Positions 1 to 64,000 of a stretch of 64,000 nt of DNA are shown here, in pieces (the first letter of the stretch is position 1; every line of letters begins with the position of its first letter). Under the pieces are notes generated by a model, which saw only the letters and a list, made by a program, of their open reading frames with translations, made no database searches and was not told where the DNA came from. Source of the stretch: Dactylosporangium siamense (lineage in GTDB: Bacteria > Actinomycetota > Actinomycetes > Mycobacteriales > Micromonosporaceae). Location of the stretch: NCBI RefSeq assembly GCF_016862795.1, contig NZ_BONQ01000167.1:1-64000 (forward strand), written 5' to 3'. A program made the position numbers and the translations under genes.

Positions 1-2
1 TG

Positions 3-3000
3 ACCAGCCCGGCGTATTTCATGCAGTGGTCGCTGGCATCGGTCACCACGAAGGTGCTGACCAACCCGGCCACCGCCACGTATCAGAACGTCGACCAGTG
101 GACCCTCGACCACGACTTCCTCAACCCGGGTGACAGCAGTCCGGCGGCGTTGTGGCTGGAAGGGTTGCAGCACACCGGGTTCAAGGGCTCCACGTCGCTG
201 GCGGAGCCGCCGATGGCGTTCGGTGGTGGCGCGTTGGACAACCGGGTCGACTACAACATCGCCGCCGGTGTGCTCAAGCTGCGCCGGTTCCGGCTGGGCA
301 GCATCGAGAACGGCACCGGTGGTCTGTTGACGGTGTACTACGCCGGAACGGACTGCAGCCCGACGAACATTCCCGAGGGCAGCGCGAACAACAACATCTA
401 CCGGTGTTTCCCGCAGTACTGGTCACCGGAGGGCGGCACAGCCGGGTTCGGCTGGTTCCACAAGTACGTCGTCACCGCCGTGCAGCAGACCGACCTGGCT
501 GACTCAACGGCGCCGCCGGTGCTGACCAGTTACAGCTACAGCCTCACGCACTCCTCGACGAAGGTGCTGTGGGGGCATGATGCGAACGAGACGTCGCCGT
601 TGTCGCGGCGGTCGTGGTCGGACTGGCGTGGCTACACCGACGTGACCACGACGACCGGTCCGGTCGGCGGCACGCAGACGGTGTCCTCAGACCTGTACTA
701 CCGCGGTTTGAACGGTGACCGGGCCAGCGACACCGGCGGCACCCGCACGTCCACCATCGATGACTCGCAGGGCACCACGACCGACTTCTACATGCTGCGT
801 GGGAAGCTGCGGGAGGAGACGTCGTTCCGGCCCGGTGGGCTGGCGTACTCCTCGACGCTGCACAGCTACGGCTACGGCGCGGTCGCGACGCGTCCCCTCG
901 CGTACGGGATGGGGACTCTGGTCGCGAACAACTTCGCCGAGACCGAGACCCGCACCCGCACCCACACCACCAGCCCGGCGGGGGTCGAGGGGTGGCGGTG
1001 GACGAAGACCACCACCACCACGGACAGCTACACCCTGCCGACCCTGATCCGCGACTGGGGCGACGAGGCCGACCCGAACGACGACCTCTGCACCGAGATC
1101 ACCTACGCCGACCGCAGCGTCGACCCGAGCAGCGGCCGCTACCACGTCAACTACCAACGCACGAGCACCCAGACCAGGTGCACGATCGTCGACGGCAGCG
1201 ACCTCCTGTCCGGCACGTTCACCTACTACGACGGCAACACCACCGGCACCGGCCCGGTCGGTCAGGGCCTGGTCACCCGGGTCGACGCGATGAACGGCAA
1301 CACCGCGACGTCGGGCCCGCAGTGGCAGAACGTCGCCAACACCGGCTACGACACCTACGGCCGCGTCGTGTGGACCCGTGACCCGATGAACGACAACGCC
1401 CACAAGACCACCACCCAGTACACGCCGGCCGCCGACGCCCCGGTGATCACGACGGTGACCACCAACCCGCTGGGCCATGCGACCACCAGCACCATCGATC
1501 CGGCGCGTGGCCTGCCGACACAGATCAACGACCCCAACAACAAGAAGACCAACGCTCGCTACGACGCCCTGGGCCGGCTCATCGACGTGTGGCTGGACAA
1601 CCGCGACCCCGACACCACCACACCGAACCTGCACTACGCATACCTCTTCTACTCGCTCGCGCCGGTGACCGCGAACACGATCGTCACGACCGGGTTGGGC
1701 CCGAACGGCAACACGATCAAGAGCTACGACACCTACGACGGCAATCTGCGGCCGCGGCAGCGTCAGACGCAGGCTTCGCAGGCCAACAACGGGTGGATCA
1801 TCGCCGACACCCAGTACGACGGGCGCGGGCTCACCGCCAAGACCACCACCTTCTTCACCGCTGCGAGTCCATCCGGTCTGATCGTCGGCTTCGCCGACAC
1901 CGACCCCGCGGTCAAGAACCAGCACCGCTACACCTACGACGCCCTTGAGCGGCAGACCGTCGACGCGCTGTACTCCGTCAACACGCTGCAGTGGCAGACC
2001 ACCACCGCCTACGACGGCAACTTCACCACCGTCACCCCTCCCGACGGTGGCACCCCGACCACCACGTACGTCAACGGCCGGGGCAATACCACGGAACTGC
2101 GCCAGTACCTCGGCAGTGCGCCCACCGGTAGCTACCACGCCACCACGTACACCTACGACCGGCTCGACCGGCTCACACAGGTGGCGGACCAGTCCAACAA
2201 CACCTGGACGACCAGCTACAACCGCCTCGGGCAGGCCGAGTCCACCACCGACCCGGACAAGGCCACCACCACCGTCAGCTACGACCTCGCCGGTCGGCCG
2301 ACAACGGTCACCGACGCACGTCCCGGCAGCAGCACGACCACGAAGTACGACGAGCTCGGCCGTAAGACCGGCCTGTATGACGGGGTCGGCACGACCGGGT
2401 TCCAACGGGTCTCGTGGGCGTACGACACGGTCGTCAAGGGACAGCTGACCTCATCCACCCGGTACGTCGGCACCGACGCGTTCACCAGCACCGTCACCGG
2501 CTACGACAACGGCTACCGGCCACTCGGCGTCACCACGGTGATCCCGTCGAGCCTGAGCATGCCGTGGCTGCCGAGTGGCTCGTACACCACTTCGATGACC
2601 TACAAGGTCGACGGCTCACCCGCCACGGTGACCTACCCGGCGGCCGGCGGCCTGTCCGCGGAAACCGTGACCACCACCTACGACAACACCGGCAACGCGC
2701 TGACGCTGAGCGGCCTCGAACCGTACATCGCCGCTACGACCTACCAGGCCTTCGGCCCGATGTATCAGCAGGTCCTCGGCTCCGGTTCCAAGCGGGTCCG
2801 GCAGACGACCGTCATCGACGAGACCACCGGCCGGCTCACCAGCGCCAAGACCGAGACCGAGAACGCCGCGAACCCCAACACGTGGGCCGAGCGGCTCACC
2901 GAAGGCTACGGCTACGACGACGCCGGCAACGTCAAGAACATCACCGAAACCTCGGCCGGGTCGACCGTGTCCAACCAGTGCTTCGGCTACAACAGGCTCC

Positions 3001-4586
3001 GCGAACTGACCGAGGCGTGGACCACCACCGCGGCGACCTGCCAGACCAACCCGTCCCTCGGGGTGATCGGCGGACCCGACCCGTACTGGACCAGCTACCG
3101 GTACGCCACCGGCACCAACAACTACAGCAACGGCAACCGCACCCAGGAGATCCGCCACGCCATCGGCGGCGGCACCGACACCACCCGCACCTACACCTAC
3201 CCCACCACCGGCAAACGGCACACCCTCACCAAGGTCGACGCCACCGGCGGCAGCACCGGCACCGACAGCTACACCTACGACAACGCCGGCAACATGCTCA
3301 CCCGAAACATCGCCGGCAAGCCCGGCCAGACTCTCACCTGGGACAGCGAAGGCCACCTCGCCACCGTCACCGACAGCGCCGGCGTCAGCAGCTACATCTA
3401 CGACGCCAACGGCACCCGCCTCGTCGCGAAAGACCCCACCGGGGCGACGGTGTACCTGCCCGGCTACGAACTGCGCAAGGTCAGCGGCACCGTCACCTGC
3501 ACCCGCGACTACGGCGTCGCCAGCCGCACCCCGGCCGGCCTCACCTGGATCGCCGCGGACCACCACGGCAGCGGACAACTCGCCGTCGACGCCGTCACCC
3601 AGACCGTCACCCGGCGCAAGACCGACCCGTTCGGCAACCCCCGCGGCACCGACCCGACCTGGCCCAACACCAAGGGGTTCATCGGCGGCACCCGCGACAC
3701 CACCGGACTCACCCACCTCGGCGCCCGCGAATACGAACCCACCACCGGCCGATTCATCAGCCGCGACCCGCTCACCAGTCACGACGATCCGCAGGAACTC
3801 GGCGGTTACGCCTACAGCGGCAGCAACCCGACCACGTTCTCCGACCCGACCGGCCTGTGCAGGATCTGCAACACGGTGCGCAACGCGACCTCGAACGCAC
3901 CGAAGAAGGACATCAAGAAGATCAACAAGTCCCTCCACAACAACGTGTGCAAGATCTGCAACGCGGCCAAGAAGGCCAGACCGGGCGTCGTGAGCAAGAT
4001 CAAGGCCGCCCTGGTCTACGACAAGCCCGTCGGGGTCGCCGCGGGGCTCTCGCCCAAGCCGATGTCGTCGGCCGAGCGCATGCTGTGCGAGAAGGACTGC
4101 TCGTCCGATGGGTCGAGCGAGTCGACGTTCGGGCCGTTCCAGGCGTGGTGGTGCGCGACGCACGCAGTGGTGGACTGCGCCGGCGCGTTGCTGACCGGGA
4201 ACGAGATCCACCACCTGGCCGACGCGTTGTTCGAGCAGTACCTCCTTGAGCGCCCCGATACGGCCTGGACCGGCGGTCAGAAGAACGCTTTCCGGCATGG
4301 CCTGTGGATGGCGCTGTTGACGGGCGTCTTCGGGTTTTCGGTCGACCAGGCGGTGTCGCTGGGCGAGGCGCACGAGCGGGACACCGACACCGACGGCCAG
4401 GAGTGGGGCACCTACGATTCCGGGGTCGACATGCACAACAACGAGGTCGGCGCGCAACTCGGCGCGGACATGCGGGCGACGATGGGTGCGGACTGGGCGG
4501 CGAAGAACCGTTACGTCTTCTACGAGACGGTGGCCTTCATGGTGGACACGAAGCAGAGCGACTTCTACTACTCCGGTGCGATCTAA
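3..4586 (+). CDS. Rhs/YD-repeat protein with C-terminal effector-like domain (5' end outside window)
   Basis: The frame is open to the left edge, so the N-terminus is missing; the first in-window ATG is at 21 and residue numbers count from it. The body is a long array of YD/RHS repeats (for example YDALGRLID, YTYDRLDRLTQV, YDELGRKTG), which in this family form a secreted or surface shell. The conserved Rhs core (LGAREYEPTTGRFISRDPL) lies near residue 1234 and ends in DPTGLC near 1276, the usual junction to a variable tip. The last ~240 residues start with a Cys/Lys-rich stretch and carry NAFRHGLW near 1421, AHERDTD and HNNEVG near 1472. This His/Glu/Asp pattern resembles a domain of unknown function (I think DUF6973) found at polymorphic-toxin tips. 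Toxicity is inferred. The overlapping lipoprotein gene sits where an immunity gene would be expected. Confidence 0.88.
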   Translation, partial: TSPAYFMQWSLASVTTKVLTNPATATYQNVDQWTLDHDFLNPGDSSPAALWLEGLQHTGFKGSTSLAEPPMAFGGGALDNRVDYNIAAGVLKLRRFRLGSIENGTGGLLTVYYAGTDCSPTNIPEGSANNNIYRCFPQYWSPEGGTAGFGWFHKYVVTAVQQTDLADSTAPPVLTSYSYSLTHSSTKVLWGHDANETSPLSRRSWSDWRGYTDVTTTTGPVGGTQTVSSDLYYRGLNGDRASDTGGTRTSTIDDSQGTTTDFYMLRGKLREETSFRPGGLAYSSTLHSYGYGAVATRPLAYGMGTLVANNFAETETRTRTHTTSPAGVEGWRWTKTTTTTDSYTLPTLIRDWGDEADPNDDLCTEITYADRSVDPSSGRYHVNYQRTSTQTRCTIVDGSDLLSGTFTYYDGNTTGTGPVGQGLVTRVDAMNGNTATSGPQWQNVANTGYDTYGRVVWTRDPMNDNAHKTTTQYTPAADAPVITTVTTNPLGHATTSTIDPARGLPTQINDPNNKKTNARYDALGRLIDVWLDNRDPDTTTPNLHYAYLFYSLAPVTANTIVTTGLGPNGNTIKSYDTYDGNLRPRQRQTQASQANNGWIIADTQYDGRGLTAKTTTFFTAASPSGLIVGFADTDPAVKNQHRYTYDALERQTVDALYSVNTLQWQTTTAYDGNFTTVTPPDGGTPTTTYVNGRGNTTELRQYLGSAPTGSYHATTYTYDRLDRLTQVADQSNNTWTTSYNRLGQAESTTDPDKATTTVSYDLAGRPTTVTDARPGSSTTTKYDELGRKTGLYDGVGTTGFQRVSWAYDTVVKGQLTSSTRYVGTDAFTSTVTGYDNGYRPLGVTTVIPSSLSMPWLPSGSYTTSMTYKVDGSPATVTYPAAGGLSAETVTTTYDNTGNALTLSGLEPYIAATTYQAFGPMYQQVLGSGSKRVRQTTVIDETTGRLTSAKTETENAANPNTWAERLTEGYGYDDAGNVKNITETSAGSTVSNQCFGYNRLRELTEAWTTTAATCQTNPSLGVIGGPDPYWTSYRYATGTNNYSNGNRTQEIRHAIGGGTDTTRTYTYPTTGKRHTLTKVDATGGSTGTDSYTYDNAGNMLTRNIAGKPGQTLTWDSEGHLATVTDSAGVSSYIYDANGTRLVAKDPTGATVYLPGYELRKVSGTVTCTRDYGVASRTPAGLTWIAADHHGSGQLAVDAVTQTVTRRKTDPFGNPRGTDPTWPNTKGFIGGTRDTTGLTHLGAREYEPTTGRFISRDPLTSHDDPQELGGYAYSGSNPTTFSDPTGLCRICNTVRNATSNAPKKDIKKINKSLHNNVCKICNAAKKARPGVVSKIKAALVYDKPVGVAAGLSPKPMSSAERMLCEKDCSSDGSSESTFGPFQAWWCATHAVVDCAGALLTGNEIHHLADALFEQYLLERPDTAWTGGQKNAFRHGLWMALLTGVFGFSVDQAVSLGEAHERDTDTDGQEWGTYDSGVDMHNNEVGAQLGADMRATMGADWAAKNRYVFYETVAFMVDTKQSDFYYSGAI

Positions 4587-5595
4587 CACCGGGTCACGCG
4601 GTTCGGGGCGTCGGCCTGCCGGCCGGCGCCTTCGGGCCGCGCTGACCCTGGCGGTCGCCGCGGCGGCCGCGGTGCTGCCGGCCGGCTGCGGCCCGCTGCC
4701 CGCTGAGCCGGCGAAGGTCTCGACCCTGACCTGGTCGCCGGACGGGCACGTGTACTTCATCAGCGAGGCCGACAACCGCGTCGGCGAGGTCTGGCGCACC
4801 AGTCAGGGCGGGCGGGCTGAGGCGTTCCTGGACGGCAAGGCCCTCGCCGGCGGCTGCGAGGGCGGGCCGGCGGTGCTGACGGTGGTTCGCGCGGTCGGCG
4901 ACGCCGGCCTGGCGGTGGGCTTCGAATGCCCGACCTCGCAGGACCGGCTGTACCTGGTGGACGTGCGGACCAGGACCATGACGCCGGTGCTGACCGGCGA
5001 CGACATCCGTGACGTGGCGCTGGAGGCGGGCGGCGCCCGCGGGTATGTGGCCCAGCAGCGCGGCAACTGCGCCTCCGTGGCCGGGTTCAGCGACGGCGCG
5101 CTGCACGGGCTCGACGTGCGGGTGCCGGCGCTCACCGGCGAGTGGCGGCTCCTGCAGGGGTATGACGAGAGCGCGCGTGCGAGGGACGGCCTGACCTGCG
5201 GTGCGGAGGGCAAGGCCCTGTCGCCGGTCTCGACCGGCGACGGGCGCACGGTCGCCATGCTCGTCACGATCGCGCGGCGCGGCGCCGGCCTGAACGGCGG
5301 GATGTACGGCCGGTATGACTGGAACGTCGGCGTCCTGGAGGGTGACGCCATCCGCCTGGTCGGGCCGACCCTCCGGGGCGCGCCGCACCTCGCCCTGGCG
5401 CCGGACGGGTCACGGGTGGCGCTGTTCCTCAGCAGCACGAGGGACGGGCTGCAGGTGTTCGACCTGGCCGGCGGCGATCCCCGCACGGTGAGCACCGAGG
5501 ACGGCGCCAGCTTTCCGGCGTTCTCACCCGACGGCCGGACGATCGCCTACAGCGGTGGCGGCCGGACGTCGATCAAGTTCGCCGCCGTGCCCTGA
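4576..5595 (+). CDS. beta-propeller (TolB/PD40-like) lipoprotein
   Basis: I chose the GTG at 4576, which overlaps the Rhs stop by 11 bp and gives a basic N-terminus, a hydrophobic stretch and a lipobox-like LPAGC. The frame also opens at 4486, but that would put ~30 irrelevant residues before the signal peptide. The mature protein has propeller-type blades (LTWSPDGHVYFIS near the start; LAPDGSRVALFL and FSPDGRTIAYSGG at the end). It is probably a membrane-anchored extracytoplasmic binding protein with no visible catalytic site. Its overlap with the Rhs gene implies co-expression. It could be an immunity or accessory protein for the Rhs tip, but sequence alone does not show that. The ribosome-binding site is weak, consistent with translational coupling. 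Confidence 0.75.
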   Translation: MRSNTGSRGSGRRPAGRRLRAALTLAVAAAAAVLPAGCGPLPAEPAKVSTLTWSPDGHVYFISEADNRVGEVWRTSQGGRAEAFLDGKALAGGCEGGPAVLTVVRAVGDAGLAVGFECPTSQDRLYLVDVRTRTMTPVLTGDDIRDVALEAGGARGYVAQQRGNCASVAGFSDGALHGLDVRVPALTGEWRLLQGYDESARARDGLTCGAEGKALSPVSTGDGRTVAMLVTIARRGAGLNGGMYGRYDWNVGVLEGDAIRLVGPTLRGAPHLALAPDGSRVALFLSSTRDGLQVFDLAGGDPRTVSTEDGASFPAFSPDGRTIAYSGGGRTSIKFAAVP

Positions 5596-5661
5596 CCGAG
5601 CTCCTGGCCTGGGGGAGTCCGGACCGCGGGACGGTGTCCTGGCCGGACCTGCGACGGGCGG

Positions 5662-6408
5662 TCAAGCCTCACCTTCGAGGCGGGCGTAGACGTCGCCGGA
5701 GCGGCCGAGCGGGCGGAACCGGTGCAGCAGGCGCATCAGGTCGGCGCGGTCCAGCCAGCGCTCGCTGGCGAACCGCATCGTCTCGATCGGCGAGTAGTTG
5801 TAGCGGTACGGGCCGAGCTGCTCCACCCGATCCAGGACGGCGACCGTGGCGTCGTGCGCGAACGGCAGGTATTCGAACGACAGCGCGCGCAACGGCGTGC
5901 TCAGGCCGGACAGGACCTCGATCTCGAAGCCCTCGACGTCGATCTTGCAGAACGCCGGCTCGCCGTGCTTCGCGATCAGGTCGTCGAGCGTCACCACCTC
6001 GACCTCGATCGACCGGTCCCACCGGACGCGGGCGAAGCTGCGGTCCTCGCCGACCGTTTCCATCCACGAGGACGACATCGACGAGACGGTCGGGGTGGCG
6101 CTGGACAGGGCCAGGTGGGCCGTCCCTGGCCGGGCGCCGACCGCGCTCGGCACGATCGTGACGTCATCGGCCCGGCCGAAGAGCAGGCGCAGCACCTTGA
6201 GGCAGTCCGGCTGCGGCTCGATCGCGATCACGTTCGCGCCGAGCTTCCGCCACGCGCGCACCCGGCTGCCCACGTGGGCGCCGATGTCGAAGCCGATGTC
6301 GCCCGGCCCGAGAAACCCGCTGTAGAAGCGGACCATCTTCCGGTGCCGGCCCGGTATGCCGTGGTACATGGCCAAGGACCGCCCGATACCCCGGGCCCGG
6401 CTGAACAT
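5662..6408 (-). CDS. FkbM-family SAM-dependent methyltransferase
   Basis: A 248-residue class I methyltransferase of the FkbM type, which usually O-methylates sugars or secondary metabolites. Motif I is GFDIGAHVGSRVRAW, followed by the acidic ribose-binding end of strand 2 (VIAIEPQP). FCKIDVEGFEIEVLSGL is the FkbM signature. The start at 6408 has an excellent AGGAGG six bases upstream and overlaps the stop of the reductase gene by one base (TGATG), so the genes are translationally coupled. It is the last gene of the nine-gene operon. The substrate is unknown; from context it may be the sugar or ribityl part of the operon product. Confidence 0.85.
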   Translation of the reverse strand: MFSRARGIGRSLAMYHGIPGRHRKMVRFYSGFLGPGDIGFDIGAHVGSRVRAWRKLGANVIAIEPQPDCLKVLRLLFGRADDVTIVPSAVGARPGTAHLALSSATPTVSSMSSSWMETVGEDRSFARVRWDRSIEVEVVTLDDLIAKHGEPAFCKIDVEGFEIEVLSGLSTPLRALSFEYLPFAHDATVAVLDRVEQLGPYRYNYSPIETMRFASERWLDRADLMRLLHRFRPLGRSGDVYARLEGEA

Positions 6409-7127
6409 CAGAGACCTCCTCGAGCGCCGTAGCGGTCGCTCAGCGCGTACCGTAGCAACACCACTTCCTCGATCTGCTGGACGCCCACGAGCGTGGCGCG
6501 GCACCCGGCGTTCCACGGGAAGTCGCCGTCGCCGACGAAGCGCGGCGCCTTGGAGTTGCCGACGAAGAACGGTGCGACGACCAGCTGCGCCTCGTCGGCC
6601 AGCCCGGCGGTGAGGAACTGCGTGTGCATGCTGCCGCCGCCCTCGACCATCAGCCGCCGGATGCCCCGCCCGGCGAGGTCGGCGAGCAGGTCGAGCAGGT
6701 CGATCGGGTTGCCGGCGTCGACGACCGTCGCGACCCGGCCGAGCCGGGCGCACGCCTCCTCCGCGGCCGGCGAGGCACAGTAGACGATCTTGTCGACGTC
6801 TCCGGCGGTGAAGAACGCCGCTTCCGGGTCGAGGTCGCCGTGCGCGGTGAGCGTGACCTTCGCCGGTGACGGCGGCAGGCCCCGGGCGGTGCGGGCGGCG
6901 CGCCGGTCCGGGGAGCGCACGAGCAGCCGCGGGTTGTCCTGGCGGACCGTGTGCGCGCCGACGAGGATCGCGTCGCAGCCGGCCCGTTCGGCGTCGACCC
7001 GGTCGAGGTCGGCGTCGTTGGACAGCATCAATCGCGTCTCGGTGCCGTCGTGGATGTAGCCGTCGATCGACATCGCGCAGCTCAGCAGCACGTACGGCCG
7101 GTCTCTCGCCGATGCCACGGCGCTCAC
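6408..7127 (-). CDS. RibD C-terminal-type pyrimidine reductase (dihydrofolate reductase fold)
   Basis: A 239-residue stand-alone reductase of the RibD-C/HTP reductase family. Family hallmarks are the N-terminal LLSCAMSIDGYI, the NADPH/substrate loop VGAHTVRQDNPRL and the C-terminal RRLMVEGGGS. Archaeal and fungal relatives reduce the ribosyl side chain of the product of GTP cyclohydrolase II to a ribityl chain. That fits the GTP cyclohydrolase II two genes upstream. There is no N-terminal deaminase domain, so it is not a bifunctional RibD. The GTG at 7127 overlaps the sulfatase stop by 4 bp (GTGA); a GTG at 7118 is an alternative. It is probably not housekeeping riboflavin synthesis, because no other rib genes are present. 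Confidence 0.85.
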   Translation of the reverse strand: MSAVASARDRPYVLLSCAMSIDGYIHDGTETRLMLSNDADLDRVDAERAGCDAILVGAHTVRQDNPRLLVRSPDRRAARTARGLPPSPAKVTLTAHGDLDPEAAFFTAGDVDKIVYCASPAAEEACARLGRVATVVDAGNPIDLLDLLADLAGRGIRRLMVEGGGSMHTQFLTAGLADEAQLVVAPFFVGNSKAPRFVGDGDFPWNAGCRATLVGVQQIEEVVLLRYALSDRYGARGGL

Positions 7128-8797
7128 CGGCTCACGGGCCCGAAGGCGGTCAGGAACCGGTCGCGGAACGCGTCCATCTTCCAGACCGGTGCCTGCGGGT
7201 CGGGTCTGAGGCCGTCCTGCCAGCCCCAGCCGGAGATCCGCTCCAGCACGGCCGGGTCGCGGGCGACGATCGTGATCGGCACGTCGCGGCTGGCGTTCTC
7301 GCCGATGATGACCGGCGCCGGCTGGTGGTCGCCGAGGAAGACCATCACGAGACTGTCGTCGCCGTAGGTCTGCAGGTAGGAGATGACCACGCCGAGCGAG
7401 TATTCGATGCTCTGCCGGTAGTCGGCCCGGACCTGAGCGCCGCTGCGATCCAGGACGCCGTTCTGGCCGCCGCCGGTGAACGCGGCGCCGTCACCGATGC
7501 CGCTGTAGTCGACGAGCCGCGGGACGGGCGTCCACGGCGCGTGGCTGGACAGCAGGTCGATCTCGGCGAAGACCGGCGGGCGGTTCGGCGCGGTCCGCTC
7601 GAGGCGCTGGAAGGCCGAGATCGTGTACTGGTCGGGGATCGAGGACAGGGCGTACGTCGGGCCGCGGTACCCCATGTCCCGGGAGTCGTAGATCCTGTTG
7701 TAGCCGTAGATCCGGCCCTCCGGCCAGTCGCGGGTGTTGGCCGGCGCGAAGCAGACCGTGCGCCAGCCCGCGCGCTTGAACGCGCCGCTCAGCGTGAAGC
7801 GGGTGCTCGACGTGAACTGCAGGTAGCGCTGCTGGCTGTCGATCCACAGCCCGGACTGCAGCGTCGAGTGCGCCAGATGGCTGCCGCCGCCGGTGGCCGC
7901 CGACGTGAGGAACGCGCTGCGGGAGCCGAACCCGGCGGCGTCGAGCTGCCGTGTCCCCGCGTCGAGCACGGCGTTGACCTGCGGCGCGTACTCGGGGTTC
8001 TCCACCGCGTCGCGCCCGTAGCTCTCGATGAACGTGAAGACGACGTCCTTGCCCCGCAACGCGGTGAGCAGCTGCGGGCCGAGCGAGTCGCGGAACGCGT
8101 CGACCGACGCCTCGGCCGCGAACGTCCTGCGGTCGCCGAGGTCCTCCCGCACCAGGCGCAGATGGTCGTACACCGGACCGGCGGCGTTGGTGGCGGTCAC
8201 CGGCAGGCCGGCGACGACCTGCAGACCGAACACCGCGCAGCCGAGCCACGCTACGGTGCGGATGCTCGTGGCGCGGTGCCGGACCACGATGCCGGTGAGG
8301 CGAAGGACGGCGAGGGGCACGAGGACGAGCAGTCCGAGGACGAGCACGACGACACCGATGACCGCGCCGATCGCGCTCGGCCGGCCGATCGAGTCGGAGA
8401 GCACCTCGACCGCCGGCCCGAACAGCCGCCAGTCGAGCATCGGGTCGAACGGCCGCGCGAACGTCGCGGAGAAACCCAGGTCGAGCAGCTTCAGGAGGCT
8501 CAGCAGCGCCAGGGCCACGCCGGCGGCGACGGCGCCGATCCGCCGCGCGCGTGCGGGCAGCAGGAGCAGGACGGCGACGCCGGGCAGCGCTTCCACCGGG
8601 AAGCGGACGAACGGCCGGCCCGGCTGGTTCGGCGCCGCGAGCGCGGCGAGCACGAGCAGTGCGGCGAGCGTCGTCACCGTCCACGCGACCACCGTCCTGG
8701 CCCGGACGGTCCGCGGAGCCGAGACCGGCGGGCCCTGGCGCGGCGGCGCTCCGGGTTCCGCTGCGGCGTCGTCGGTACCTTGCAGCACGGTCGTCAT
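7124..8797 (-). CDS. membrane sulfatase / LtaS-like phosphoglycerol transferase family protein
   Basis: A 557-residue protein with about five N-terminal membrane segments (within residues ~28-210), then an extracytoplasmic alkaline-phosphatase-fold domain. The fold shows VFTFIESYGRD (metal-binding Glu as in LtaS), SAATGGGSHLAHS (the likely nucleophile region) and VMVFLGDHQPA (metal-binding Asp-His). Family members move phosphoglycerol or phosphoethanolamine, or cleave sulfate esters, outside the membrane. The ATG at 8797 overlaps the GTP cyclohydrolase stop by 4 bp (ATGA). In this operon it could modify or release a membrane-linked product. Distinguishing transferase from hydrolase needs experiment. 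Confidence 0.82.
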   Translation of the reverse strand: MTTVLQGTDDAAAEPGAPPRQGPPVSAPRTVRARTVVAWTVTTLAALLVLAALAAPNQPGRPFVRFPVEALPGVAVLLLLPARARRIGAVAAGVALALLSLLKLLDLGFSATFARPFDPMLDWRLFGPAVEVLSDSIGRPSAIGAVIGVVVLVLGLLVLVPLAVLRLTGIVVRHRATSIRTVAWLGCAVFGLQVVAGLPVTATNAAGPVYDHLRLVREDLGDRRTFAAEASVDAFRDSLGPQLLTALRGKDVVFTFIESYGRDAVENPEYAPQVNAVLDAGTRQLDAAGFGSRSAFLTSAATGGGSHLAHSTLQSGLWIDSQQRYLQFTSSTRFTLSGAFKRAGWRTVCFAPANTRDWPEGRIYGYNRIYDSRDMGYRGPTYALSSIPDQYTISAFQRLERTAPNRPPVFAEIDLLSSHAPWTPVPRLVDYSGIGDGAAFTGGGQNGVLDRSGAQVRADYRQSIEYSLGVVISYLQTYGDDSLVMVFLGDHQPAPVIIGENASRDVPITIVARDPAVLERISGWGWQDGLRPDPQAPVWKMDAFRDRFLTAFGPVSR

Positions 8798-9420
8798 CCC
8801 CCGAACGGCAACTCGGCGAACCGGGCCGCCCTGGTCGCCTTCGCCGCCAGGTAACCGACGTTCGCCGGTGACCGGTACACGCCCGTCGGCACGCACTCGG
8901 TCACCGTCACCCCGAGCCTGCTGAGCTGGTCGGTCTTGTCCGGGTTGTTGCTGAGCAACGCGATGCGGTCGGCGCCGAGCGCGCCGAGCATCTGCGCCGC
9001 GGCGGTGTAGTCGCGCTCGTCCTCGCGGTGCCCCAACGCCAGGTTGGCCTCGAAGGTGTCCAGGCCGGTGTCCTGCAACGCGTACGCGTCGAGTTTGGTG
9101 TACAGGCCGACGCCGCGCCCCTCCTGCCGCAGGTACAGCAGATAGCCACCCGCGTCGGCGATCCGCTCGACGGCCTCGCGCAGCTGCGGGCCGCAGTCGC
9201 AGCGCTGGCTGCCGAACACGTCACCGGTCAGGCATTCGCTGTGCGGGCGGACGAGCGGCACCCGGCCGTCGGTCAGCCGGCCGAGGCCGAACGCGAGGTG
9301 CTCCCGCGCGTCGACGAGACCATGGAACGTGAAGACGCGCGCGGTGGTGGTGAACCCGTCGGGAAACCGGAGCGGCACCGTCACCTCGGTGCGGACTGCG
9401 GCGGGCAGGAAGTCAAACAC
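8794..9420 (-). CDS. ribA: GTP cyclohydrolase II (operon-encoded paralogue)
   Basis: A 208-residue RibA-type GTP cyclohydrolase II without a DHBP synthase domain. The zinc site is intact: HSECLTGD, then RCDCG, giving the three cysteines. RQEGRGVGL is the catalytic loop and DAYALQD keeps the Tyr equivalent to E. coli Tyr105. The predicted reaction is GTP to 2,5-diamino-6-ribosylamino-4(3H)-pyrimidinone 5'-phosphate plus formate and pyrophosphate. The GTG at 9420 has GAGGAG upstream and overlaps the preceding stop by 8 bp. The operon setting, with a lone reductase and a pterin synthase homologue, implies a specialised pathway rather than bulk riboflavin supply. Confidence 0.93.
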   Translation of the reverse strand: MFDFLPAAVRTEVTVPLRFPDGFTTTARVFTFHGLVDAREHLAFGLGRLTDGRVPLVRPHSECLTGDVFGSQRCDCGPQLREAVERIADAGGYLLYLRQEGRGVGLYTKLDAYALQDTGLDTFEANLALGHREDERDYTAAAQMLGALGADRIALLSNNPDKTDQLSRLGVTVTECVPTGVYRSPANVGYLAAKATRAARFAELPFGG

Positions 9421-10354
9421 GGGTCTCCTCAGGACGGTGACGGGCGCGCCGGGCAAGCACCAGCACAGCGGCTCCGGGCAGGGTCGACACGAGCACCAGC
9501 GCCCCGTACACCATCGCGGTCGCGACACCCTGGGTGGCGCTCAGGCCGGCGGCACTGAACGCCCACGCGGCGACGCCTTCGCGCGGCCCGAAGCCGCCCA
9601 CGTTCGCCGGCAGGACCATGGCCAGCAGGGCCAGCAACGTCAGCGGCACCAGCTGGGACAGCGGCGCGGTCGCGCCGGCCGTGCGCGCCGCCACCAGAAA
9701 CGTCGCGAGGTTGCCGGCGAGGACCACGGCGGTGGCCAGGAGGACGCCGACCCACTTGCGCCGGGCGATCAGCCCGTCGCGGATGTCGGTCTTCGCGGTG
9801 CGGAGCGCCCGAAGCGCACGCGACCAACGCGCCGGGCCGCGCTCGGGCACGAACCGGGCCAGCAGCACGGCGACGAGCGCCGCGACCACGGCCAGGGCGA
9901 TCACCGCCGGCAGGTACCGCCGGACCGGCGACGGGAACGCCAGCAGCACCACGGTCGCCAGGAGCACCGAGATGACCGTGCCGGCGGCGCGCTCCCACAC
10001 GACCGCGCGGATGCCGCGGCTCACGTCGCCGGAGTCCTTGCCGTGCCGCATCGCGCGGTGAACGTCACCGAGCACGCCACCCGGCAGCGTCGCGTTCAGG
10101 AAGGTGGCGCGGTAGCAGTGGGCGACCGCGGTGTGCAGCGGCAGCCGCACCCCGAGGCCGCCGGCGACCAGGCTCCAGCGCCAGGCGCACGCCCACGTGG
10201 TCAGCACGCCGATGCCGAGCGCCGCACCGAGCGCCGTCGCGTCGATCAGGCGCAGCCCGGCGACGAACGGGCCGCCGCCCAGCCGCCACAGCAGGGCGGC
10301 GAGGATACCGACCCCGGCGAGCGGGTGTACCCAGGACCGGATCGACCGCGGCAC
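9413..10354 (-). CDS. MprF/AglD-type integral membrane protein (flippase-like)
   Basis: A 313-residue polytopic protein with about seven to eight hydrophobic segments. It is related to the membrane half of lysylphosphatidylglycerol synthase and to AglD-like proteins. The family's conserved loop is seen as FLNATLPGGVLGDVHRA, followed by ERAAGT, and PANVGGFGPREG lies near the C-terminus. Relatives flip lipids or help transfer lipid-linked sugars. The GTG start has a strong GGAGG seven bases upstream. The 61-bp gap before it is the only real gap in an otherwise overlapping operon and might hold an internal promoter. It suggests the product is lipid-linked or exported. Confidence 0.82.
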   Translation of the reverse strand: MPRSIRSWVHPLAGVGILAALLWRLGGGPFVAGLRLIDATALGAALGIGVLTTWACAWRWSLVAGGLGVRLPLHTAVAHCYRATFLNATLPGGVLGDVHRAMRHGKDSGDVSRGIRAVVWERAAGTVISVLLATVVLLAFPSPVRRYLPAVIALAVVAALVAVLLARFVPERGPARWSRALRALRTAKTDIRDGLIARRKWVGVLLATAVVLAGNLATFLVAARTAGATAPLSQLVPLTLLALLAMVLPANVGGFGPREGVAAWAFSAAGLSATQGVATAMVYGALVLVSTLPGAAVLVLARRARHRPEETRV

Positions 10355-10415
10355 CCGACCTCCTTCGCCGCAGGGGCTTCTCGTCTGAGGTATACGTACG
10401 CGGAAGGCCAGGGGT

Positions 10416-11198
10416 TCATTCGCCGCCGGCGAGGAGGTCGTCGTGGTGCACCACGACCCCGAGCCGTCCCGCCGCCGCCTCGGCGAGCCGGCGACGACCG
10501 TACTCCTCCGCCGGCCCGATCAGGCCCGGTTCCTGTTCGCATGCCGCGCCCAGCCACCCGCGGAACCACTCGGCCGTCAGGGCCGCGTGCCCGGATCCGA
10601 GGCGCCAGGGACTGGGCCGGACGAGCACCTCGATGCCGTGCCGGCCGAACGCCTCGATCGTCGCCTCGACCGCGTCCGGCCCGAGCAGCGCCCGGCCGCC
10701 GGCGGTGCGGCGCTGGTGCGCGTTGAACGCCGCCATGATCGCCGCATCGAGGGGGTCCGGCGGGTCCAGCTCCACCCGGCCGGTCACCGAGATCGTGAAC
10801 AGCGTCGGGAACCCGGCGCACGCCGCGGCCACGCGCTCGACCTCGTCGGCGGTGAACATGTCCAGGAGCGCCGACGCGGTGATCAGGTGCGCGCCGTCCA
10901 GATCAGCCCCCGTCAGCCTGGTGATGTCGCTGTGCCGGACCTGTGCCGTCGCGCTCCGGCCGATGGCCGCCAGCTCCAGCAGGTCCGCGTCGCGGTCGTG
11001 GAGCACCCAGTGCTGCGGACCGGGCAGCAGCGGTGCCAGCCAGCGCCCCATGGAGCCGGTGCCGGCGCCGAGGTCGTGGATCACCAGCTCCGGGGTTTCC
11101 ACGAGGCGGGCCCGGAGCCGTTCGACGAGCTCGACCGACCGGGCCGCGGCGTCGGCCGGCTCGCGCAGCGCCAGCCATTCGGGCGTGACGCGGCTCAT
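10416..11198 (-). CDS. class I SAM-dependent methyltransferase
   Basis: A 260-residue Rossmann-fold methyltransferase with motif I VIHDLGAGTGSMGRWL and the post-I acidic turn WVLHDRDADLL. A DITRLTG segment lies where the adenine-contacting residue is expected, and LITASALLDMFT is motif IV-like. The ATG at 11198 overlaps the glycosyltransferase stop by 4 bp (ATGA). It is one of two methyltransferases in the operon; this one lacks FkbM features and probably acts on a different position. The substrate is not recognisable. Confidence 0.82.
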   Translation of the reverse strand: MSRVTPEWLALREPADAAARSVELVERLRARLVETPELVIHDLGAGTGSMGRWLAPLLPGPQHWVLHDRDADLLELAAIGRSATAQVRHSDITRLTGADLDGAHLITASALLDMFTADEVERVAAACAGFPTLFTISVTGRVELDPPDPLDAAIMAAFNAHQRRTAGGRALLGPDAVEATIEAFGRHGIEVLVRPSPWRLGSGHAALTAEWFRGWLGAACEQEPGLIGPAEEYGRRRLAEAAAGRLGVVVHHDDLLAGGE

Positions 11199-12280
11199 GC
11201 GGGTACCCCCAGCAACACCCGGGAAACCCGCGCGGAGGTGTCTTCCCAGCCGGGGAGGGTGGTCCGGCGGGCGGTCGCGGACCGGCGCAGCGCCTGCCGG
11301 AGCCCGGGTTCGCCGAGCCAGCGGCGCAGCCCGTCGGCCAGGCCGTCGGCCTTCTCGCCGGCCTTCTCTTCGGCCTTGTCGTCGGCCTTGTCGTCGGCCT
11401 TGTCGTCGGTACTGACGAGGAGGCCGGGTAGGGAGCCGTCCGGCGCGCGCCCGAGTGCTTCGGGCACCCCGCCGACCGCGGTCGCCAGGACCGGTATCCC
11501 GCGTGCGAGCGCCTCGGTGACCACCATGCCGTAGGTCTCACCGTGCGAGGCGAGCAGGAGCAGGTCGGCGCCGGCGTAGGCGGCCGTGAGCCCGGCGCCG
11601 GTGCGCGGGCCGGCCAGCACGACCCGGTCCTGGATGCCGTCGGCCGCGAGCTGCCGGCGGAGCCGGTCGACGAACGCCGGGTCGCGGTCGAGGGAGCCGA
11701 CGCACACGCAGTGCCAGGGCACGTCGGCGACCTTGGCGAGCCCCTCGGCGAGCCGGTCGTGGCCCTTGTGGGCGGTGACGGCTGCCACGCACAGCAGCGC
11801 GGTGCCGGCCTCGGAGCCGGGCGCGAGCGGCGCCGGATGGACGCCGGGCGGCGCGGCGTGGACCCGGTCACCGGGCAGCGCGTAGGACTCGATGAGGCGC
11901 CGCCGGGTCCAGCTGCTCGTGGTGACGATCGCGCGCGCGGTGAGCAGCGCCTCGCGCTCCCGCTCGTTGTCGAGCGGCAGGTGCACCAGCACAACGAGGC
12001 GGAGGCGTCGCGCGTGCTCGCGCAGCACCCCCGGAACGACCGAGGCGATCAGACCGTCGAGCAGGACCAGGGCGCCGTCCGGCACGGCGGCGAGGACCCT
12101 CGCGAGGCCGGCCCGTGCGGCGGCGCCCGGCTCGGGCCACGTCCCGGGCACCGCGTGCTCCAGCACCGTCCACCCCGCGGCGACCAGGCCGTCGCACACC
12201 TCGCGGTCGTAGGTGTTGCCGCCGCTCGGCGTCGCCGGATCGTCGATGTCGTTGGGCAGCACGACATGCACGGGCTTCAC
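11195..12280 (-). CDS. GT4-family (GT-B fold) glycosyltransferase
   Basis: A 361-residue retaining glycosyltransferase. The N-terminal acceptor domain starts with [18 protein letters not shown], the glycine-rich entry loop. The C-terminal nucleotide-sugar domain has [15 protein letters not shown] and [20 protein letters not shown], the E-x7-E signature. Just after the catalytic domain is a lysine/aspartate-rich repeat ([20 protein letters not shown]) encoded by 12-bp units, unusual for the family. The GTG at 12280 overlaps the pterin-synthase homologue stop by 4 bp (GTGA). It probably adds a sugar to the operon product; the donor is unknown. Confidence 0.88.
11341..11412. repeat. 12-bp tandem repeat inside the glycosyltransferase gene
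   Basis: About six head-to-tail copies of a 12-mer close to GTCGGCCTTGTC. They encode in-frame [12 protein letters not shown] units on the minus strand. Because 12 is a multiple of 3, copy-number change would lengthen or shorten a charged linker without a frameshift. Confidence 0.8.
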
Positions 12281-12675
12281 AGGGAGCGCTCGTAGGCCGC
12301 CGAGGCGATGTGCGACTCGTGCAGGGTGACCTTGACGGCGGACAGTCCGCGGGCGTTGTCGCCGAAGTTGCCCGCCTCGATGCGGTCGGCGAGGCGGTCG
12401 GCGACGAACCGGGCGAGCACCTCGGTCGAGGTGTTCTGCCCGGCGAACCCCGGCTCGTCGTCGAGATTGCGGTAGTTCAGCTCGCCGACGACGGCGGCCA
12501 GCTCGTCCCGGGCGAGCCCGATGTCCACGACCAGGCCGTCCTCGTCGAGATCCGCCCGGCTGAAGGTGGCGTCGACGACGTAGGTCGCACCGTGGAGGCG
12601 CTGCGCGGGTCCGAACACCTCGCCGCGGAAGCTGTGGGCGATCATCATGTGGTCACGAACGGTCACGCTGAACAT
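12277..12675 (-). CDS. 6-pyruvoyl-tetrahydropterin synthase/QueD homologue lacking catalytic residues
   Basis: A 132-residue single T-fold protein beginning [20 protein letters not shown] and RLHGATY align with the first two zinc histidines of PTPS/QueD. The usual HGH is HGA, so the third zinc ligand is missing, and the catalytic cysteine before it is absent ([10 protein letters not shown]). The substrate-anchoring glutamate seems kept (TLHESH). From memory, the Streptomyces coelicolor homologue SCO6650 was crystallised and found to lack zinc and PTPS activity while keeping a pterin-like pocket; this protein shows the same losses. The ATG at 12675 has GGAG at good spacing; an ATG at 12681 overlaps the upstream stop (ATGA) and is the alternative. 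Confidence 0.88.
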
Positions 12676-12677
12676 GG

Positions 12678-13619
12678 TCATTCTCCGCTGTAGGTGATGA
12701 GATGGCACAACGCGGGAAGGTCGCCCGCGGCGAACACGTCGGGCAGGTCGTCGAAGCGTGACTCGCCGGCGATCAGCGCGTCGAACGCGGGGTCGCGCAA
12801 CAGCTCCAGGGCAAGCGCCATCCGCTCGACGAAGGTCCGGCGCGGGTGGGCGACGGTGCCGACCTGGCTGCCGCGGATCGTCAACCGGCCGGAGTGGAAC
12901 GCGCCGCCGAGCCCTACGCTGACCGGCCGGTCGCCGTACCAGCTCAGCTCGACCACCGTGCCCTCGGGCGCGAGGAGGTCCAGCGCGCACTGGAGTCCCT
13001 CCGACGTCGCGCTGGCGTGGATCACGAGGTCCCGGCGCCGGTCGGCGGTGTCCGGCGTGGCGAACTCGACGCCGAGCGCGCCGGCCACGGTTTCGCGTTT
13101 CCGGTCCACGTCGACGAGCTGCACGTGCACACCGGGAAACCCGGCGGCCAGCCGCGCGACGCAGCAGCCGACCATGCCGGCACCCACGACCGTCACCCGG
13201 TCACCGACCCGCGGGGTGGCGTCCCACAGGGCGTTCACCGCCGTCTCCACGGTTCCGGCCAGGACGGCACGTGTGGGCGGCACGCCGTCGGGTAGCACGT
13301 GGACGGCGCCGGCCGGCACCACGTAGGCGGTCTGATGCGGGTACAGGCAGAACACCCACCGACCGTCGTCGAGCTGCCCGACGTTGAGGTAGCCATACTT
13401 CACCGGCCCGGGAAAGTCACCTTCCTGGAACGGCGCGCGCATCACGGTGTACTGGCTCGCCGGCACGCGTCCGGAGAACACGAGCGTCTCGGTGCCGCGG
13501 CTGACGCCGGAGAACCTGGTGCGCACGAGCACCTCGTCCGGGCCGGGTGCGGGCAGGGTGACGGGCCGGATCTCGCCCGCGCCCGGCTCGCGGACCCAGA
13601 AGGCACGCGCTGTCGGCAT
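12678..13619 (-). CDS. MDR-family (zinc alcohol dehydrogenase-like) oxidoreductase
   Basis: A 313-residue medium-chain dehydrogenase/reductase. It has an N-terminal GroES-like domain ([20 protein letters not shown]) and a Rossmann domain with [17 protein letters not shown] followed by LVDVDRKR, an acidic residue favouring NAD(H). The catalytic-zinc Cys and the four-Cys structural-zinc loop are not evident, so chemistry may be zinc-independent. The ATG at 13619 is preceded by AAGGGGAG. It is the first gene of the nine-gene operon and its promoter lies in the divergent gap 13620-13694. Confidence 0.85.
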
Positions 13620-13694
13620 CGACTCCCCTTTGAACCAAATCGCTGCGGTTGACGTATCTCGGATCAAGGTCGCACGTTAATACACGGAGGCACG
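13620..13694. promoter_or_regulatory. divergent promoter region of the RibA/PTPS-like operon
   Basis: This 75-bp gap separates the head of the nine-gene minus operon from the plus-strand CDP-alcohol transferase gene, so both promoters must overlap here unless transcription starts elsewhere. It is AT-richer than its surroundings. TTGACG at 13649-13654 is a possible plus-strand -35, but no -10 at ideal spacing is convincing. Confidence 0.4.
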
Positions 13695-14420
13695 GTGCAT
13701 AAGGTTCAAACCGGTCCGGCAATCGGGTTTCTCGCCCAGGTTGTCCTGCTGGCCGGCCTCGACAGGACGGCCGGCCTCGGCGGCGCCGGCTGGCTGGTCG
13801 GGCTGACCTTCGGCGCCGCGCTGTGCGGCCTGCTCACCTGGGGCATGCACCGCTCGGGTGCGGCGCACCTGGGCCCGGCCGATTGGGTGACGCTCGCCCG
13901 GTCCGTGCTCGTCGGCGGCGTGGCAGCGCTGACCGCGGACTCGTTCGACCTGCCGGTCCCGGTGCGGCTGCTGGTCATCCTGACGATCGTCGCGCTGGTG
14001 CTGGACGGCGTCGACGGTCAGGTCGCCCGGCGGACCGGCACCGTGTCGGCGCTCGGCGCGCGCTTCGACATGGAGGTCGACGCCTCGCTCCTGCTCGTGC
14101 TGAGCCTCTACGCCGCGCACCGGTTCGGCCCGTGGGTGCTCGCGATCGGGCTGATGCGCTACGGGTTCGTCGTCGCGACGTGGTTGCTGCCGTGGATGCA
14201 GGCGACCCTGCCGCCGCGGTACTGGCGGAAGGTCGTCGCCGCGACCCAGGGTGTGGTGCTCGTCGCCGCGAGCGCCGGCATCGTGCCGTTGCCGCTGATG
14301 GTGACCGCGTTGCTGATCGCGTTGGCGCTGCTGGTGGAGTCGTTCGGCCGGGACGTGCTGTGGCTTTGGGCGCGCCGCGCTCCCGGCTGGGCGATCCGAT
14401 CGGTGCTCGAATCGAAATAG
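13695..14420 (+). CDS. CDP-alcohol phosphatidyltransferase family protein
   Basis: A 241-residue membrane enzyme with about six hydrophobic segments. It has a complete CDP-alcohol phosphotransferase motif: D-G-V-D-G-x2-A-R, eight residues, then G-x3-D-x3-D (residues ~107-132). Enzymes of this class move a phospho-alcohol group from a CDP-alcohol onto a second alcohol at the membrane. The GTG at 13695 has GGAGG four bases upstream. Divergent transcription from the nine-gene operon, and the membrane proteins in that operon, suggest it makes or attaches the lipid/phosphate part of the same product. Confidence 0.85.
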   Translation: MHKVQTGPAIGFLAQVVLLAGLDRTAGLGGAGWLVGLTFGAALCGLLTWGMHRSGAAHLGPADWVTLARSVLVGGVAALTADSFDLPVPVRLLVILTIVALVLDGVDGQVARRTGTVSALGARFDMEVDASLLLVLSLYAAHRFGPWVLAIGLMRYGFVVATWLLPWMQATLPPRYWRKVVAATQGVVLVAASAGIVPLPLMVTALLIALALLVESFGRDVLWLWARRAPGWAIRSVLESK

Positions 14421-14424
14421 GAAT

Positions 14425-14516
14425 GGTTCAGGCAGATCATTGGGATCGGTTCAGGCAAAACAATGCGCATGGTTCAGGCAGAACCATCGGCATGGTTTAG
14501 ACAAATCAAATTGACA
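14425..14516 (+). repeat. four-copy 23-bp iteron array (operator candidate)
   Basis: GGTTCAGGCA occurs at 14425, 14448 and 14471, and a degenerate GGTTTAGACA at 14494, at exact 23-bp spacing. The third unit also holds a perfect inverted repeat, ATGGTTC/GAACCAT with a 5-bp spacer. The fourth unit runs directly into the -35 hexamer of the next gene. Exact phasing of about two helical turns is typical of a cooperative regulator-binding array. Confidence 0.85.
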
Positions 14517-14539
14517 GTTCCCTTTGTGGAATTGATCAT
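14511..14539 (+). promoter_or_regulatory. promoter for a leaderless mRNA
   Basis: TTGACA (14511-14516), a 17-bp spacer and GATCAT (14534-14539, four of six matches to TATAAT). The start point should fall at or within a base or two of the ATG at 14545, and no ribosome-binding site precedes that ATG. Leaderless transcripts are common in actinobacteria. Confidence 0.65.
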
Positions 14540-14544
14540 GAACA

Positions 14545-15717
14545 ATGGCTCGTATGAATTCCCCATTACGGTTGCGAACCGCCGTTTTCGCTGCCCTCCT
14601 CGCCTTTGCCGTCGCGCTGCCCGCCGCGCCGGCCGCCGCCGACGAGGGCGGGGGCACCTCGACAGCCACCGCGACGAAACAGGACGATAAGCGCGCCCAG
14701 CCCGGCGCCGGGGTGGCGCCGCAGACCGTCGCGCCGCCGAAACCCACCGTGTCGCCGAAACCCGCCGCGCCGAAGGTGGGCGTGCCCCGGCAGCGGTCCG
14801 CGCTGGCCGCCTGGCAGGTGACCCTCAACGTGCCGGGCGCGCACGACAACGGCGAGGGCACCCAGGTCTCCTGGCTGTGGATCACACAGAGCTTCCACAT
14901 CACCGCGACGGCGAACCAGGACGTCGGCCCGACGCCGTACTACATCCGGATCTACCGCGACAACGTGCAGATCGCGATCTGCGGCACCGGCACCACCTGC
15001 TCGGTCGACGTGGGCAGCTCGGTGATCGCCTCGTCCTGGATCAGCGCGGACATCAGCACCGCCGCGGGCAGCCGGATCGTCGCGTCGAACCCGCCGTTCG
15101 TGCTGGTCGACTGGCACTTCACCACCGTCAGCCTGAACGTCGCCCAGACGACGGTCAACATCGGCAGCGCGGCGACGCTGACCGCGTGGACGGCCTTTGA
15201 CGTCGGCCCGTCGCCGTTCTGGACGCAGATCTTCGACCTGACCACCGGCACCCGGGTGGCGATCTGCGGCAGCGGCGTCAGCTGTCCGGTGAACATCACG
15301 CAGGCCAGCGCCACGACGCACCGGTACCAGGCGTACGTGGGCTACAACAGCGCCACGCTCCCGCTGTCCGGCCCGCAGAACAGCAGCCTGGTCAACTGGG
15401 TCACCTGGTCCAACAGCGGGTTCCGGATCAGCCTGACGGCGCCGGTGTACACCGAGACGACCGAGACGGTCACCGCGACGGCGTCGTCGAGCGTGACGCC
15501 GACCCCGTGGTACATCGAGATCTTCGACGCCGACACCGGCACCCGGATCGCGTTCTGCGGCAACGGGTCGGTCTGCTCGCTGACCGGCTACCGGCCGCCG
15601 GTGCCGAACGTTCGCACGCGCCTGGTCGCGTTCGTCTCCAGCTTCAGCACGGCCTTCCCGCCGCCCGGCATCCAGGCCTCCTCCAACATCGTGGAGACCA
15701 TGTACTACGTCCCGTGA
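14545..15717 (+). CDS. secreted protein with three ~100-residue beta-rich repeats
   Basis: A 390-residue secreted protein of no family I recognise. A signal peptide (residues 1-32, ending PAAPAAA) is followed by a disordered Pro/Lys/Ala segment to ~85. Three related modules follow. Each has a TPTP/GPSP-type turn, an aromatic-x-I-x-I strand and a closing A-x-C-G-x-G-x2-C, seen in AICGTGTTC, AICGSGVSC and AFCGNGSVC. The paired cysteines probably form one disulfide per module. The modules look like Ig-like or lectin-like beta-sandwiches. Expression is probably leaderless and controlled by the iteron array. No catalytic motif is visible. Confidence 0.8.
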   Translation: MARMNSPLRLRTAVFAALLAFAVALPAAPAAADEGGGTSTATATKQDDKRAQPGAGVAPQTVAPPKPTVSPKPAAPKVGVPRQRSALAAWQVTLNVPGAHDNGEGTQVSWLWITQSFHITATANQDVGPTPYYIRIYRDNVQIAICGTGTTCSVDVGSSVIASSWISADISTAAGSRIVASNPPFVLVDWHFTTVSLNVAQTTVNIGSAATLTAWTAFDVGPSPFWTQIFDLTTGTRVAICGSGVSCPVNITQASATTHRYQAYVGYNSATLPLSGPQNSSLVNWVTWSNSGFRISLTAPVYTETTETVTATASSSVTPTPWYIEIFDADTGTRIAFCGNGSVCSLTGYRPPVPNVRTRLVAFVSSFSTAFPPPGIQASSNIVETMYYVP

Positions 15718-15772
15718 CAGCGGGGTGGACGGCAGGGTGGACAGCCGTGCGGGGCGGCGGCACGATCGACGG

Positions 15773-16669
15773 ATGGTCGAGCCGGACGTCTCGCAGGCGC
15801 TGCGGACCGGCCCGTTCGCCGTGGCGCTGGACGTGGCGGTCGAGGCGAGCGGGCTGACCCTGGAGCGGCTCGCCGCGCTGCTCGGCGAGCGAGGAGTGCG
15901 GCTGTCCCGGGCCACCTTGTCCTACTGGCGGTCCGGGCGGTCGCGACCCGAGCGCGCCGGGTCGCTCGCCGCGCTGCCGGTGCTCGAGGACATCCTCGCG
16001 GTGCCGGCCGGGTCGCTGACGGCGCTGCTGCGGGCCCGGGACAGCGAGCCCCGCTGGGCGCACCGGCCGCGCGGCTCGGTGTCGCGCCGGCGGCTGTGGC
16101 CGGGGCGGCCGGCGCTGCTGGTGGACATCGACGCGCCGCCGGACGGGCAGCTGGAGTTCCTGGCGATCGACGACCTGTTCGTGGTGGAGAGCGGGGCGAC
16201 CCGGCTGCTGCGGGTGCGGCTCGTGGTGCGGGCCCTGCGCGACGGGGTCACCCGGGCCGTCGTGTTCTACGAGGCGGACCACGACGGGCCGCCGCCGCAG
16301 TGGACCGGGTTCTCGCACTGCCGGCCCGGCCGGGTCCGCACCGAGGGGCGGGTCAGCGTGGCCGAGCTGATCCTCGGGCACCGGCTGAACGTCGGCGAGC
16401 ACACCGTGCTGCAGTACGAGCTGCGGTTCGCGGTCGGTCCCGAGGCCACCGACTGCTACTACCGCACGTTCACCCGGCCGTGCCGGCTCTGGGCCTGCCA
16501 GGTGGTGTTCGCGGGGCAGCTGCCGGCGCGGGTGTTCGGCTACCGGCAGCGCCGCCTCGGCGACGAACCGGTCGACGTGACGGAGCTCTGGACCGGCGAC
16601 GACCGCACCGCGGTGACGGTGGTCGAGGACGTCCGGCCCGGCGTCGTCGGCATGTCCTGGCGTACATAG
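15773..16669 (+). CDS. XRE-type helix-turn-helix regulator with C-terminal sensor-like domain
   Basis: A 298-residue protein starting MVEPDVSQAL. Residues ~20-70 form a lambda-repressor-like HTH (LTLERLAALLGERG, then LSRATLSYWRSGRSRPER). The remaining ~200 residues are beta-rich with a conserved-looking EADHDGPPPQW and a run of cysteines/aromatics (CYYRTFTRPCRLWAC), suggesting a ligand or metal sensor. I do not recognise that domain. No clear ribosome-binding site precedes the ATG. It lies between the secreted repeat protein and the protease, each with a distinctive upstream DNA site, so it may regulate either; that is inference. Confidence 0.7.
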   Translation: MVEPDVSQALRTGPFAVALDVAVEASGLTLERLAALLGERGVRLSRATLSYWRSGRSRPERAGSLAALPVLEDILAVPAGSLTALLRARDSEPRWAHRPRGSVSRRRLWPGRPALLVDIDAPPDGQLEFLAIDDLFVVESGATRLLRVRLVVRALRDGVTRAVVFYEADHDGPPPQWTGFSHCRPGRVRTEGRVSVAELILGHRLNVGEHTVLQYELRFAVGPEATDCYYRTFTRPCRLWACQVVFAGQLPARVFGYRQRRLGDEPVDVTELWTGDDRTAVTVVEDVRPGVVGMSWRT

Positions 16670-16681
16670 CGGCGCACGTGA

Positions 16682-16697
16682 CTGTTACGCGTAACAG
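16682..16697. promoter_or_regulatory. perfect 16-bp palindrome, operator candidate
   Basis: CTGTTACGCGTAACAG reads identically on both strands. It lies 12 bp after the regulator stop and ~140 bp before the protease start. The size and symmetry fit a dimeric repressor or activator site. Confidence 0.6.
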
Positions 16698-16837
16698 CTC
16701 CGATGCGGCGCTGAGCTGCGGTTTCGCGCCGCGGTAAGCGCCGTAACTTACCCGCGCCAAAGACCTTATGCATCGATGTACGCCGTTCTTAGGGTGTCGG
16801 CACCATCCGACCACCCCCGAAGGACGTGACGAACACC

Positions 16838-19324
16838 ATGCGAATCCGTCGCCCGATCGTGGCGGCCGTCGTGACGGTGCTGACCATGGCACTGTTCCCC
16901 GGCACCGCCTGGGCCGAGCCGGAAGGGACCGTGCGGCACAACGCCAGCAGACCGGTTCCCGGCGCGTACCTGATCACGTTGAAGCACACCCAGAGCGTCG
17001 ACACCCAGGGCGTCGCGGAGGCGGCGGTCGCCCGGTACGGTGGCCGGCTGCACTCCGTCTACCGCAGAACGATGTCCGGCTACGCCGTCGAGGGGCTGTC
17101 CGAACAGGCGGCCCGGCGCATCGCCGCCCGGCCCGAGGTGGCGTCCGTAACGCAGTCCGGCACCGCCGGGATCGGCACCACCCAGCAGAACCCGCCGAAC
17201 TGGGGCGTGGACCGCATCGACCAGCGGGACCTGCCGCTGAGCCGGTCCTACACGTACGACGACGCGGCCGCGGGCCAGGGCGTGACGGTCTACGTCGTGG
17301 ACACCGGCATCCGGTTCAGCCACAGCGAGTTCGAGGGCCGGGCGAAGCTCGGCGTGGACTTCGTGTCCCCGTCGACCAACGGCGGCGACTGTCACGGGCA
17401 CGGCACGCACGTGTCCGGCATCGCGGCCGGCAAGACGTACGGCGTGGCGAAGAAGGCCAACCTGGTCTCGGTGCGCATCCTCGGCTGTCAGGGCACGGGC
17501 CAGGACATCGACGTCACCAGAGCGGCCGAGTGGATCACCGAGAACGCGGTCAGGCCCGCGGTGGTGAACCTGTCCGTCTACACCGACGACCCCGACATCG
17601 CCGCGGACGGCATCCGCGCCTCGATCGCCGCCGGCGTCCAGTGGTCGCTGATCACCGGCAACAACGGCGGCAACGCGTGCAACTACGGGCCCGGCGGCCA
17701 GATCCCGGAGGGTCTGCAGGTCGGCAACGCCACCTCCAGTGACACGAAGGCCGGCGACTCCAACTACGGCACCTGCATGGACCTGTTCGCGCCGGGCAGC
17801 AACGTCCTGTCGGCGTATCACACCTCCGACACCGCCAGCACCACGATGTCGGGCACGTCGATGGCGGCGCCGCACGTCGCGGGCGCGGTCGCGACCTACC
17901 TCACCGGGCACCCGGACGCCACGCCGGCGCAGGTCCACGCCTGGGTGACGGACAACGCCAGCACCGGCAAGATGTCGGGGCTGCCGTCGGGCACGCCGAA
18001 CAAGCTGCTCTACGTCCCGGCCGCCGGGGGGCCGCCGCCGGCTGGTGACTTCAGCCTGTCGGCGAGTCCCGCGTCGGCGACGGTACCGGCGGGCGGCTCG
18101 GCCACCAGTACCATCGCCGCGGCCGCAACAGGAAGCGCTGTCCCGCAAGTGGTCGGGGGGCAGCCCACCACCGTCGAGCAGCACCCGTTCATGATCTCCC
18201 AGCGCCGGGAGGGCAGCAGCTTCCCCGGCCAGCAGTCGTGCTCGTCGACGCTGATGGGCCCGCGCACCGTCCTCACCGCCGCGCACTGCCTGATGGAGAA
18301 CCCGGGCCGGAAGTGGTACGTGTACGGCGCCACCAACCTCAACGACCCCGGGTTCACCGCGGAGATCGCGTCGTCGTGGGTGCATCCGCAGTACACGGGC
18401 TGGCAGCAGGGCTACGACGTCGCCGTCGTCACCCTCGACCGGGACGTGCCGGTCCCGGCCGGCATGACCTACCCGACGCTGAACACTTCCACGGCCAACA
18501 ACACCCCGGGCACGATGGGCATGTCGATCGGCTGGGGCAGAACCGGCGCCAACACCTACTCCGAGGTGCTGCGCAAGGCCGACATCCCGGTCGCTCCGGA
18601 CTCCGGCTGCCAGGGCCGTTACACCGGCCAGTACAAGACGCCGGCGATGCTGTGCACCGGCTACGCCGACGGCCACGCGGGCGCCTGCGTCGGCGACTCC
18701 GGCGGCCCGTACCTGGTCGGCAACACCGTGGTCGGGGTGTTCTCCTGGATGTCGACCGCCTGCGACTGGTACGCCGTCTACACCCGGGTGTCCACCTACG
18801 CCGCCGAGATCGCGGCGCAGCTGCCCGGCGGGAACCCGCCGCCGACCGGCGACATCACCCTCTCGGCGAGCGGCCTGCCCGGCGGCGCGACCGCCTCCTT
18901 CAACCCCGGCAGCGTCAGCACCGGCGGCACGGCCACGCTGACCGTCACCACGTCCGCGAGCACACCCGCCGGCACCTATCCGATCACCGTCACCGGCACC
19001 AGGGGCGCGACCTCCGCGCAGACCACGTTCACCCTCACGGTGCAGGGCGGCGGCACCCCCGGACCGCTCAGCCTGACCAACCCGGGCACGCAGAGCTCCG
19101 TCGTGGGCCGGCCGGCCGGCCTGACCCTGCGGGCGCAGGGCGGCACCACCCCGTACCGCTTCACGGCGACCGGACTGCCGGCCGGGCTCACCCTCAACCC
19201 GTCCACCGGTGTCGTGAGCGGCACCCCGACCATGTTCCAGACGTCGAACGTCACCGTCACGGTGACCGACGCGACCGGGCGCACCGCCCGGGCGACCTTC
19301 TTCTGGTTCGTCCAGCCCTTCTGA
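16838..19324 (+). CDS. secreted subtilisin (S8A) / trypsin (S1A) double-protease fusion
   Basis: An 828-residue exoprotease. It has a signal peptide (MRIRRPIVAAVVTV... ending GTAWA), an inhibitor-I9-like propeptide (~residues 35-110) and a proteinase-K-type S8 domain with Asp155 (VVDTGIRF), His188 (HGHGTHVSG) and Ser341 (GTSMAAPHVAG). A complete S1 domain follows, with His483 (TAAHC), Asp527 (YDVAVV) and Ser621 (GDSGGPY), then Ig-like C-terminal domains. The S1 domain is preceded by GGPPPAGDFSLSAS and followed by GGNPPPTGDITLSAS. It therefore looks inserted into the beta-sandwich domain that normally follows S8, with a duplicated linker. A GTG at 16826 (MTNTM-) is an alternative start; its upstream AGGA is badly spaced for either. 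Confidence 0.9.
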   Translation: MRIRRPIVAAVVTVLTMALFPGTAWAEPEGTVRHNASRPVPGAYLITLKHTQSVDTQGVAEAAVARYGGRLHSVYRRTMSGYAVEGLSEQAARRIAARPEVASVTQSGTAGIGTTQQNPPNWGVDRIDQRDLPLSRSYTYDDAAAGQGVTVYVVDTGIRFSHSEFEGRAKLGVDFVSPSTNGGDCHGHGTHVSGIAAGKTYGVAKKANLVSVRILGCQGTGQDIDVTRAAEWITENAVRPAVVNLSVYTDDPDIAADGIRASIAAGVQWSLITGNNGGNACNYGPGGQIPEGLQVGNATSSDTKAGDSNYGTCMDLFAPGSNVLSAYHTSDTASTTMSGTSMAAPHVAGAVATYLTGHPDATPAQVHAWVTDNASTGKMSGLPSGTPNKLLYVPAAGGPPPAGDFSLSASPASATVPAGGSATSTIAAAATGSAVPQVVGGQPTTVEQHPFMISQRREGSSFPGQQSCSSTLMGPRTVLTAAHCLMENPGRKWYVYGATNLNDPGFTAEIASSWVHPQYTGWQQGYDVAVVTLDRDVPVPAGMTYPTLNTSTANNTPGTMGMSIGWGRTGANTYSEVLRKADIPVAPDSGCQGRYTGQYKTPAMLCTGYADGHAGACVGDSGGPYLVGNTVVGVFSWMSTACDWYAVYTRVSTYAAEIAAQLPGGNPPPTGDITLSASGLPGGATASFNPGSVSTGGTATLTVTTSASTPAGTYPITVTGTRGATSAQTTFTLTVQGGGTPGPLSLTNPGTQSSVVGRPAGLTLRAQGGTTPYRFTATGLPAGLTLNPSTGVVSGTPTMFQTSNVTVTVTDATGRTARATFFWFVQPF

Positions 19325-19330
19325 ACCGTT

Positions 19331-19360
19331 CCGGCGCGCCCGGGCACCCGGGCGCGCCGG
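19331..19360. terminator. hairpin terminator after the protease gene
   Basis: CCGGCGCGCCCGGG and CCCGGGCGCGCCGG are perfect 14-base complements separated by two bases, seven bases after the protease stop. There is no U-tract, as is usual in actinobacteria. It lies between convergent genes. The remainder, 19361-19590, holds nothing else I can support. Confidence 0.8.
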
Positions 19361-19590
19361 AGACCGGCACACCGCGGAGGGTCTGTCGCGGGTGCCGTCG
19401 TGACCGTAGCGTTGCGCGACACGATGCGTGAGCTGGGGGAGCGGCTGTCGCCGGGCGGCAACCTGGTCGCGCAGAGCATGCTGACCGGCGGGCCGGCCAC
19501 TGCGGGAGCCGGCTCCCCGCCGGCGGACGGGCGCACAGCTGTGATCAGCGGCCGCCCGGAACACAACGCCGCCGAAGCGACCCGCATGAC

Positions 19591-20601
19591 TCAGTCGCTG
19601 TACTGGGCGACCGGCGGTTTCGGGGCCGGGCCCGGCAGCCACTTGGTGTAGAGCCGCTGCCAGGTGCCGTCGGCGCGCATCCGGGCCAGGACGCCGTTGA
19701 CGAACCGGACGAAGTCCGTGGCCGAGCGTTCCATGACGAGGCCGTAGGGCTCGGGGCTGAACTGCTCGCCGACGACGTGCAGCGCCGGGTCCTGCGCGGC
19801 CAGGCCGTACAGGACGGTGTCGTCGGTGGTGATCGCCTCGGCCTGGTCCTGCTGGAGCATGACGAGGCAGTCGGTCCAGTACTTCGCCGCGATGATCCGC
19901 GCCGTGGGGGCCACCCGCGCGATGGTGGCGATCGAGGTCGTGCCGCTGGCCGCGCACACCGTGCGGTTGTCCAGGTCCCGCACGGTCATGATGTTGGAGT
20001 TGCGGCTGGTGAGGATCCGTTGCCCGGCGTCGTAGTAGTCGGTGGAGAACGCCGCCAGCGCCAGCCGCTCGCAGGTGATGGTCGTGGTGTGGGCGACCAG
20101 GTCGACCCGCTTGTCCTGGATCGCCGGGAACAGCTCGTCGGGGGCGATCGCGGCGATCTGCAGGTGCTCGTCGCCGTCGGCGCCGAACAGCGCCCTCGCC
20201 ACCTCGCGGGCGACGTCGACGTCGAACCCGACGATCTGCCCGGTCGCCGGGTCGCGCGAGCTGAACAGGTTGATGCTCTGGTCGGTGCCGACGACGAGCC
20301 GGCCACGCTCGATGATCTTCTGCATCGTCGAGCCGGCCGGCATGCGGCCCGGCGCCGGCAGGACGCTCGGCGGTCGCAGGCTGGCGAGGGGGTTGCAGGT
20401 CTGCGCGGGGCTCGCCGTCGCGGCGGCCGCCGAGGCGGGCGGCAGCGCGCTCGCGCCTTCGGGCCGGGGCTCGATGTAGGACGCCGTCGTCACCGGCGCG
20501 TGCGACTCGCCGGCGGCGCAGCCGGTCAGCGGCAGCAGCACGGCGACGGCGAGGGCGGCCAGCCTGCTGACGCGCACGCGGATCTCCTGCGGGTGGCTCA
20601 T
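19591..20601 (-). CDS. glnH: GlnH-like amino-acid-binding lipoprotein (family 3 solute-binding protein)
   Basis: A 336-residue lipoprotein. The ATG at 20601 overlaps the FHA gene stop (ATGA) and gives a signal peptide with lipobox LTGC. The binding fold begins IIERGRLVVGTDQSINLF and contains VGFDVDVAREVA and DRVDLVAHTTTITCER-like segments typical of glutamate/aspartate/glutamine binding. No permease or ATPase gene is nearby. Instead it ends an operon with pknG and glnX, as in mycobacteria (Rv0410c-Rv0412c). There GlnH binds acidic amino acids and signals through GlnX to PknG to control glutamate metabolism. The same sensory role is inferred here. Confidence 0.88.
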   Translation of the reverse strand: MSHPQEIRVRVSRLAALAVAVLLPLTGCAAGESHAPVTTASYIEPRPEGASALPPASAAAATASPAQTCNPLASLRPPSVLPAPGRMPAGSTMQKIIERGRLVVGTDQSINLFSSRDPATGQIVGFDVDVAREVARALFGADGDEHLQIAAIAPDELFPAIQDKRVDLVAHTTTITCERLALAAFSTDYYDAGQRILTSRNSNIMTVRDLDNRTVCAASGTTSIATIARVAPTARIIAAKYWTDCLVMLQQDQAEAITTDDTVLYGLAAQDPALHVVGEQFSPEPYGLVMERSATDFVRFVNGVLARMRADGTWQRLYTKWLPGPAPKPPVAQYSD

Positions 20602-21176
20602 GATCCGAACGGCTCCTGTCGCGGGCGGTCGGCGCCGGTGACGGCCTGGAGGGTCAGCACCGTCCACGCGCCGACGTGGATCCGGTCGCCGGGCCCGAGC
20701 GGGACCGGCGTCTCCTTGGGCAGTGGCGTGTCGTAGTCGCCGTTGAGGAACGTGCCGTTGGCCGAGCCCAGGTCCACGACCACCCAGGTGCCGTCGGGCG
20801 TCGCGCTGAGCAGCGCGTGCGTGTGCGACACGCCGACGTCCTCGGGCGGGCCGGTGAGGTCGATCTCGGGGTCGATGCCCCGGCGCACGCTGCGCCGGCC
20901 GATCAGCGCCTGCGGGCCGGTGAGCGGGAAGCGGCGCGCCGGGTAGTAGGGCGGGAACGCCACCGGCTGCGACTTCGGGCCGGCCTGTTCCCAGACGGTG
21001 TCGTAGTACGACCGGTCGGCCGCGGCCACCACCAGCCAGGACCGGGGCTCCCGCGCGGCGGGCGCCGCCTCCGGCAGGGGCGGATCCGGCGCCAGCGAGT
21101 CGTGGCCGCAGTGCTCGCAGTACCGGTCCTCCAGGGGGCTGCGGCACGCCCGGCAGGCGCGTTCAGCGGCCGGCAT
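20598..21176 (-). CDS. zinc-ribbon plus FHA-domain protein
   Basis: A 192-residue cytoplasmic protein. An N-terminal zinc ribbon (CRACRSPLEDRYCEHCG) is followed by a linker and an FHA phosphothreonine-binding domain from ~95, with LIGRRSVRRG, SHTHALL and DLGSANGTFLNG. FHA proteins bind phospho-Thr peptides. GarA, the mycobacterial PknG substrate, is an FHA protein, but it lacks this zinc ribbon and is encoded elsewhere. The start at 21176 overlaps the vWA gene by 14 bp. The obvious hypothesis is a PknG substrate or scaffold. Confidence 0.85.
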   Translation of the reverse strand: MPAAERACRACRSPLEDRYCEHCGHDSLAPDPPLPEAAPAAREPRSWLVVAAADRSYYDTVWEQAGPKSQPVAFPPYYPARRFPLTGPQALIGRRSVRRGIDPEIDLTGPPEDVGVSHTHALLSATPDGTWVVVDLGSANGTFLNGDYDTPLPKETPVPLGPGDRIHVGAWTVLTLQAVTGADRPRQEPFGS

Positions 21177-22476
21177 CGCGCCTCGCAGCCGCACCGGGCT
21201 CGCGCACCGTCTGGGTGCGCCGCACGGTGACCACCTCGACGGCGAGGTCGGCGTCGGCGTCGCCGGGCCGCCGCACCAGCCGGACGGTGCCGCGCTCGTC
21301 GTCGACGTCGACGAGCCGCTCCAGTGACCTGGCGGTGGCGGCGTCACCGGACTCGTCGGCGAGCTGCACGGCGCGGCGCAGCCGGGCGAGGGCGAGTGCC
21401 TCGTCGCCCTCCCGGCGGGCCACGGTGAATCCCTGGATCTCGTCGGCGAGCTCCGTCTGTGCCGTGTAGTGCTGGACCCGTTCGCTGACCCCGGTGGAGC
21501 GTTCCTCGTCCGCGGTCCAGATCGCGAGGATCCGCTCCTCGGCGTAGACCCGGTCGCCGCGCACGACGCTGATCCGGCCGGCCAGCATCTCGTCGCCGAC
21601 GTCGCCGGGTTCGACGTCGACGCAGACGTGGTAGTCGCGGCGTTCCGCGCCCCAGGTGCCGAGCGGGTACTCGCCGACGCGTGGCTCGACGTCGGTGCGC
21701 CGGTCGGTCAGGTCCAGGATGCGCGGGTGGACCTGGTTGACGAAGCGGACCTTCGAGCCGGTCGGTGTCCACAGCCGGATGGCGAGGTCCGGGAGCACCT
21801 TGCCCATGACCTTCTCGGTGATCGCCTGGAAGTCGCCGGCCAGGGCGTGCAGGTCCGTCACCGCGTCGGCGCTGCCGTTGAGCGCGTCGGCGATCATGAG
21901 CAGCTCCTCGCCCTTCCAGTCCCGGCCGATGCCGCGGCAGTCGCAGACGAACGCGCCGGCGCACGCCCGCAGCGCGTCGCGGAGCTCGTCCTGGTGTTCG
22001 TCGGTGTTACGCCCGTCGGTGAGCAGCACGACGTGCCTGATGTCGGCCGGTTGCGCGGCGAGCAGCTCGGCGGCGAAGGTCAGCCACCGGCCGATGCGGG
22101 TGTGCCCGTCGGCGGTGAGGGCGTCGACCGCCCGCAGCGCCTCCTGCCGGGTCCGCGCCGTGGCGGCCGCCATGCCGCCGCCGGCCGGATACACCGGCTC
22201 CGCCGTGTGGGTGCCGACGACGACGGCGAAGGCGGTGTCGTCACGCAGCGCGCCGATCGCGGCCGCGAGGGCGCGTTTCGCCTCCGGCAGCTTCGTGTGC
22301 GGGTAGGCCATCGAGGCCGAGCCGTCGATGATCAGCACCTGCGCCACGGTCGGCGGGCGGCTGCCGGCCGGCGCGCCGCCGACGTCGACGGTCACGATCG
22401 CGTTGACCTGCCGGACGCCCGCCGCCAGGTACGGGTTCTGGTCGACTTCGATCAGCACGTCATGACCGTCGGTCAT
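21163..22476 (-). CDS. von Willebrand factor A domain protein of the pknG operon
   Basis: A 437-residue cytoplasmic protein. The vWA domain (residues ~45-220) has a complete MIDAS: IIDGSASM, a downstream TRIG threonine and VVLLTDGRN. Beyond it is a beta-sandwich region and a helical, TPR-like C-terminus (RRAVQLADESGDAATARSL). The ATG at 22476 has GGGAG five bases upstream; an ATG at 22491 is the weaker alternative. vWA domains dock partners through a metal ion. Here it sits between the kinase and FHA genes, so it probably belongs to the phosphorylation complex. Confidence 0.87.
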   Translation of the reverse strand: MTDGHDVLIEVDQNPYLAAGVRQVNAIVTVDVGGAPAGSRPPTVAQVLIIDGSASMAYPHTKLPEAKRALAAAIGALRDDTAFAVVVGTHTAEPVYPAGGGMAAATARTRQEALRAVDALTADGHTRIGRWLTFAAELLAAQPADIRHVVLLTDGRNTDEHQDELRDALRACAGAFVCDCRGIGRDWKGEELLMIADALNGSADAVTDLHALAGDFQAITEKVMGKVLPDLAIRLWTPTGSKVRFVNQVHPRILDLTDRRTDVEPRVGEYPLGTWGAERRDYHVCVDVEPGDVGDEMLAGRISVVRGDRVYAEERILAIWTADEERSTGVSERVQHYTAQTELADEIQGFTVARREGDEALALARLRRAVQLADESGDAATARSLERLVDVDDERGTVRLVRRPGDADADLAVEVVTVRRTQTVREPGAAARRDAGR

Positions 22477-22506
22477 CGTCACTCCCGTCATCAGCCCGCC
22501 CGGCCG

Positions 22507-24978
22507 CTACCACCATGTCGTCGGCCGCACCTGGTTGGCCCGTTCCACCAGCGCGATCCGGCGGCGCGCCTCCTGGGTGGCCTTCGCCAGCCGGCGGTAC
22601 GCGTCCTCCAGGCCGCTGCGCAGGGCGTGCTCGGTGAGCGGGCGCCCCAGCACGGTGCCGCCGGCGCGCCGGTCCGCGGCGGCGAGCCGCGCCCGGCCCA
22701 GCACCCAGGAGAGGGCGGCCGACAGGACCTCGATCATCAGCCATTCCTCGCCGCTGATCCGGCGCTCGAAGACCCGCTGCGCCCGGCGTGCCGCCTCGAT
22801 GACGGCGTCCTCGTCCAGCGTGCCGCCGCGCGGGTCCAGCAGGGCCCGCACCGCGGCGATCTGGGCGGCGACGTGGTGGCTGGAGCTGTCCGGCACCTCG
22901 TCCAGGATCGCCACGGCCCGCCGGCCGTCGCCGCCGGCCCGCAGCGCCCGGCCGAAGCCGAACGCCGCGCTCACATACGTGTGGTCGGTGCGCCAGACCC
23001 GCTCGTAGTAGCGGGCCGCCAGGTCCGGCTCGCCGGCGCACTCGGCCGCGGCGGCGAGGGCCAGCTGCGGTGCGAGCTCCCCGGGCAGCCACCGGTAGAC
23101 GGCGGTGAACGCCGCGAACGCCTCGGCCGGGTCGCCGCCGGCCAGGGCCGCCAGCCCCCGGTACCAGTCGATGCGCCACTCCTGCGGGAAGCGCTGCCGC
23201 AGCGCGGTCAGCGTCGCCTCCTGCGGTGGCCGGCCCTGCTCGAACGCCGCCCGGATGTGTTGCAGCGCCACCGTGACGCCGTCCTCCGCGGGCGCGGACA
23301 GCGCCGCCATCATCGCGTCGAGCTTGCCGGCGCCGGTGTCCGGCACCTCGATCTGCGGCAGGGGCAGCGCGCCCGCGATCCGGCCGGGCCGCGGGCCGGG
23401 GCCGGCCGCGTCGGGCCCGACCGCTCCGTCCTCGGTGCCGAACACGCGCCGTTCGCCGGTGAACAGCAGCGACGGCAGCGGTCTGGGCGGCTCGCCGCGC
23501 CGGGCCATGCACTGCCGCAGCACCCCGAACAGCTGCTCGCTCATCTCGGTCGCCGAACCGAAGCGCAGCTCCGGGTCGGGCGCGGTGGCCCGCAGCAGGA
23601 ACTGGTAGAACGACTCCTCCCGCGCGAACAGCGGCTCCTCGGCCGGGGTGGGCAGCCGGTGGGCCAGGTCGGAGCTGAACTTCGGCAGGTCGGCGCTGAG
23701 CTCGGCCAGCAGCCGGCCGACGGTGTACAGGTCGGACCGCACGGACGCGGCGCCGGTGAACTGGTCGAGCTCCGGCGCCTGGTAGCCGGGGGTGCCGTAG
23801 AGCATGGAGACGTCGTCGTCGACGTGCCGCACGGCGCCGAGGTCGATCAGCTTGATCCGGTCCTCGGAGTGGATGATGTTGTCCGGCTTGATGTCGCAGA
23901 ACAGCAGCTCCCGGTCGTGCAGGTAGCTCAGCGCCTGCAGCGTCTCCAGCCCGTAGATGATCACCTGCGGCAGTGGCAGCGGATCGGTGCGGCCCGCCGA
24001 CGCGCGCCGCTCCCGGATCAGTTCGCGCAGCGAGCGGCCGCCGATGTACTCCATGACGATGTAGCTGCGCAGCGCGCCGCTGACGTGCGGGTGCGTGACC
24101 AGGTCCAGGATGTCCACAATGGACGGGTGGTCGACCCGCACCAGGAACCGGCGCTCCGCGACCGCCGCCTCACGCGCCTCCGGGTCGTCGGGCGTGATGA
24201 GTCCCTTGAGGCACACCCAGCGCTCGGCCTCGCTGTCGCCGAGGTGGATGTGCCGGGCGAGGTAGATCCAGCCCTGGCCGCCGTGCGCCAGGCACCCGAG
24301 GATCTCGAAGCGGCCGTCGACGACGTCGCCGGCGGTGAGGTCCGGCACGAACGAGAACGGCGTGCGGCACTGCGGGCAGAACCCTTCGCCGACCGCGGGC
24401 CGGCCGGGCCGGCCGCGGCCCACCGGCCGGTCGCAGTTGCCGCAGAACCGCTGGTTCTCCCGCACCTGTGGGTCGCTCAGCACGGCCCGCCTCGGGTCGG
24501 GCGACGGGATCGTCGGCATGTCGACGATCCCGGCACCGAGCCTGCCCCGCGCGCCCGCCCGCGGCCGGTCCAGGGTGGACGTCTCGCCGCGGGCCTGGCG
24601 CGGGAGGCGCTGTGTGACGGCGTGCCGCGGCCCGAAGTCCGGCACGGTGTCCAGCTCGGCGACCCGGTCCAGCTCAGGAGCGGACCCGGAACGCCGCCTG
24701 GGCAGGCCGGCCGGCACGGACCGCCGGGTCGCCGGCACGTCGCGGGCGTCCCGGACGTCGGGGATGTGCCGGGCGTCGGGGATGTCGCGGGCGTCGGGGA
24801 TGTCGCGGGCGTCGGGGGCGTCGCGGGCGTCCGGTGGGGCCGGGGTGTCCGCTGTGGACGCCTGCGCCGCGGCGACGGTCGCCCTGGCCCGGAGCCCGCA
24901 CCGGTCGCAGTAGCCGTCGGCCGCGTACGACCCGCCGCAGCCCGGCCGCCCGCACCGTCCACCGCCGTCAGCGGTCAT
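22507..24978 (-). CDS. pknG: serine/threonine protein kinase PknG
   Basis: An 823-residue soluble kinase with PknG architecture. The N-terminal extension has a zinc ribbon (CGRPGC...CDRC) and a DARDIP repeat (~47-80). A rubredoxin-like metal site follows (CGNC ~178, CPQC ~201). The kinase domain (~220-480) has G-loop AHGGQGW, catalytic-site Lys in CLKGL, the non-RD loop FCDIKPDN and DLG in place of DFG (LIDLGAVRHV). A TPR-type region ends in ANQVRPT, much as in M. tuberculosis PknG. It phosphorylates regulators of glutamate metabolism in relatives. The ATG at 24978 overlaps the preceding stop (ATGA). The kinase is ~70 residues longer than the mycobacterial protein because of the N-terminus. 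Confidence 0.95.
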   Translation of the reverse strand: MTADGGGRCGRPGCGGSYAADGYCDRCGLRARATVAAAQASTADTPAPPDARDAPDARDIPDARDIPDARHIPDVRDARDVPATRRSVPAGLPRRRSGSAPELDRVAELDTVPDFGPRHAVTQRLPRQARGETSTLDRPRAGARGRLGAGIVDMPTIPSPDPRRAVLSDPQVRENQRFCGNCDRPVGRGRPGRPAVGEGFCPQCRTPFSFVPDLTAGDVVDGRFEILGCLAHGGQGWIYLARHIHLGDSEAERWVCLKGLITPDDPEAREAAVAERRFLVRVDHPSIVDILDLVTHPHVSGALRSYIVMEYIGGRSLRELIRERRASAGRTDPLPLPQVIIYGLETLQALSYLHDRELLFCDIKPDNIIHSEDRIKLIDLGAVRHVDDDVSMLYGTPGYQAPELDQFTGAASVRSDLYTVGRLLAELSADLPKFSSDLAHRLPTPAEEPLFAREESFYQFLLRATAPDPELRFGSATEMSEQLFGVLRQCMARRGEPPRPLPSLLFTGERRVFGTEDGAVGPDAAGPGPRPGRIAGALPLPQIEVPDTGAGKLDAMMAALSAPAEDGVTVALQHIRAAFEQGRPPQEATLTALRQRFPQEWRIDWYRGLAALAGGDPAEAFAAFTAVYRWLPGELAPQLALAAAAECAGEPDLAARYYERVWRTDHTYVSAAFGFGRALRAGGDGRRAVAILDEVPDSSSHHVAAQIAAVRALLDPRGGTLDEDAVIEAARRAQRVFERRISGEEWLMIEVLSAALSWVLGRARLAAADRRAGGTVLGRPLTEHALRSGLEDAYRRLAKATQEARRRIALVERANQVRPTTWW
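24735..24838. repeat. 18-bp in-frame tandem repeat in pknG
   Basis: Three to five imperfect copies of an 18-mer near GCGTCGGGGATGTCGCGG encode DARDIP/DARDAP/DARHIP hexapeptides in the N-terminal linker between the zinc ribbon and rubredoxin of PknG. The region is probably disordered and highly charged. Confidence 0.75.
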
Positions 24979-26177
24979 CGCTTCGCACCTCCGTCGTGAC
25001 GCGGCCGGGTCGCCACCAGATCCTGGTATCGCCACACCGCCCCGGCCGCGGCATCCAGGTCGCAGGGCGCCTTCCACAGCTGTTCCCGGGCGGTGCGGTA
25101 GGCGGCGGCGAGCTCGGTGCGCTCGTCGATGCCGAGCCGGCCCGCCTTCGCCCGATAGCCGTCGAGCCGGCCGCGCAACTGGTCGCGCCGGTCCAGCAGG
25201 GCCTGGGCGGCCGCGGCACGGTCGGCCGCGGCGGCCAGGGCGGCCGCGGCGGCCCGCTCGACGGCCGCCAGTCCCGCGGTGACCTCCGGCCAGCGCCGCG
25301 CCGTGCGGTGCCGTTCGAGGTCCGCGACCGCGGCCCGCAGCGCCGGGCCCTGCCCGGCGGCCGGCTCCGGGTCGCCGCCGGTGACCTTCCGCGACGCCCG
25401 CGCGCGGGTGGTCTCCGCGTGGGCTTCCGCCGCGTCCACCGCCTCGATCGCCGCACGCAGCGTGTCGATGCGCTCGCCGGCCGCGCGGGCGACCTCGCGC
25501 GTGCTGTCCAGCACCGCCCGGGCGTCGGCCACGTCGGCCTCCAGTCCGGACAGCTCCCGCTCGTCGGCGGCCCAGCCGATCGGGTCGTCGAGGGCCAGGG
25601 CGCGCAGGTGCCGGTAGCGCTCGACCAGGTCGTCGTGCGCGGGCGGCTGCGCCGCGAGCGCGCTGAGCGCGTCGGCGAGGGCGCCGAGGCGGGTCAGGAC
25701 CGCCTTCGCCGCGACGTCCACGTCCTGCAGCCGCGCCCGGATGCCGTCGCCGAGCGCCTCGACCCGTTCGCAGAGCGCGTCGAGGGTGATCGTCTCGGCG
25801 ACCGGGTCGGTGGTGTCGCCGGCCGGTGTGCCGTCGGCGCGCAGCCGGACCGTCGGGCTGTGCAGCAGGTCGCTCAGCCGCGCCAGCCGGGCGACGCCGG
25901 ACCGGTCGCCGCGTGCGCGGAGGGCCTCGACGGTGCCGACGTGCCGCTCCAGTGCCTGATACTGCGTGCCCAGCAGCACGATGTCGGCCTGCAGCTCGCG
26001 CCACAGCCGCAGGGTGTGCCCGGCGAGCCGGTGGTCGGTGAGGTGCCGCAGCCCGTCGTGGCTCTCGATCTCCGTGAGCAGCTTGCGGGCGAGGCGGTCC
26101 CGGATGCCGGCCAGCCGGCGGTATGCCAGCTCGGCCTCCTCGAGGGTCATGGCGGCATCCGCCGGTGCTGCGTTCAC
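24975..26177 (-). CDS. long helical (coiled-coil) protein between glnX and pknG
   Basis: A 400-residue Ala/Arg/Glu-rich protein, predicted almost wholly alpha-helical, with several coiled-coil stretches and no membrane segment, signal peptide or catalytic motif. The GTG at 26177 overlaps the glnX stop by 4 bp (GTGA), and its own stop overlaps the pknG start by 4 bp. Strict coupling on both sides suggests a stoichiometric adaptor linking the membrane sensor GlnX to PknG. The three-gene mycobacterial locus has no equivalent. I do not recognise the family. Confidence 0.75.
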   Translation of the reverse strand: MNAAPADAAMTLEEAELAYRRLAGIRDRLARKLLTEIESHDGLRHLTDHRLAGHTLRLWRELQADIVLLGTQYQALERHVGTVEALRARGDRSGVARLARLSDLLHSPTVRLRADGTPAGDTTDPVAETITLDALCERVEALGDGIRARLQDVDVAAKAVLTRLGALADALSALAAQPPAHDDLVERYRHLRALALDDPIGWAADERELSGLEADVADARAVLDSTREVARAAGERIDTLRAAIEAVDAAEAHAETTRARASRKVTGGDPEPAAGQGPALRAAVADLERHRTARRWPEVTAGLAAVERAAAAALAAAADRAAAAQALLDRRDQLRGRLDGYRAKAGRLGIDERTELAAAYRTAREQLWKAPCDLDAAAGAVWRYQDLVATRPRHDGGAKR

Positions 26178-27517
26178 CGGTACTCCGCGATTCGCCGCTG
26201 CAGGCCCAGAGCCGCGCCGAGCAGCTGGATCAGGGTCAGCGCGAGTGCTCCGGCCCCCCACCAGACGATCGCCCGCCGGGCCTGCTCCGCGGTGTCGGCG
26301 AAGATGGTGTTGCGCTGGGCGATCTCCCGGTCCAGGGCGTCATGCAGTCGCAGGTAGGCGATCGTGATGCCGCCGGCGTCCTGGCTCGTCGCCAGCTTCA
26401 CCGCGTCCGTGTACTGGCCGTGGTCGTCCAGGTCGCGGATCTTCCTGTGCAGCCCCGCCCAGGTCCGCACCTGCTGCCGCACGATCCGCACGGTGCGCTG
26501 CAACGCGGCGTCGGACACGTCGGCCTCGGCCTGTGCCAGCAGCCCGTCGAGCCGCGCCATGGCGGCCTGGTAGTGCTCCTCGAAGTCGCGGCCGCCGCCG
26601 CGGGCGACCAGGGTGAGCGCCTCGTCCGCGCGGGCCTGCAGGGCCGCGGTCCGCGCCTCGGCCAGGATCTGCACGTCCTCGGAGCCGTGCCGGCGGCCCT
26701 CCTCGAGGTTGTCGCGGGCCGTGACCGTCGCGGCCACGGTCACGGCGAGGCAGGCCACCGTGGCCGCCGTCGCCGCCAGCAGCCCCCAGTTGAGGCGTCG
26801 TTTCGTCATCCGCGCCAGCCGGCGTTGCGCCAGCACCAGGGCGCCGATCGTGCCGAGGACCATCAGCACGACGACCCAGGGCACGGCCGAGGCGCGTCGC
26901 TGGGCGCTGGCGAGCCCGCCCTTGTCCGTGTCGTAGAGGCGCTGCGCGGCCGGCAGCAGGGTGTTGCGCATGAGCGCGGAGGACTCACGCAGGTATGCGG
27001 CGCCGAGTGCGTGCCCCTGCCGCGAGATCGACCGCGCCGATTCCACCAGCCCGGTGTACATCGGCAGGTGGATGTTGAGCGTCGCGAGCTCCTGCGCGGC
27101 GGCGCTGCCGCTGTCCACGGCTCCGGCCGCGACGTTGATCGCCTCGGCCGCCTTGACGACGTCGGTGAGGTAGCGCCGGCGCAGCTCCGGGTCGCCGGTG
27201 CCGCCGATCAGGAAGTCGCTGGCGACGGTGGCGTCGGCGTCGGACAGCGACCGGTAGATGTCCAGCGCCGACAGGCCGAGCGGGCTGCTGCCGGTGGCCA
27301 TGCCGTGCACCAGCGCGGAGCGCTGCGACCAGGCCAGGAACTGCGCGAGCCCCGTCGCGCCGCCGAGCGCCACGATGACCAGCAGGATCATGGTGAGCCG
27401 GCCGGGCGCGGTCCGTGCCCAGTCGACGCGGCGGTGCGGATGGTGCCGTCCGGCGGGCTCGCCGCCCGGCTGGCCCGCGGGCGCGGTCTCGACCAGCCAG
27501 AGGTCAGTCGACGCCAT
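26174..27517 (-). CDS. glnX: GlnX-like membrane sensor
   Basis: A 447-residue protein with four membrane segments (~residues 42-64, 222-245, 258-282 and 415-440). They enclose two extracytoplasmic helical domains separated by a short cytoplasmic loop rich in Arg/Lys (QRRLARMTKRRLN). This is the layout of mycobacterial GlnX (Rv0412c), which relays GlnH-ligand status to PknG. The start at 27517 has AGGAAGGA upstream. It is the first gene of the six-gene operon, whose promoter must lie in 27518-27970. Confidence 0.85.
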   Translation of the reverse strand: MASTDLWLVETAPAGQPGGEPAGRHHPHRRVDWARTAPGRLTMILLVIVALGGATGLAQFLAWSQRSALVHGMATGSSPLGLSALDIYRSLSDADATVASDFLIGGTGDPELRRRYLTDVVKAAEAINVAAGAVDSGSAAAQELATLNIHLPMYTGLVESARSISRQGHALGAAYLRESSALMRNTLLPAAQRLYDTDKGGLASAQRRASAVPWVVVLMVLGTIGALVLAQRRLARMTKRRLNWGLLAATAATVACLAVTVAATVTARDNLEEGRRHGSEDVQILAEARTAALQARADEALTLVARGGGRDFEEHYQAAMARLDGLLAQAEADVSDAALQRTVRIVRQQVRTWAGLHRKIRDLDDHGQYTDAVKLATSQDAGGITIAYLRLHDALDREIAQRNTIFADTAEQARRAIVWWGAGALALTLIQLLGAALGLQRRIAEYR

Positions 27518-27970
27518 CGACGGTGTTCCTTCCTGATCGCCGACCGATGGTGCGCGTGGCGTTGCGTGCCGCGCCGACCACCGGCTCATCGTCGGCGTCT
27601 CGTCCGGTCATCGGGCGTCATGAAAGCACAGGAAATGGCGGCGGGCCACCCCGCGATGCCGTGATCCGACACTGGATCACCGATCCGCCTCCACCAATGC
27701 CGCCACCGGGTGCGCAACCACCGTGGAGACACTCCACAAGTTCACGACCGGCGATGCCGCGATGTGAGATCCGAGTCCTGTTCAATTTCGGCACCGGCTC
27801 GCCGAGATTCGCGGGCACCGATGACGGTGCGTTGCGCTTCGCGGTCGGAACCGATAACTTCACAGGCGCGCTCAGCGGGGGACGGGCTGGACTGGTTCAT
27901 TCACGGTGCCGTCGATCCGCCCGCGTCTGCTGTTTCTCGAATGCGCCTCTGACCTGGTTGTGACGGTGAC
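27518..27970. other. 453-bp divergent intergenic region
   Basis: This stretch separates glnX from the divergent solute-binding lipoprotein gene. It is AT-richer than its neighbours and open frames within it have no convincing codon bias, so I see no gene. It must hold the promoter of the pknG operon and probably that of the lipoprotein gene. I found no confident -35/-10 pair or palindrome. Confidence 0.5.
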
Positions 27971-29158
27971 ATGCGCGCATCACTGCGGCCGGCGACCGCC
28001 GCGTGCGTGGCTGTCATCGCCACCGGCATGCTCACGTCCGCGTGCGGCGAAGGGCCCGCCACCGACGCGTCGGCGGCGCCGATCAAGATCGGTCTGCTCG
28101 CCACCCTGCACGGCACCTACGCGGCCGTGGGCACCGACATCCAGCGCGGGTTCGAGGTGTACCTCCAGTCGCACGGCGGCAAGCTCGGCGGCCATCCCGT
28201 CGACCTGAAGGTGGCCGACGAGGGCGACAGCGCCGCGTCCGCGATGCCCGCCGCCCTGAACCTCGTCAACGACGAGCACATCGTCGCCATGACCGGCATC
28301 GTCGGCGGCGGCACGGTGGCCGCGGTCGCCCCGATGCTGCGCGAGGAACACATCCCGCTCGTCAGCGCCAACGGGCGGCCGGGCATGGACACCGTCGACG
28401 GTTTCTGGTCCACGAGTTTCACGTCCTCGGACCCGGGGACGGCCATCGCGCCGTTCATCAAAAGCACCGTCGCCGGCCCGGTCTTCGTGATCGGACCGGA
28501 TTATCAGGGTGGCCGCGACGAGATCGGCGGCTTCGTCAACACGTTCGTCGCGGCCGGCGGCAAAATCGCCAATCCGGGCGGCGAGCCGCTGTGGACGCCG
28601 TTTCCGGCGACGACGAACTTCATGCCGTACTTCGACCAGATCAAACGGACCGGCGCGAAGGCCATCTACGCGTTCTACGCGGGCAAGGCGGCGATCGACT
28701 TCGTCAAGCAGTACCGGCGTTCGGACGCCCGTACCATCCCGCTCTACGGCGCGTTCCTCACCGAGGGCTCGGTCCTGAAGGAGGAGGGCGACGCCGCCGT
28801 CGGCATCTCCACGGTGGCCAACTACTCCGCCGACCTGCAGAACGCGGAGAACGACCGTTTCGTGGCCGCCTGGCGGCAGGCGCACCCGGAGTCGCCGACG
28901 CCGACGACCTTCGCGATGGCCTCCTACGACGCGGCGGCGGTGCTGGACCGGGCGATCGCGGCGGCGGGTCCGCGGCTCACGCCGGAGGCGATCAACGAGC
29001 AGATCGGCCGGCTCGGTGACATCCCCAGCCCGCGCGGGGCCTGGCGGTTCGACGCCAACCACGGCCCGATCCAGAAGTGGTACCTGCGGCAGGTCCGCGC
29101 CGGCGAGCAGGGCCTCACCAACGCGCTGGTGCAGGAGCTGGCGACCATCGGCGGTTGA
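27971..29158 (+). CDS. branched-chain amino acid/urea-type solute-binding lipoprotein
   Basis: A 395-residue family 6 periplasmic-binding-type protein. The signal peptide ends with lipobox LTSAC. The mature part begins IKIGLLATLHGTYAAVGTDIQRGFE, the N-terminal signature of LivJ/UrtA-like proteins. It also has SANGRPGM, VFVIGPDYQGGRDE and MASYDAAAVLDRA. No permease or ATPase genes are adjacent. Its divergent pairing with the glnX-pknG-glnH operon raises the possibility that it is a second input to that sensor, but it could simply serve a distant transporter. No ribosome-binding site is evident, so translation may be leaderless. Confidence 0.87.
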   Translation: MRASLRPATAACVAVIATGMLTSACGEGPATDASAAPIKIGLLATLHGTYAAVGTDIQRGFEVYLQSHGGKLGGHPVDLKVADEGDSAASAMPAALNLVNDEHIVAMTGIVGGGTVAAVAPMLREEHIPLVSANGRPGMDTVDGFWSTSFTSSDPGTAIAPFIKSTVAGPVFVIGPDYQGGRDEIGGFVNTFVAAGGKIANPGGEPLWTPFPATTNFMPYFDQIKRTGAKAIYAFYAGKAAIDFVKQYRRSDARTIPLYGAFLTEGSVLKEEGDAAVGISTVANYSADLQNAENDRFVAAWRQAHPESPTPTTFAMASYDAAAVLDRAIAAAGPRLTPEAINEQIGRLGDIPSPRGAWRFDANHGPIQKWYLRQVRAGEQGLTNALVQELATIGG

Positions 29159-29182
29159 GCCGCGGGCACGTCCCGCCGGCCG

Positions 29183-30178
29183 TCAGCGACGGGTCGCCGA
29201 ATAGGCCGCGTAGACCGACCGGTAGGCGTGGTACAGCGGGCTCGCCGGCAGTTCCCAGGTGCCGAGGTAGCGCCGGTAGTCGCCGCCGAACGACAGTTTG
29301 AATCTGGTCAGTCCGGCCCACGGGTGTGCCGGCTCGTCGGGCGGTGCCACGCCCAGCGAGTCGAAGGTCCGCTGCCCGCGGTCCTGGGCGTCCAGGACCA
29401 TCGTGGCGCGCATGATGGCGCCCGGGTGGACGTGCCGGTGGGCGTGCAGGCTCCCGGAGTGCGCGACGTGGCGGGTGGTCGGACCGTCGAAGACGATCGC
29501 GGCGGAGACCGGCTCGTCGTGGTGCCGGGCGATGTACAGGGTGGCCGCGTCGCGGGGCAGCAGCACCTGCGCCATGGTCCGGAAGTAGTCGTCCGGGTGC
29601 TGGACGATGTGGTTGTGGGCGGCCACCTCGTGGACCACCATCAGCAGCGCGTCCACGTCGCCGGGATCATGGCTTGCCTCGATGCGCACACCCGCCCTGG
29701 CGGCATTGCGGTACCGCTGCCGGTTGTTCTTGGACATCTCCCTGAGGATCTGCTCGCGCGGCTTGGTCAGATCCTGCTGCAGCACCAGCGAGGGCTGGAT
29801 CTCCCGCAGCGCCGGCCGATGCCTGAGCCGCCGCAGGTCGGCCTTCGTCACCGGCGCCCACGGCTCCATCCGGACGAAGATGGCGCCCTGGTCCTGGGCG
29901 AGGGCCTTCAGCTCCGCGATCGCGACCTCGTAGCTCGCCATGCTCTCGGCGACCGGACCGTAGGGGCAGTAGAGGCGGGTTGCCTTGTTGGACCGCTCCA
30001 GGATGGCGAAGCACTGCCAGCCGGGGCCCTGGCCGAAGAACAGTCTCCGGCCGAGCCGCTGGTTGAACGCGCCCCAGTGGGTGCTCTGCAGGAAGTGCCC
30101 GCCGCGGGCGAACAGGTCGTCGTCCCACGACGTGCCGGGCACCTCGGTGGACCACGCGATGGGGGAGTGCTGAGACAT
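29183..30178 (-). CDS. FemAB/FemX-like peptidyltransferase (GNAT fold)
   Basis: A 331-residue protein of the Fem family, which adds amino acids to lipid II peptide stems using aminoacyl-tRNA. An N-terminal GNAT-like half contains FLQSTHWGAFNQRLG and YCPYGPV. The second half has the family-typical MSKNNRQRYRNAARAGV and closes with HPWAGLTRFKLSFGGD. The ATG at 30178 has GAGGAAG upstream; an ATG at 30190 is less well placed. It is monocistronic. It probably builds the peptidoglycan cross-bridge, though some homologues act on other acceptors. Confidence 0.85.
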   Translation of the reverse strand: MSQHSPIAWSTEVPGTSWDDDLFARGGHFLQSTHWGAFNQRLGRRLFFGQGPGWQCFAILERSNKATRLYCPYGPVAESMASYEVAIAELKALAQDQGAIFVRMEPWAPVTKADLRRLRHRPALREIQPSLVLQQDLTKPREQILREMSKNNRQRYRNAARAGVRIEASHDPGDVDALLMVVHEVAAHNHIVQHPDDYFRTMAQVLLPRDAATLYIARHHDEPVSAAIVFDGPTTRHVAHSGSLHAHRHVHPGAIMRATMVLDAQDRGQRTFDSLGVAPPDEPAHPWAGLTRFKLSFGGDYRRYLGTWELPASPLYHAYRSVYAAYSATRR

Positions 30179-30424
30179 GAGCTTCCTCATTCGTTGCGCG
30201 CCGGTGGCGGCGTAACGGTAGGGAGGCGGTCGTGCGGATCCGATGAAGAAGCCGTCCGGAAGCCGGGATCGGATCGAAACCCGACGCGGGCTTCACAGGT
30301 TGTTCATGATCGGTCCAGCCGCGGACCGCTGTACATCGATGAGTTTCGCGATAATTTTCCATTTCAGGGCTGCCTTCCGGCTCCGGTTCATGCCATCGAG
30401 CCCCCTTCTGAGAAGAGTTGACCG
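30179..30424. other. divergent intergenic region
   Basis: This 246-bp region lies between the FemX-like gene and the mannosidase gene. GATCCGAT (30237-30244) and ATCGGATC (30268-30275) form an 8-bp inverted repeat with a 23-base loop. GATAAT at 30351-30356 could be a -10 for the mannosidase but lacks a good -35. No gene is visible. Confidence 0.35.
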
Positions 30425-33208
30425 ATGCCGCACCTGAAACGCGTGAAGATCTGGGGAGTGGTCGCGCTGACCGGCGCCGGTCTGGTGGCCGCGCCGGCGC
30501 TCCCGGCCGCCGCCGACGTGGTCACCGACCCGGCCGCCTTCGTGGACCCGTTCATCGGGTCGGCGCGCGACGGCAACACGTGGCCGGGGGCGGTGCGGCC
30601 CTACGGCATGCTGTCGTGGAGCCCGACCAGCACCCGCGGCGACCAGACCAGCACCGGGGCCGCGAACGGCTACCAGTACGACGTCACCCGCATCCGCGGG
30701 CTGAGCCTCACGCACCTCAACGGGGCCGGCTGCAACCCGGGCGCCGCGGGCGACGTGCCGATCCTGCCGTTCGCGTCCGCCGTGGACTCCTCGCCGTCCG
30801 CCGACAGCACCGACGCGAAGTACGCCACGAACTTCAGCCACGCCGACGAGAGCGCCAAGCCCGGCCGGTACACCGTCAAGCTCGCCGACGGTGTCCGCGC
30901 CGACCTCGCCGTCACCGCCCGCGCCGGCGTCGGGCAGTTCACGTTCCCGGCCGGCCGCCCCGCCAACCTGCTGTTCCGCACGTCCAACTCGCTCAACGGC
31001 AGCGAGGACGCCGAGATCACCGTCGACGCGGCGAACCGCCGGGTCACCGGGTCCGTGCTGACCGGCGCGTTCTGCGGCCGGCGGGCCAACGGCGGCACCA
31101 ACAACCGCAAGACCTACTACCGGCTGTATTTCAGTGCGCAGTTCGACCGGGCCGTCACGGGCACCGGCACCTGGGTCAACGGCACGCTCCAGCCGGGCGG
31201 CACCCGCGCCACCGGCGGCGAGGGCTACGCGACGGGCGCCGACCGGGCCGGTCGCGGCTCCGGCGGCTGGGTCTCCTTCGCCTCCGGCAGCGACGTGCGG
31301 ATGCGGATCGGCATCTCCTACGTCAGCCTCGCCGGCGCCGAACGCAACCGCGACACGGAGCTCGCCGCGGGCGTGGACGTGCCGGCGGTCGCCGCGCAGG
31401 CCTACGACGACTGGAAGCGCCAGCTGTCCGCGGTCCAGGTGACCGGCGGCAGCACCGCCCAGCGGACCGCGTTCTACACCGCGCTGTACCACAGCCTCCT
31501 GCAGCCGAACCTGGTGTCCGATGTGGACGGCCGCTACCTCGGCAGCGACCAGGCGGTCCACAGCATCACCGCGGGGCAGGGCGCGCAGTACGGCACCTTC
31601 TCCGGCTGGGACCAGTACCGCGCCCAGATCCAGCTCCTCGCGCTGCTCAAACCCGCCGTCGCCGGCGACTACGCGCAGTCGATGTATCAGTTCGCGCAGC
31701 AGCACAACGGGATCTGGGACCGCTGGCTGCACAACAACGGCCCGACCCACGTCATGACCGGCGACCCGGCCGCGCCGACCCTCGCCACGTTCGTCGCGAT
31801 GGGCGCCGACCACTTCGACACCGCCGGGGCCTACGCCTCGCTGTACCGCCAGGCGACCGTCCAGAACGCCGAGGCGCTCAACGACGGCGGCTGCCCCGGC
31901 CAGTGCACCGGTCAGCGGCCCGCGCTCAACCAGTACCTGGCCTCCAGGTACGCGCCGCAGAACGCCTGCCACTGCTGGGGCGGCGCGGCGGAGACCCTGG
32001 AGAACTCCCTCGCCGACTTCTCCCTCGCGCAGTGGGCGCAGCGCCTCGGCCGCACGAGCGAGCAGGCCACCATGGCGACCCGCGCCGGCTATTGGCGCAA
32101 CACCTTCAACCCGGCGACCGGATACCAGCAGGCGCGCAACGTCGACGGGAGCTGGGTCGGCGGGTTCTCGCCGTCCACCGATGTCGGGTTCGCCCAGGGT
32201 ACGTCGGCGACCTACACCTGGATGGTGCCGCAGAACGTCACCGGCCTGGCCGCGGCGATGGGTGGCACCGGGCCGGCCGTGCAGCGGCTCGACGCGTTCT
32301 TCCACGACGACGCCGGCAACTGGGCGGTCAAGGGCGGCAGCTCGGTGCGCTACGACCCCGGCAACGAGCCCGGCCTGCACGCGCCGTGGCTCTACAACGC
32401 GTTCGGGCAGCCGGCGAAGACCCAGGCGACCACCCGCGAGATCGTCGACACCGTCTACGGCACCGGGCCCAGCGGCCTGCCCGGCAACGACGACCTCGGC
32501 ACCATGTCCGCCTGGTACGTGTTCGCCGCCATCGGCATCTTCCCCCAGGTCGTCGGCCGCGCCGAGCTCCTCGTCGGCAGCCCGCTGTTTCCGAGCGTGA
32601 AGCTGGTCCGCGACAACGGCGTGGTCCTCACCGTCGACGCCCCCGCCACCACCGACGCCAACCAGTACGTCCAGTCCGCCAGCCTCGACGGCGCGACCCT
32701 GAACCGCTCGTGGCTGCCGGAGTCGTTCGTCCGCGGCGGTGGCACCCTGGCACTGACCATGGGCTCCGCGGCCTCCACGTGGGGCACGGCGACCGCCAAC
32801 CGGCCACCGGACCGCACCGGCACCGGCCCGGTGACGCTGGTCCAGCTCGACAAGTGCCTGGACGTCAACAACTCGAGCACCGCCAACGGCACGAAGGTCC
32901 AGATCTGGGGCTGCAACGGCACCAACGCGCAACAGTGGACGGTCCCCGGCGACGGCACCGTGCGGGCGCTCGGCAAATGCCTCGACGTGACGTCGTCGGG
33001 CACCGCCAACGGCGTCAAGCTGCAGCTGTACGACTGCAACGGCAGCGGCGCGCAGCAGTGGACCTACGTGCCCGCCAGCCAGGCACTGCGCAACCCCCGG
33101 TCGGGGCGGTGCGTGGACGACCCGTCCGGCAGCACGACCAACGGCACCCAGCTGCAGCTGTGGGACTGCAACGCCTCCAACGCCCAACGGATCACCGTCC
33201 CCGCATGA
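30425..33208 (+). CDS. secreted GH92 alpha-mannosidase with ricin-type lectin domain
   Basis: A 927-residue secreted enzyme. After a signal peptide (ending LPAAAD), a GH92 catalytic region spans ~35-790. It starts VDPFIGSARDGNTWPGAVRPYGM and contains GWDQYRAQIQL, HCWGGAAETLENS and LPGNDDLGTMSAWYVF, all typical of calcium-dependent GH92 exo-mannosidases. These cleave alpha-1,2- or other alpha-mannosides of fungal or yeast glycans. The C-terminal ~125 residues (from ~802) are a CBM13/ricin beta-trefoil with QQWTV, QQWTY and a degenerate third QxW (QRITV). The start has a GAGAAGAG-type ribosome-binding site. Confidence 0.93.
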   Translation: MPHLKRVKIWGVVALTGAGLVAAPALPAAADVVTDPAAFVDPFIGSARDGNTWPGAVRPYGMLSWSPTSTRGDQTSTGAANGYQYDVTRIRGLSLTHLNGAGCNPGAAGDVPILPFASAVDSSPSADSTDAKYATNFSHADESAKPGRYTVKLADGVRADLAVTARAGVGQFTFPAGRPANLLFRTSNSLNGSEDAEITVDAANRRVTGSVLTGAFCGRRANGGTNNRKTYYRLYFSAQFDRAVTGTGTWVNGTLQPGGTRATGGEGYATGADRAGRGSGGWVSFASGSDVRMRIGISYVSLAGAERNRDTELAAGVDVPAVAAQAYDDWKRQLSAVQVTGGSTAQRTAFYTALYHSLLQPNLVSDVDGRYLGSDQAVHSITAGQGAQYGTFSGWDQYRAQIQLLALLKPAVAGDYAQSMYQFAQQHNGIWDRWLHNNGPTHVMTGDPAAPTLATFVAMGADHFDTAGAYASLYRQATVQNAEALNDGGCPGQCTGQRPALNQYLASRYAPQNACHCWGGAAETLENSLADFSLAQWAQRLGRTSEQATMATRAGYWRNTFNPATGYQQARNVDGSWVGGFSPSTDVGFAQGTSATYTWMVPQNVTGLAAAMGGTGPAVQRLDAFFHDDAGNWAVKGGSSVRYDPGNEPGLHAPWLYNAFGQPAKTQATTREIVDTVYGTGPSGLPGNDDLGTMSAWYVFAAIGIFPQVVGRAELLVGSPLFPSVKLVRDNGVVLTVDAPATTDANQYVQSASLDGATLNRSWLPESFVRGGGTLALTMGSAASTWGTATANRPPDRTGTGPVTLVQLDKCLDVNNSSTANGTKVQIWGCNGTNAQQWTVPGDGTVRALGKCLDVTSSGTANGVKLQLYDCNGSGAQQWTYVPASQALRNPRSGRCVDDPSGSTTNGTQLQLWDCNASNAQRITVPA

Positions 33209-33213
33209 GCCTG

Positions 33214-33243
33214 TGGCCCGGCCCGGTCACCCGGGCCGGGCCA
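33214..33243. terminator. hairpin terminator after the mannosidase gene
   Basis: TGGCCCGGCCCGG, loop TCAC, and CCGGGCCGGGCCA form a perfect 13-bp stem starting five bases after the stop. Confidence 0.85.
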
Positions 33244-33442
33244 CCCGGCCATGGGATGCGGACAGCGACGGCAGACCAGTTTCCTAGGAAGCTCACGGCG
33301 CGTGTGACCCGCGACTCGGCGGTGCCCGACGATCCATCGATGTGTTGACACTCGTCAGTGCAACGGGCACCGTGGGCAGGCGGTTGCCCGACCGGCGACC
33401 AGGGCGCCGGGATACGTGCGCCCCAGTGACGCGAGAGCCGGG

Positions 33443-33532
33443 TGCCGCGACCGGCACCGGATGCTGAGCCGGGAGCTCGGCGTCGAGCCCGCCCCGCGCC
33501 CGCAACGGCGGGCCGCGGCTGGCCACCGATGA
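33443..33532 (+). pseudogene. possible remnant of a BTAD (SARP-type) regulator
   Basis: One frame reads CRDRHRMLSRELGVEPAPRP and then stops at 33530. This matches the closing motif of bacterial transcriptional activator domains (...LSRELGVEPAP...). The upstream sequence in the same frame has no BTAD helices and no start, so only a ~30-residue tail remains. It sits in the 360-bp gap 33209-33568 that otherwise shows nothing beyond the terminator. A chance match cannot be excluded. Confidence 0.35.
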
Positions 33533-33568
33533 GCCGCGGCGCGGCGCGGAAGAGATGGGGACCGGCGC

Positions 33569-36343
33569 GTGATGTCGATGGTGTGGGCGCAGGTGCGGTT
33601 CCGGCGCGGCCGGAACGTCGCGACCCTGCTGGCGGTGGCGATCGCGGTCGCGAGCTTCGCGCTGCTGCTGTCGGCCTCGCGCGGCGCGCAGCTGCGTGCC
33701 GAAGGCACGGTCACCAGCAACTTCCGGCCCGCCTATGACCTGCTGGTGCGTGCCGACCCGACGACGGACGCGGCGGGGCGGGTCTCGTTCGACTCGGTGC
33801 TGAGCGCGGCCGGCGGGATCACGCTGGAGCAGTGGCGCCGGGTGCGGGGGCTGCCGGGGGTGTCCGTGGCCGCCCCGGTCGCGACCGTCGGGTATGTCAT
33901 GCGGACCGTCGCGGTGCCCGTGGACGTCACCGGTTACCTGTCCCCGCAGGCCCGGCGGCAGGTCCTCCGGGCCCGCCCCACCTGGACCTGGGACCGCGGC
34001 GCGAGCCGCTTCACCGACGGTTCGTCGTACCTGTACGTGACCGGCGACCGGCTGGAGTTCGTCGCCGGCGACCAGATCGGCGACGGCCAGGTCATCGAGG
34101 GCGACCAGGCGCCGCGGGCGTCGTCGCTGCAGGAGGTGCGGCCGGACGGCACCCGCGTCGGGGTCTGCGCCGACCTCACGCACGCCGACGGTGACGTGGA
34201 CCCGCTGCGGCCCGACACCCGGCAGGCGGTGAAATGCTGGTCCCGGGTTTCCGGTTCGACCGGCAACGCGAGCGACCACGCCCAGATCGACGTGCTGGTG
34301 TCGGTGCCGATGCTGATGGCGGCGATCGACCCGGAGCAGGAGGCGCGGCTCAACGGCCTCGACGCCGCGCTCGTCTCGGGCTCCTACCTCGGCGCGGCGG
34401 CGCCGCACGACGCGGCCATGCCCGTGCTCGTGGCGTCGCAGCCGCTCGTCGAGCAGCAGGCGACGGTGCGGATCGACCGCCTGAGCGCCACGGCCGGCGA
34501 CGGGGTGGCGGCCGGCATCACGTTCGACAACCTCGTCGACGGCTACGAGGCCGACCCCGGCACGCCGGTCGGCACCGTCACGGTGCGCGGCACCGACGCC
34601 TACCCGAAGGTCGTGGAGCAGCTGCAGCACCCGGCGGACGTCACGCGCCCGGGCGCCGCGATCCTCGGCGGCGCGAAGCCGACGACGATCGGGCAGCGGC
34701 TGAACGACCAGGTGCGGATCTTCTGGAGCGCCGGGCCCCGGCAGCCTGCGGCGGTCCAGCCGGCCAGGGACTGGTGGGGCCTGTCCCTGAGCGATGACGT
34801 GCCGTTCAACCCGCTGCCGCTGGAGCTGGCGGACACGTCGTTGCGTCCCGTCGCCGCGCACCAGTACGTCCCGGCGCCCGGCGAGGCGTTCGCGCCGACC
34901 CAGCTGCGGGCGGTCGGCGTCTACGACCCGGCCAAGGTCGACGCCGGCCCACGGCTCGCCGCGATGCCAGCCGACCTGTACCACGATCCGTCGTCGGCCC
35001 CGGTCGGCGGCGGCCAGGCCCTGGGACCGACCGCGAACCTCGCCGGACCGGTCGGCGCCCGCCCGCAGCTGCTGACGACCCTGGACGCGATGCCGGCGCT
35101 GTGGCGGTCGGGGTACACCAACCTCACCCCGCAGCAGGGCGTGAACGTCGCGGCGCCGATCAGTACCATCCGGGTCCGGCTGGCCGGCGAGATCGGCATG
35201 GACGACCTGTCGACGGAGCGGCTGCGCGCCACCGCCGACCGGATCCGGCAGGAGACCGGCCTGCACGTCGACGTCGCCGCCGGTGCCTCGGCCGCCGCGG
35301 TCCCGGCCGACCTGGCCGCCGGTGCGCACGGCCGTCCCGCGCTGCGGGTGACGGAGCCCTGGCTGCAGCCCGGCGTCGCCACGCTGGTCGTCGCGGCGAT
35401 CGACCGCAAGAGCCTGCTGCTGGCGGCGCTGGTCCTCGTCACCTGCGTGCTGGCGGTGACCAACGCGACGAGCGCAGCGGTGCGGGTCCGCGCCACCGAG
35501 CTCGGCGTGCTGGCCTGCCTCGGCTGGCCCAGACGCCGGCTGTTCGGCCTGATCCTGGCCGAGTCGGCGGTCGTCGGGCTGGTGGCGGGCGGGGCGGGCA
35601 CCCTCCTCGCCGCCGTCACCGCACTCCCGCTGTCCGTCCACCTGTTGCCGCGGTACCTCCTGCTGGCGGTGCCTACGGCGCTGGTGCTGACGCTGCTCGC
35701 GGCGCTTCCGCCGGCCTGGCGGGCGACCCGCACCGCGCCCGTCACCGCGGTGCGTCCCGCGGTCGCCCGGTTCCAGGCCCGCCGGGTCCCGCCCGGGATC
35801 GCGAGCCTGGCCTGGACCAACGTGCTGCGCGCGCCGGGCCGCACGGCGCTCGGCGCGCTCAGCCTCGCGCTCGGCGTGGCGGCGCTGACGCTGCTCGTCG
35901 TCGTCACCACGGGCTTCCGCGGTTCGGTGACCGGCACGCTGCTCGGCGACGCGATCACGGTCCAGGTGCGCGCGACGGACTACGTCGCCACCGCGATCAC
36001 GATCCTGCTGGGCGCCGCCACCGTCGGCGACGTCCTGTACGTCAACATCCGCGAGCGTGCCGCCGAGTTCGCGCTGCTCGGCGCGGTCGGCTGGAGCGAC
36101 GGCCAGCTCGTGCGCCTCGCCGGGCAGGAGTCCGTCGTCCTCGGCGCGGGCGGCGGGCTGGTCGGCGCGGCCGCCGGGCTCGGCGTGGCCGCGTCCCTCG
36201 GCGGCGGTCTGCCCCCGGTCGGCTACGCGGTCGCGGCGGCGGCGGCTCTGGCCGGCCTGCTCGTCACGGCGGCCGCGTCGGCCGTTCCGGTGCGGCTGCT
36301 GCTGCGCAACATGCCCACGACCCGCCTGCTGGCCGGGGAGTGA
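33569..36343 (+). CDS. FtsX/MacB-type ABC transporter permease
   Basis: A 924-residue permease with two FtsX units. TM1 is at residues ~18-36, a large extracytoplasmic domain follows to ~605, three TMs at ~615-715 (each flanked by RATELGVLACLGWPRRRL-type coupling sequence), then the second FtsX unit (TMs at ~770, 810, 850-870 and 885-910) with RAAEFALLGAVGWSDGQL. Such proteins usually work with an ATPase in LolD/MacB-type export or stress signalling. No ATPase gene adjoins it here. The GTG at 33569 is followed directly by ATG 33572, and either could be the start. Confidence 0.85.
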   Translation: MMSMVWAQVRFRRGRNVATLLAVAIAVASFALLLSASRGAQLRAEGTVTSNFRPAYDLLVRADPTTDAAGRVSFDSVLSAAGGITLEQWRRVRGLPGVSVAAPVATVGYVMRTVAVPVDVTGYLSPQARRQVLRARPTWTWDRGASRFTDGSSYLYVTGDRLEFVAGDQIGDGQVIEGDQAPRASSLQEVRPDGTRVGVCADLTHADGDVDPLRPDTRQAVKCWSRVSGSTGNASDHAQIDVLVSVPMLMAAIDPEQEARLNGLDAALVSGSYLGAAAPHDAAMPVLVASQPLVEQQATVRIDRLSATAGDGVAAGITFDNLVDGYEADPGTPVGTVTVRGTDAYPKVVEQLQHPADVTRPGAAILGGAKPTTIGQRLNDQVRIFWSAGPRQPAAVQPARDWWGLSLSDDVPFNPLPLELADTSLRPVAAHQYVPAPGEAFAPTQLRAVGVYDPAKVDAGPRLAAMPADLYHDPSSAPVGGGQALGPTANLAGPVGARPQLLTTLDAMPALWRSGYTNLTPQQGVNVAAPISTIRVRLAGEIGMDDLSTERLRATADRIRQETGLHVDVAAGASAAAVPADLAAGAHGRPALRVTEPWLQPGVATLVVAAIDRKSLLLAALVLVTCVLAVTNATSAAVRVRATELGVLACLGWPRRRLFGLILAESAVVGLVAGGAGTLLAAVTALPLSVHLLPRYLLLAVPTALVLTLLAALPPAWRATRTAPVTAVRPAVARFQARRVPPGIASLAWTNVLRAPGRTALGALSLALGVAALTLLVVVTTGFRGSVTGTLLGDAITVQVRATDYVATAITILLGAATVGDVLYVNIRERAAEFALLGAVGWSDGQLVRLAGQESVVLGAGGGLVGAAAGLGVAASLGGGLPPVGYAVAAAAALAGLLVTAAASAVPVRLLLRNMPTTRLLAGE

Positions 36344-36602
36344 ACCGTCAGCCCCGTCGGAGCGGCCGGCACGCGGTCGCGACCCCGTGCCGGGCGATCG
36401 GTTGAGCGCCGGGTGACCGGCCTGCTCACGTAGCGCGGAACCGGCCGGATACCTACCTTGCAAGGGCCCTGGCCTTCCCGCCTGGGCCCCGAACGGTCAT
36501 GGCCGCGTCCGGCGGGATCGAACATTCCGGCCGTGCCCGTGAAGATCATTTTCTGTGCCGTCAATCAGGACATGAGAGGTATGACCGACGAAGGGGAGCC
36601 GG
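36344..36602. other. intergenic region upstream of the sigma-factor operon
   Basis: This 259-bp gap has no gene. GGAACC at 36437-36442 resembles the -35 of ECF-sigma promoters and could be an autoregulatory site, but I see no matching -10 at the expected distance. Confidence 0.3.
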
Positions 36603-37178
36603 ATGGGTTCGAAGGTGGCAGTGGAGGGGGACGACGCCGAGGTGCTGGCGCGGTCACGTTCCGATCCGGAAAGCTTCTCGGCGCTGTTCGACCGGTACTT
36701 CACGGCACTGCACGGGTACGCGTCGCGGCGGCTCGGCGGCCCGGGCGGCGACGACGTGGCGGCCGAGACGTTCCTCGTCGCGTTCCGGCAGCGGGACCGT
36801 TTCGACCCGGAGCGCGGGACGGTTCGTGCCTGGCTGTACGGGATCGCGACGAACCTCATCCGCGAGCACCGGCGGATCGAGGAGCGCGGCTACCGGGCAC
36901 ACACGCGGGTGGCGGCGCAGCCCGCGTACTCCGGCGACGTGGACCGGGCCGACTCCCGGGTGTCGGCGGCAGCGGCCCGGGACGGGCTCGTCGCGGCGCT
37001 GGCGGAGCTGCAGCCCGGCGACCGCGACGTGGTGCTGCTCGTCGTCTGGGGCGAGCTGTCGCACGACGAGGTCGCCTCCGCGCTCGGCATTCCGGCGGGC
37101 ACGGTCGGATCCCGGCTGCATCGCGCCAGGAAGCGGCTGCGCGCCGCCCTGGACAACATCAACCCGATCGAAAGGTGA
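36603..37178 (+). CDS. ECF-family RNA polymerase sigma factor
   Basis: A 191-residue sigma-70 family member. The region 2 domain (FSALFDRYFTALHGYASRRL, then TVRAWLYGIATNLIREHRR) binds the -10 and core polymerase. Region 4 (ELSHDEVASALGIPAGTVGSRLHRARKRL) is a typical HTH. The ATG at 36603 has GGGGAG upstream. The next gene begins nine bases after the stop and encodes its probable membrane partner. The target regulon is unknown. Confidence 0.92.
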   Translation: MGSKVAVEGDDAEVLARSRSDPESFSALFDRYFTALHGYASRRLGGPGGDDVAAETFLVAFRQRDRFDPERGTVRAWLYGIATNLIREHRRIEERGYRAHTRVAAQPAYSGDVDRADSRVSAAAARDGLVAALAELQPGDRDVVLLVVWGELSHDEVASALGIPAGTVGSRLHRARKRLRAALDNINPIER

Positions 37179-37186
37179 CGGCCGAC

Positions 37187-38446
37187 ATGGACGAACTTGA
37201 ACTGCTTGCCGGCGCGCGGCCGGTGAGCCCGCCGTCGGTGGAGACGGTGCACGAGGCACGGCGCCGGCTGGGCCGCGAGATCTACGCCAGGCCCGCGTCG
37301 CGCTGGCGGGTGCGGCTCCTGCTGCCCGTCGCGGCCGGGGTGCTCGCCGTGTCGACCGGGATCGTGGTCGGCACGCACGTCCTGAGCCCGGCCCCTCCCG
37401 CTCCGCCCGGCGCCACCGGCCGCCCCGGGCCGACCCGCACCGCGGACACCGGACCGCTGAAGCCGGACAACCGTTCGGCGCAGGAGCTGTTGCTCGTCGC
37501 GGCCGAGCAGTCGCTGCACCAGACCGACCCCGGCTCGGGCAGGTACTGGCTGTCCACCTGGGAGGAGGGCCAGCTCATCCAGGTCGGCCGGAAGGGCGCC
37601 GAGTACGCCGTCATGGCGCGCCGCTCCAACGGTCAGTGGTACTCGACCAAGGACAGCTTCAGCGTGTTCGAGTCCCGCTGGTCCGGTGCGGAGCCCGCCT
37701 CCGACGCGGACAAGGCGGCCTGGAAGAGTGCCGGGTCGCCGCGCAGCTGGCCGAAGGACCAGGGGCCGGGGTGCCCGTCGGACCCGAACGAGAACTACAC
37801 CCTCGACGCCGCCGAGACCAGCCAGGTCTCCAGGTCCGACGACGGCACGAGGAACACCGGCAACGGCAGGCTCACGCCCACCAAGGAACCGACCCAGTTC
37901 CGGGTCCTCGGCGAATACCTGACGGCGGACCAGATCCGTGCGCTGCCGTCCGACCCGGCCGCGCTGAAGCAGTGGCTGATCGGTGTCATCAAGAAGCAGA
38001 ACCTGCCGCGCAAGACCGACGTGGAGCTCGGCGAGTCGCTCTTCAACGGCGTGCACAACCTGCTGTTCCTCAACCCCATCACGCCGCAGGTCCGCGCCGC
38101 CGCGTACCGGGTGCTCGCCGGGATGCCCGGCGTGACGTCGCTCGGCGCGGTGAAGGACGGCGTGGGCCGCAACGGCGTCGCCGTCGCCATCACCAGCAAC
38201 GACACGGCCGACGAGCAGCGCGCCGACTCGGGCGGGCCCTACGCGGTGAGCATCGTGTTCAGCCCCGACACCGGGGACACGCTCTCGTTCGAGACCCGGG
38301 TGCTCAAGCCGGCCGACTACCTGTCGTGGGTGCCGAAGGGCGCGCTGTTCAGCTACCGGGCGGTGACCGACATGCGCTGGACGGACGACGAGCCGCCGGC
38401 CGCGACCACGCCGTCCGTGGTCAAGCGCAGTGCGGGGGCCTGCTGA
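37187..38446 (+). CDS. CU044_5270-family membrane protein, probable sigma-factor partner
   Basis: A 419-residue single-pass protein starting MDELELLAGARPVSPPS, a pattern I associate with the actinobacterial CU044_5270 family found next to ECF sigma genes. A ~45-residue cytoplasmic N-terminus could contact the sigma factor. A membrane segment lies at ~46-68 (RVRLLLPVAAGVLAVSTGIV), and a large extracytoplasmic domain follows. AAAGGTGA, overlapping the sigma stop, is the ribosome-binding site; a GTG at 37175 overlaps the stop and is the alternative start. An anti-sigma role is inferred from gene order and topology. Confidence 0.75.
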   Translation: MDELELLAGARPVSPPSVETVHEARRRLGREIYARPASRWRVRLLLPVAAGVLAVSTGIVVGTHVLSPAPPAPPGATGRPGPTRTADTGPLKPDNRSAQELLLVAAEQSLHQTDPGSGRYWLSTWEEGQLIQVGRKGAEYAVMARRSNGQWYSTKDSFSVFESRWSGAEPASDADKAAWKSAGSPRSWPKDQGPGCPSDPNENYTLDAAETSQVSRSDDGTRNTGNGRLTPTKEPTQFRVLGEYLTADQIRALPSDPAALKQWLIGVIKKQNLPRKTDVELGESLFNGVHNLLFLNPITPQVRAAAYRVLAGMPGVTSLGAVKDGVGRNGVAVAITSNDTADEQRADSGGPYAVSIVFSPDTGDTLSFETRVLKPADYLSWVPKGALFSYRAVTDMRWTDDEPPAATTPSVVKRSAGAC

Positions 38447-38461
38447 CGACCGGACCCGAGC

Positions 38462-38490
38462 GGGGCGGGCACGCACGTCGTGCCCGCCCC
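38462..38490. terminator. hairpin terminator of the sigma-factor operon
   Basis: GGGGCGGGCACG, loop CACGT and CGTGCCCGCCCC form a perfect 12-bp stem followed by CTTCTCGTCC, 15 bases after the stop. Confidence 0.88.
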
Positions 38491-38653
38491 CTTCTCGTCC
38501 CTCAGCTGACGTCCGAACGCGGCGGTTCCGGACGGGGCCCACGGAAGGGGTAGCGGCACCCGGCCGTTCAGCCGTTCACCCGAGCGTGCGCGGAAACGCT
38601 ACCGTCGAATCACACGACGTGACACGGTGCCGGTCCGGGGACAAGGGGTGCAG

Positions 38654-39091
38654 ATGGGTGCGGAATGGCTGGTGCAGGTGGCGGCCGCCGGCGGATCGGC
38701 GTTCGCTGGGGCGGCCGCCACCGACGCCTGGCGAACGGCGCGCGATGGTGTGGCGCGCCTGTTCGGGCGGGGCGGACCGGCCCGGCAGGAGGCCGTCGAG
38801 GAGTTGGCCGACCGGACCGCGGCCGAGATCCAGAACGCGCCGGCCGATGCCCGCGAACAGGTGCGTGAGCAGTGGGCGCAGACCTGGCAGCAGCAGCTCG
38901 CGGCGCTCCTCGACGAGTATCCGGAGATCGGTGACGAGCTCCTGGCCTGGGCCGAGCAGTTGCGGGCGGAGTCGGCTGCGGCACAGGGACCGGCGACGAT
39001 GACGTTCAGCTCCTACGACAACTCGACGCAGGTCAATGTGCCGAATGGGTCGGTCACCATGCATCTGGGCGAGAACCGCCGTTCGCCGTGA
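38654..39091 (+). CDS. small helical protein coupled to a STAND ATPase
   Basis: A 145-residue protein starting MGAEWLVQVAAAGGSAFAG, an amphipathic Gly/Ala-rich N-terminal helix. A helical middle follows (AREQVREQWAQTWQQQLAALL), then a beta-like tail SSYDNSTQVNVPNGSVTMHL. The layout is common in actinobacterial small proteins next to NTPases and proteases of conflict systems. The tail motif DNSTQVN recurs as DNSTQIN at the N-terminus of the next protein. The ATG has AAGGGG upstream. The stop overlaps the next start by 4 bp (GTGA), so the two are co-translated. It may be an adaptor or effector for the ATPase. Confidence 0.7.
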   Translation: MGAEWLVQVAAAGGSAFAGAAATDAWRTARDGVARLFGRGGPARQEAVEELADRTAAEIQNAPADAREQVREQWAQTWQQQLAALLDEYPEIGDELLAWAEQLRAESAAAQGPATMTFSSYDNSTQVNVPNGSVTMHLGENRRSP

Positions 39092-42000
39092 CCGGACAGG
39101 AACGCGCCTCGTCTCCTGCCAGCCGGGTGTCGAGGGACAACTCCACGCAGATCAACGCCGAGATCGTCAATGTGCACAACGCGTCACCGGCGGACCCGCC
39201 GGGCAGATCGGCGCACAGCCCGGCGTGGATGCTCCCGATCCCGCGCCCGGCGCTGGTCGAGCGTGCGCAGGAGGCACAGCGGCTGCTCACGCTCGTCTGC
39301 GAGTCGGACCTCGGTCCGGGCGTGCCGATCGGGGTGCACGGCGGCAGCGGTTTCGGCAAGACGAGCCTTGTCATGTGGCTCTGCGCCGAGGAACTGGTCC
39401 GGGCGCGGTTCTCCGGTGGTCTGCTCTGGCTGATGCTCGGTGAGCCCGGACCGGCAGGTGTGCTCGCCGGGCAGATCAACGAGCTGATCGAGCAGCTCAC
39501 GGGATCGAGGCCGACCTTCGGCGACCCTGTCCAGGCCGGCTACCGCCTGGGCGAGGTGCTCGACACTCAGCCCGGCCCCGTGCTGCTGGTGCTGGACGAC
39601 GTCTACGACCAGCAGCAGCTCCTGCCGTTCCGGATGGGTGGCCGATCATGCCTCCGGCTCGTGACCACCCGCCGGCGGTGGATCGTGCCGCCGGACTCGA
39701 GCGTCTGGGTGGACCGGATGAACCGTCGGCAGGCGACGGCGCTGCTCACCGTCGGCGTGGAAGGCGCACCGCCGGAGCTCGTCGAGCGCATTCTCGACGG
39801 CACCGGCCACTGGCCGGCGTTGTTGGAGCTGGCGAACCGGGTGGTCGTGCGGCGGATCCGGCACGGCGTCACGGCCGAGACGGCGTTGCGCGACGTGGCG
39901 GACCGGCTGGCCACCTCGGAGCCCGACATGTTCGCGCCCGGCGCTTTCGGACCGGACGATGTGAACGATCGAGGCCAGGCGATCGCTTCGGTGCTCCGGG
40001 CCGGGCTCGCGTTGTTGACCGAGGCGGACAACGACCGCCTCGAGGAACTCTCGATCTTCCCGGTCGACGTGGACATCCCGATCGCTGTGCTGGAGCTGCT
40101 GTGGGCGCAGACCGGTCGCCTGACCCGCGACCGCGTGCAGCTGCTGTGCTACCAGCTCGCCGATCTGTCGCTCGTGCTCTACTACCGCGCCGATCCCGGC
40201 ACCATCCGCCTGCACCGTGTCGTGCGCTCGTACATCGTCCACGTCACGGCTCCGGACCGGCGTCAGCGGCTGCACGGCCAGCTGCTCGCCGCGGCCGCCG
40301 CCACGCTGCCGGCCGGGCAGCCACCCGCGTGGTGGGAGCTGCCGCCGCGCTACGACTACGTCGTCGCGCACCTGGCTGAGCATCTCACTGCCGCCGGGCG
40401 GCGGCCCGAGCTGGTCGCGACGGTCACCGACCTGCGATGGGTCCACGTCCGGCTCACCCGGCACGGCGCGACCGCCGTCGAGCGTGACCTTGACCGGGCC
40501 GGCACCCCCGCCGCGATCGCGCTCGCCCGCGCTGTGCGCCAGAGTGCCCACCTCTTCACCCCGCTGGCACCGCCGGGATCGCTCGGCGCGGTGCTCGCCA
40601 GCCGGCTCGCCCGCCACGCGCAGACCGACGGGTTTGTCGAGAGCCTGCCCAGGCCACGCCTGGCGAACCGCTGGCCGCTCCCGGACCGCCCGCAGGCGGG
40701 GCTGGTCAGGACCCTGACCGGACATACCCGTGAGGTGGTCGCAGCGGCGGCCGCGCCGGACGGTGGTTGGCTCGCCACCGCCGGCCAGGACGGCGCCGTT
40801 CGCATCTGGAACCCGGTCAGTGGCGAGCTCCGGTGCACACTCGCCCATGCCGCAACCGTGCTGGCGGTCGCGCCGGACGGCGCCTGGCTCGCCACCGCCG
40901 ACCGCGGTGTACGAATCTGGGACCCGGTGACCGGGAGCCCACTGCATAAGCTCGTTGTCGGCCCGGGTCCGGTGCATGCGCTCGCCGTCGCGCCGGACGG
41001 CGCCTGGCTTGCCGCTGCCGGCCAGGACGGCACCACGAGCATCTGGGACACCCGGACCGGCGACTGCCGCCACGTCCTGGCCGGCCACACCGAGCGCGTC
41101 GACGCGCTGGCCGCCGCGGCCGACGGCACCTGGCTCGCCACCGCCGGCTACGACCGGACGATCCGGCTCTGGGACCCTGCCACCGGTGCGGCGTTGCGCA
41201 CACTGACCGGCCACACCCATTGGGTGACCGCACTCGCGACCGCCGCCGACGGCAGTTGGCTCGCCTCGACGGGCCACGACGGCACCGTACGGGTATGGGA
41301 CCCGACCTCCGGTGCGCTCGAACAGACGCTCACCAGGAACGAGGGACCGGTGGTCTCCCTGGCCGTCGTCCAGGCGGGAGCCGCCATCGCCGCCGGCGGC
41401 TGGGACGGGGCGATCCGGATCTGGGACCGGTTCACCGGCGAGTTGCTGCACACGCTGACCGGCCACGGCAGCTGGGTCAGCGCGCTCTGCACGCCGCGTG
41501 ACGGCGGGTGGCTGGCGAGCGCCGCTCAGGACGGCACGGCCTACATCTGGGATCCCGTCACCGGCGCGCGGCACAACGCTCTCACCGGCCACACCAACTG
41601 GATTCGGGCCGTCGCCGCGTCGGCGGACGGAGGCTGGGTCGCCACGGCCGGCCAGGACGGCACCGCGCGCATCTGGGATCCGGCCGCCGTCCCGGACGCT
41701 CGCACCCCGGCCCGGCACACGGATGCCGTGACGACGCTGGCGGTCTCGCCGGACGGAGATTGGGTGGCATCGGCGGGACTTGATCGGATGGTCCGGATCT
41801 GGCAACCGGCGACCGGTGAGCCGATGCAGTTCACGGACGGGCAACCGGTGCTCGCCCTGGCCGTGGACCCGAACGGCGACTGGCTGGCCGCTGCCGGCCG
41901 CAACGGGATGGACCTGTGGAATCCGCGGAAACCCGCGGAACGCCGGACGCTCGCCGGTGGCATCGGCCGGGTCCTTGCGATCGCCGTCGCGCCGGACGGC

Positions 42001-42675
42001 GGTTGGCTGGCCGCCGGCGACCAGGACGGCACCGTCGTCGTGTGGGACGCCCGCACCGGCAGGGATCCGCGCAGCTTCACCGCGCACCTCGGGCCGGTGG
42101 AGGTGCTCGCCGCCGCGCCGGACGGCCGGTGGCTCGCCACCGGTGGCCCGGACCACATCACCAATCTGTGGGACCCCCGCACGGGTGAACACGGTCATGC
42201 CCTCGCCACCGGTCGGGTGCGGGCGATCGCCTGGGCACCGCAAGAGCGCTGCCTGGCGGCCGCTGGGCAGCATGTCACCGTCTGGGACACCGATACCGGC
42301 GAACGTCGCCACACGCTCATCGCGCACAAGGAGCCGGTCCGGGCGCTGGCCTTCGCGTCCGACGGCTCGTGGCTCGCCACCGGCGGCCAGGACGGGACCG
42401 TCCGCATCTGGGACGTCAGCACCGGTGCGTGCAGGCACGCCCTCACCGGCCACACCCACTGGGTCACCGCCCTGGCCACCGGACCGGGCGGGACCTGGCT
42501 GGCCAGCACCGGCTACGACGGCACGATCCGGATCTGGGATCCCGTCGCCGGCACACCGATGGCGGCCATCCGCGTCGACAGCCCGCTCGTCGCCTGCGCC
42601 TGGCTTCCCGGTGCCACCGTGATCTGCGCCGGGGGCACCGGTGGCGGCGTGTACGCGTTCGACCTGCTGCGCTGA
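39088..42675 (+). CDS. STAND ATPase: NB-ARC domain plus ~15 WD40 repeats
   Basis: A 1195-residue cytoplasmic protein. A short N-terminus carries DNSTQIN. The NB-ARC ATPase follows, with Walker A HGGSGFGKTS (~residues 84-93), Walker B PVLLVLDDVYD (~169) and sensor LRLVTTRRR. A winged-helix/helical arm extends to ~530. From ~542 to the end about 15 WD40 blades occur, each ending [IV]WDP-like (for example GQDGTVRIWDV), probably forming two propellers. Such proteins are signal-triggered oligomerising switches, as in apoptotic and anti-phage NLRs. No fused nuclease, protease or TIR is visible, so the effector may be a partner. It starts at GTG 39088 and converges on the next gene with only 3 bp between stops. 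Confidence 0.92.
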   Translation: MTGQERASSPASRVSRDNSTQINAEIVNVHNASPADPPGRSAHSPAWMLPIPRPALVERAQEAQRLLTLVCESDLGPGVPIGVHGGSGFGKTSLVMWLCAEELVRARFSGGLLWLMLGEPGPAGVLAGQINELIEQLTGSRPTFGDPVQAGYRLGEVLDTQPGPVLLVLDDVYDQQQLLPFRMGGRSCLRLVTTRRRWIVPPDSSVWVDRMNRRQATALLTVGVEGAPPELVERILDGTGHWPALLELANRVVVRRIRHGVTAETALRDVADRLATSEPDMFAPGAFGPDDVNDRGQAIASVLRAGLALLTEADNDRLEELSIFPVDVDIPIAVLELLWAQTGRLTRDRVQLLCYQLADLSLVLYYRADPGTIRLHRVVRSYIVHVTAPDRRQRLHGQLLAAAAATLPAGQPPAWWELPPRYDYVVAHLAEHLTAAGRRPELVATVTDLRWVHVRLTRHGATAVERDLDRAGTPAAIALARAVRQSAHLFTPLAPPGSLGAVLASRLARHAQTDGFVESLPRPRLANRWPLPDRPQAGLVRTLTGHTREVVAAAAAPDGGWLATAGQDGAVRIWNPVSGELRCTLAHAATVLAVAPDGAWLATADRGVRIWDPVTGSPLHKLVVGPGPVHALAVAPDGAWLAAAGQDGTTSIWDTRTGDCRHVLAGHTERVDALAAAADGTWLATAGYDRTIRLWDPATGAALRTLTGHTHWVTALATAADGSWLASTGHDGTVRVWDPTSGALEQTLTRNEGPVVSLAVVQAGAAIAAGGWDGAIRIWDRFTGELLHTLTGHGSWVSALCTPRDGGWLASAAQDGTAYIWDPVTGARHNALTGHTNWIRAVAASADGGWVATAGQDGTARIWDPAAVPDARTPARHTDAVTTLAVSPDGDWVASAGLDRMVRIWQPATGEPMQFTDGQPVLALAVDPNGDWLAAAGRNGMDLWNPRKPAERRTLAGGIGRVLAIAVAPDGGWLAAGDQDGTVVVWDARTGRDPRSFTAHLGPVEVLAAAPDGRWLATGGPDHITNLWDPRTGEHGHALATGRVRAIAWAPQERCLAAAGQHVTVWDTDTGERRHTLIAHKEPVRALAFASDGSWLATGGQDGTVRIWDVSTGACRHALTGHTHWVTALATGPGGTWLASTGYDGTIRIWDPVAGTPMAAIRVDSPLVACAWLPGATVICAGGTGGGVYAFDLLR

Positions 42676-42678
42676 TCG

Positions 42679-45600
42679 TCAGGGTTGATCGTCGAACGGT
42701 GCCCAGCCGATCGGTGGTTCGGCGTCGGTGCGGGCGGCCATGGCAACCGTGTACACGGCTCCGGGACGACGTGCAACGTCCTGGAGCGTCTCGGCACGCC
42801 AGTATCGGGGGCCGCCGCGGTGCATGGCGATCCGGCCTCGTTCGTCGAGCGACACGACGTAGCGCGTGCGGATGTGGTCCGGCCGGTTGGCGAGGGGGAA
42901 GGACCCGATGAGCCGATCAGGTTCGCCGGCTCGTCCACTCCAGTCAGGGAACCGGGCAAGGAGCCGATACGCACCGGTCGCCGATCGCGGCAACGGTGCG
43001 GACAGCATGCCCGCGACCGGCGGGCTGTCCGGCTCATCGGTGTCGTGGAACCGCAGCCGCCGTCGCTCCGGGGCGTCCGGGCCGGCTGGCCGGGCCGCGA
43101 AGACCACCTGACCGTCGTCCACGATCAGGTCGAACGGCAGGCTGTCCAGATCGACGATGCCGCCCGGGCGGTCGCTGAGAACCGCCGCTGTGCCGGACGG
43201 CACGCAGTAGTGCGCATCGCCCTGACAGATGCGCAGGGTGGGCTCGAAGCGATCGTCAACCTCCAGTTGCACCATGACTCCGGTGGACGCCCCCGTGAAC
43301 CAGATCGCTGGATCCGGACTGAACCCTTCGACCGTGCGGGCGTGGTGCTCAAGGTGGAAGGTGCTCCACTGGACCGACAGCCCCGCGTCGATGGGCCGGT
43401 GAACGGCGAACCGCGGCACGAGCGGGACCCAGGCGGATCGGACTCCCACGGTGTCGCCGTCGTCGAGCCGCTCAAGCTCGGTCTGCGCCTTGATGAGGCG
43501 TCGTGGAACCTGGCCCGGCAAGAGCTGATCAAGGCTCCAGGGCAGCACCCCGCCGAGCGTCCCGGTTTCCACGATGACCAGGTCGCGGCCGGCTGCGAGC
43601 AGGCTCGCCTCGCCCGGCTCCGCCCTGCCGCTCAGCGTCAGCGAGTACGCCCAGCAGGCGCCGATCGCGGCCGCCTGCTTGGCGTACTGATGCTCGACGG
43701 TGATGACGGACGGCCGGAGCCGCGCCCGCGCTCCCGCGCGGTCGCGCCCTGTCATCTCGTCGACGACCATGCGCCGCAACAGCGGCATCCTGCTGCCCCG
43801 GCCGGACAGCACGACCCGGTCCAGCTGCTCGTCGGAGGCCGCCAGGGTGCTGTCCACCAGCCAGCTGGCGAGGGACGCGGCACGCTGCAGCACCGGCCGC
43901 GCCAGGGTGGCGAAGTCGTCGGCCCCGAGCCGGATGCCGGCCGGCGGCAACAGCACGGCGTGTCGCTGCCCCGAGCGCTCATCCAGCGCCGTCAGCAGCG
44001 CGAGGACCTCTTCGTGGGGCACGACGTAGTCCGACCGCAGCTCCGATCCCAGCTCGATCTTCGCCACCTCGGCGATGTCCCACAGCGCCTGGAACTCCGG
44101 CGTCGACACCTGCCGCGCGTCGACCACCGAGCGGGTCGGCAGTATCCGGTGCAGTGCCTCGGTCAGGTCCGCCGGTAGCCGCTCCGCGCTCGACCGGTCC
44201 AGCACGAGCTGGCCCAGCCGGGCGTCACCCGCGTCCGGGATCACCTCCGCGACGAGGGCGCGCAGTCGCGAACGCTGAGGGCCGCTCCCATCGCCGCTGA
44301 TCATCGCGTCGACGATGACCGCCTTGAGCCAGTAGAACACCCGCAGCGTCAGATCGTCGCCGCCCAGGAACGGATAGCCGGTTGACGCGATGAGCCTCGG
44401 CCGGATGACGTAGGCACGTCCGTGCAGGGCGAGGTCCTGCCCCGGGCCGGTCCGCGACTCGTCCGTCACCGTGAGCTGGACGAGCGCCACGTCCGTCGTC
44501 CCGGCCCCGACGTCGAGCACCAGCATGTGCTGCTGCCATCGCGGCGGGTGCTCACCGACCCGGCGCGAGCGGCTGATGAACGACTCGACACCGAGGCCGG
44601 GGTCCCGGCCGCCGACCTCGCGGAGGAGGACGAAGAGGGCCACGGCCGTTCCTTCGTCGTAGGCCAGTGCGACATCCTCGGCGCCCAGGCAATGCCTGAT
44701 CAGCGTGGTCAACCGCCGCCTGGCCCTGGGCGGCAGGGTGGTGGGATACGTGATCACCAGGTGGTCGATGCGCGCAGACGGATCCCGTTGGTCCGGGCGG
44801 GCGAAGTCCTCCGTGTGCCGCACCAGGTGCAGGTACGCGTGAGCGAGCAGGTCGTCCGTGGATGCCGGCCGGCCGTCCCGCCCGGTCAGCCCGGGCAACA
44901 GCCGCGGATTGAGCAGCTCGGTCCGGAGTCTGCGGTAGGTGCCGAAACCACGCCCGCCGAGCTCGATCTCCATCGGCCGGGCGGATGTCACCTTCGCCGC
45001 ACTCGAAACCTCCGTGTCCACCCTCCCATCGCGGCGAAACTCGACCACGCGAAGGCTGTGGTCCTCGAACGCGGGGACCGCGAACGCGTCGTCATAGCAG
45101 GCCATGAGTCGTGGGGCGAACCATCGACGCAGCTCGCCACTCGCGGCGTCGAGCAGTCCCTCGAACGCCACCGACACCGCGTCGCGCAACGAGTCCTCAC
45201 CCAGATGCCCCGGCGCGGCCCGCGTGCTGAGCGCGCCGGCCAGTGCCGTCGCGTCGCGGACATCGATCCCGGGGACGGTCGCGGCGACCTCGTCGCACAC
45301 GGCACGGATGGCCGCCACCCATTCCGGACCAAGCTCCCGGGGAGCGTCGGCGCGCAGGAGCTCGGCCAGTCCGAGCCGGAGCGCGGCGGCCTGGCCGCCG
45401 TCGATGGCACCGGCCCGCCACGTCCTCGTATCGAAGAGCACCGCCACGGCCGACGAGTTGCCGAGGTCGATGGCGGCGAAGCCGGGAAAGCTCCGGTCCC
45501 CCGCCGAGTGGGCACGCAGCGGTGCCGGCAGGGCGAGCCGCCGCGAGTCGAGGTCGCCGATGCGGCTGTCGGCCGGATGCAACGGCGTGCCGGGCGGCGT

Positions 45601-46044
45601 GAACACCAACTCGACGTCGACCGGTTCGTCCCTCGACAACCCCGACGCGTCGATGAAACCGAACCGCCAGGTGACGACGGCGCGAACTGGCCGGACCCCG
45701 ACCGCCGCGAAGGCGCGGTCCAGCAGATCGACCGGGATCCGCGCTCCGCGACTGATCTCCTGGCGATCGACCACCCATTCGTAACCGCGGGCGTCGGCGC
45801 CCCACGCCTCCCGGACGAGACGGCCGAGGTCGCCGTCCTCGACGTCGGGAAACACCACGGCGCCGATGCGCGTCTCCCGGACAGTCAGCTGGGGCGCGCC
45901 GGGAGCCGTCTGCAGCGCCACCTCAGGCAGGACGTAGTGCCCGAATCGCTCATGCAGCTCGAAGCGGAGCGTCCCGACTTTCCTCGTGTGTGGATCCGGA
46001 GCGCCGTGCCCCGCGCCGGGCACGGTGAAGACCAGGCTGATCAT
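42679..46044 (-). CDS. SrfB-like Hsp70/actin-fold ATPase
   Basis: A 1121-residue protein. After a ~185-residue N-terminal domain it carries an actin/Hsp70 ATPase split over a long region. Phosphate-1 is AIDLGNSSAVAVLFD (Asp193), phosphate-2 is LVLDVGAGTTDVALV (~510) and the adenosine motif is VVLSGRGSRMPLLRRMV (~746). This resembles SrfB-type putative virulence factors of enterobacteria, although the assignment is from motif pattern and partner gene only. The ATG at 46044 overlaps the stop of the GTPase gene (ATGA), so the two form a coupled pair. Its function is unknown. Pairing with a dynamin-like GTPase suggests a membrane- or polymer-associated machine. Confidence 0.75.
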   Translation of the reverse strand: MISLVFTVPGAGHGAPDPHTRKVGTLRFELHERFGHYVLPEVALQTAPGAPQLTVRETRIGAVVFPDVEDGDLGRLVREAWGADARGYEWVVDRQEISRGARIPVDLLDRAFAAVGVRPVRAVVTWRFGFIDASGLSRDEPVDVELVFTPPGTPLHPADSRIGDLDSRRLALPAPLRAHSAGDRSFPGFAAIDLGNSSAVAVLFDTRTWRAGAIDGGQAAALRLGLAELLRADAPRELGPEWVAAIRAVCDEVAATVPGIDVRDATALAGALSTRAAPGHLGEDSLRDAVSVAFEGLLDAASGELRRWFAPRLMACYDDAFAVPAFEDHSLRVVEFRRDGRVDTEVSSAAKVTSARPMEIELGGRGFGTYRRLRTELLNPRLLPGLTGRDGRPASTDDLLAHAYLHLVRHTEDFARPDQRDPSARIDHLVITYPTTLPPRARRRLTTLIRHCLGAEDVALAYDEGTAVALFVLLREVGGRDPGLGVESFISRSRRVGEHPPRWQQHMLVLDVGAGTTDVALVQLTVTDESRTGPGQDLALHGRAYVIRPRLIASTGYPFLGGDDLTLRVFYWLKAVIVDAMISGDGSGPQRSRLRALVAEVIPDAGDARLGQLVLDRSSAERLPADLTEALHRILPTRSVVDARQVSTPEFQALWDIAEVAKIELGSELRSDYVVPHEEVLALLTALDERSGQRHAVLLPPAGIRLGADDFATLARPVLQRAASLASWLVDSTLAASDEQLDRVVLSGRGSRMPLLRRMVVDEMTGRDRAGARARLRPSVITVEHQYAKQAAAIGACWAYSLTLSGRAEPGEASLLAAGRDLVIVETGTLGGVLPWSLDQLLPGQVPRRLIKAQTELERLDDGDTVGVRSAWVPLVPRFAVHRPIDAGLSVQWSTFHLEHHARTVEGFSPDPAIWFTGASTGVMVQLEVDDRFEPTLRICQGDAHYCVPSGTAAVLSDRPGGIVDLDSLPFDLIVDDGQVVFAARPAGPDAPERRRLRFHDTDEPDSPPVAGMLSAPLPRSATGAYRLLARFPDWSGRAGEPDRLIGSFPLANRPDHIRTRYVVSLDERGRIAMHRGGPRYWRAETLQDVARRPGAVYTVAMAARTDAEPPIGWAPFDDQP

Positions 46045-48557
46045 TGACGCGGCTCCGCCTGACGAATCCAGCGACGTATCCCGGACCAGAGCCGCCCGGG
46101 GCCGTCGAGGTCCGGCGACTCCTCCGCGGCCTCGTCCGGATACATCTGCCGGATCTCCTGCGGCCGCAGCACGGAATCGCCGGCCTCGGCCAGCGTTTCG
46201 ACGAGCGCCCGGTGGAATTCGTCGATCTCGGCGGCCAGGCGATCCGACGCCACGGCCACCGCGGCGTTGGCGAGCTCGCGGCGCAGGCGGAACACGTGGA
46301 TCTGGTGCCGGTGGAGCCGCTGCTCCCGGTTCCCCGCGGATTCCGGCACGTCGGCATGCCAGGGCAACGCCCGATCACGGACCAACGGAAAGCCCGCGGC
46401 GATCGCCGCCGCCTCGTCGCCGTCGACACCCGGGTCCGGATACGGCTGCGCGGCCCAACGCAGATCCAGGATCGCCGCCATGACCAGGTAGCGGTCCTCG
46501 GCGTCGTCGGGGTCGCTGCTCAACCGTCGAAGCCCGGCTCGGAGCACGTCGGCGGTGCCGGGTTCGGTGAAGCGCTCGTGAAGCTCGGCGGCTTCGTCGT
46601 TGCATTGCCGGATCCACCGCTCGACCGCGGCCGCGAACTGCCGCTTTCCCTCGTGAATGACGACGGCGCAGGTCTCGCGGAACGGGGCCCGGAAGGCCTC
46701 CGTCGTGTCGGGCACCACGACCCCCGTGTGCGGCGACCGCCCCGGAAGGCGAAACCTCGTCGACCGCTCGACGGGCCCGGACTTGCGGATGATCCCCTCG
46801 TCGGCACGCTGGAGCAGCATCCGCCACACGTCCCACGATGCGACCGTGGCCTGCGTGGATGCCGCCGCGATCGTGATGACCGGGGTATGGTCCGGGCCGC
46901 GCACGCGGAACGGATCTTCGAATTCGCGGGCCGCGACGGACAGCCGGCCGACATGCTGGCGGAGGCCGTCCATCAGCCACGCGACCTGCTCCCGGGCCGC
47001 ACGCGTGACCTCGTCGGCGGTGTGCGGACCGCCGTCCGGGACGAGCTCCGACAACCGCTGCATCGATCCGGCCAGGCGGGCGTGTTGTCGCTGCGCACCA
47101 CGGAGCTTGAGGTCCAGCCCATGAGCGGTGACGTGACGTCCGACCAGGCGGCGCAGGTGCGCGAAACCGCCGTCGTCGGCGAAGGCGACGAGGGCCGCGG
47201 CCAGCGGGGTGACCGGCTCGGTCCGGCCGAGACGCGTGCCGATCTCGTGCCAGGCGGCGACGGTGGCCGGCGCGGCCGCCCGGGCGATCGCGAGCTTGTG
47301 CTGCTCTTCACCGTCGAACCTGGCCGGCAGCCGGGACCGGTCGATGGCCACCACCGACGACGTCAGGACGATCCGGTCGTCCTGTCCACGCACGAGGTCG
47401 CTCGCGCCCCGGTAGAACTCACCGAACTGCTGCGCGGCCGCACACAGCTCGTCCAGCGTGACCCCATCACCCGGCGGGAGCGCCGGGTGATGGAGCTTGT
47501 CGAGCGCGTTGCCAACGGCGATGATCGACTCGCGGAGGTCTTCCCGGCTGCGACCGTGCCGTTCGAGCATCGTGTAGAAGGCGTCCGGCACGCTCGATCC
47601 GGCCCGTGCCATGTCATAGACCGTGATGATGGTGTGCACGTCCCGGAGCTCGGTGTGGGAGAGGAACTCGTCCCGCTTCGCCGAGCGGCGCGCGGTCAGC
47701 CCGGGGAAGTCGAGGAGCAGGAGTTCGCCGCCGGGCAGCTGCCACAGGTCGGGATCGACGGAGACGCTGTAGCGGACCCTGCGGATCAGTGGAAACGTCT
47801 GGCGCAACCGGGCTTCGTCCTGCCCGACGTCGCGTGGTGACAACGGGTCGGCGGTCCGGCGGTCCGGGAAGGCATTGACGATGTCCGGACCGGCACCCAG
47901 GTCGAGCGCCGCGCGGACAATGCTCTGCGGTGCGGAGACCCGCGTGCCGAGGAGCTGCCCTCCGAGCAGGTGCCCGTCGCGAACGGCGAGCAGTTCCGTC
48001 GCGATCCGCCGGACCTCGATGTTGTCCAGCGGCTCGCCGGCTCCCGGAACGGGCCAGACGTATCGGCGGCACCAGTCCTCGAACCCGGACCAGCCGCCGG
48101 CCGCCGACCAGGTCCCGTCGAGTGCCGCGAGCTCCTCCGACCGGTCGACCAGCCGCAGCACCGTCGCCAGTGCGCCGAGCAGGTACTCGACGCATCCGGT
48201 CAGCTCGGCCTCGGAGAGATATTCGACGACGACGGTGCCGGCGACGGCGCTCGCCTCGCCGGCAGGACCCGGCCGGAGGTGCAGCGCGGTCACGTTGCCG
48301 GTCGCGGCGCGTTGCTCGACCGGCAGCAGGTCGGGACGCCCGAGCAGGGTGCCGATCAGCATCGACTTGCCGACGCTGTATTCGCCGACGACCCCGATGG
48401 CGACCGGGTCGCCTGCCTGCCGCAGCAGGTCGATCGCGTCCTGCGTGGCCTGCTGCCGCTCGCGGGGCGCCCAGGTCCGATCGGTGAACTGGTAGGCGCC
48501 CAGTATCGACAGTGCCGCGTCGGCGTCCTGGCGGAGTCGCTCGATGGAACCAGGCAA
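46041..48557 (-). CDS. SrfC-like dynamin-family GTPase
   Basis: An 838-residue large GTPase. G1 is GEYSVGKS (58-65), a threonine in AATGNVT (~87) could be G2, G3 is DFPG (283-286) and G4 is NALD (350-353). The GTPase is followed by ~450 mostly helical residues with no predicted membrane span. Dynamin-like bacterial proteins bind or remodel membranes; SrfC-type relatives pair with SrfB-like ATPases, as here. The start is TTG at 48557, supported by GAGGAG six bases upstream and the absence of a better in-frame start. It is the first gene of the pair. Confidence 0.78.
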   Translation of the reverse strand: MPGSIERLRQDADAALSILGAYQFTDRTWAPRERQQATQDAIDLLRQAGDPVAIGVVGEYSVGKSMLIGTLLGRPDLLPVEQRAATGNVTALHLRPGPAGEASAVAGTVVVEYLSEAELTGCVEYLLGALATVLRLVDRSEELAALDGTWSAAGGWSGFEDWCRRYVWPVPGAGEPLDNIEVRRIATELLAVRDGHLLGGQLLGTRVSAPQSIVRAALDLGAGPDIVNAFPDRRTADPLSPRDVGQDEARLRQTFPLIRRVRYSVSVDPDLWQLPGGELLLLDFPGLTARRSAKRDEFLSHTELRDVHTIITVYDMARAGSSVPDAFYTMLERHGRSREDLRESIIAVGNALDKLHHPALPPGDGVTLDELCAAAQQFGEFYRGASDLVRGQDDRIVLTSSVVAIDRSRLPARFDGEEQHKLAIARAAAPATVAAWHEIGTRLGRTEPVTPLAAALVAFADDGGFAHLRRLVGRHVTAHGLDLKLRGAQRQHARLAGSMQRLSELVPDGGPHTADEVTRAAREQVAWLMDGLRQHVGRLSVAAREFEDPFRVRGPDHTPVITIAAASTQATVASWDVWRMLLQRADEGIIRKSGPVERSTRFRLPGRSPHTGVVVPDTTEAFRAPFRETCAVVIHEGKRQFAAAVERWIRQCNDEAAELHERFTEPGTADVLRAGLRRLSSDPDDAEDRYLVMAAILDLRWAAQPYPDPGVDGDEAAAIAAGFPLVRDRALPWHADVPESAGNREQRLHRHQIHVFRLRRELANAAVAVASDRLAAEIDEFHRALVETLAEAGDSVLRPQEIRQMYPDEAAEESPDLDGPGRLWSGIRRWIRQAEPRQ

Positions 48558-48902
48558 CGACGCTCCTCACGGAGGATCCGGCAACGATACCTGCCCAGAT
48601 GGTGCCGTGACGCGCTGCGTTTCCGCAATCACCGCACCCGCTGATTCCGCCGTCGTCCGTCCGTCCAGAACGGGGGCGGGCACGGCTGCCGGGTGGGGCG
48701 CCTCCGTGCCTGAGGGGCGTCCCGCGCGCGGGACGGTGACGATCATTGCCGCCACGTCTGTCCGGGCACGCCGCGGAACTTTCATGGCGGCCTCCCCGCG
48801 GAGGCCGCGGGGCCGGCGGCCGGCATCCGGTGGTGTGACGCTCCCATCCGCCCCCGGCGTCCGCCAGGGCCGGGGCTGCAACAAACCTGCAAACGTCTCG
48901 GC

Positions 48903-48931
48903 TTGCCTTGAGGAAAGCGCATTCCTACATT
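48903..48931 (+). promoter_or_regulatory. pectate lyase promoter with operator in the spacer
   Basis: TTGCCT (48903-48908), a 17-bp spacer and TACATT (48926-48931). The spacer contains GGAAAGCGCATTCC (48912-48925), which differs at one base from the perfect palindrome at 49030. A repressor bound there would block polymerase. Confidence 0.65.
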
Positions 48932-49029
48932 GAAGGTCGTCGACTGCACACCCCGCCCCGTTCGCGACGCCAGGGCCGGCCCGGCGTTTTCCGCACGACC
49001 CGTCCATGACCCGGCACCCTTCGTTGCCG

Positions 49030-49043
49030 GGAAAGCGCTTTCC
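49030..49043. promoter_or_regulatory. LacI-family-type operator, perfect palindrome
   Basis: GGAAAGCGCTTTCC is a perfect 14-bp palindrome with the central AGCGCT common to LacI-family sugar regulators. It lies 54 bp before the pectate lyase start and 118 bp from the copy in the promoter spacer. Confidence 0.7.
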
Positions 49044-49096
49044 AATGGGAAGCGCCTGGTGACCGCCAGGCACCATGACATGAAGGTGAGACACGG

Positions 49097-50314
49097 ATGA
49101 GACGATCAACTGCCCTGCGGTGGATATCCGGAGGTGCCGTCGCGGTTGCGGGCGCCGCGGTGACGCTGGTGGTGGCGCTGCCCCAGGCCTCGGCCGCCGA
49201 CGGCCCCAACCTGAGCATCGGCGCCGGCGCCGACGGCTCCAGCAAGGCCAGCGGCACCAGCTACGGCAACGTCAAGGACGGCAACACGAGCACCTACTGG
49301 TCGCCGGCCAGCTCGACCGGCTACGTCTCGGTCAAGTGGAGCAGCGCCACGACGGTGAGCAGCGCCGTCATCCGGCAGGCATCCGGCGGCGGCTCGATTG
49401 GCGCGTGGCGTCTGCTCAACGGCGACAGCGGTGCCGTCCTCACCAGCGGCAGCGGCAGCCCGAGCACCATCTCCTTCTCCTCGACCTCGCTGAAGAAGCT
49501 CACCCTCGACATCACCAGCGCGTCCAGCGCGCCGCGGATCGCGGAGTTCGAGACGTACGCCAGCGGCGGCGGCTCGAACCCGACCCCCACCCCGACGGGT
49601 CCCACCGCCACCCCGACGTCGACCGGTGGCACCGGCACCCCGACCACGACGTGGCCGACGTCGAGGGGCAACGTGTCGATCTCCAGCACGCAGAACGTCT
49701 CGGGCACCTTCGACGGTGGCATGAAGACCTACTGCTGCATCGGTGACGGCGGGCAGAGCGAGAGCCAGGACCCGATGTTCAAGCTGGCCAACGGCGCCAC
49801 CCTGCAGAACGTCATCCTCGGCTCCCCGGCCGGCGACGGCGTGCACTGCGAGGGCACCTGCACCCTGCGCAACGTCTGGTGGAACGACATCGGCGAGGAC
49901 GCCGCCACCTTCAAGGGCACCAGCGGCGGCACCTCGTACGTCATCGGCGGCGGCGCCAGGTCCGGCAGTGACAAGACGTTCCAGCACAACGGCAACGGCA
50001 CCGTGAACATCAGCGGTTTCTACCTCAAGGGCGCCGGCAAGCTGTACCGCGCCTGCGGCAACTGCACCAACTCCTACCAGCGCCACGTCGTCATCGACAA
50101 CGTCATCGTCGACGACGTCGACTACGTGGCCGGCATCAACAGCAACTGGGGCGACACCGCCACCATCACCCGCGTCACCGTGTACAACGGCTCGAGCATC
50201 CACGTCTGCGCCAAGTACAAGGGCGTCGCCAAGGGCAGCGAGCCGAGCTACCTCGGTGACGGCTGGAACGACGCCAACTGCAAGGTCAAGCAGAGCGACG
50301 TCACGTACCGGTAA
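49097..50314 (+). CDS. secreted pectate lyase (PL3) with N-terminal discoidin-like domain
   Basis: A 405-residue secreted enzyme. After the signal peptide (ending ASAAD) is an F5/8-type-C-like carbohydrate-binding domain (~35-152; NLSIGAGADGSSKASGTSYG, ending RIAEFETYAS). A Pro/Thr linker follows, then a PL3 parallel beta-helix (~190-405). Its motifs are DGVHCEGTCTLRNVWW, GEDAATFKG, KTFQHNGNG and RACGNC. PL3 enzymes cleave polygalacturonate by beta-elimination with calcium. GAAGGTGAG is the ribosome-binding site. Two LacI-type operators suggest repression until plant cell-wall sugars are present. Confidence 0.93.
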   Translation: MRRSTALRWISGGAVAVAGAAVTLVVALPQASAADGPNLSIGAGADGSSKASGTSYGNVKDGNTSTYWSPASSTGYVSVKWSSATTVSSAVIRQASGGGSIGAWRLLNGDSGAVLTSGSGSPSTISFSSTSLKKLTLDITSASSAPRIAEFETYASGGGSNPTPTPTGPTATPTSTGGTGTPTTTWPTSRGNVSISSTQNVSGTFDGGMKTYCCIGDGGQSESQDPMFKLANGATLQNVILGSPAGDGVHCEGTCTLRNVWWNDIGEDAATFKGTSGGTSYVIGGGARSGSDKTFQHNGNGTVNISGFYLKGAGKLYRACGNCTNSYQRHVVIDNVIVDDVDYVAGINSNWGDTATITRVTVYNGSSIHVCAKYKGVAKGSEPSYLGDGWNDANCKVKQSDVTYR

Positions 50315-50322
50315 GCAGCAGC

Positions 50323-50350
50323 GGGGCGCCCACCGTCAGGTGGGCGCCCC
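50323..50350. terminator. bidirectional hairpin terminator
   Basis: GGGGCGCCCACC, loop GTCA and GGTGGGCGCCCC form a perfect 12-bp stem between the convergent pectate lyase and kinase genes. It could stop transcription from both sides. Confidence 0.88.
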
Positions 50351-50372
50351 TCCCGGGTCGCTGACGCGTCAC

Positions 50373-52472
50373 TCAGCCGAGCGGGCTGTTGCTCACCGAG
50401 TTGATGAACCCGCAGCAGCAGGCGGCCACGGTCCACAGGCAGCCGACGACGACGGCGGCCTGCGCGCACAGCCGCTCGTTGGCGGGCATCCACAGCGAGC
50501 GGGTGAGGGCCACCACGGCGACGATGACCCCGACCGGGCCCACGGCGAACGCGAGGGCGAGCGCGACATAACCGAGCGCCGGCGCGTCCGAGGTGGGCGA
50601 CGGCGGGTGCGGAGCGGGTGGCGGGTACGGACCGGGTGGCGGCGGAACGCTCGTCCCGTACGGCGGCAGGGGCTGCGTCCTGACGTACTGGTGCGGCCGC
50701 TGGTAGGGCGGCGGGTACGGCGCGGCACGCGGCTGGGTCGGCGGCGGACCGCCGGCCGGCGCCGCGGTGGACGCCCCCGAAGACTGCCAGGACGACGTCG
50801 ACGATGCCGAAGGCCGCGACGTCGACGACGTTGGCGTCGACGTTGACGAGGACCGCTTTGACGACGACGTCGACGGCCGTGACGCCGAAGGCCGCGATGA
50901 CGACGATGACGACGGTGATGACGGCGGCGACGCTGACGGCCGGGACGACGGCGATGGCGTGGTGGGCGTGGTGGAAGTAGCGGGAGGGGCGGGCGTCGCG
51001 GGTTTCGGCGTGGCCGGTGGGCTGGTGGACGCGGCGGCCCGTGGGGCGGTGCCCGCCATCCCCGACTGGGCGTAGAGCCGGCCCAGCCGCGTGTCCAGGT
51101 CGTCGGCCCGGCCCGCACCGCCCGGCACCCGCTGGGTGGGAGCCGGTGCCGGGGCCGGGGCCGGGGCTGGGGCTGGAGGCGCCGGCGGGCGCAGCAGCCG
51201 GTTCGCCTCCAGCGACGTGATCCGGCGCAGCGCCCGCGCCGAGCGGAGCTCGATCTGCGGTGTCAGCTTGCCCCGCTTCGGCTGGTACACGGTGATCATG
51301 CCGGTCACCGCGACCCAGGTCCCCTCGAGGTCGGCGACGCTGGTCGCGGCGCGGGCCAGCTGGCGGCTGCCCTGCTCCCAGGCGACCACGGTGAAGTCGC
51401 CGCGCCGGTGGTCACCGAAGTTGATGAACGTGATCAGGGTGTTGCGGTCCAGGACCCGGGTCGCGCTGACCTTGCCCACGACCGTGACCGTGTCGCCCTG
51501 CCGTTGCAGGAGGCCGGCCCGGTCGTGCGCCGAGATCGCCGCGGGGGCGGTGCCGGTGGCGGTGCCGGCGGCGCGTGGCGCCGGCCGCGCGGGTGGCGGG
51601 GTGGCGCCCGACAGCACCGCCGGCATCGTGTCGTAGTCGACGGTGCACGCGGCGGCCAGGAGGGCGCTGCGGGACGCGACCGCGGGAATGCCCGCCAGGC
51701 GGGTGAAGAGCCTGGACGCGGCCGGGTCGGCGAAGTCGGCGGCCGAGAAGATCAGGTTTTCCCAGCTGTTGAAGTCGCCGAACAGCGTGGGATCGTGGGT
51801 GAGGGCCTCGAGGGAGAGGTCGACGACGTACGCGGCGAAGACGTCGAGGGTGGCGTCGAAGCGGCTGCCGCGGCCGGGGTGCTGATAGTTCGGGTGGCCC
51901 TGCTCGGAGGCGCCCAGCCGGTCCAGGGACGGCAGGTACATGCCGTCGTAGTCGATGAACCGCACCGCGTTGCCCGGGCCGACGAGGATGTTGCCGTGCT
52001 GCAGGTCGCCGTGCGCGGCGCCGCGTTCCCGCAGCGCCTGGGCGCCGGCGGCGATCTGCCGGCGGATCGCGCCGATCGCGGCGGGTTCGCCGAGGTGATC
52101 CTCGAGCCAGTCGTTGAGCCGCGCGCCGGAGACCCAGGGCATCCGCACGATCGGCTGGACCGCGCCGTTGACCCGGATGCCGTCGGGCAGGTACTCCACC
52201 GCGACCAGCACGTCCAGACCCGCCGCCTCGACGAACTCGGCGACCCGGGCGTACCGCTCCTGCAGGTGGTCGCTCGGCTTGTGGAAGCAGCGGACGGCGT
52301 ACCGCCGGCCGTTGACGCCGATGTCGAACGTCAGCGCGAACCCGCCGGACGCGACGACCGGCGAGCCGAGCGGGTTCAGCCGTGGCTGGCCCTGGCGCAG
52401 CTCCCGGTCCAGGAACGCGAGCTGCGGCAGCTGCACCGCCTGCTGGTAGTCGACGAGCGCGGGCAGCCTCAT
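50373..52472 (-). CDS. TerY-P-type protein kinase with OB-fold and C-terminal membrane anchor
   Basis: A 699-residue protein. A compact kinase domain (~1-270) has a candidate Lys65 (AVRCFHK), catalytic loop HGDLQHGN (154-161) and metal-binding IDYDGMY (173-179). An OB-fold nucleic-acid-binding-like domain follows (~320-420, DTVTVVGKVSATRVLDRN). A long Pro/Ser/Thr low-complexity stretch, ~140 residues, leads to two C-terminal membrane helices of DUF4190 type (~615-695). The kinase-OB arrangement with PP2C and vWA partners is the TerY-P triad described for Ter-linked stress systems. The ATG at 52472 overlaps the phosphatase stop (ATGA). It is the third gene of the operon. Confidence 0.87.
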   Translation of the reverse strand: MRLPALVDYQQAVQLPQLAFLDRELRQGQPRLNPLGSPVVASGGFALTFDIGVNGRRYAVRCFHKPSDHLQERYARVAEFVEAAGLDVLVAVEYLPDGIRVNGAVQPIVRMPWVSGARLNDWLEDHLGEPAAIGAIRRQIAAGAQALRERGAAHGDLQHGNILVGPGNAVRFIDYDGMYLPSLDRLGASEQGHPNYQHPGRGSRFDATLDVFAAYVVDLSLEALTHDPTLFGDFNSWENLIFSAADFADPAASRLFTRLAGIPAVASRSALLAAACTVDYDTMPAVLSGATPPPARPAPRAAGTATGTAPAAISAHDRAGLLQRQGDTVTVVGKVSATRVLDRNTLITFINFGDHRRGDFTVVAWEQGSRQLARAATSVADLEGTWVAVTGMITVYQPKRGKLTPQIELRSARALRRITSLEANRLLRPPAPPAPAPAPAPAPAPTQRVPGGAGRADDLDTRLGRLYAQSGMAGTAPRAAASTSPPATPKPATPAPPATSTTPTTPSPSSRPSASPPSSPSSSSSSRPSASRPSTSSSKRSSSTSTPTSSTSRPSASSTSSWQSSGASTAAPAGGPPPTQPRAAPYPPPYQRPHQYVRTQPLPPYGTSVPPPPGPYPPPAPHPPSPTSDAPALGYVALALAFAVGPVGVIVAVVALTRSLWMPANERLCAQAAVVVGCLWTVAACCCGFINSVSNSPLG

Positions 52473-53179
52473 GGGTGGACCACGCACAGCGTCGTGTCGT
52501 CGTTGCCGAGCAGGCCGCGCCGCCGGTACCCGGCCACCCGCCGGCTGAAGTCCGCCCGCAGCGCCTCGATCGGCGGGGTCCCGCGGTGCGTCTCGTGGCG
52601 GGTCAGGATGAACTTCGCCAGGGCGTCGGTGGCGAGCACGAACACGTCACCGGGCCGGTACTCACCGGTCCACAGTGGACACTCCATCGGGCCGTCCTCG
52701 GGCCGGGTGCTCAGCGCGGCGGGAAACCGGTTGAACGCGGCGGAGTCGGCGATCGGGGCGGCGAGCAGCAGGTCGGCGCCGCGGAAGTGGAACACGCAGG
52801 AGTCGCCGACGGCCGTCACCCGATACGTGCGGGCCGCGGCGTCCAGGGTCAGGCCGGCGAACGTGGCCGCGCCGCCCCGCAGCAGCTTCGCCTGCGCGTA
52901 CCAGGGCAGGTCCGGAGCCGAGACGGCGGCGAGCCACCGGCCGCGCAGCACCGTCAGCGCGGCGCAGGGCTCCACCGCATCGTGCACGTAGGCGTCGACC
53001 AGGATCCGGCTCCACACCTCGGCCCGGGCCGAGGTCGCGGCACCGTCGGCGACCGCGAACCGGCCCCCGGCGGCGTCGACGGCCGCGCTGTCCTCGTTCT
53101 CATCCGGGGACCGGCCCAGCTTCACCACGCTGTGCAGCGACGCCCTCAGCCCGCGCCCCGTGACGTCCGGTGGGCTCAC
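52469..53179 (-). CDS. PP2C-family protein phosphatase (TerY-P triad)
   Basis: A 236-residue phosphatase. Metal-binding motifs are SPDENEDSAAVD, FAVADGAATSA, TAVGDSCVFHF, FVLATDALAKF and the closing GNDDTTLCVV. The canonical DG in the second motif is kept (ADGAA). It is the counterpart of the kinase encoded next to it. The GTG at 53179 overlaps the vWA stop by 4 bp (GTGA). The frame is open further upstream, but no domain sequence lies there. It probably removes phosphates placed by the triad kinase, possibly on the vWA protein. Confidence 0.9.
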   Translation of the reverse strand: MSPPDVTGRGLRASLHSVVKLGRSPDENEDSAAVDAAGGRFAVADGAATSARAEVWSRILVDAYVHDAVEPCAALTVLRGRWLAAVSAPDLPWYAQAKLLRGGAATFAGLTLDAAARTYRVTAVGDSCVFHFRGADLLLAAPIADSAAFNRFPAALSTRPEDGPMECPLWTGEYRPGDVFVLATDALAKFILTRHETHRGTPPIEALRADFSRRVAGYRRRGLLGNDDTTLCVVHP

Positions 53180-54051
53180 CGCATGTCGTCGTCGGTACCG
53201 TCGGTGAGCTCGCGCAGGCCGTTCGGCGTGACGGCCCGGGTGCCGATGTCGAGGAACTCGATCATCGTGGTGGCGTCGGCGTTGTAGAGGAACCCGCGGG
53301 AGCCCGGCTCGATGTGGTAGCCGAGCGCCGCCGCCGCCTCGGCGAGGTTGCCCGGCAGCACGCTGGACATCTCGAACATGACGTCGGCGTTGCTGGCCGG
53401 CAGCCCGGCCGGCGAGCTCGGGAACGAGACGGCCTGCCGCGGACCGGCGGCCAGGTGCACGTTGAACAGCAGCACCGCGCCGTCGGCGGTCTTGACCGAG
53501 CGGACCCGGTCGGCGGCCGGTCGCGGGTCGCCGTCGGTGCTCTCGCCGTCGGTGACGTTGATGACGATCGGCGGGAAGCTGGTCTGATGCCGGGCGCACC
53601 AGTCGGCGACGACGCGCTCCGCCGTCTCCAGCGCGGCCACCATCGGCGTCCAGCCGTTGCTGACCGGGTCGACCCACACCGGGATCGGCAGGGTCGCCTC
53701 GATGATCCCACCGGCGCCGTCGGGGATCTTCCGGGTGACCTGGTCGACCCGTTTCGGGTGCTCCGCGAGTTGACTGATCGGTAACACGATGTGCCCGGCA
53801 TCGGATCCGTGCAGGGCCGGGCTGACGCCGGTGCCGTATCCGATGACGCCAATCTCGAAGTAGTCGTAGACCCGATTGTCGCCCTTGCTGCACAGCAGCA
53901 CGGCATTACCGAGCAGGCGATTCACGGCAAGGGCCAGTTGCTCCGCCATGGAGGTCCCGGTGTCGGCCCATGGGCTTCCCATCGAACTGGAATGGTCGAT
54001 GAGGATCAGCAGGCAGGCCGGGCGCATGCGGTTGATCTCCGCGGAGTACAC
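53176..54051 (-). CDS. TerY-like von Willebrand factor A protein
   Basis: A 291-residue vWA protein. The MIDAS is LILIDHSSSMGS (with the conserved Asp and Ser-x-Ser), WTPMVAAL supplies the threonine, and IVINVTDGEST follows. The GTG at 54051 gives VYSAEINRMRPACLL; an ATG at 54027 with GGAG upstream is the alternative. With GTG the transcript could be leaderless: TAACTG ends ~7 bases before it, with TTGCTG 18 bases further up. It is the first gene of the vWA-PP2C-kinase operon. In this triad the vWA protein is thought to be the phospho-regulated scaffold. Confidence 0.87.
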   Translation of the reverse strand: MYSAEINRMRPACLLILIDHSSSMGSPWADTGTSMAEQLALAVNRLLGNAVLLCSKGDNRVYDYFEIGVIGYGTGVSPALHGSDAGHIVLPISQLAEHPKRVDQVTRKIPDGAGGIIEATLPIPVWVDPVSNGWTPMVAALETAERVVADWCARHQTSFPPIVINVTDGESTDGDPRPAADRVRSVKTADGAVLLFNVHLAAGPRQAVSFPSSPAGLPASNADVMFEMSSVLPGNLAEAAAALGYHIEPGSRGFLYNADATTMIEFLDIGTRAVTPNGLRELTDGTDDDMR

Positions 54052-54157
54052 GTCAATACAGTTACCATCTCCGGTGATCACCCAGCAACCCCGGTATCGC
54101 GTCTTGCGTCAATCTGCAAAGCTGTGCGAGCTGCCGTGATGGGACCGGGGGAGAGCG
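54052..54157. promoter_or_regulatory. divergent control region with small palindrome
   Basis: This 106-bp gap lies between the vWA-PP2C-kinase operon and the nuclease-helicase operon. GGTGATCACC (54073-54082) is a perfect 10-bp palindrome. It falls within the -35/-10 spacer I propose for the leftward transcript (TTGCTG and TAACTG on the minus strand). One regulator here could control both arms. Confidence 0.5.
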
Positions 54158-55594
54158 ATGGCGTCGGTGCGCGGACTGTCGGCCGGTGACCCGCCGATCA
54201 ATCTGCGGGTGCACGAGATCCGCTGCGCGAATGTCGAAGGTGCCCGCGAGGAGTTCGAGGACATGCTCGCCGCGCTGGTGCGGGTGACACGGCCCGGCGC
54301 GTTTCGGATTCAGGTCGGCCGGGGCGACGGCGGAATCGACGTGATGACCGGCGACCTGCGCGGCGGGGACATCGCCATCTGGCAGGCGAAGTATTTCATT
54401 CACCTGGGCAGCGACCAGTACGGGCAGATCAGGAAGTCATTCAGTTCGGCGCTCGCGGAGGCCGGCCGGCGGGGCAATCGCATCACCGATTGGATGCTCT
54501 GCGTGCCGGTGCTGCTGACCCGCACCGCGCGGATGTGGTGGGAGACCTGGCGGGAGCAGACCGAAAAGGACACCGGCGTGCGGATCGCCCTGTGGGACGC
54601 GACGGTCCTGCGGGAGCACCTGATCGCGCCCGCCGCGCACGCCGTCAGGGCGCACTACTACGGCGCCGCCGCGCCGGCACCGTCCCTCCCTCCGGCCGGC
54701 CCGGCGCTCTACCTCCCGCCGGACGGGCCGGCGACCGCCCCGCCGGACGCGGCGTGGGCGCCGGGGGACGAGCGGCGGATCGGCGCGGCGACCTGCTTCC
54801 TGCACGACGACGCCCTCGAGACCGCCGGTGCCGGTCGCGCCTGGCTGTGGCGCGAGGCCACCGCCGACCGCCTCGACGGCGCAGCAAGCGTCGCCCAGGT
54901 CCGCGTCGCGCAGGTCCGCGTGCTGCGCGCGACGCCGGCCGCGGAGGCGGTGCGGGCCGGCCTCAGCGCCCAGGCCCGGCTGCTGACCGGGCTCGCCGGC
55001 CGGCACCACCTGCCGGCCGTCGTCGCGCTGCACGACGAGGAGGGCACCCGCACGCTGATCACCGCCCGGCCGCCCGGCCCGACCTGGCGGGAAGCGTACG
55101 GCCCCCGCCCGGGCCGGGCGCTGGACCGGATCACCACCGCGGCGGTCTGCGCGACGGCCGTCTCCCTCGCCGAGGCGCTGACGGCGCTGCACCGGACCGG
55201 CCACGCCCACCGCGCCACCGGCCCGGACACGGTCGTGGTGGACCCGCGGCGCCGCCGCGCGGCGCTGCGCGACGGCGGGCTGGCCGCGCTGCCGAGGACC
55301 GTCCCCGACGGGCCGGCGGAGCACCGGGCACCGGAGCAGGCGGTCGCCGCGGACACCGCCGGCGGGCCGGACACCGCCGTCGACGTGTACCGCTTCGCGG
55401 CACTGCTGCACGCGACGCTGACCGGGCATCCGCCGCAGTGGCCACCGCTGCCGGTGCGGGCCACCTGCCCCGACCTGCCGCAGTCGCTGGACGACCTGCT
55501 GCTGCTCGGGCTGAACGCCGACCCCGCGCTGCGCCCGGCCGGGCTCGAGCCGTTCGCGGCCGAGCTGCGCCGGGTGGGTGGCGGCGCGCGATGA
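54158..55594 (+). CDS. Mrr-like restriction nuclease fused to a pseudokinase
   Basis: A 478-residue fusion. The N-terminus is a PD-(D/E)XK nuclease of the Mrr type: RGDGGIDVMTG supplies the Asp (~61) and IAIWQAKYF supplies Q-x-K (76-78). After a Pro-rich linker (~168-200), residues ~205-478 follow a Ser/Thr kinase fold. They lack key residues: the HRD-N loop is HRATGPDT, and the DFG is replaced by LRDGG. The part corresponding to APE survives (EHRAPEQA). It is probably a non-catalytic sensor arm controlling the nuclease. GGGGGAGAG precedes the ATG. The stop overlaps the helicase start (ATGA). Confidence 0.82.
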   Translation: MASVRGLSAGDPPINLRVHEIRCANVEGAREEFEDMLAALVRVTRPGAFRIQVGRGDGGIDVMTGDLRGGDIAIWQAKYFIHLGSDQYGQIRKSFSSALAEAGRRGNRITDWMLCVPVLLTRTARMWWETWREQTEKDTGVRIALWDATVLREHLIAPAAHAVRAHYYGAAAPAPSLPPAGPALYLPPDGPATAPPDAAWAPGDERRIGAATCFLHDDALETAGAGRAWLWREATADRLDGAASVAQVRVAQVRVLRATPAAEAVRAGLSAQARLLTGLAGRHHLPAVVALHDEEGTRTLITARPPGPTWREAYGPRPGRALDRITTAAVCATAVSLAEALTALHRTGHAHRATGPDTVVVDPRRRRAALRDGGLAALPRTVPDGPAEHRAPEQAVAADTAGGPDTAVDVYRFAALLHATLTGHPPQWPPLPVRATCPDLPQSLDDLLLLGLNADPALRPAGLEPFAAELRRVGGGAR

Positions 55595-58539
55595 CGGTCG
55601 TCGAGGTGCGGCTGCCCGGTCCGCTGGCGCTCGTGCCGTCGCAGGGTGCGATGCGGCGGCTGGGCCACGACCTGCCCGACCCGGTGACCCTCGCCGCGGA
55701 GCTGACCCGGCTGTCGCAGCGGGACGGGCTGCCGGCCCGCATCGACGAGAGCCGCAGCCGGCCGTCGCTGGCCGTCTACACCGACTCGTGCGTGCTGTGG
55801 CTGGGCCTGACCCAGAACGGTGACGCCTACCGGATCAACGGCGCCGCGCCCAAAGGGCTCAAGGACCACGCGTCGCTGGTCAAGGGCGCGCTGCTGCTGC
55901 GGACCGGGGCGGCGTGGTGGGCGCTGCCGGATGTCGCGGACGTGGCGCGGATGCGCCGCGAGCGGGGCATGACGTTCGACACGTCGTTCTCCCAGCTGCT
56001 CGCCGCCTGGCGCGCCGGCCTGGCCGTCGCCGCGTCGCCGCCCGCAAACCCGGCCCACACGAGGTTTCTCGACGTGCTGACCGAGGTCGTCGAGGCGGGG
56101 CGGGAGATCGACGCGGCGAAGCTGCGCGACGCGGAGCCGCTGCGCTACCGGCAGCGGGCCGCCACCCGCGAGCAGCGCCACTCCGCCCGCGGCGTCTACG
56201 ACTTCACGCTGCTGCGCCGGCCGGACCTCGTCAAGGGCGCCGTGGTGCGGATCGAGGAGCGACCGGCGCTGCGCGGGCGGGTCGTGCACATCCGGGACCG
56301 CACCGTCACCGTCCGGTTCGAGTCCACAGTGGACTTCCCGGCGATCCCGCCGCAGGGCGGGCTGCGCCCGCTGCCCAGCGACCGGGTCTACACCAAGCAG
56401 CTCGAGGCCATCGGCGCGATCCGCAAGGGCCGGGCCGCCACCGACCGGCTGCTGCCGATGCTCGTCGACGGTCACGTCCTGCCGTACCAGCCGGAGGCGC
56501 ACGCCCGCCCGGCCGGCGTCGCCGACGACGAGCAGCTGCGGGTGTTCCGGCGCGCGCTCGGCGTGCGCGACGCGCTGCTCGTGCTCGGCCCGCCCGGCAC
56601 GGGCAAGACCTGGACCATCGGTGAGATCGTCGCCGCCTGCGCCGCCCGGGGCGAGCGGGTCCTGCTCACCTCGCACACCAACCGGGCCGTCGACAACGTC
56701 CTGGAACGGCTCCCTCCGCACCTGCGCGCGGTCCGGGTCGGCAACGAGGACGCGCTGACCGCGGGTGCCCGCACCTACCTCGCCGAGACGCAGGTCGAGG
56801 CGCTGCGCGAGGAGATCCTGCGGCGCACCGAAGGCGCCGCCGCCCGGCTCGCCGGGGTGGCCGGCGGCCACGTCGACCGCTGGTCGGTCCACCTCACCGA
56901 CCGGCTGGCGGAGGCGACCTCGGCGGAGCAGGCCGTGACCGCCGCCGCCGGGGCCCGCGAGCATGCCGTGCGCCGGGTGACGCTGCCGCTGCGCGAGCGC
57001 GCCGAAGCGGCGGAGCAGGCCGTCGCGCGCGCCGAGGAGGCCCTCGAGGCGGCGCGGCGGGCCGAGGCCACCGCCCGCGACCGCATCACCCGGATCGCGT
57101 CGCTGCCCGGGCTGCTGCGCGGCGTCCTCGGCCTGCTGGAGCGCCCGCTGCGGCGCAGGGCGGACCGCGCCGCGCAGGTCGGCGCCGAGGCGGGGGCGGC
57201 GCTCACCCGGGCCCGCTCCGAGCTCGCCACCGCGGAGGGTGCGGCGCGGGTCGTCGCCGACGGCGACCCGGAGGTCACCCGGCTCGGCCGGGTGGTCACC
57301 GCCGCCGAACGGCACCGCGACGAGACCCTGCGACGCGTCGAGCAGGCCGCCGCCGGACTGCGCTCGGCGCTGCCCGCGGACGTGCGGCCCGCACCGGAGC
57401 CGGCGCAGGGACCGGCGGGTCCGGCGGTGGACCTCGCCGGTCGGCACCGGGAGGCCGCCGCCCTCGCCCGGGCGGCCGCACAGTCCCGTGCCCGCGCGAC
57501 GTTGCTCGCCCAGTGGCGGGACCGGGTCCCGACCTCGGGCGCCAGCCTGCAGCGCGAGCTGGTCAAGTACGCCGACGTGGTGGCCGCCACGTGCATCGGC
57601 ACCGCGACCACGGAGCTCCTCGCGGAGCTCGAGTTCGACGTCGCCGTCGTCGACGAGGCTGGCCAGATCTCGCTGCCGAACCTGCTCGTCCCCCTGGCCC
57701 GGGCCAGGCGGGCCGTGCTCGTCGGCGACCACCGGCAGCTGCCGCCGTTCCTGGACGAGGACGTGCGCCTCTGGGCGCAGCGCAGGGCCGCCGACCCGGA
57801 CGCCGACCCGGGCACCGGCGCGCAGATCGGTGACCTGCTGACCCGCAGCGGATTCGAGCGGCTCTACGGCACGCTCGGCGAGGACCACCGCGACATGCTG
57901 CAGCTGCAGCGGCGGATGCCCGAGGAGCTCGCCACCTTCGTGTCCCGCACGTTCTACAACGGACGGTTGCGGACCCGGCACCCGGGCGGCGGCGGGAACC
58001 CGGTCTTCCGCAGCCCGTTCGCGATGGTCACGACCGCCGACCGGCCGGCCGCGGAACGCGGCGAGCGGCGACCGCCGAAACGGGCGGAGTCCCACGGCTA
58101 TGTCAACCCGCTGGAGGCCGGGCTGATCGTCGAGCTCGTCACCGGCCTCACCGCCTGGCACCCGGACTGGGGCGTCATCCTGCCGTACCGCGCCCAGGTC
58201 GACCTGGTCCGTGAGCTGCTCGACGCCCGGCTCGGGGACCCCGGCCGCACCGCCGAGTGCGTCGGCACCGTCGACGCGTTCCAGGGCGGCGAACGCGACC
58301 TCATCATCTTCGGGTTCGTGCGCAGCAACGACGACGGCCGGGTCGGCTTCCTCGACGAGCTGCGCCGGCTCAATGTCGCCATCAGCCGCGCCCGCCGCCA
58401 GCTCGTCCTCGTCGGCGACACCGACACCCTGGAACGGGCCGGTGACGAGAAGTTCCGCCAGGTGATGCAGGCGATGACGGCGTACCTGCGGCACAGCGGC
58501 GACCTGCGCACCTCCGCCGAGATCACGGCGGTGCTGTAG
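55591..58539 (+). CDS. superfamily 1 (UPF1/DNA2-like) helicase
   Basis: A 982-residue SF1B-type helicase. After a ~320-residue N-terminal region, Walker A is LGPPGTGKTWT (~331-341) and motif Ia is LLTSHTNRAVDNVLERL. A long insertion rich in Ala/Arg/Glu coiled coil follows (~380-640). Walker B is VVDEAGQIS (~687), then GDHRQLPP, VGTVDAFQGGERDLIIF and LNVAISRARRQL. All helicase motifs are intact. Co-translation with the nuclease/pseudokinase (ATGA overlap) and with the next protein suggests a DNA- or RNA-processing complex. Confidence 0.93.
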   Translation: MTVVEVRLPGPLALVPSQGAMRRLGHDLPDPVTLAAELTRLSQRDGLPARIDESRSRPSLAVYTDSCVLWLGLTQNGDAYRINGAAPKGLKDHASLVKGALLLRTGAAWWALPDVADVARMRRERGMTFDTSFSQLLAAWRAGLAVAASPPANPAHTRFLDVLTEVVEAGREIDAAKLRDAEPLRYRQRAATREQRHSARGVYDFTLLRRPDLVKGAVVRIEERPALRGRVVHIRDRTVTVRFESTVDFPAIPPQGGLRPLPSDRVYTKQLEAIGAIRKGRAATDRLLPMLVDGHVLPYQPEAHARPAGVADDEQLRVFRRALGVRDALLVLGPPGTGKTWTIGEIVAACAARGERVLLTSHTNRAVDNVLERLPPHLRAVRVGNEDALTAGARTYLAETQVEALREEILRRTEGAAARLAGVAGGHVDRWSVHLTDRLAEATSAEQAVTAAAGAREHAVRRVTLPLRERAEAAEQAVARAEEALEAARRAEATARDRITRIASLPGLLRGVLGLLERPLRRRADRAAQVGAEAGAALTRARSELATAEGAARVVADGDPEVTRLGRVVTAAERHRDETLRRVEQAAAGLRSALPADVRPAPEPAQGPAGPAVDLAGRHREAAALARAAAQSRARATLLAQWRDRVPTSGASLQRELVKYADVVAATCIGTATTELLAELEFDVAVVDEAGQISLPNLLVPLARARRAVLVGDHRQLPPFLDEDVRLWAQRRAADPDADPGTGAQIGDLLTRSGFERLYGTLGEDHRDMLQLQRRMPEELATFVSRTFYNGRLRTRHPGGGGNPVFRSPFAMVTTADRPAAERGERRPPKRAESHGYVNPLEAGLIVELVTGLTAWHPDWGVILPYRAQVDLVRELLDARLGDPGRTAECVGTVDAFQGGERDLIIFGFVRSNDDGRVGFLDELRRLNVAISRARRQLVLVGDTDTLERAGDEKFRQVMQAMTAYLRHSGDLRTSAEITAVL

Positions 58540-59691
58540 ATGGCGGCCATCTACCCGGTGGCCCGGGCGGTCGAGCACGCCGCAGGTCTCGCCGGGGTGC
58601 AGCCGCTGCGGGTCTTCGCCGTGCTCTGGCCGCTGTGGCAGGTCGAGATCACCGCGCGGGTCGAGGACCCGGCGGAGTACGAGCTGCTGGACTCGTTCGT
58701 CACCCGCGCCGTCGGTCAGGCCGGCCTCGACACCGCGGCGGCGGTCGCGGGCTTCCTGGGCCTGGGGGAGCGCACCGTGCGCGGCTGCGTGCAGTATCTG
58801 ATGACCGTCGGGCACCTCACCGCCGACGGCGAACGCCTCGAGCTGACGCCACGCGGCCTGCGGTCGATGCACGACGGCCGCCGGTACGAGTCGAAGGAGG
58901 TCCGCCAGCAGCTGCTGTTCGACCGGTACACCGCCGGGCCGTTCCCACGCTCGCACTACGCCAACGCGGTCACCGTGCTGGACCGGCCCGAACCGTCGCT
59001 GGACGGGGTGCGTGGCAGCCGCTTCACCGCGCTGTTCGCCAGCACCGCGTTCCGCCCCGAGATCGTCGACGCCCTCGTCCGCCGGCCGGACCGCACCGGC
59101 TACAACGTGCCCGCCGAGATCGACCGGCCCCGCGTCGACGGCGTGCGGGACGCGTGGCTGCCGGCGTACCTGGTGCGGACCGGGCAGGGCCTGCTCGCGT
59201 ACACGGCCGCCAGCGACGGCCGCGACGCCTTCGTCGAAGGGTTGTGCCGCCAGGCGCCGGAGGTCACCAGCGCGCTGCCGGACACGCCCCCCGAGGACGC
59301 CGAACGACGCTGGGAGGCGTGGCTGCGCAAGGAACACGGCGGCGGCACCCTGCGCCGGCAGCCCAACGGTGTCTGGCGCGGCACCCTGCCGGCGTCGGCG
59401 TTCGCGGCCGGCAACCGGCGGCTCGCCTCCTACGTGGTGCACGACGAGCTGTTCCTGCAGCTGTGGTGCGACGACCGGGCGCTGCGCCGCACCGCCATGC
59501 GCGACCGTGCGCTGCGGATCGCGCAGAGCCGCGACGTCGACAGCCGCGCCGCCCTCGACCGCCGCCTCGGCGACCTCGGCCGCCAGTACGAGGTCGAGCC
59601 GTCCACTGTGGACGACCTGCGGGCGCATGCGGGGCGGACCGGCCAGGAGGACCTGCTCGCCCGCCTCGAAGCCCTGCCCGCCACGTCGTAG
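58540..59691 (+). CDS. winged-helix-like protein of the helicase operon
   Basis: A 383-residue protein that I do not recognise. Its ATG immediately follows the helicase stop. Residues ~55-115 look like a winged helix (VGQAGLDTAAAVAGFLGLGE, then LELTPRGLRSM). Two later segments are rich in aromatic and charged residues (LRKEHGGGTLRRQPNGVWRG; VVHDELFLQLWCDD). No catalytic motif is visible. It may be the DNA-binding or specificity subunit for the helicase-nuclease pair, an inference from gene order only. Confidence 0.7.
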   Translation: MAAIYPVARAVEHAAGLAGVQPLRVFAVLWPLWQVEITARVEDPAEYELLDSFVTRAVGQAGLDTAAAVAGFLGLGERTVRGCVQYLMTVGHLTADGERLELTPRGLRSMHDGRRYESKEVRQQLLFDRYTAGPFPRSHYANAVTVLDRPEPSLDGVRGSRFTALFASTAFRPEIVDALVRRPDRTGYNVPAEIDRPRVDGVRDAWLPAYLVRTGQGLLAYTAASDGRDAFVEGLCRQAPEVTSALPDTPPEDAERRWEAWLRKEHGGGTLRRQPNGVWRGTLPASAFAAGNRRLASYVVHDELFLQLWCDDRALRRTAMRDRALRIAQSRDVDSRAALDRRLGDLGRQYEVEPSTVDDLRAHAGRTGQEDLLARLEALPATS

Positions 59692-59784
59692 CGCGATCGC
59701 CGCCCGGGACTTCTGTGCCGTTCTCCGCCAGGGGTTTCGAAAACGGTCGACGGTCGCGCGGGTACCACACCACCATCGGGGAAT

Positions 59785-59798
59785 TGGGAGCGCTCCCA
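59785..59798. promoter_or_regulatory. CebR-type operator, perfect palindrome
   Basis: TGGGAGCGCTCCCA is a perfect palindrome identical to the box bound by CebR-like LacI-family regulators of cellulose/oligosaccharide use in actinomycetes. It lies 54 bp before the glycosidase start. Confidence 0.8.
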
Positions 59799-59852
59799 GA
59801 TAGTCGGCCCTGCTCCGGGCCGGTTTCCCACCTCCGCCAAGGTGAGGTTCAC

Positions 59853-62075
59853 ATGCGCATTCCCCGATGGGTTCCGCTGCGTGCCGTAGTGGCCGCAGCC
59901 GTCCTGACGGGCGCGGTCGGGGTGGCGCAGCTGCGCGCCGCCGACGCCGCCCCCACGGCGGCAGCAGCCGCCTCCACCATCACCGTGGACACCGACCGCC
60001 AGTTCGGCACCCTGCGCAAGGCCGGCCTCGGGACCCTCTTCGGAGTGGCCGCCGCGCCGGACACGCCACGCGAGCTGATGATCGCCTCGCAGCGGTACCT
60101 CAGCCAGCACCAGAGCGCCCAGGGCGACGCCTCCTATCCGACGTCGACCGAGGCGGTCGTGGGCAAGCTGCGCGGCACCGACGTCAAGATGATCGGACGC
60201 TACAACGACCTCATGGGCGGCTGGCCCTACGACTGGAAGGGCACCGCCGACTGGTACGCCAAGGTGGACAGTGCGACCCGCTCCATCCAGGCGTACAAGG
60301 ACGTCCTGCTCGCGGTCGCGCCGTTCAACGAGCCGGACAACAAGCTGCAGGGCGGGTTCGCGCAGGACGCCGCCGTGCCCGGCACCACCTACGACGAGAA
60401 GTTCAACTGGCTGTGGACGCAAACGTTCCGCCGCATCCGCGCCATCGACCCGAGCATCCCCATCATGGGGCCGAACTACGAGTTCTACCTCGGCTGGCAG
60501 CCCGCGCTGCAGACGAAGATGCGCGACTTCCTCGTCAACGCCCGCAACACCGGCACCGTGCCCAACCTGATCGGCTGGCACAACCTCGGCCAGAGCCCGG
60601 GTGACGTGCCGGAGACGCTCAGCCGGTACTACCGACCCCTGGAGAACGAGCTCGGCATCCCCGGCCGGCCGCTGCCGGTCGTCATCGAGGAGTACGGCTC
60701 GGGCGCCGCGAAGGACTTCGAGGGCGTCCCCGGCTCGATGATCAAACACTGGGCGGAGTTCGAGCGGTACGACGTCGACCACGCGATGATGGGCATCTAC
60801 ACCAACCCGGGGCTGCTGGGCAACACGCTGCGGCGCACCTCGGCGGGGCTCAAGCCGAACGCCGGCTGGCAGATGATGGCGTGGTACAAGGCGATGACCG
60901 GCACCCGCGTCGACGTGAGCCGGTGGGACACCCGGCACTACCTGGCCTGCGACGGCGTCGCCAGCTGGGACGGCGGTAACCGCACCGTGCAGGTCCTCGT
61001 CGGCGGCGAGGACAACGACGTCGACGTGCGGGTGCTGGGCCTGGCCCGGCGCGGCCTGACCGGCAACGTGCGGGTCCGGGTCGACTCGGCGGTGTGGACG
61101 GTCGACCCCCTGGCGACCGACCGCAACGTCCAGGCCGGCGGCGACTGGCAGGGCGCGCCGCTCAACCTCCTCGACTCGACCATGACGGTCGACGCCTCCG
61201 GCGCGCTGACCGTGCCGATCCACCGGATGGAGGGCTACAACGGCTACCGGATCCTCATCTCGCCGGCCGCCGGACCCGCCGCGTATCCCACGAAGTACGA
61301 GGCGGAGCAGGCCCAGCGGGTCAACGCGGCGGCCAGGTCCGGCAGTGCCGTCGCGTCCGGGAACGGCTGGGTCGGCGGCATCGACTTCGCCGACAGCGCC
61401 GTCACGTTCACCGTCACGGCAGCGGCGGCCGGCATCCACACGATGACGGTCCGCTACGCCAACGGCACCACCGCCGCGAACGCCACCCACACGGTGCGCG
61501 TCAACGGCCAGCCGCAGGGCTCGGTCACCTACCCCGCGGTGACGAGCGGCTGGGCGAACTCGGAGCTGCGCACCACCACGAAACGGGTGGCGTTGCGCGC
61601 CGGCACCAACACCATCACCCTCGGCAAGGGCACCGGTTACGCGGAGCTCGACTTCATCGACGTGCGCCCCGACACCCACCGCTACGAGGCCGAGCTGGCC
61701 ACCGTGACCAACGCCCGCATCGGCGGCTTCCGCTGGAACGAGTTCCCCGACAAGGTCGGTGGCATCGACTTCCCGGACAGCGCCGTCGAGTTCGCGGTGG
61801 AGGCGCCGATGACGGGCACCTACCGCCTCGAGGTCGGCTACGCCAACGGCACCACCGCGACGTCCACCCACCTGGTGTCCGTCAACGGCGGCGCCGCGGG
61901 CACCGTCTCCTACCCGGGCACCGGCGCGTGGTTCGACGGCCCGACCCAGGACCGCGCCGGCCGCGTCGCCGCGGTGACGGTCGCGCTCACCGCCGGCACC
62001 AACCGGATCCGCCTGCGGAAGGGCACCGGCTACGCCGAGCTCGACTACGTCGAACTCAAGAAGACCGACGCCTGA
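59853..62075 (+). CDS. secreted clan GH-A glycosidase with two CBM35/CBM6-like domains
   Basis: A 740-residue secreted enzyme. After the signal peptide comes a TIM-barrel-like catalytic region (~45-380). Asn-Glu160 (APFNEPDN) is the likely acid/base, and Glu279 or Glu280 (VVIEEYGSG) the likely nucleophile. A beta-sandwich region follows, then two carbohydrate-binding modules (~480-605 and ~610-740), each starting with a YEAE motif and ending GTGYAELD. The family could be GH39-like, but I cannot fix it. AAGGTGAGG precedes the ATG. The operator upstream implies oligosaccharide-responsive repression. Its 3' end overlaps the convergent amidohydrolase gene by 20 bp. Confidence 0.85.
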   Translation: MRIPRWVPLRAVVAAAVLTGAVGVAQLRAADAAPTAAAAASTITVDTDRQFGTLRKAGLGTLFGVAAAPDTPRELMIASQRYLSQHQSAQGDASYPTSTEAVVGKLRGTDVKMIGRYNDLMGGWPYDWKGTADWYAKVDSATRSIQAYKDVLLAVAPFNEPDNKLQGGFAQDAAVPGTTYDEKFNWLWTQTFRRIRAIDPSIPIMGPNYEFYLGWQPALQTKMRDFLVNARNTGTVPNLIGWHNLGQSPGDVPETLSRYYRPLENELGIPGRPLPVVIEEYGSGAAKDFEGVPGSMIKHWAEFERYDVDHAMMGIYTNPGLLGNTLRRTSAGLKPNAGWQMMAWYKAMTGTRVDVSRWDTRHYLACDGVASWDGGNRTVQVLVGGEDNDVDVRVLGLARRGLTGNVRVRVDSAVWTVDPLATDRNVQAGGDWQGAPLNLLDSTMTVDASGALTVPIHRMEGYNGYRILISPAAGPAAYPTKYEAEQAQRVNAAARSGSAVASGNGWVGGIDFADSAVTFTVTAAAAGIHTMTVRYANGTTAANATHTVRVNGQPQGSVTYPAVTSGWANSELRTTTKRVALRAGTNTITLGKGTGYAELDFIDVRPDTHRYEAELATVTNARIGGFRWNEFPDKVGGIDFPDSAVEFAVEAPMTGTYRLEVGYANGTTATSTHLVSVNGGAAGTVSYPGTGAWFDGPTQDRAGRVAAVTVALTAGTNRIRLRKGTGYAELDYVELKKTDA

Positions 62076-63180
62076 CCGGTCGACGCTGGCCGCCCGCCGC
62101 GAGCGCGTAGACGCGGCGGGCGGTGCCGGCGCACACCCGCTCGGTGAGCCGCGCCGCGTCCGCCGCGCTGATCGCGTCGTCGGCCCGCCAGGCGTCCAGC
62201 ATGCGGCGCAGGCTGTGCCGGAACTGCGCGGCGCCGATGAGGTACAGCTCGGGCAGCAGGTACGCGTCGGTGGAGAAGAGCACCTTGCCGAACGGGGCGA
62301 GCTCGAAGCACTCGGCCAGCACCGCGCCGGCGCGCACACCGAGGTGCCCGACGGTCAGGCCGACGTCCAGGTAGACGTGCGGATAGACCTGGGCCAGCCA
62401 GCCGGCCTGGCGATGGTACGGGTAGCAGTGCAACAGCACGACGGGCCCGTCGACGGCGCCGAGGAACGGCTGCAGGTGCGCGGGATCGGCGGCCGGCAGC
62501 GCCAGGTCGCGGTCGCCGAAGCCGGTGTGCACCTGCAGCGGCAGTCCCGTGTCGACGCCGGCCCACAGCACGTGGCGCAGCAGCACGGGATCGGTGAGCC
62601 GCCCACCACCGCCGCGCAACCAGTCGCCGGCCGCCCGGCGCACCTCGGCCGCGGCCGGCCGCTCGGCGGGCACGGCCAACCCGGCGCGGTAGGCGATGAT
62701 CGATTTGACCGCGACCGCGTGCGCCGTGCGGCGTTCGAGGACGCCCGCGAGCGCGGCGGCGAACCCGGCCGCGTCGACGCCCGTGGACGCCACATGCTCG
62801 GCGACGGCTTCGAGCCGCACGACCTCGCGCACCGCCGCACCGGCGAGGTCGCCGAGCGTCGCGGTGTCGAGCCGGTCCGGGCCGTCCAGGCCCGTGTCGA
62901 CCAGCAGCGTCTCGAAGCCCGCCGACCGCAGCAGGGTCCGCGTCGCCGCGCGCCAACCGACGGCCGAACGGCGGGCGAGGTAGTCGCCGATCTCCGCGTG
63001 CCGGGGCAGCCCGAGCGCGGGCGCGCACCAGCGCCGGACCGCCAGGCCGACCTGACTGTCCAGATAGGATGTCCCGGCCGGCGCGGGCAGGTGCGCCTCG
63101 GTGCACGCCAGCTCGAAGGCCGCCGCGTCGAGCTCGCCGGCGACGACGGTGTGGCAATGGGCGTCGATCAGTACCGCCAC
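62056..63180 (-). CDS. amidohydrolase-2 family metallohydrolase (FluG N-domain-like)
   Basis: A 374-residue TIM-barrel hydrolase. Metal ligands are visible in IDAHCHT, QVHTGFGD, LLHCYPYHR and FSTDAY. The GTG at 63180 has GGAGG upstream and overlaps the glutamine-synthetase-like gene by 13 bp, so they form an operon. Fungal FluG and plant NodGS proteins are fusions of exactly these two domains; here they are separate coupled genes. It may hydrolyse a gamma-glutamyl or related amide made by its partner, but the substrate is unknown. Confidence 0.85.
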   Translation of the reverse strand: MAVLIDAHCHTVVAGELDAAAFELACTEAHLPAPAGTSYLDSQVGLAVRRWCAPALGLPRHAEIGDYLARRSAVGWRAATRTLLRSAGFETLLVDTGLDGPDRLDTATLGDLAGAAVREVVRLEAVAEHVASTGVDAAGFAAALAGVLERRTAHAVAVKSIIAYRAGLAVPAERPAAAEVRRAAGDWLRGGGGRLTDPVLLRHVLWAGVDTGLPLQVHTGFGDRDLALPAADPAHLQPFLGAVDGPVVLLHCYPYHRQAGWLAQVYPHVYLDVGLTVGHLGVRAGAVLAECFELAPFGKVLFSTDAYLLPELYLIGAAQFRHSLRRMLDAWRADDAISAADAARLTERVCAGTARRVYALAAGGQRRPVRRRSS

Positions 63181-64000
63181 CGGCCGGCCTCCGCGATCGC
63201 CGCCGGATCGGCGGTGCGGAACAGCTCGGCCTCGGCGCGCCGCACCGCACAGAACGCCTCGAGCAGGGGTTCACCGAGGGCCGCCGGAAGCAGGTCGTCG
63301 CGGCGCAGCGCTTCGACCGCCTCGTCGACGCCACCCGGCAGCCGGGGCGGTCGCCCGGCCTCGGGGAGCTGTGCCGGGTCCACGTCGATCCCGGGCGGCA
63401 GCCGCCGGTCCCCGCCCGCGGCCCCGGCCACCACCGCGGCCACCGCACCGACCAGCAGATACGGGTTCGCCGCGCCGTCGCAGCACTTGAGCTCGGCGTT
63501 GGCGGCGGTGTCCCGCTCGCCGAGGCTGCCGGTCACCAGGCGCAGCGCGGCCTCGCGGTTCTCGTGGCCCCAGCACTGGTACGGCGCCGCCCAGTGCTGG
63601 GGCACCAGCCGCAGGTGGCTCGCCACGCTCGGGGCGCCGATCGCGGCCAGCGCGGGGAGCCGGTCGAGCAGGTGCGCCAGGATCGTCTCGCCCTGGGTGG
63701 TGAGCCCGTGCGGCCCGTCGCCACCGCTGAACAGGTTGCGCCCGTGCGACCAGGCGGACAGATGCAGGTGCTGGCCGTTGCCGACCTGCCCGGCGACCAC
63801 GACCGGCGCGAACGACACCCGATGGCCGAACGACTGGGACACGGCGCGGATCGTCTGCCGGACGAGCACCTGCCGGTCCGCCGCGGCCACGGGGTCGTCC
63901 GCGCCGACGGAGATCTCCAGCTGCCCCGGCGCGTACTCCGGGTGGAACTGCTCGACCGGCACGTCCTGCGCGTCCAGCGCTGCGAGGAGGCTGTCGACGT
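63168..64000 (-). CDS. glutamine synthetase-like ligase (5' end outside window)
   Basis: The frame continues past the right edge, so the N-terminal beta-grasp part is missing. The visible ~277 residues are the catalytic C-terminal half: VEQFHPEYAPGQLEIS, GNGQHLHLS, ENREAALRL and ELKCCDGAANPYL. These are glutamine synthetase fold motifs with the ammonia/glutamate-site residues in place. The sequence is closer in feel to FluG/gamma-glutamyl-amine ligases than to GlnA. It is coupled to the amidohydrolase gene. Confidence 0.87.
   Translation of the reverse strand, partial: VDSLLAALDAQDVPVEQFHPEYAPGQLEISVGADDPVAAADRQVLVRQTIRAVSQSFGHRVSFAPVVVAGQVGNGQHLHLSAWSHGRNLFSGGDGPHGLTTQGETILAHLLDRLPALAAIGAPSVASHLRLVPQHWAAPYQCWGHENREAALRLVTGSLGERDTAANAELKCCDGAANPYLLVGAVAAVVAGAAGGDRRLPPGIDVDPAQLPEAGRPPRLPGGVDEAVEALRRDDLLPAALGEPLLEAFCAVRRAEAELFRTADPAAIAEAGRWRY

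What the first reader, a model, noticed from the sequence alone, without database searches (positions are those of the whole stretch)
50373..59691. TerY-P triad divergent from a nuclease-pseudokinase / helicase / winged-helix operon
Seen: a vWA-PP2C-kinase(OB) operon and a nuclease/pseudokinase-helicase-unknown operon read away from a shared 106-bp region, with every internal junction overlapping or abutting. Known: TerY-P triads are phospho-switch modules linked to Ter stress systems and to DNA processing. Inference: the two arms form one system in which reversible phosphorylation, read by the pseudokinase, licenses a nuclease-helicase. A role in phage or plasmid defence or DNA-damage response is plausible. 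No terB/C/D genes are in view.
Basis: partly seen in the sequence, partly recalled or inferred. Interest (0 to 1): 0.8.

Follow-up and report, generated by a model that had tools for sequence, protein, structure and literature searches.

The report
Helicase defence cassette with phospho-switch triad
Six adjacent genes in a soil actinomycete look like one anti-virus cassette, made of a helicase-linked DNA-cutting system (a split relative of the known system Mokosh, with a dead kinase) and a known three-gene protein-phosphorylation defence module that sits with it in this genus but usually lives apart from it elsewhere.

Summary
Observation confirmed. The minus arm (54051-50373) is a PADLOC TerY-P triad (TerY 4.7e-81, PP2C 2.1e-29, STK_OB 5.1e-91), a published antiphage module. 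The plus arm (54158-59691) is a Mokosh relative: an SF1 helicase matching the helicase half of MkoA (4.1e-111), an MkoB-like winged-helix protein without a PLD motif, and a separate gene that fuses a LmuA-type nuclease to a pseudokinase.

In relatives helicase and winged-helix genes stay while the domain fused to the pseudokinase changes (LmuA nuclease, Cap4-like nuclease, DUF4145, hydrophobic segment), as in immune systems with exchangeable effectors.

'One system' is partly right. In 250 Micromonosporaceae genomes, 2 of 8 TerY genomes and 2 of 19 cassette genomes have the arms adjacent, so mostly they occur apart. Both cases are Dactylosporangium, with different layouts and sites, and are not sisters in helicase and pseudokinase trees. 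In one, the six genes lie as a 9.2-kb block between rsmE and neighbouring genes; 5 of the 6 other genus genomes, including the window's own, lack it there (the sixth was not placed).

New variant of known kinds; antiphage function is inferred, not shown.

The parts
53176..54051 (-). TerY-type vWA protein, MIDAS residues intact (DHSSS from D19, T135, D168 of the 291-aa form)
   Evidence: PADLOC TerY 4.7e-81; alignment and motif check
52469..53179 (-). PP2C-type protein phosphatase; Asp motifs present, judged by eye on the alignment
   Evidence: Pfam PP2C_2 2.2e-5, PADLOC PP2C 2.1e-29, alignment
50373..52472 (-). Atypical protein kinase + OB fold + two C-terminal hydrophobic segments; HGDLQHGN and DYD kept, Arg where the VAIK Lys is expected
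   Evidence: PADLOC STK_OB 5.1e-91; alignment; hydrophobic segments 630-662 and 667-693
54052..54157 (.). 106-bp shared divergent upstream region
   Evidence: sequence; no sigma-70-like promoter, no repeats of 8 or more found in 54020-54200
54158..55594 (+). LmuA-type restriction-like nuclease (about residues 10-173) fused to a pseudokinase
   Evidence: PADLOC LmuA 7.5e-38; kinase part PD-T4-6 1e-11 and MkoA 4.1e-8; invariant nuclease residues, lost kinase residues
55591..58539 (+). SF1 UPF1/DNA2-like helicase, matching the helicase half of MkoA; motifs GPPGTGKT, DEAGQ, GDHRQLPP, NVAISRA present
   Evidence: PADLOC MkoA 4.1e-111 over profile 517-1100/1112; Pfam; PDB sequence relatives DNA2, SMUBP-2, UPF1; motifs
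58540..59691 (+). MkoB-like winged-helix protein without the PLD motif
   Evidence: PADLOC MkoB 6.3e-14; no HxK/R....D/E motif; AF2 model
50323..50350 (.). Perfect 12-bp inverted repeat between the convergent pectate lyase gene and the kinase-OB gene; possible terminator, not listed by the terminator scan
   Evidence: scan

Best explanation
A composite anti-phage cassette. Core (plus arm): the UPF1-like helicase and MkoB-like wHTH protein sense or process abnormal nucleic acid. The pseudokinase, probably descended from an active kinase of the MkoA or a related defence kinase, acts as a scaffold that ties the core to an exchangeable effector, here a LmuA-type nuclease, and releases it on infection. 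Add-on (minus arm): a TerY-P triad whose kinase-OB, PP2C and metal-binding vWA protein set the phosphorylation state of the core or of host proteins, and so raise or lower the trigger threshold. Shown here: gene identities by profile, loss of kinase residues, the conserved helicase-wHTH core, change of the fused domain between relatives, and presence or absence of all six genes as one block in a congener. Inferred: defence function, descent of the pseudokinase, complex formation, scaffold role, phospho-control between the arms.
For: PADLOC matches for both arms, and MkoA and MkoB matches also in the differently fused relatives tested (MkoA: L037, L035, L061; MkoB: L035, L061). In nine canonical MkoA proteins read on plasmids HRD....N is intact in 9 of 9; in the window family the Asn is lost in 18 of 18 readable and the HRD Asp in 14 of 18. 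Helicase sequence lies beside WH in 19 of 19 family loci read, in pieces in L057 and L059; four kinds of fused domain. Six-gene block in L072 absent from that site in 5 congeners placed. The two TerY-P-linked cassettes are united in 6% (HEL), 0% (PSK) and 32% (WH) of bootstrap trees. Precedents: TerY-P triads accompany a UPF1-like helicase in CoCoNuT types II and III-A (PMC11090510, passages); a PP2C gene follows MkoA-MkoB in 3 of 9 canonical loci read.
Against: 17 of 19 cassettes have no TerY-P, so the core does not need it; 6 of 8 triads lack the cassette. Only two linked cases, one genus; strongly supported branches do not rule out a single origin. The pseudokinase matches the PD-T4-6 kinase profile better (1e-11) than MkoA (4.1e-8) and NCBIfam lanthionine-synthetase and MAD6 kinases below their cut-offs, so its descent from MkoA rests mainly on gene order. 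The triad's kinase has Arg for the VAIK Lys. In the window, genes further left (39088-48557) also have PADLOC matches, so clustering of unrelated defence genes is possible. No experiment shows defence by the plus arm.
Confidence: 0.55

Rival explanations
1. Two independent defence systems that are neighbours: a stand-alone TerY-P and a stand-alone Mokosh-like nuclease-helicase system, united only by the tendency of defence genes to cluster and move together.
For: TerY-P is reported to work alone (PMC11090510 and PMC10889362, passages). 6 of 8 triads and 17 of 19 cassettes occur apart. Co-occurrence across 250 genomes is not significant, P = 0.12. Four of the six other triads have an Mrr-type nuclease upstream. 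Other genes in the window match PADLOC: 39088-42675 HEAT-ARM_XIII 6e-52 (a repeat protein), 46041-48557 LeoA 1.4e-5, 42679-46044 PDC-M61B 3.5e-4.
Against: The immediate neighbours in the window are a pectate lyase gene and a CBM-bearing gene. In the second linked genome the six genes form one block at another site, in another layout.
Confidence: 0.33
2. A DNA-damage or stress-response module rather than defence: the triad senses metal or stress and controls repair by nuclease-helicase.
For: UPF1/DNA2-like helicase; vWA MIDAS intact; TerY-P linked to tellurite resistance in older work (as cited in PMC11090510).
Against: Patchy distribution (8 and 19 of 250 genomes), changing fused domains, LmuA and Cap4 nuclease domains known from defence (labels), no TerD on the contig.
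Confidence: 0.1

Closest known systems
TerY-P (TerY, PP2C, STK_OB; Gao et al. 2020, recalled and as cited in PMC11090510, PMC7699616)
   Same: All three PADLOC proteins, contiguous; OB fold on the kinase
   Different: Lies beside a nuclease-helicase cassette; in the genus the two are found together
Mokosh type I (MkoA, MkoB; Millman et al. 2022, recalled; nine plasmid loci read here)
   Same: Kinase-related domain, SF1 helicase and MkoB-like wHTH, in that order
   Different: Kinase and helicase on two genes; kinase dead; nuclease fused to the pseudokinase; MkoB-like protein lacks the PLD motif
Type II and III-A CoCoNuTs (PMC11090510, passages read)
   Same: TerY-P with a UPF1-like SF1 helicase
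   Different: No McrB match found; kinase carries OB rather than zinc ribbon. The CoCoNuT helicase itself was not compared, for want of a sequence
Lamassu LmuA
   Same: N-terminal nuclease domain of the effector protein
   Different: No SMC-type partner among the six genes; fused to a pseudokinase

Membership tests
TerY-P | TerY vWA + PP2C + kinase-OB genes contiguous | tested here: met
TerY-P | OB domain on the kinase | tested here: met
   STK_OB 5.1e-91; Pfam tRNA_anti-codon only 0.002, below its cut-off; region aligns with L034 and L086
TerY-P | catalytically active kinase | tested here: inconclusive
   HGD....N and DYD kept; VAIK Lys is Arg, as in 6 of 10 rows aligned, window included
TerY-P | anti-phage activity | not testable with these tools
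   experiment needed
Mokosh type I | SF1 helicase of the MkoA type | tested here: met
   4.1e-111
Mokosh type I | kinase and helicase in one MkoA protein | tested here: not met
   two genes, 54158-55594 and 55591-58539
Mokosh type I | kinase with HRD....N (9 of 9 canonical MkoA read) | tested here: not met
Mokosh type I | MkoB with PLD motif (6 of 9 canonical MkoB read have it) | tested here: not met
   MkoB match only to residues 27-142; no motif
CoCoNuT type II/III-A | McrB-like GTPase and McrC in the operon | tested here: not met
   no such Pfam match among the six genes or the neighbours scanned, 38627-50314 and 59853-63962
Lamassu | LmuA with SMC-like LmuB | tested here: not met
   LmuA domain present, no SMC match among the six
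Ter system | linked terD gene | tested here: not met
   20 TerD matches in the genome, none on contig C167
Ter system | linked terB or terC gene | not tested
   no search made

The most novel reading that the evidence does not exclude
A new composite immune architecture: a Mokosh-related system in which an ancestral active kinase became a pseudokinase adaptor for exchangeable effectors, and in Dactylosporangium a TerY-P triad has taken over the phospho-signalling in trans, so that two separately described defence systems work as one six-gene unit.
Probability: 0.37. Interest if true: 0.78.

Novelty: new variant of a known kind. Interest (0 to 1): 0.56.

Why it matters
It offers a natural test of what TerY-P does: in the passages I read its target is not named, and here candidate target proteins are encoded next to it and, in a congener, come and go with it. 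It also suggests that kinases of helicase defence systems can lose catalysis and become adaptors for swapped effectors, an arrangement that profiles built on the fused MkoA see only in pieces.

Tried and rejected
Ter stress island: not supported, no TerD on the contig. CoCoNuT: rejected, no McrB match. Divergent layout as a conserved feature: rejected, the only other linked locus is co-directional. Shared insertion site: rejected; only the pectate lyase flank has close relatives in the genus, and in the two stretches read (G064, G106) nothing of the island matches beside it. Empty site for the window itself: not found. Repeats in the 106-bp region: none. Relatives in viral contigs: 0 confirmed of 50 pattern matches. 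Phylum draw: TerY in 4 of 396 genomes, WH in 1 of 396 (the window's genome in both counts); only 6 and 4 candidates per listed genome were scored, so these are lower bounds. Fold search of the winged-helix model: no match at E 0.001 or better. Fold search of the nuclease-pseudokinase model listed only kinases in its best 50, so it says nothing on the nuclease.

Rows set aside before counting: of 34 genomes with a WH match I counted the 19 with E below 1e-40; the other 15 match only part of the protein, 5 of them were read (L064-L068) and look like a different chromosomal pair. Some stretches end at contig ends (L038, L060, L061, L069), which weakens absence there. Of 229 plasmid records matching the helicase I read 11 chosen by hand; L085 (unannotated, partial matches) and L094 (archaeal, helicase only) were dropped, leaving 9 canonical loci. 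PADLOC was run on MkoA of three of them (L082, L084, L091) and MkoB of three (L082, L083, L091); the others rest on similarity and annotation. L057 is not among the 18 readable pseudokinases because the motif was not found. Tree rows are the best-matching stretch only; the L071 helicase is partial (43% of columns).

Not in print: searches listed no paper that I could see describing the pairing or the pseudokinase variant. The library lacks most subscription papers, including Anantharaman 2012 (not held); Gao 2020 and Millman 2022 are recalled, or seen only as cited.

Full report
What is there. The vWA start is probably GTG 54051, because the same start sequence opens the relative in L034, which makes the shared region 106 bp. 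The window is G000:C167. It shares its genus with G115, whose contig C36 has the length and place of Dactylosporangium sp. AC04546, so I call the genus Dactylosporangium and the family Micromonosporaceae.

Minus arm. PADLOC names all three proteins as TerY, PP2C and STK_OB. TerY-P with an OB-fused kinase is described as a stand-alone antiphage system (PMC11090510, PMC7699616, passages), and TerY-P protected Pseudomonas cultures from phage (PMC10889362, passages). MIDAS residues are present and PP2C Asp motifs too, by eye; the kinase keeps HGD....N and DYD but has Arg for the VAIK Lys, so its activity is open.

Plus arm. The helicase matches MkoA from profile position 517 to 1100 of 1112 at 4.1e-111; the kinase part of the upstream gene matches MkoA 47-277 at 4.1e-8 (PD-T4-6 better, 1e-11); the last gene matches the N-terminal part of MkoB. 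It reads like Mokosh type I with MkoA cut between kinase and helicase. As yardsticks I read nine canonical MkoA-MkoB loci on plasmids: HRD....N is intact in 9 of 9 and the MkoB PLD motif present in 6 of 9. In the three without it, all Alphaproteobacteria, a PP2C gene follows directly, an independent hint that Mokosh can be tied to reversible phosphorylation. In the window family the catalytic Asn (18 of 18 readable) and mostly the HRD Asp (14 of 18) are lost, the MkoB-like protein has no PLD motif, and here a LmuA-type nuclease domain with E34, D57, D61, Q76 and K78 invariant in five aligned sequences is fused to the pseudokinase. The nuclease domain also occurs without the pseudokinase; one such gene, L050, is LmuA at 3e-93.

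Changing fused domain. In the 19 family genomes with a strong WH match, helicase sequence lies beside it in all 19 (in pieces in L057 and L059) and a pseudokinase was found in 17. With two Streptosporangium loci the domain ahead of the pseudokinase is LmuA-type nuclease in 7 loci (window, L031-L034, L069, L071); a Cap4-like motif in L037, L038, L046, L057, L058, and in a separate frame in L045; DUF4145 in L035, L036, L041; a hydrophobic segment in L061-L063. Pfam puts Cap4_nuclease above its cut-off only in L046; L038, L058 and L037 are weaker (2.9e-5, 0.0028, 0.013) and L057 shows none. No fused domain or pseudokinase was found in L059 and L060.

Do the arms belong together? Across 250 family genomes TerY occurs in 8 and the cassette in 19; both in 2, expected 0.6, P = 0.12. 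Six triads stand without the cassette, four of them with an Mrr-type nuclease upstream. L031-L033 have no TerY-P in the stretch read, nor does either Streptosporangium locus, though L069 ends about 1 kb beyond the WH gene. Within the genus TerY is found in 2 of 7 genomes, the same two with the full nuclease-pseudokinase gene, adjacent in both (P = 0.048 on tiny numbers); G044 has a broken Cap4-type cassette and no TerY. The second locus, L034/L072, is co-directional: nuclease-pseudokinase, helicase, WH, TerY, PP2C, kinase-OB. The two cassettes are not united in the helicase or pseudokinase trees and are unresolved in the WH tree; one origin is not excluded. Their TerY proteins are 66% identical, against 41-46% to the four others aligned.

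One block. In L072 the six genes lie between rsmE and a stretch with a minus-strand frame (an SDR by my reading) and a HIT gene (labels by eye, no family scan). Both sides match without the 9.2-kb block in the window's own genome (L096) and in G044, G064, G095 and G081 (L097-L100; in G081 the HIT gene is on another contig): 5 of the 6 other genus genomes. G106 has rsmE but no close HIT match and was not placed. Gene calling showed nothing but the six genes in the block, apart from frames on the opposite strand that I take for artefacts; no scan for mobility genes was run. Insertion rather than repeated loss is the simpler reading. This is the strongest evidence that both arms move as one unit.

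Mechanism. I favour a helicase-wHTH sensor tied through a pseudokinase to a nuclease, with TerY-P setting the threshold. Sensor, adaptor and threshold roles are inference. That TerY-P accompanies UPF1-like helicases in CoCoNuTs (PMC11090510) makes a helicase-linked role plausible. PglW of type 2 BREX, with NERD nuclease, pseudokinase and kinase (PMC12839542, passages), is a precedent for nuclease-pseudokinase fusion in defence.

Verdict. Observation confirmed, interpretation partly supported, and the plus arm identified as a split, pseudokinase-bearing Mokosh relative with exchangeable effector domains.

Noticed in passing
window 42679-48557 (-): Adjacent genes with a 4-base overlap: a dynamin-like GTPase (Dynamin_N 3e-6; PADLOC LeoA 1.4e-5) and an 1121-aa protein with a weak SrfB match (1.2e-6).
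   Followed up: partly
window 39088-42675 (+): 1195-aa protein with many WD40 repeats, PADLOC HEAT-ARM_XIII 6e-52.
   Followed up: no
L051-L054: TerY-P triads preceded by an Mrr-type nuclease on the same strand (Pfam run on L051 and L053 only); by eye their kinases lack the OB region and have hydrophobic segments instead.
   Followed up: partly
L082, L088, L089: Plasmid Mokosh loci of Alphaproteobacteria with a PP2C gene directly after MkoB and an MkoB without the PLD motif.
   Followed up: partly
L057 (G044): Broken copy of the cassette in another Dactylosporangium: helicase with 3 TGA and 2 TAG inside.
   Followed up: no
L064-L068: A helicase and wHTH gene pair related to the cassette's last two genes, by eye next to TetR-like and RND-transporter-like genes in the three loci gene-called (L064, L065, L067).
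   Followed up: no
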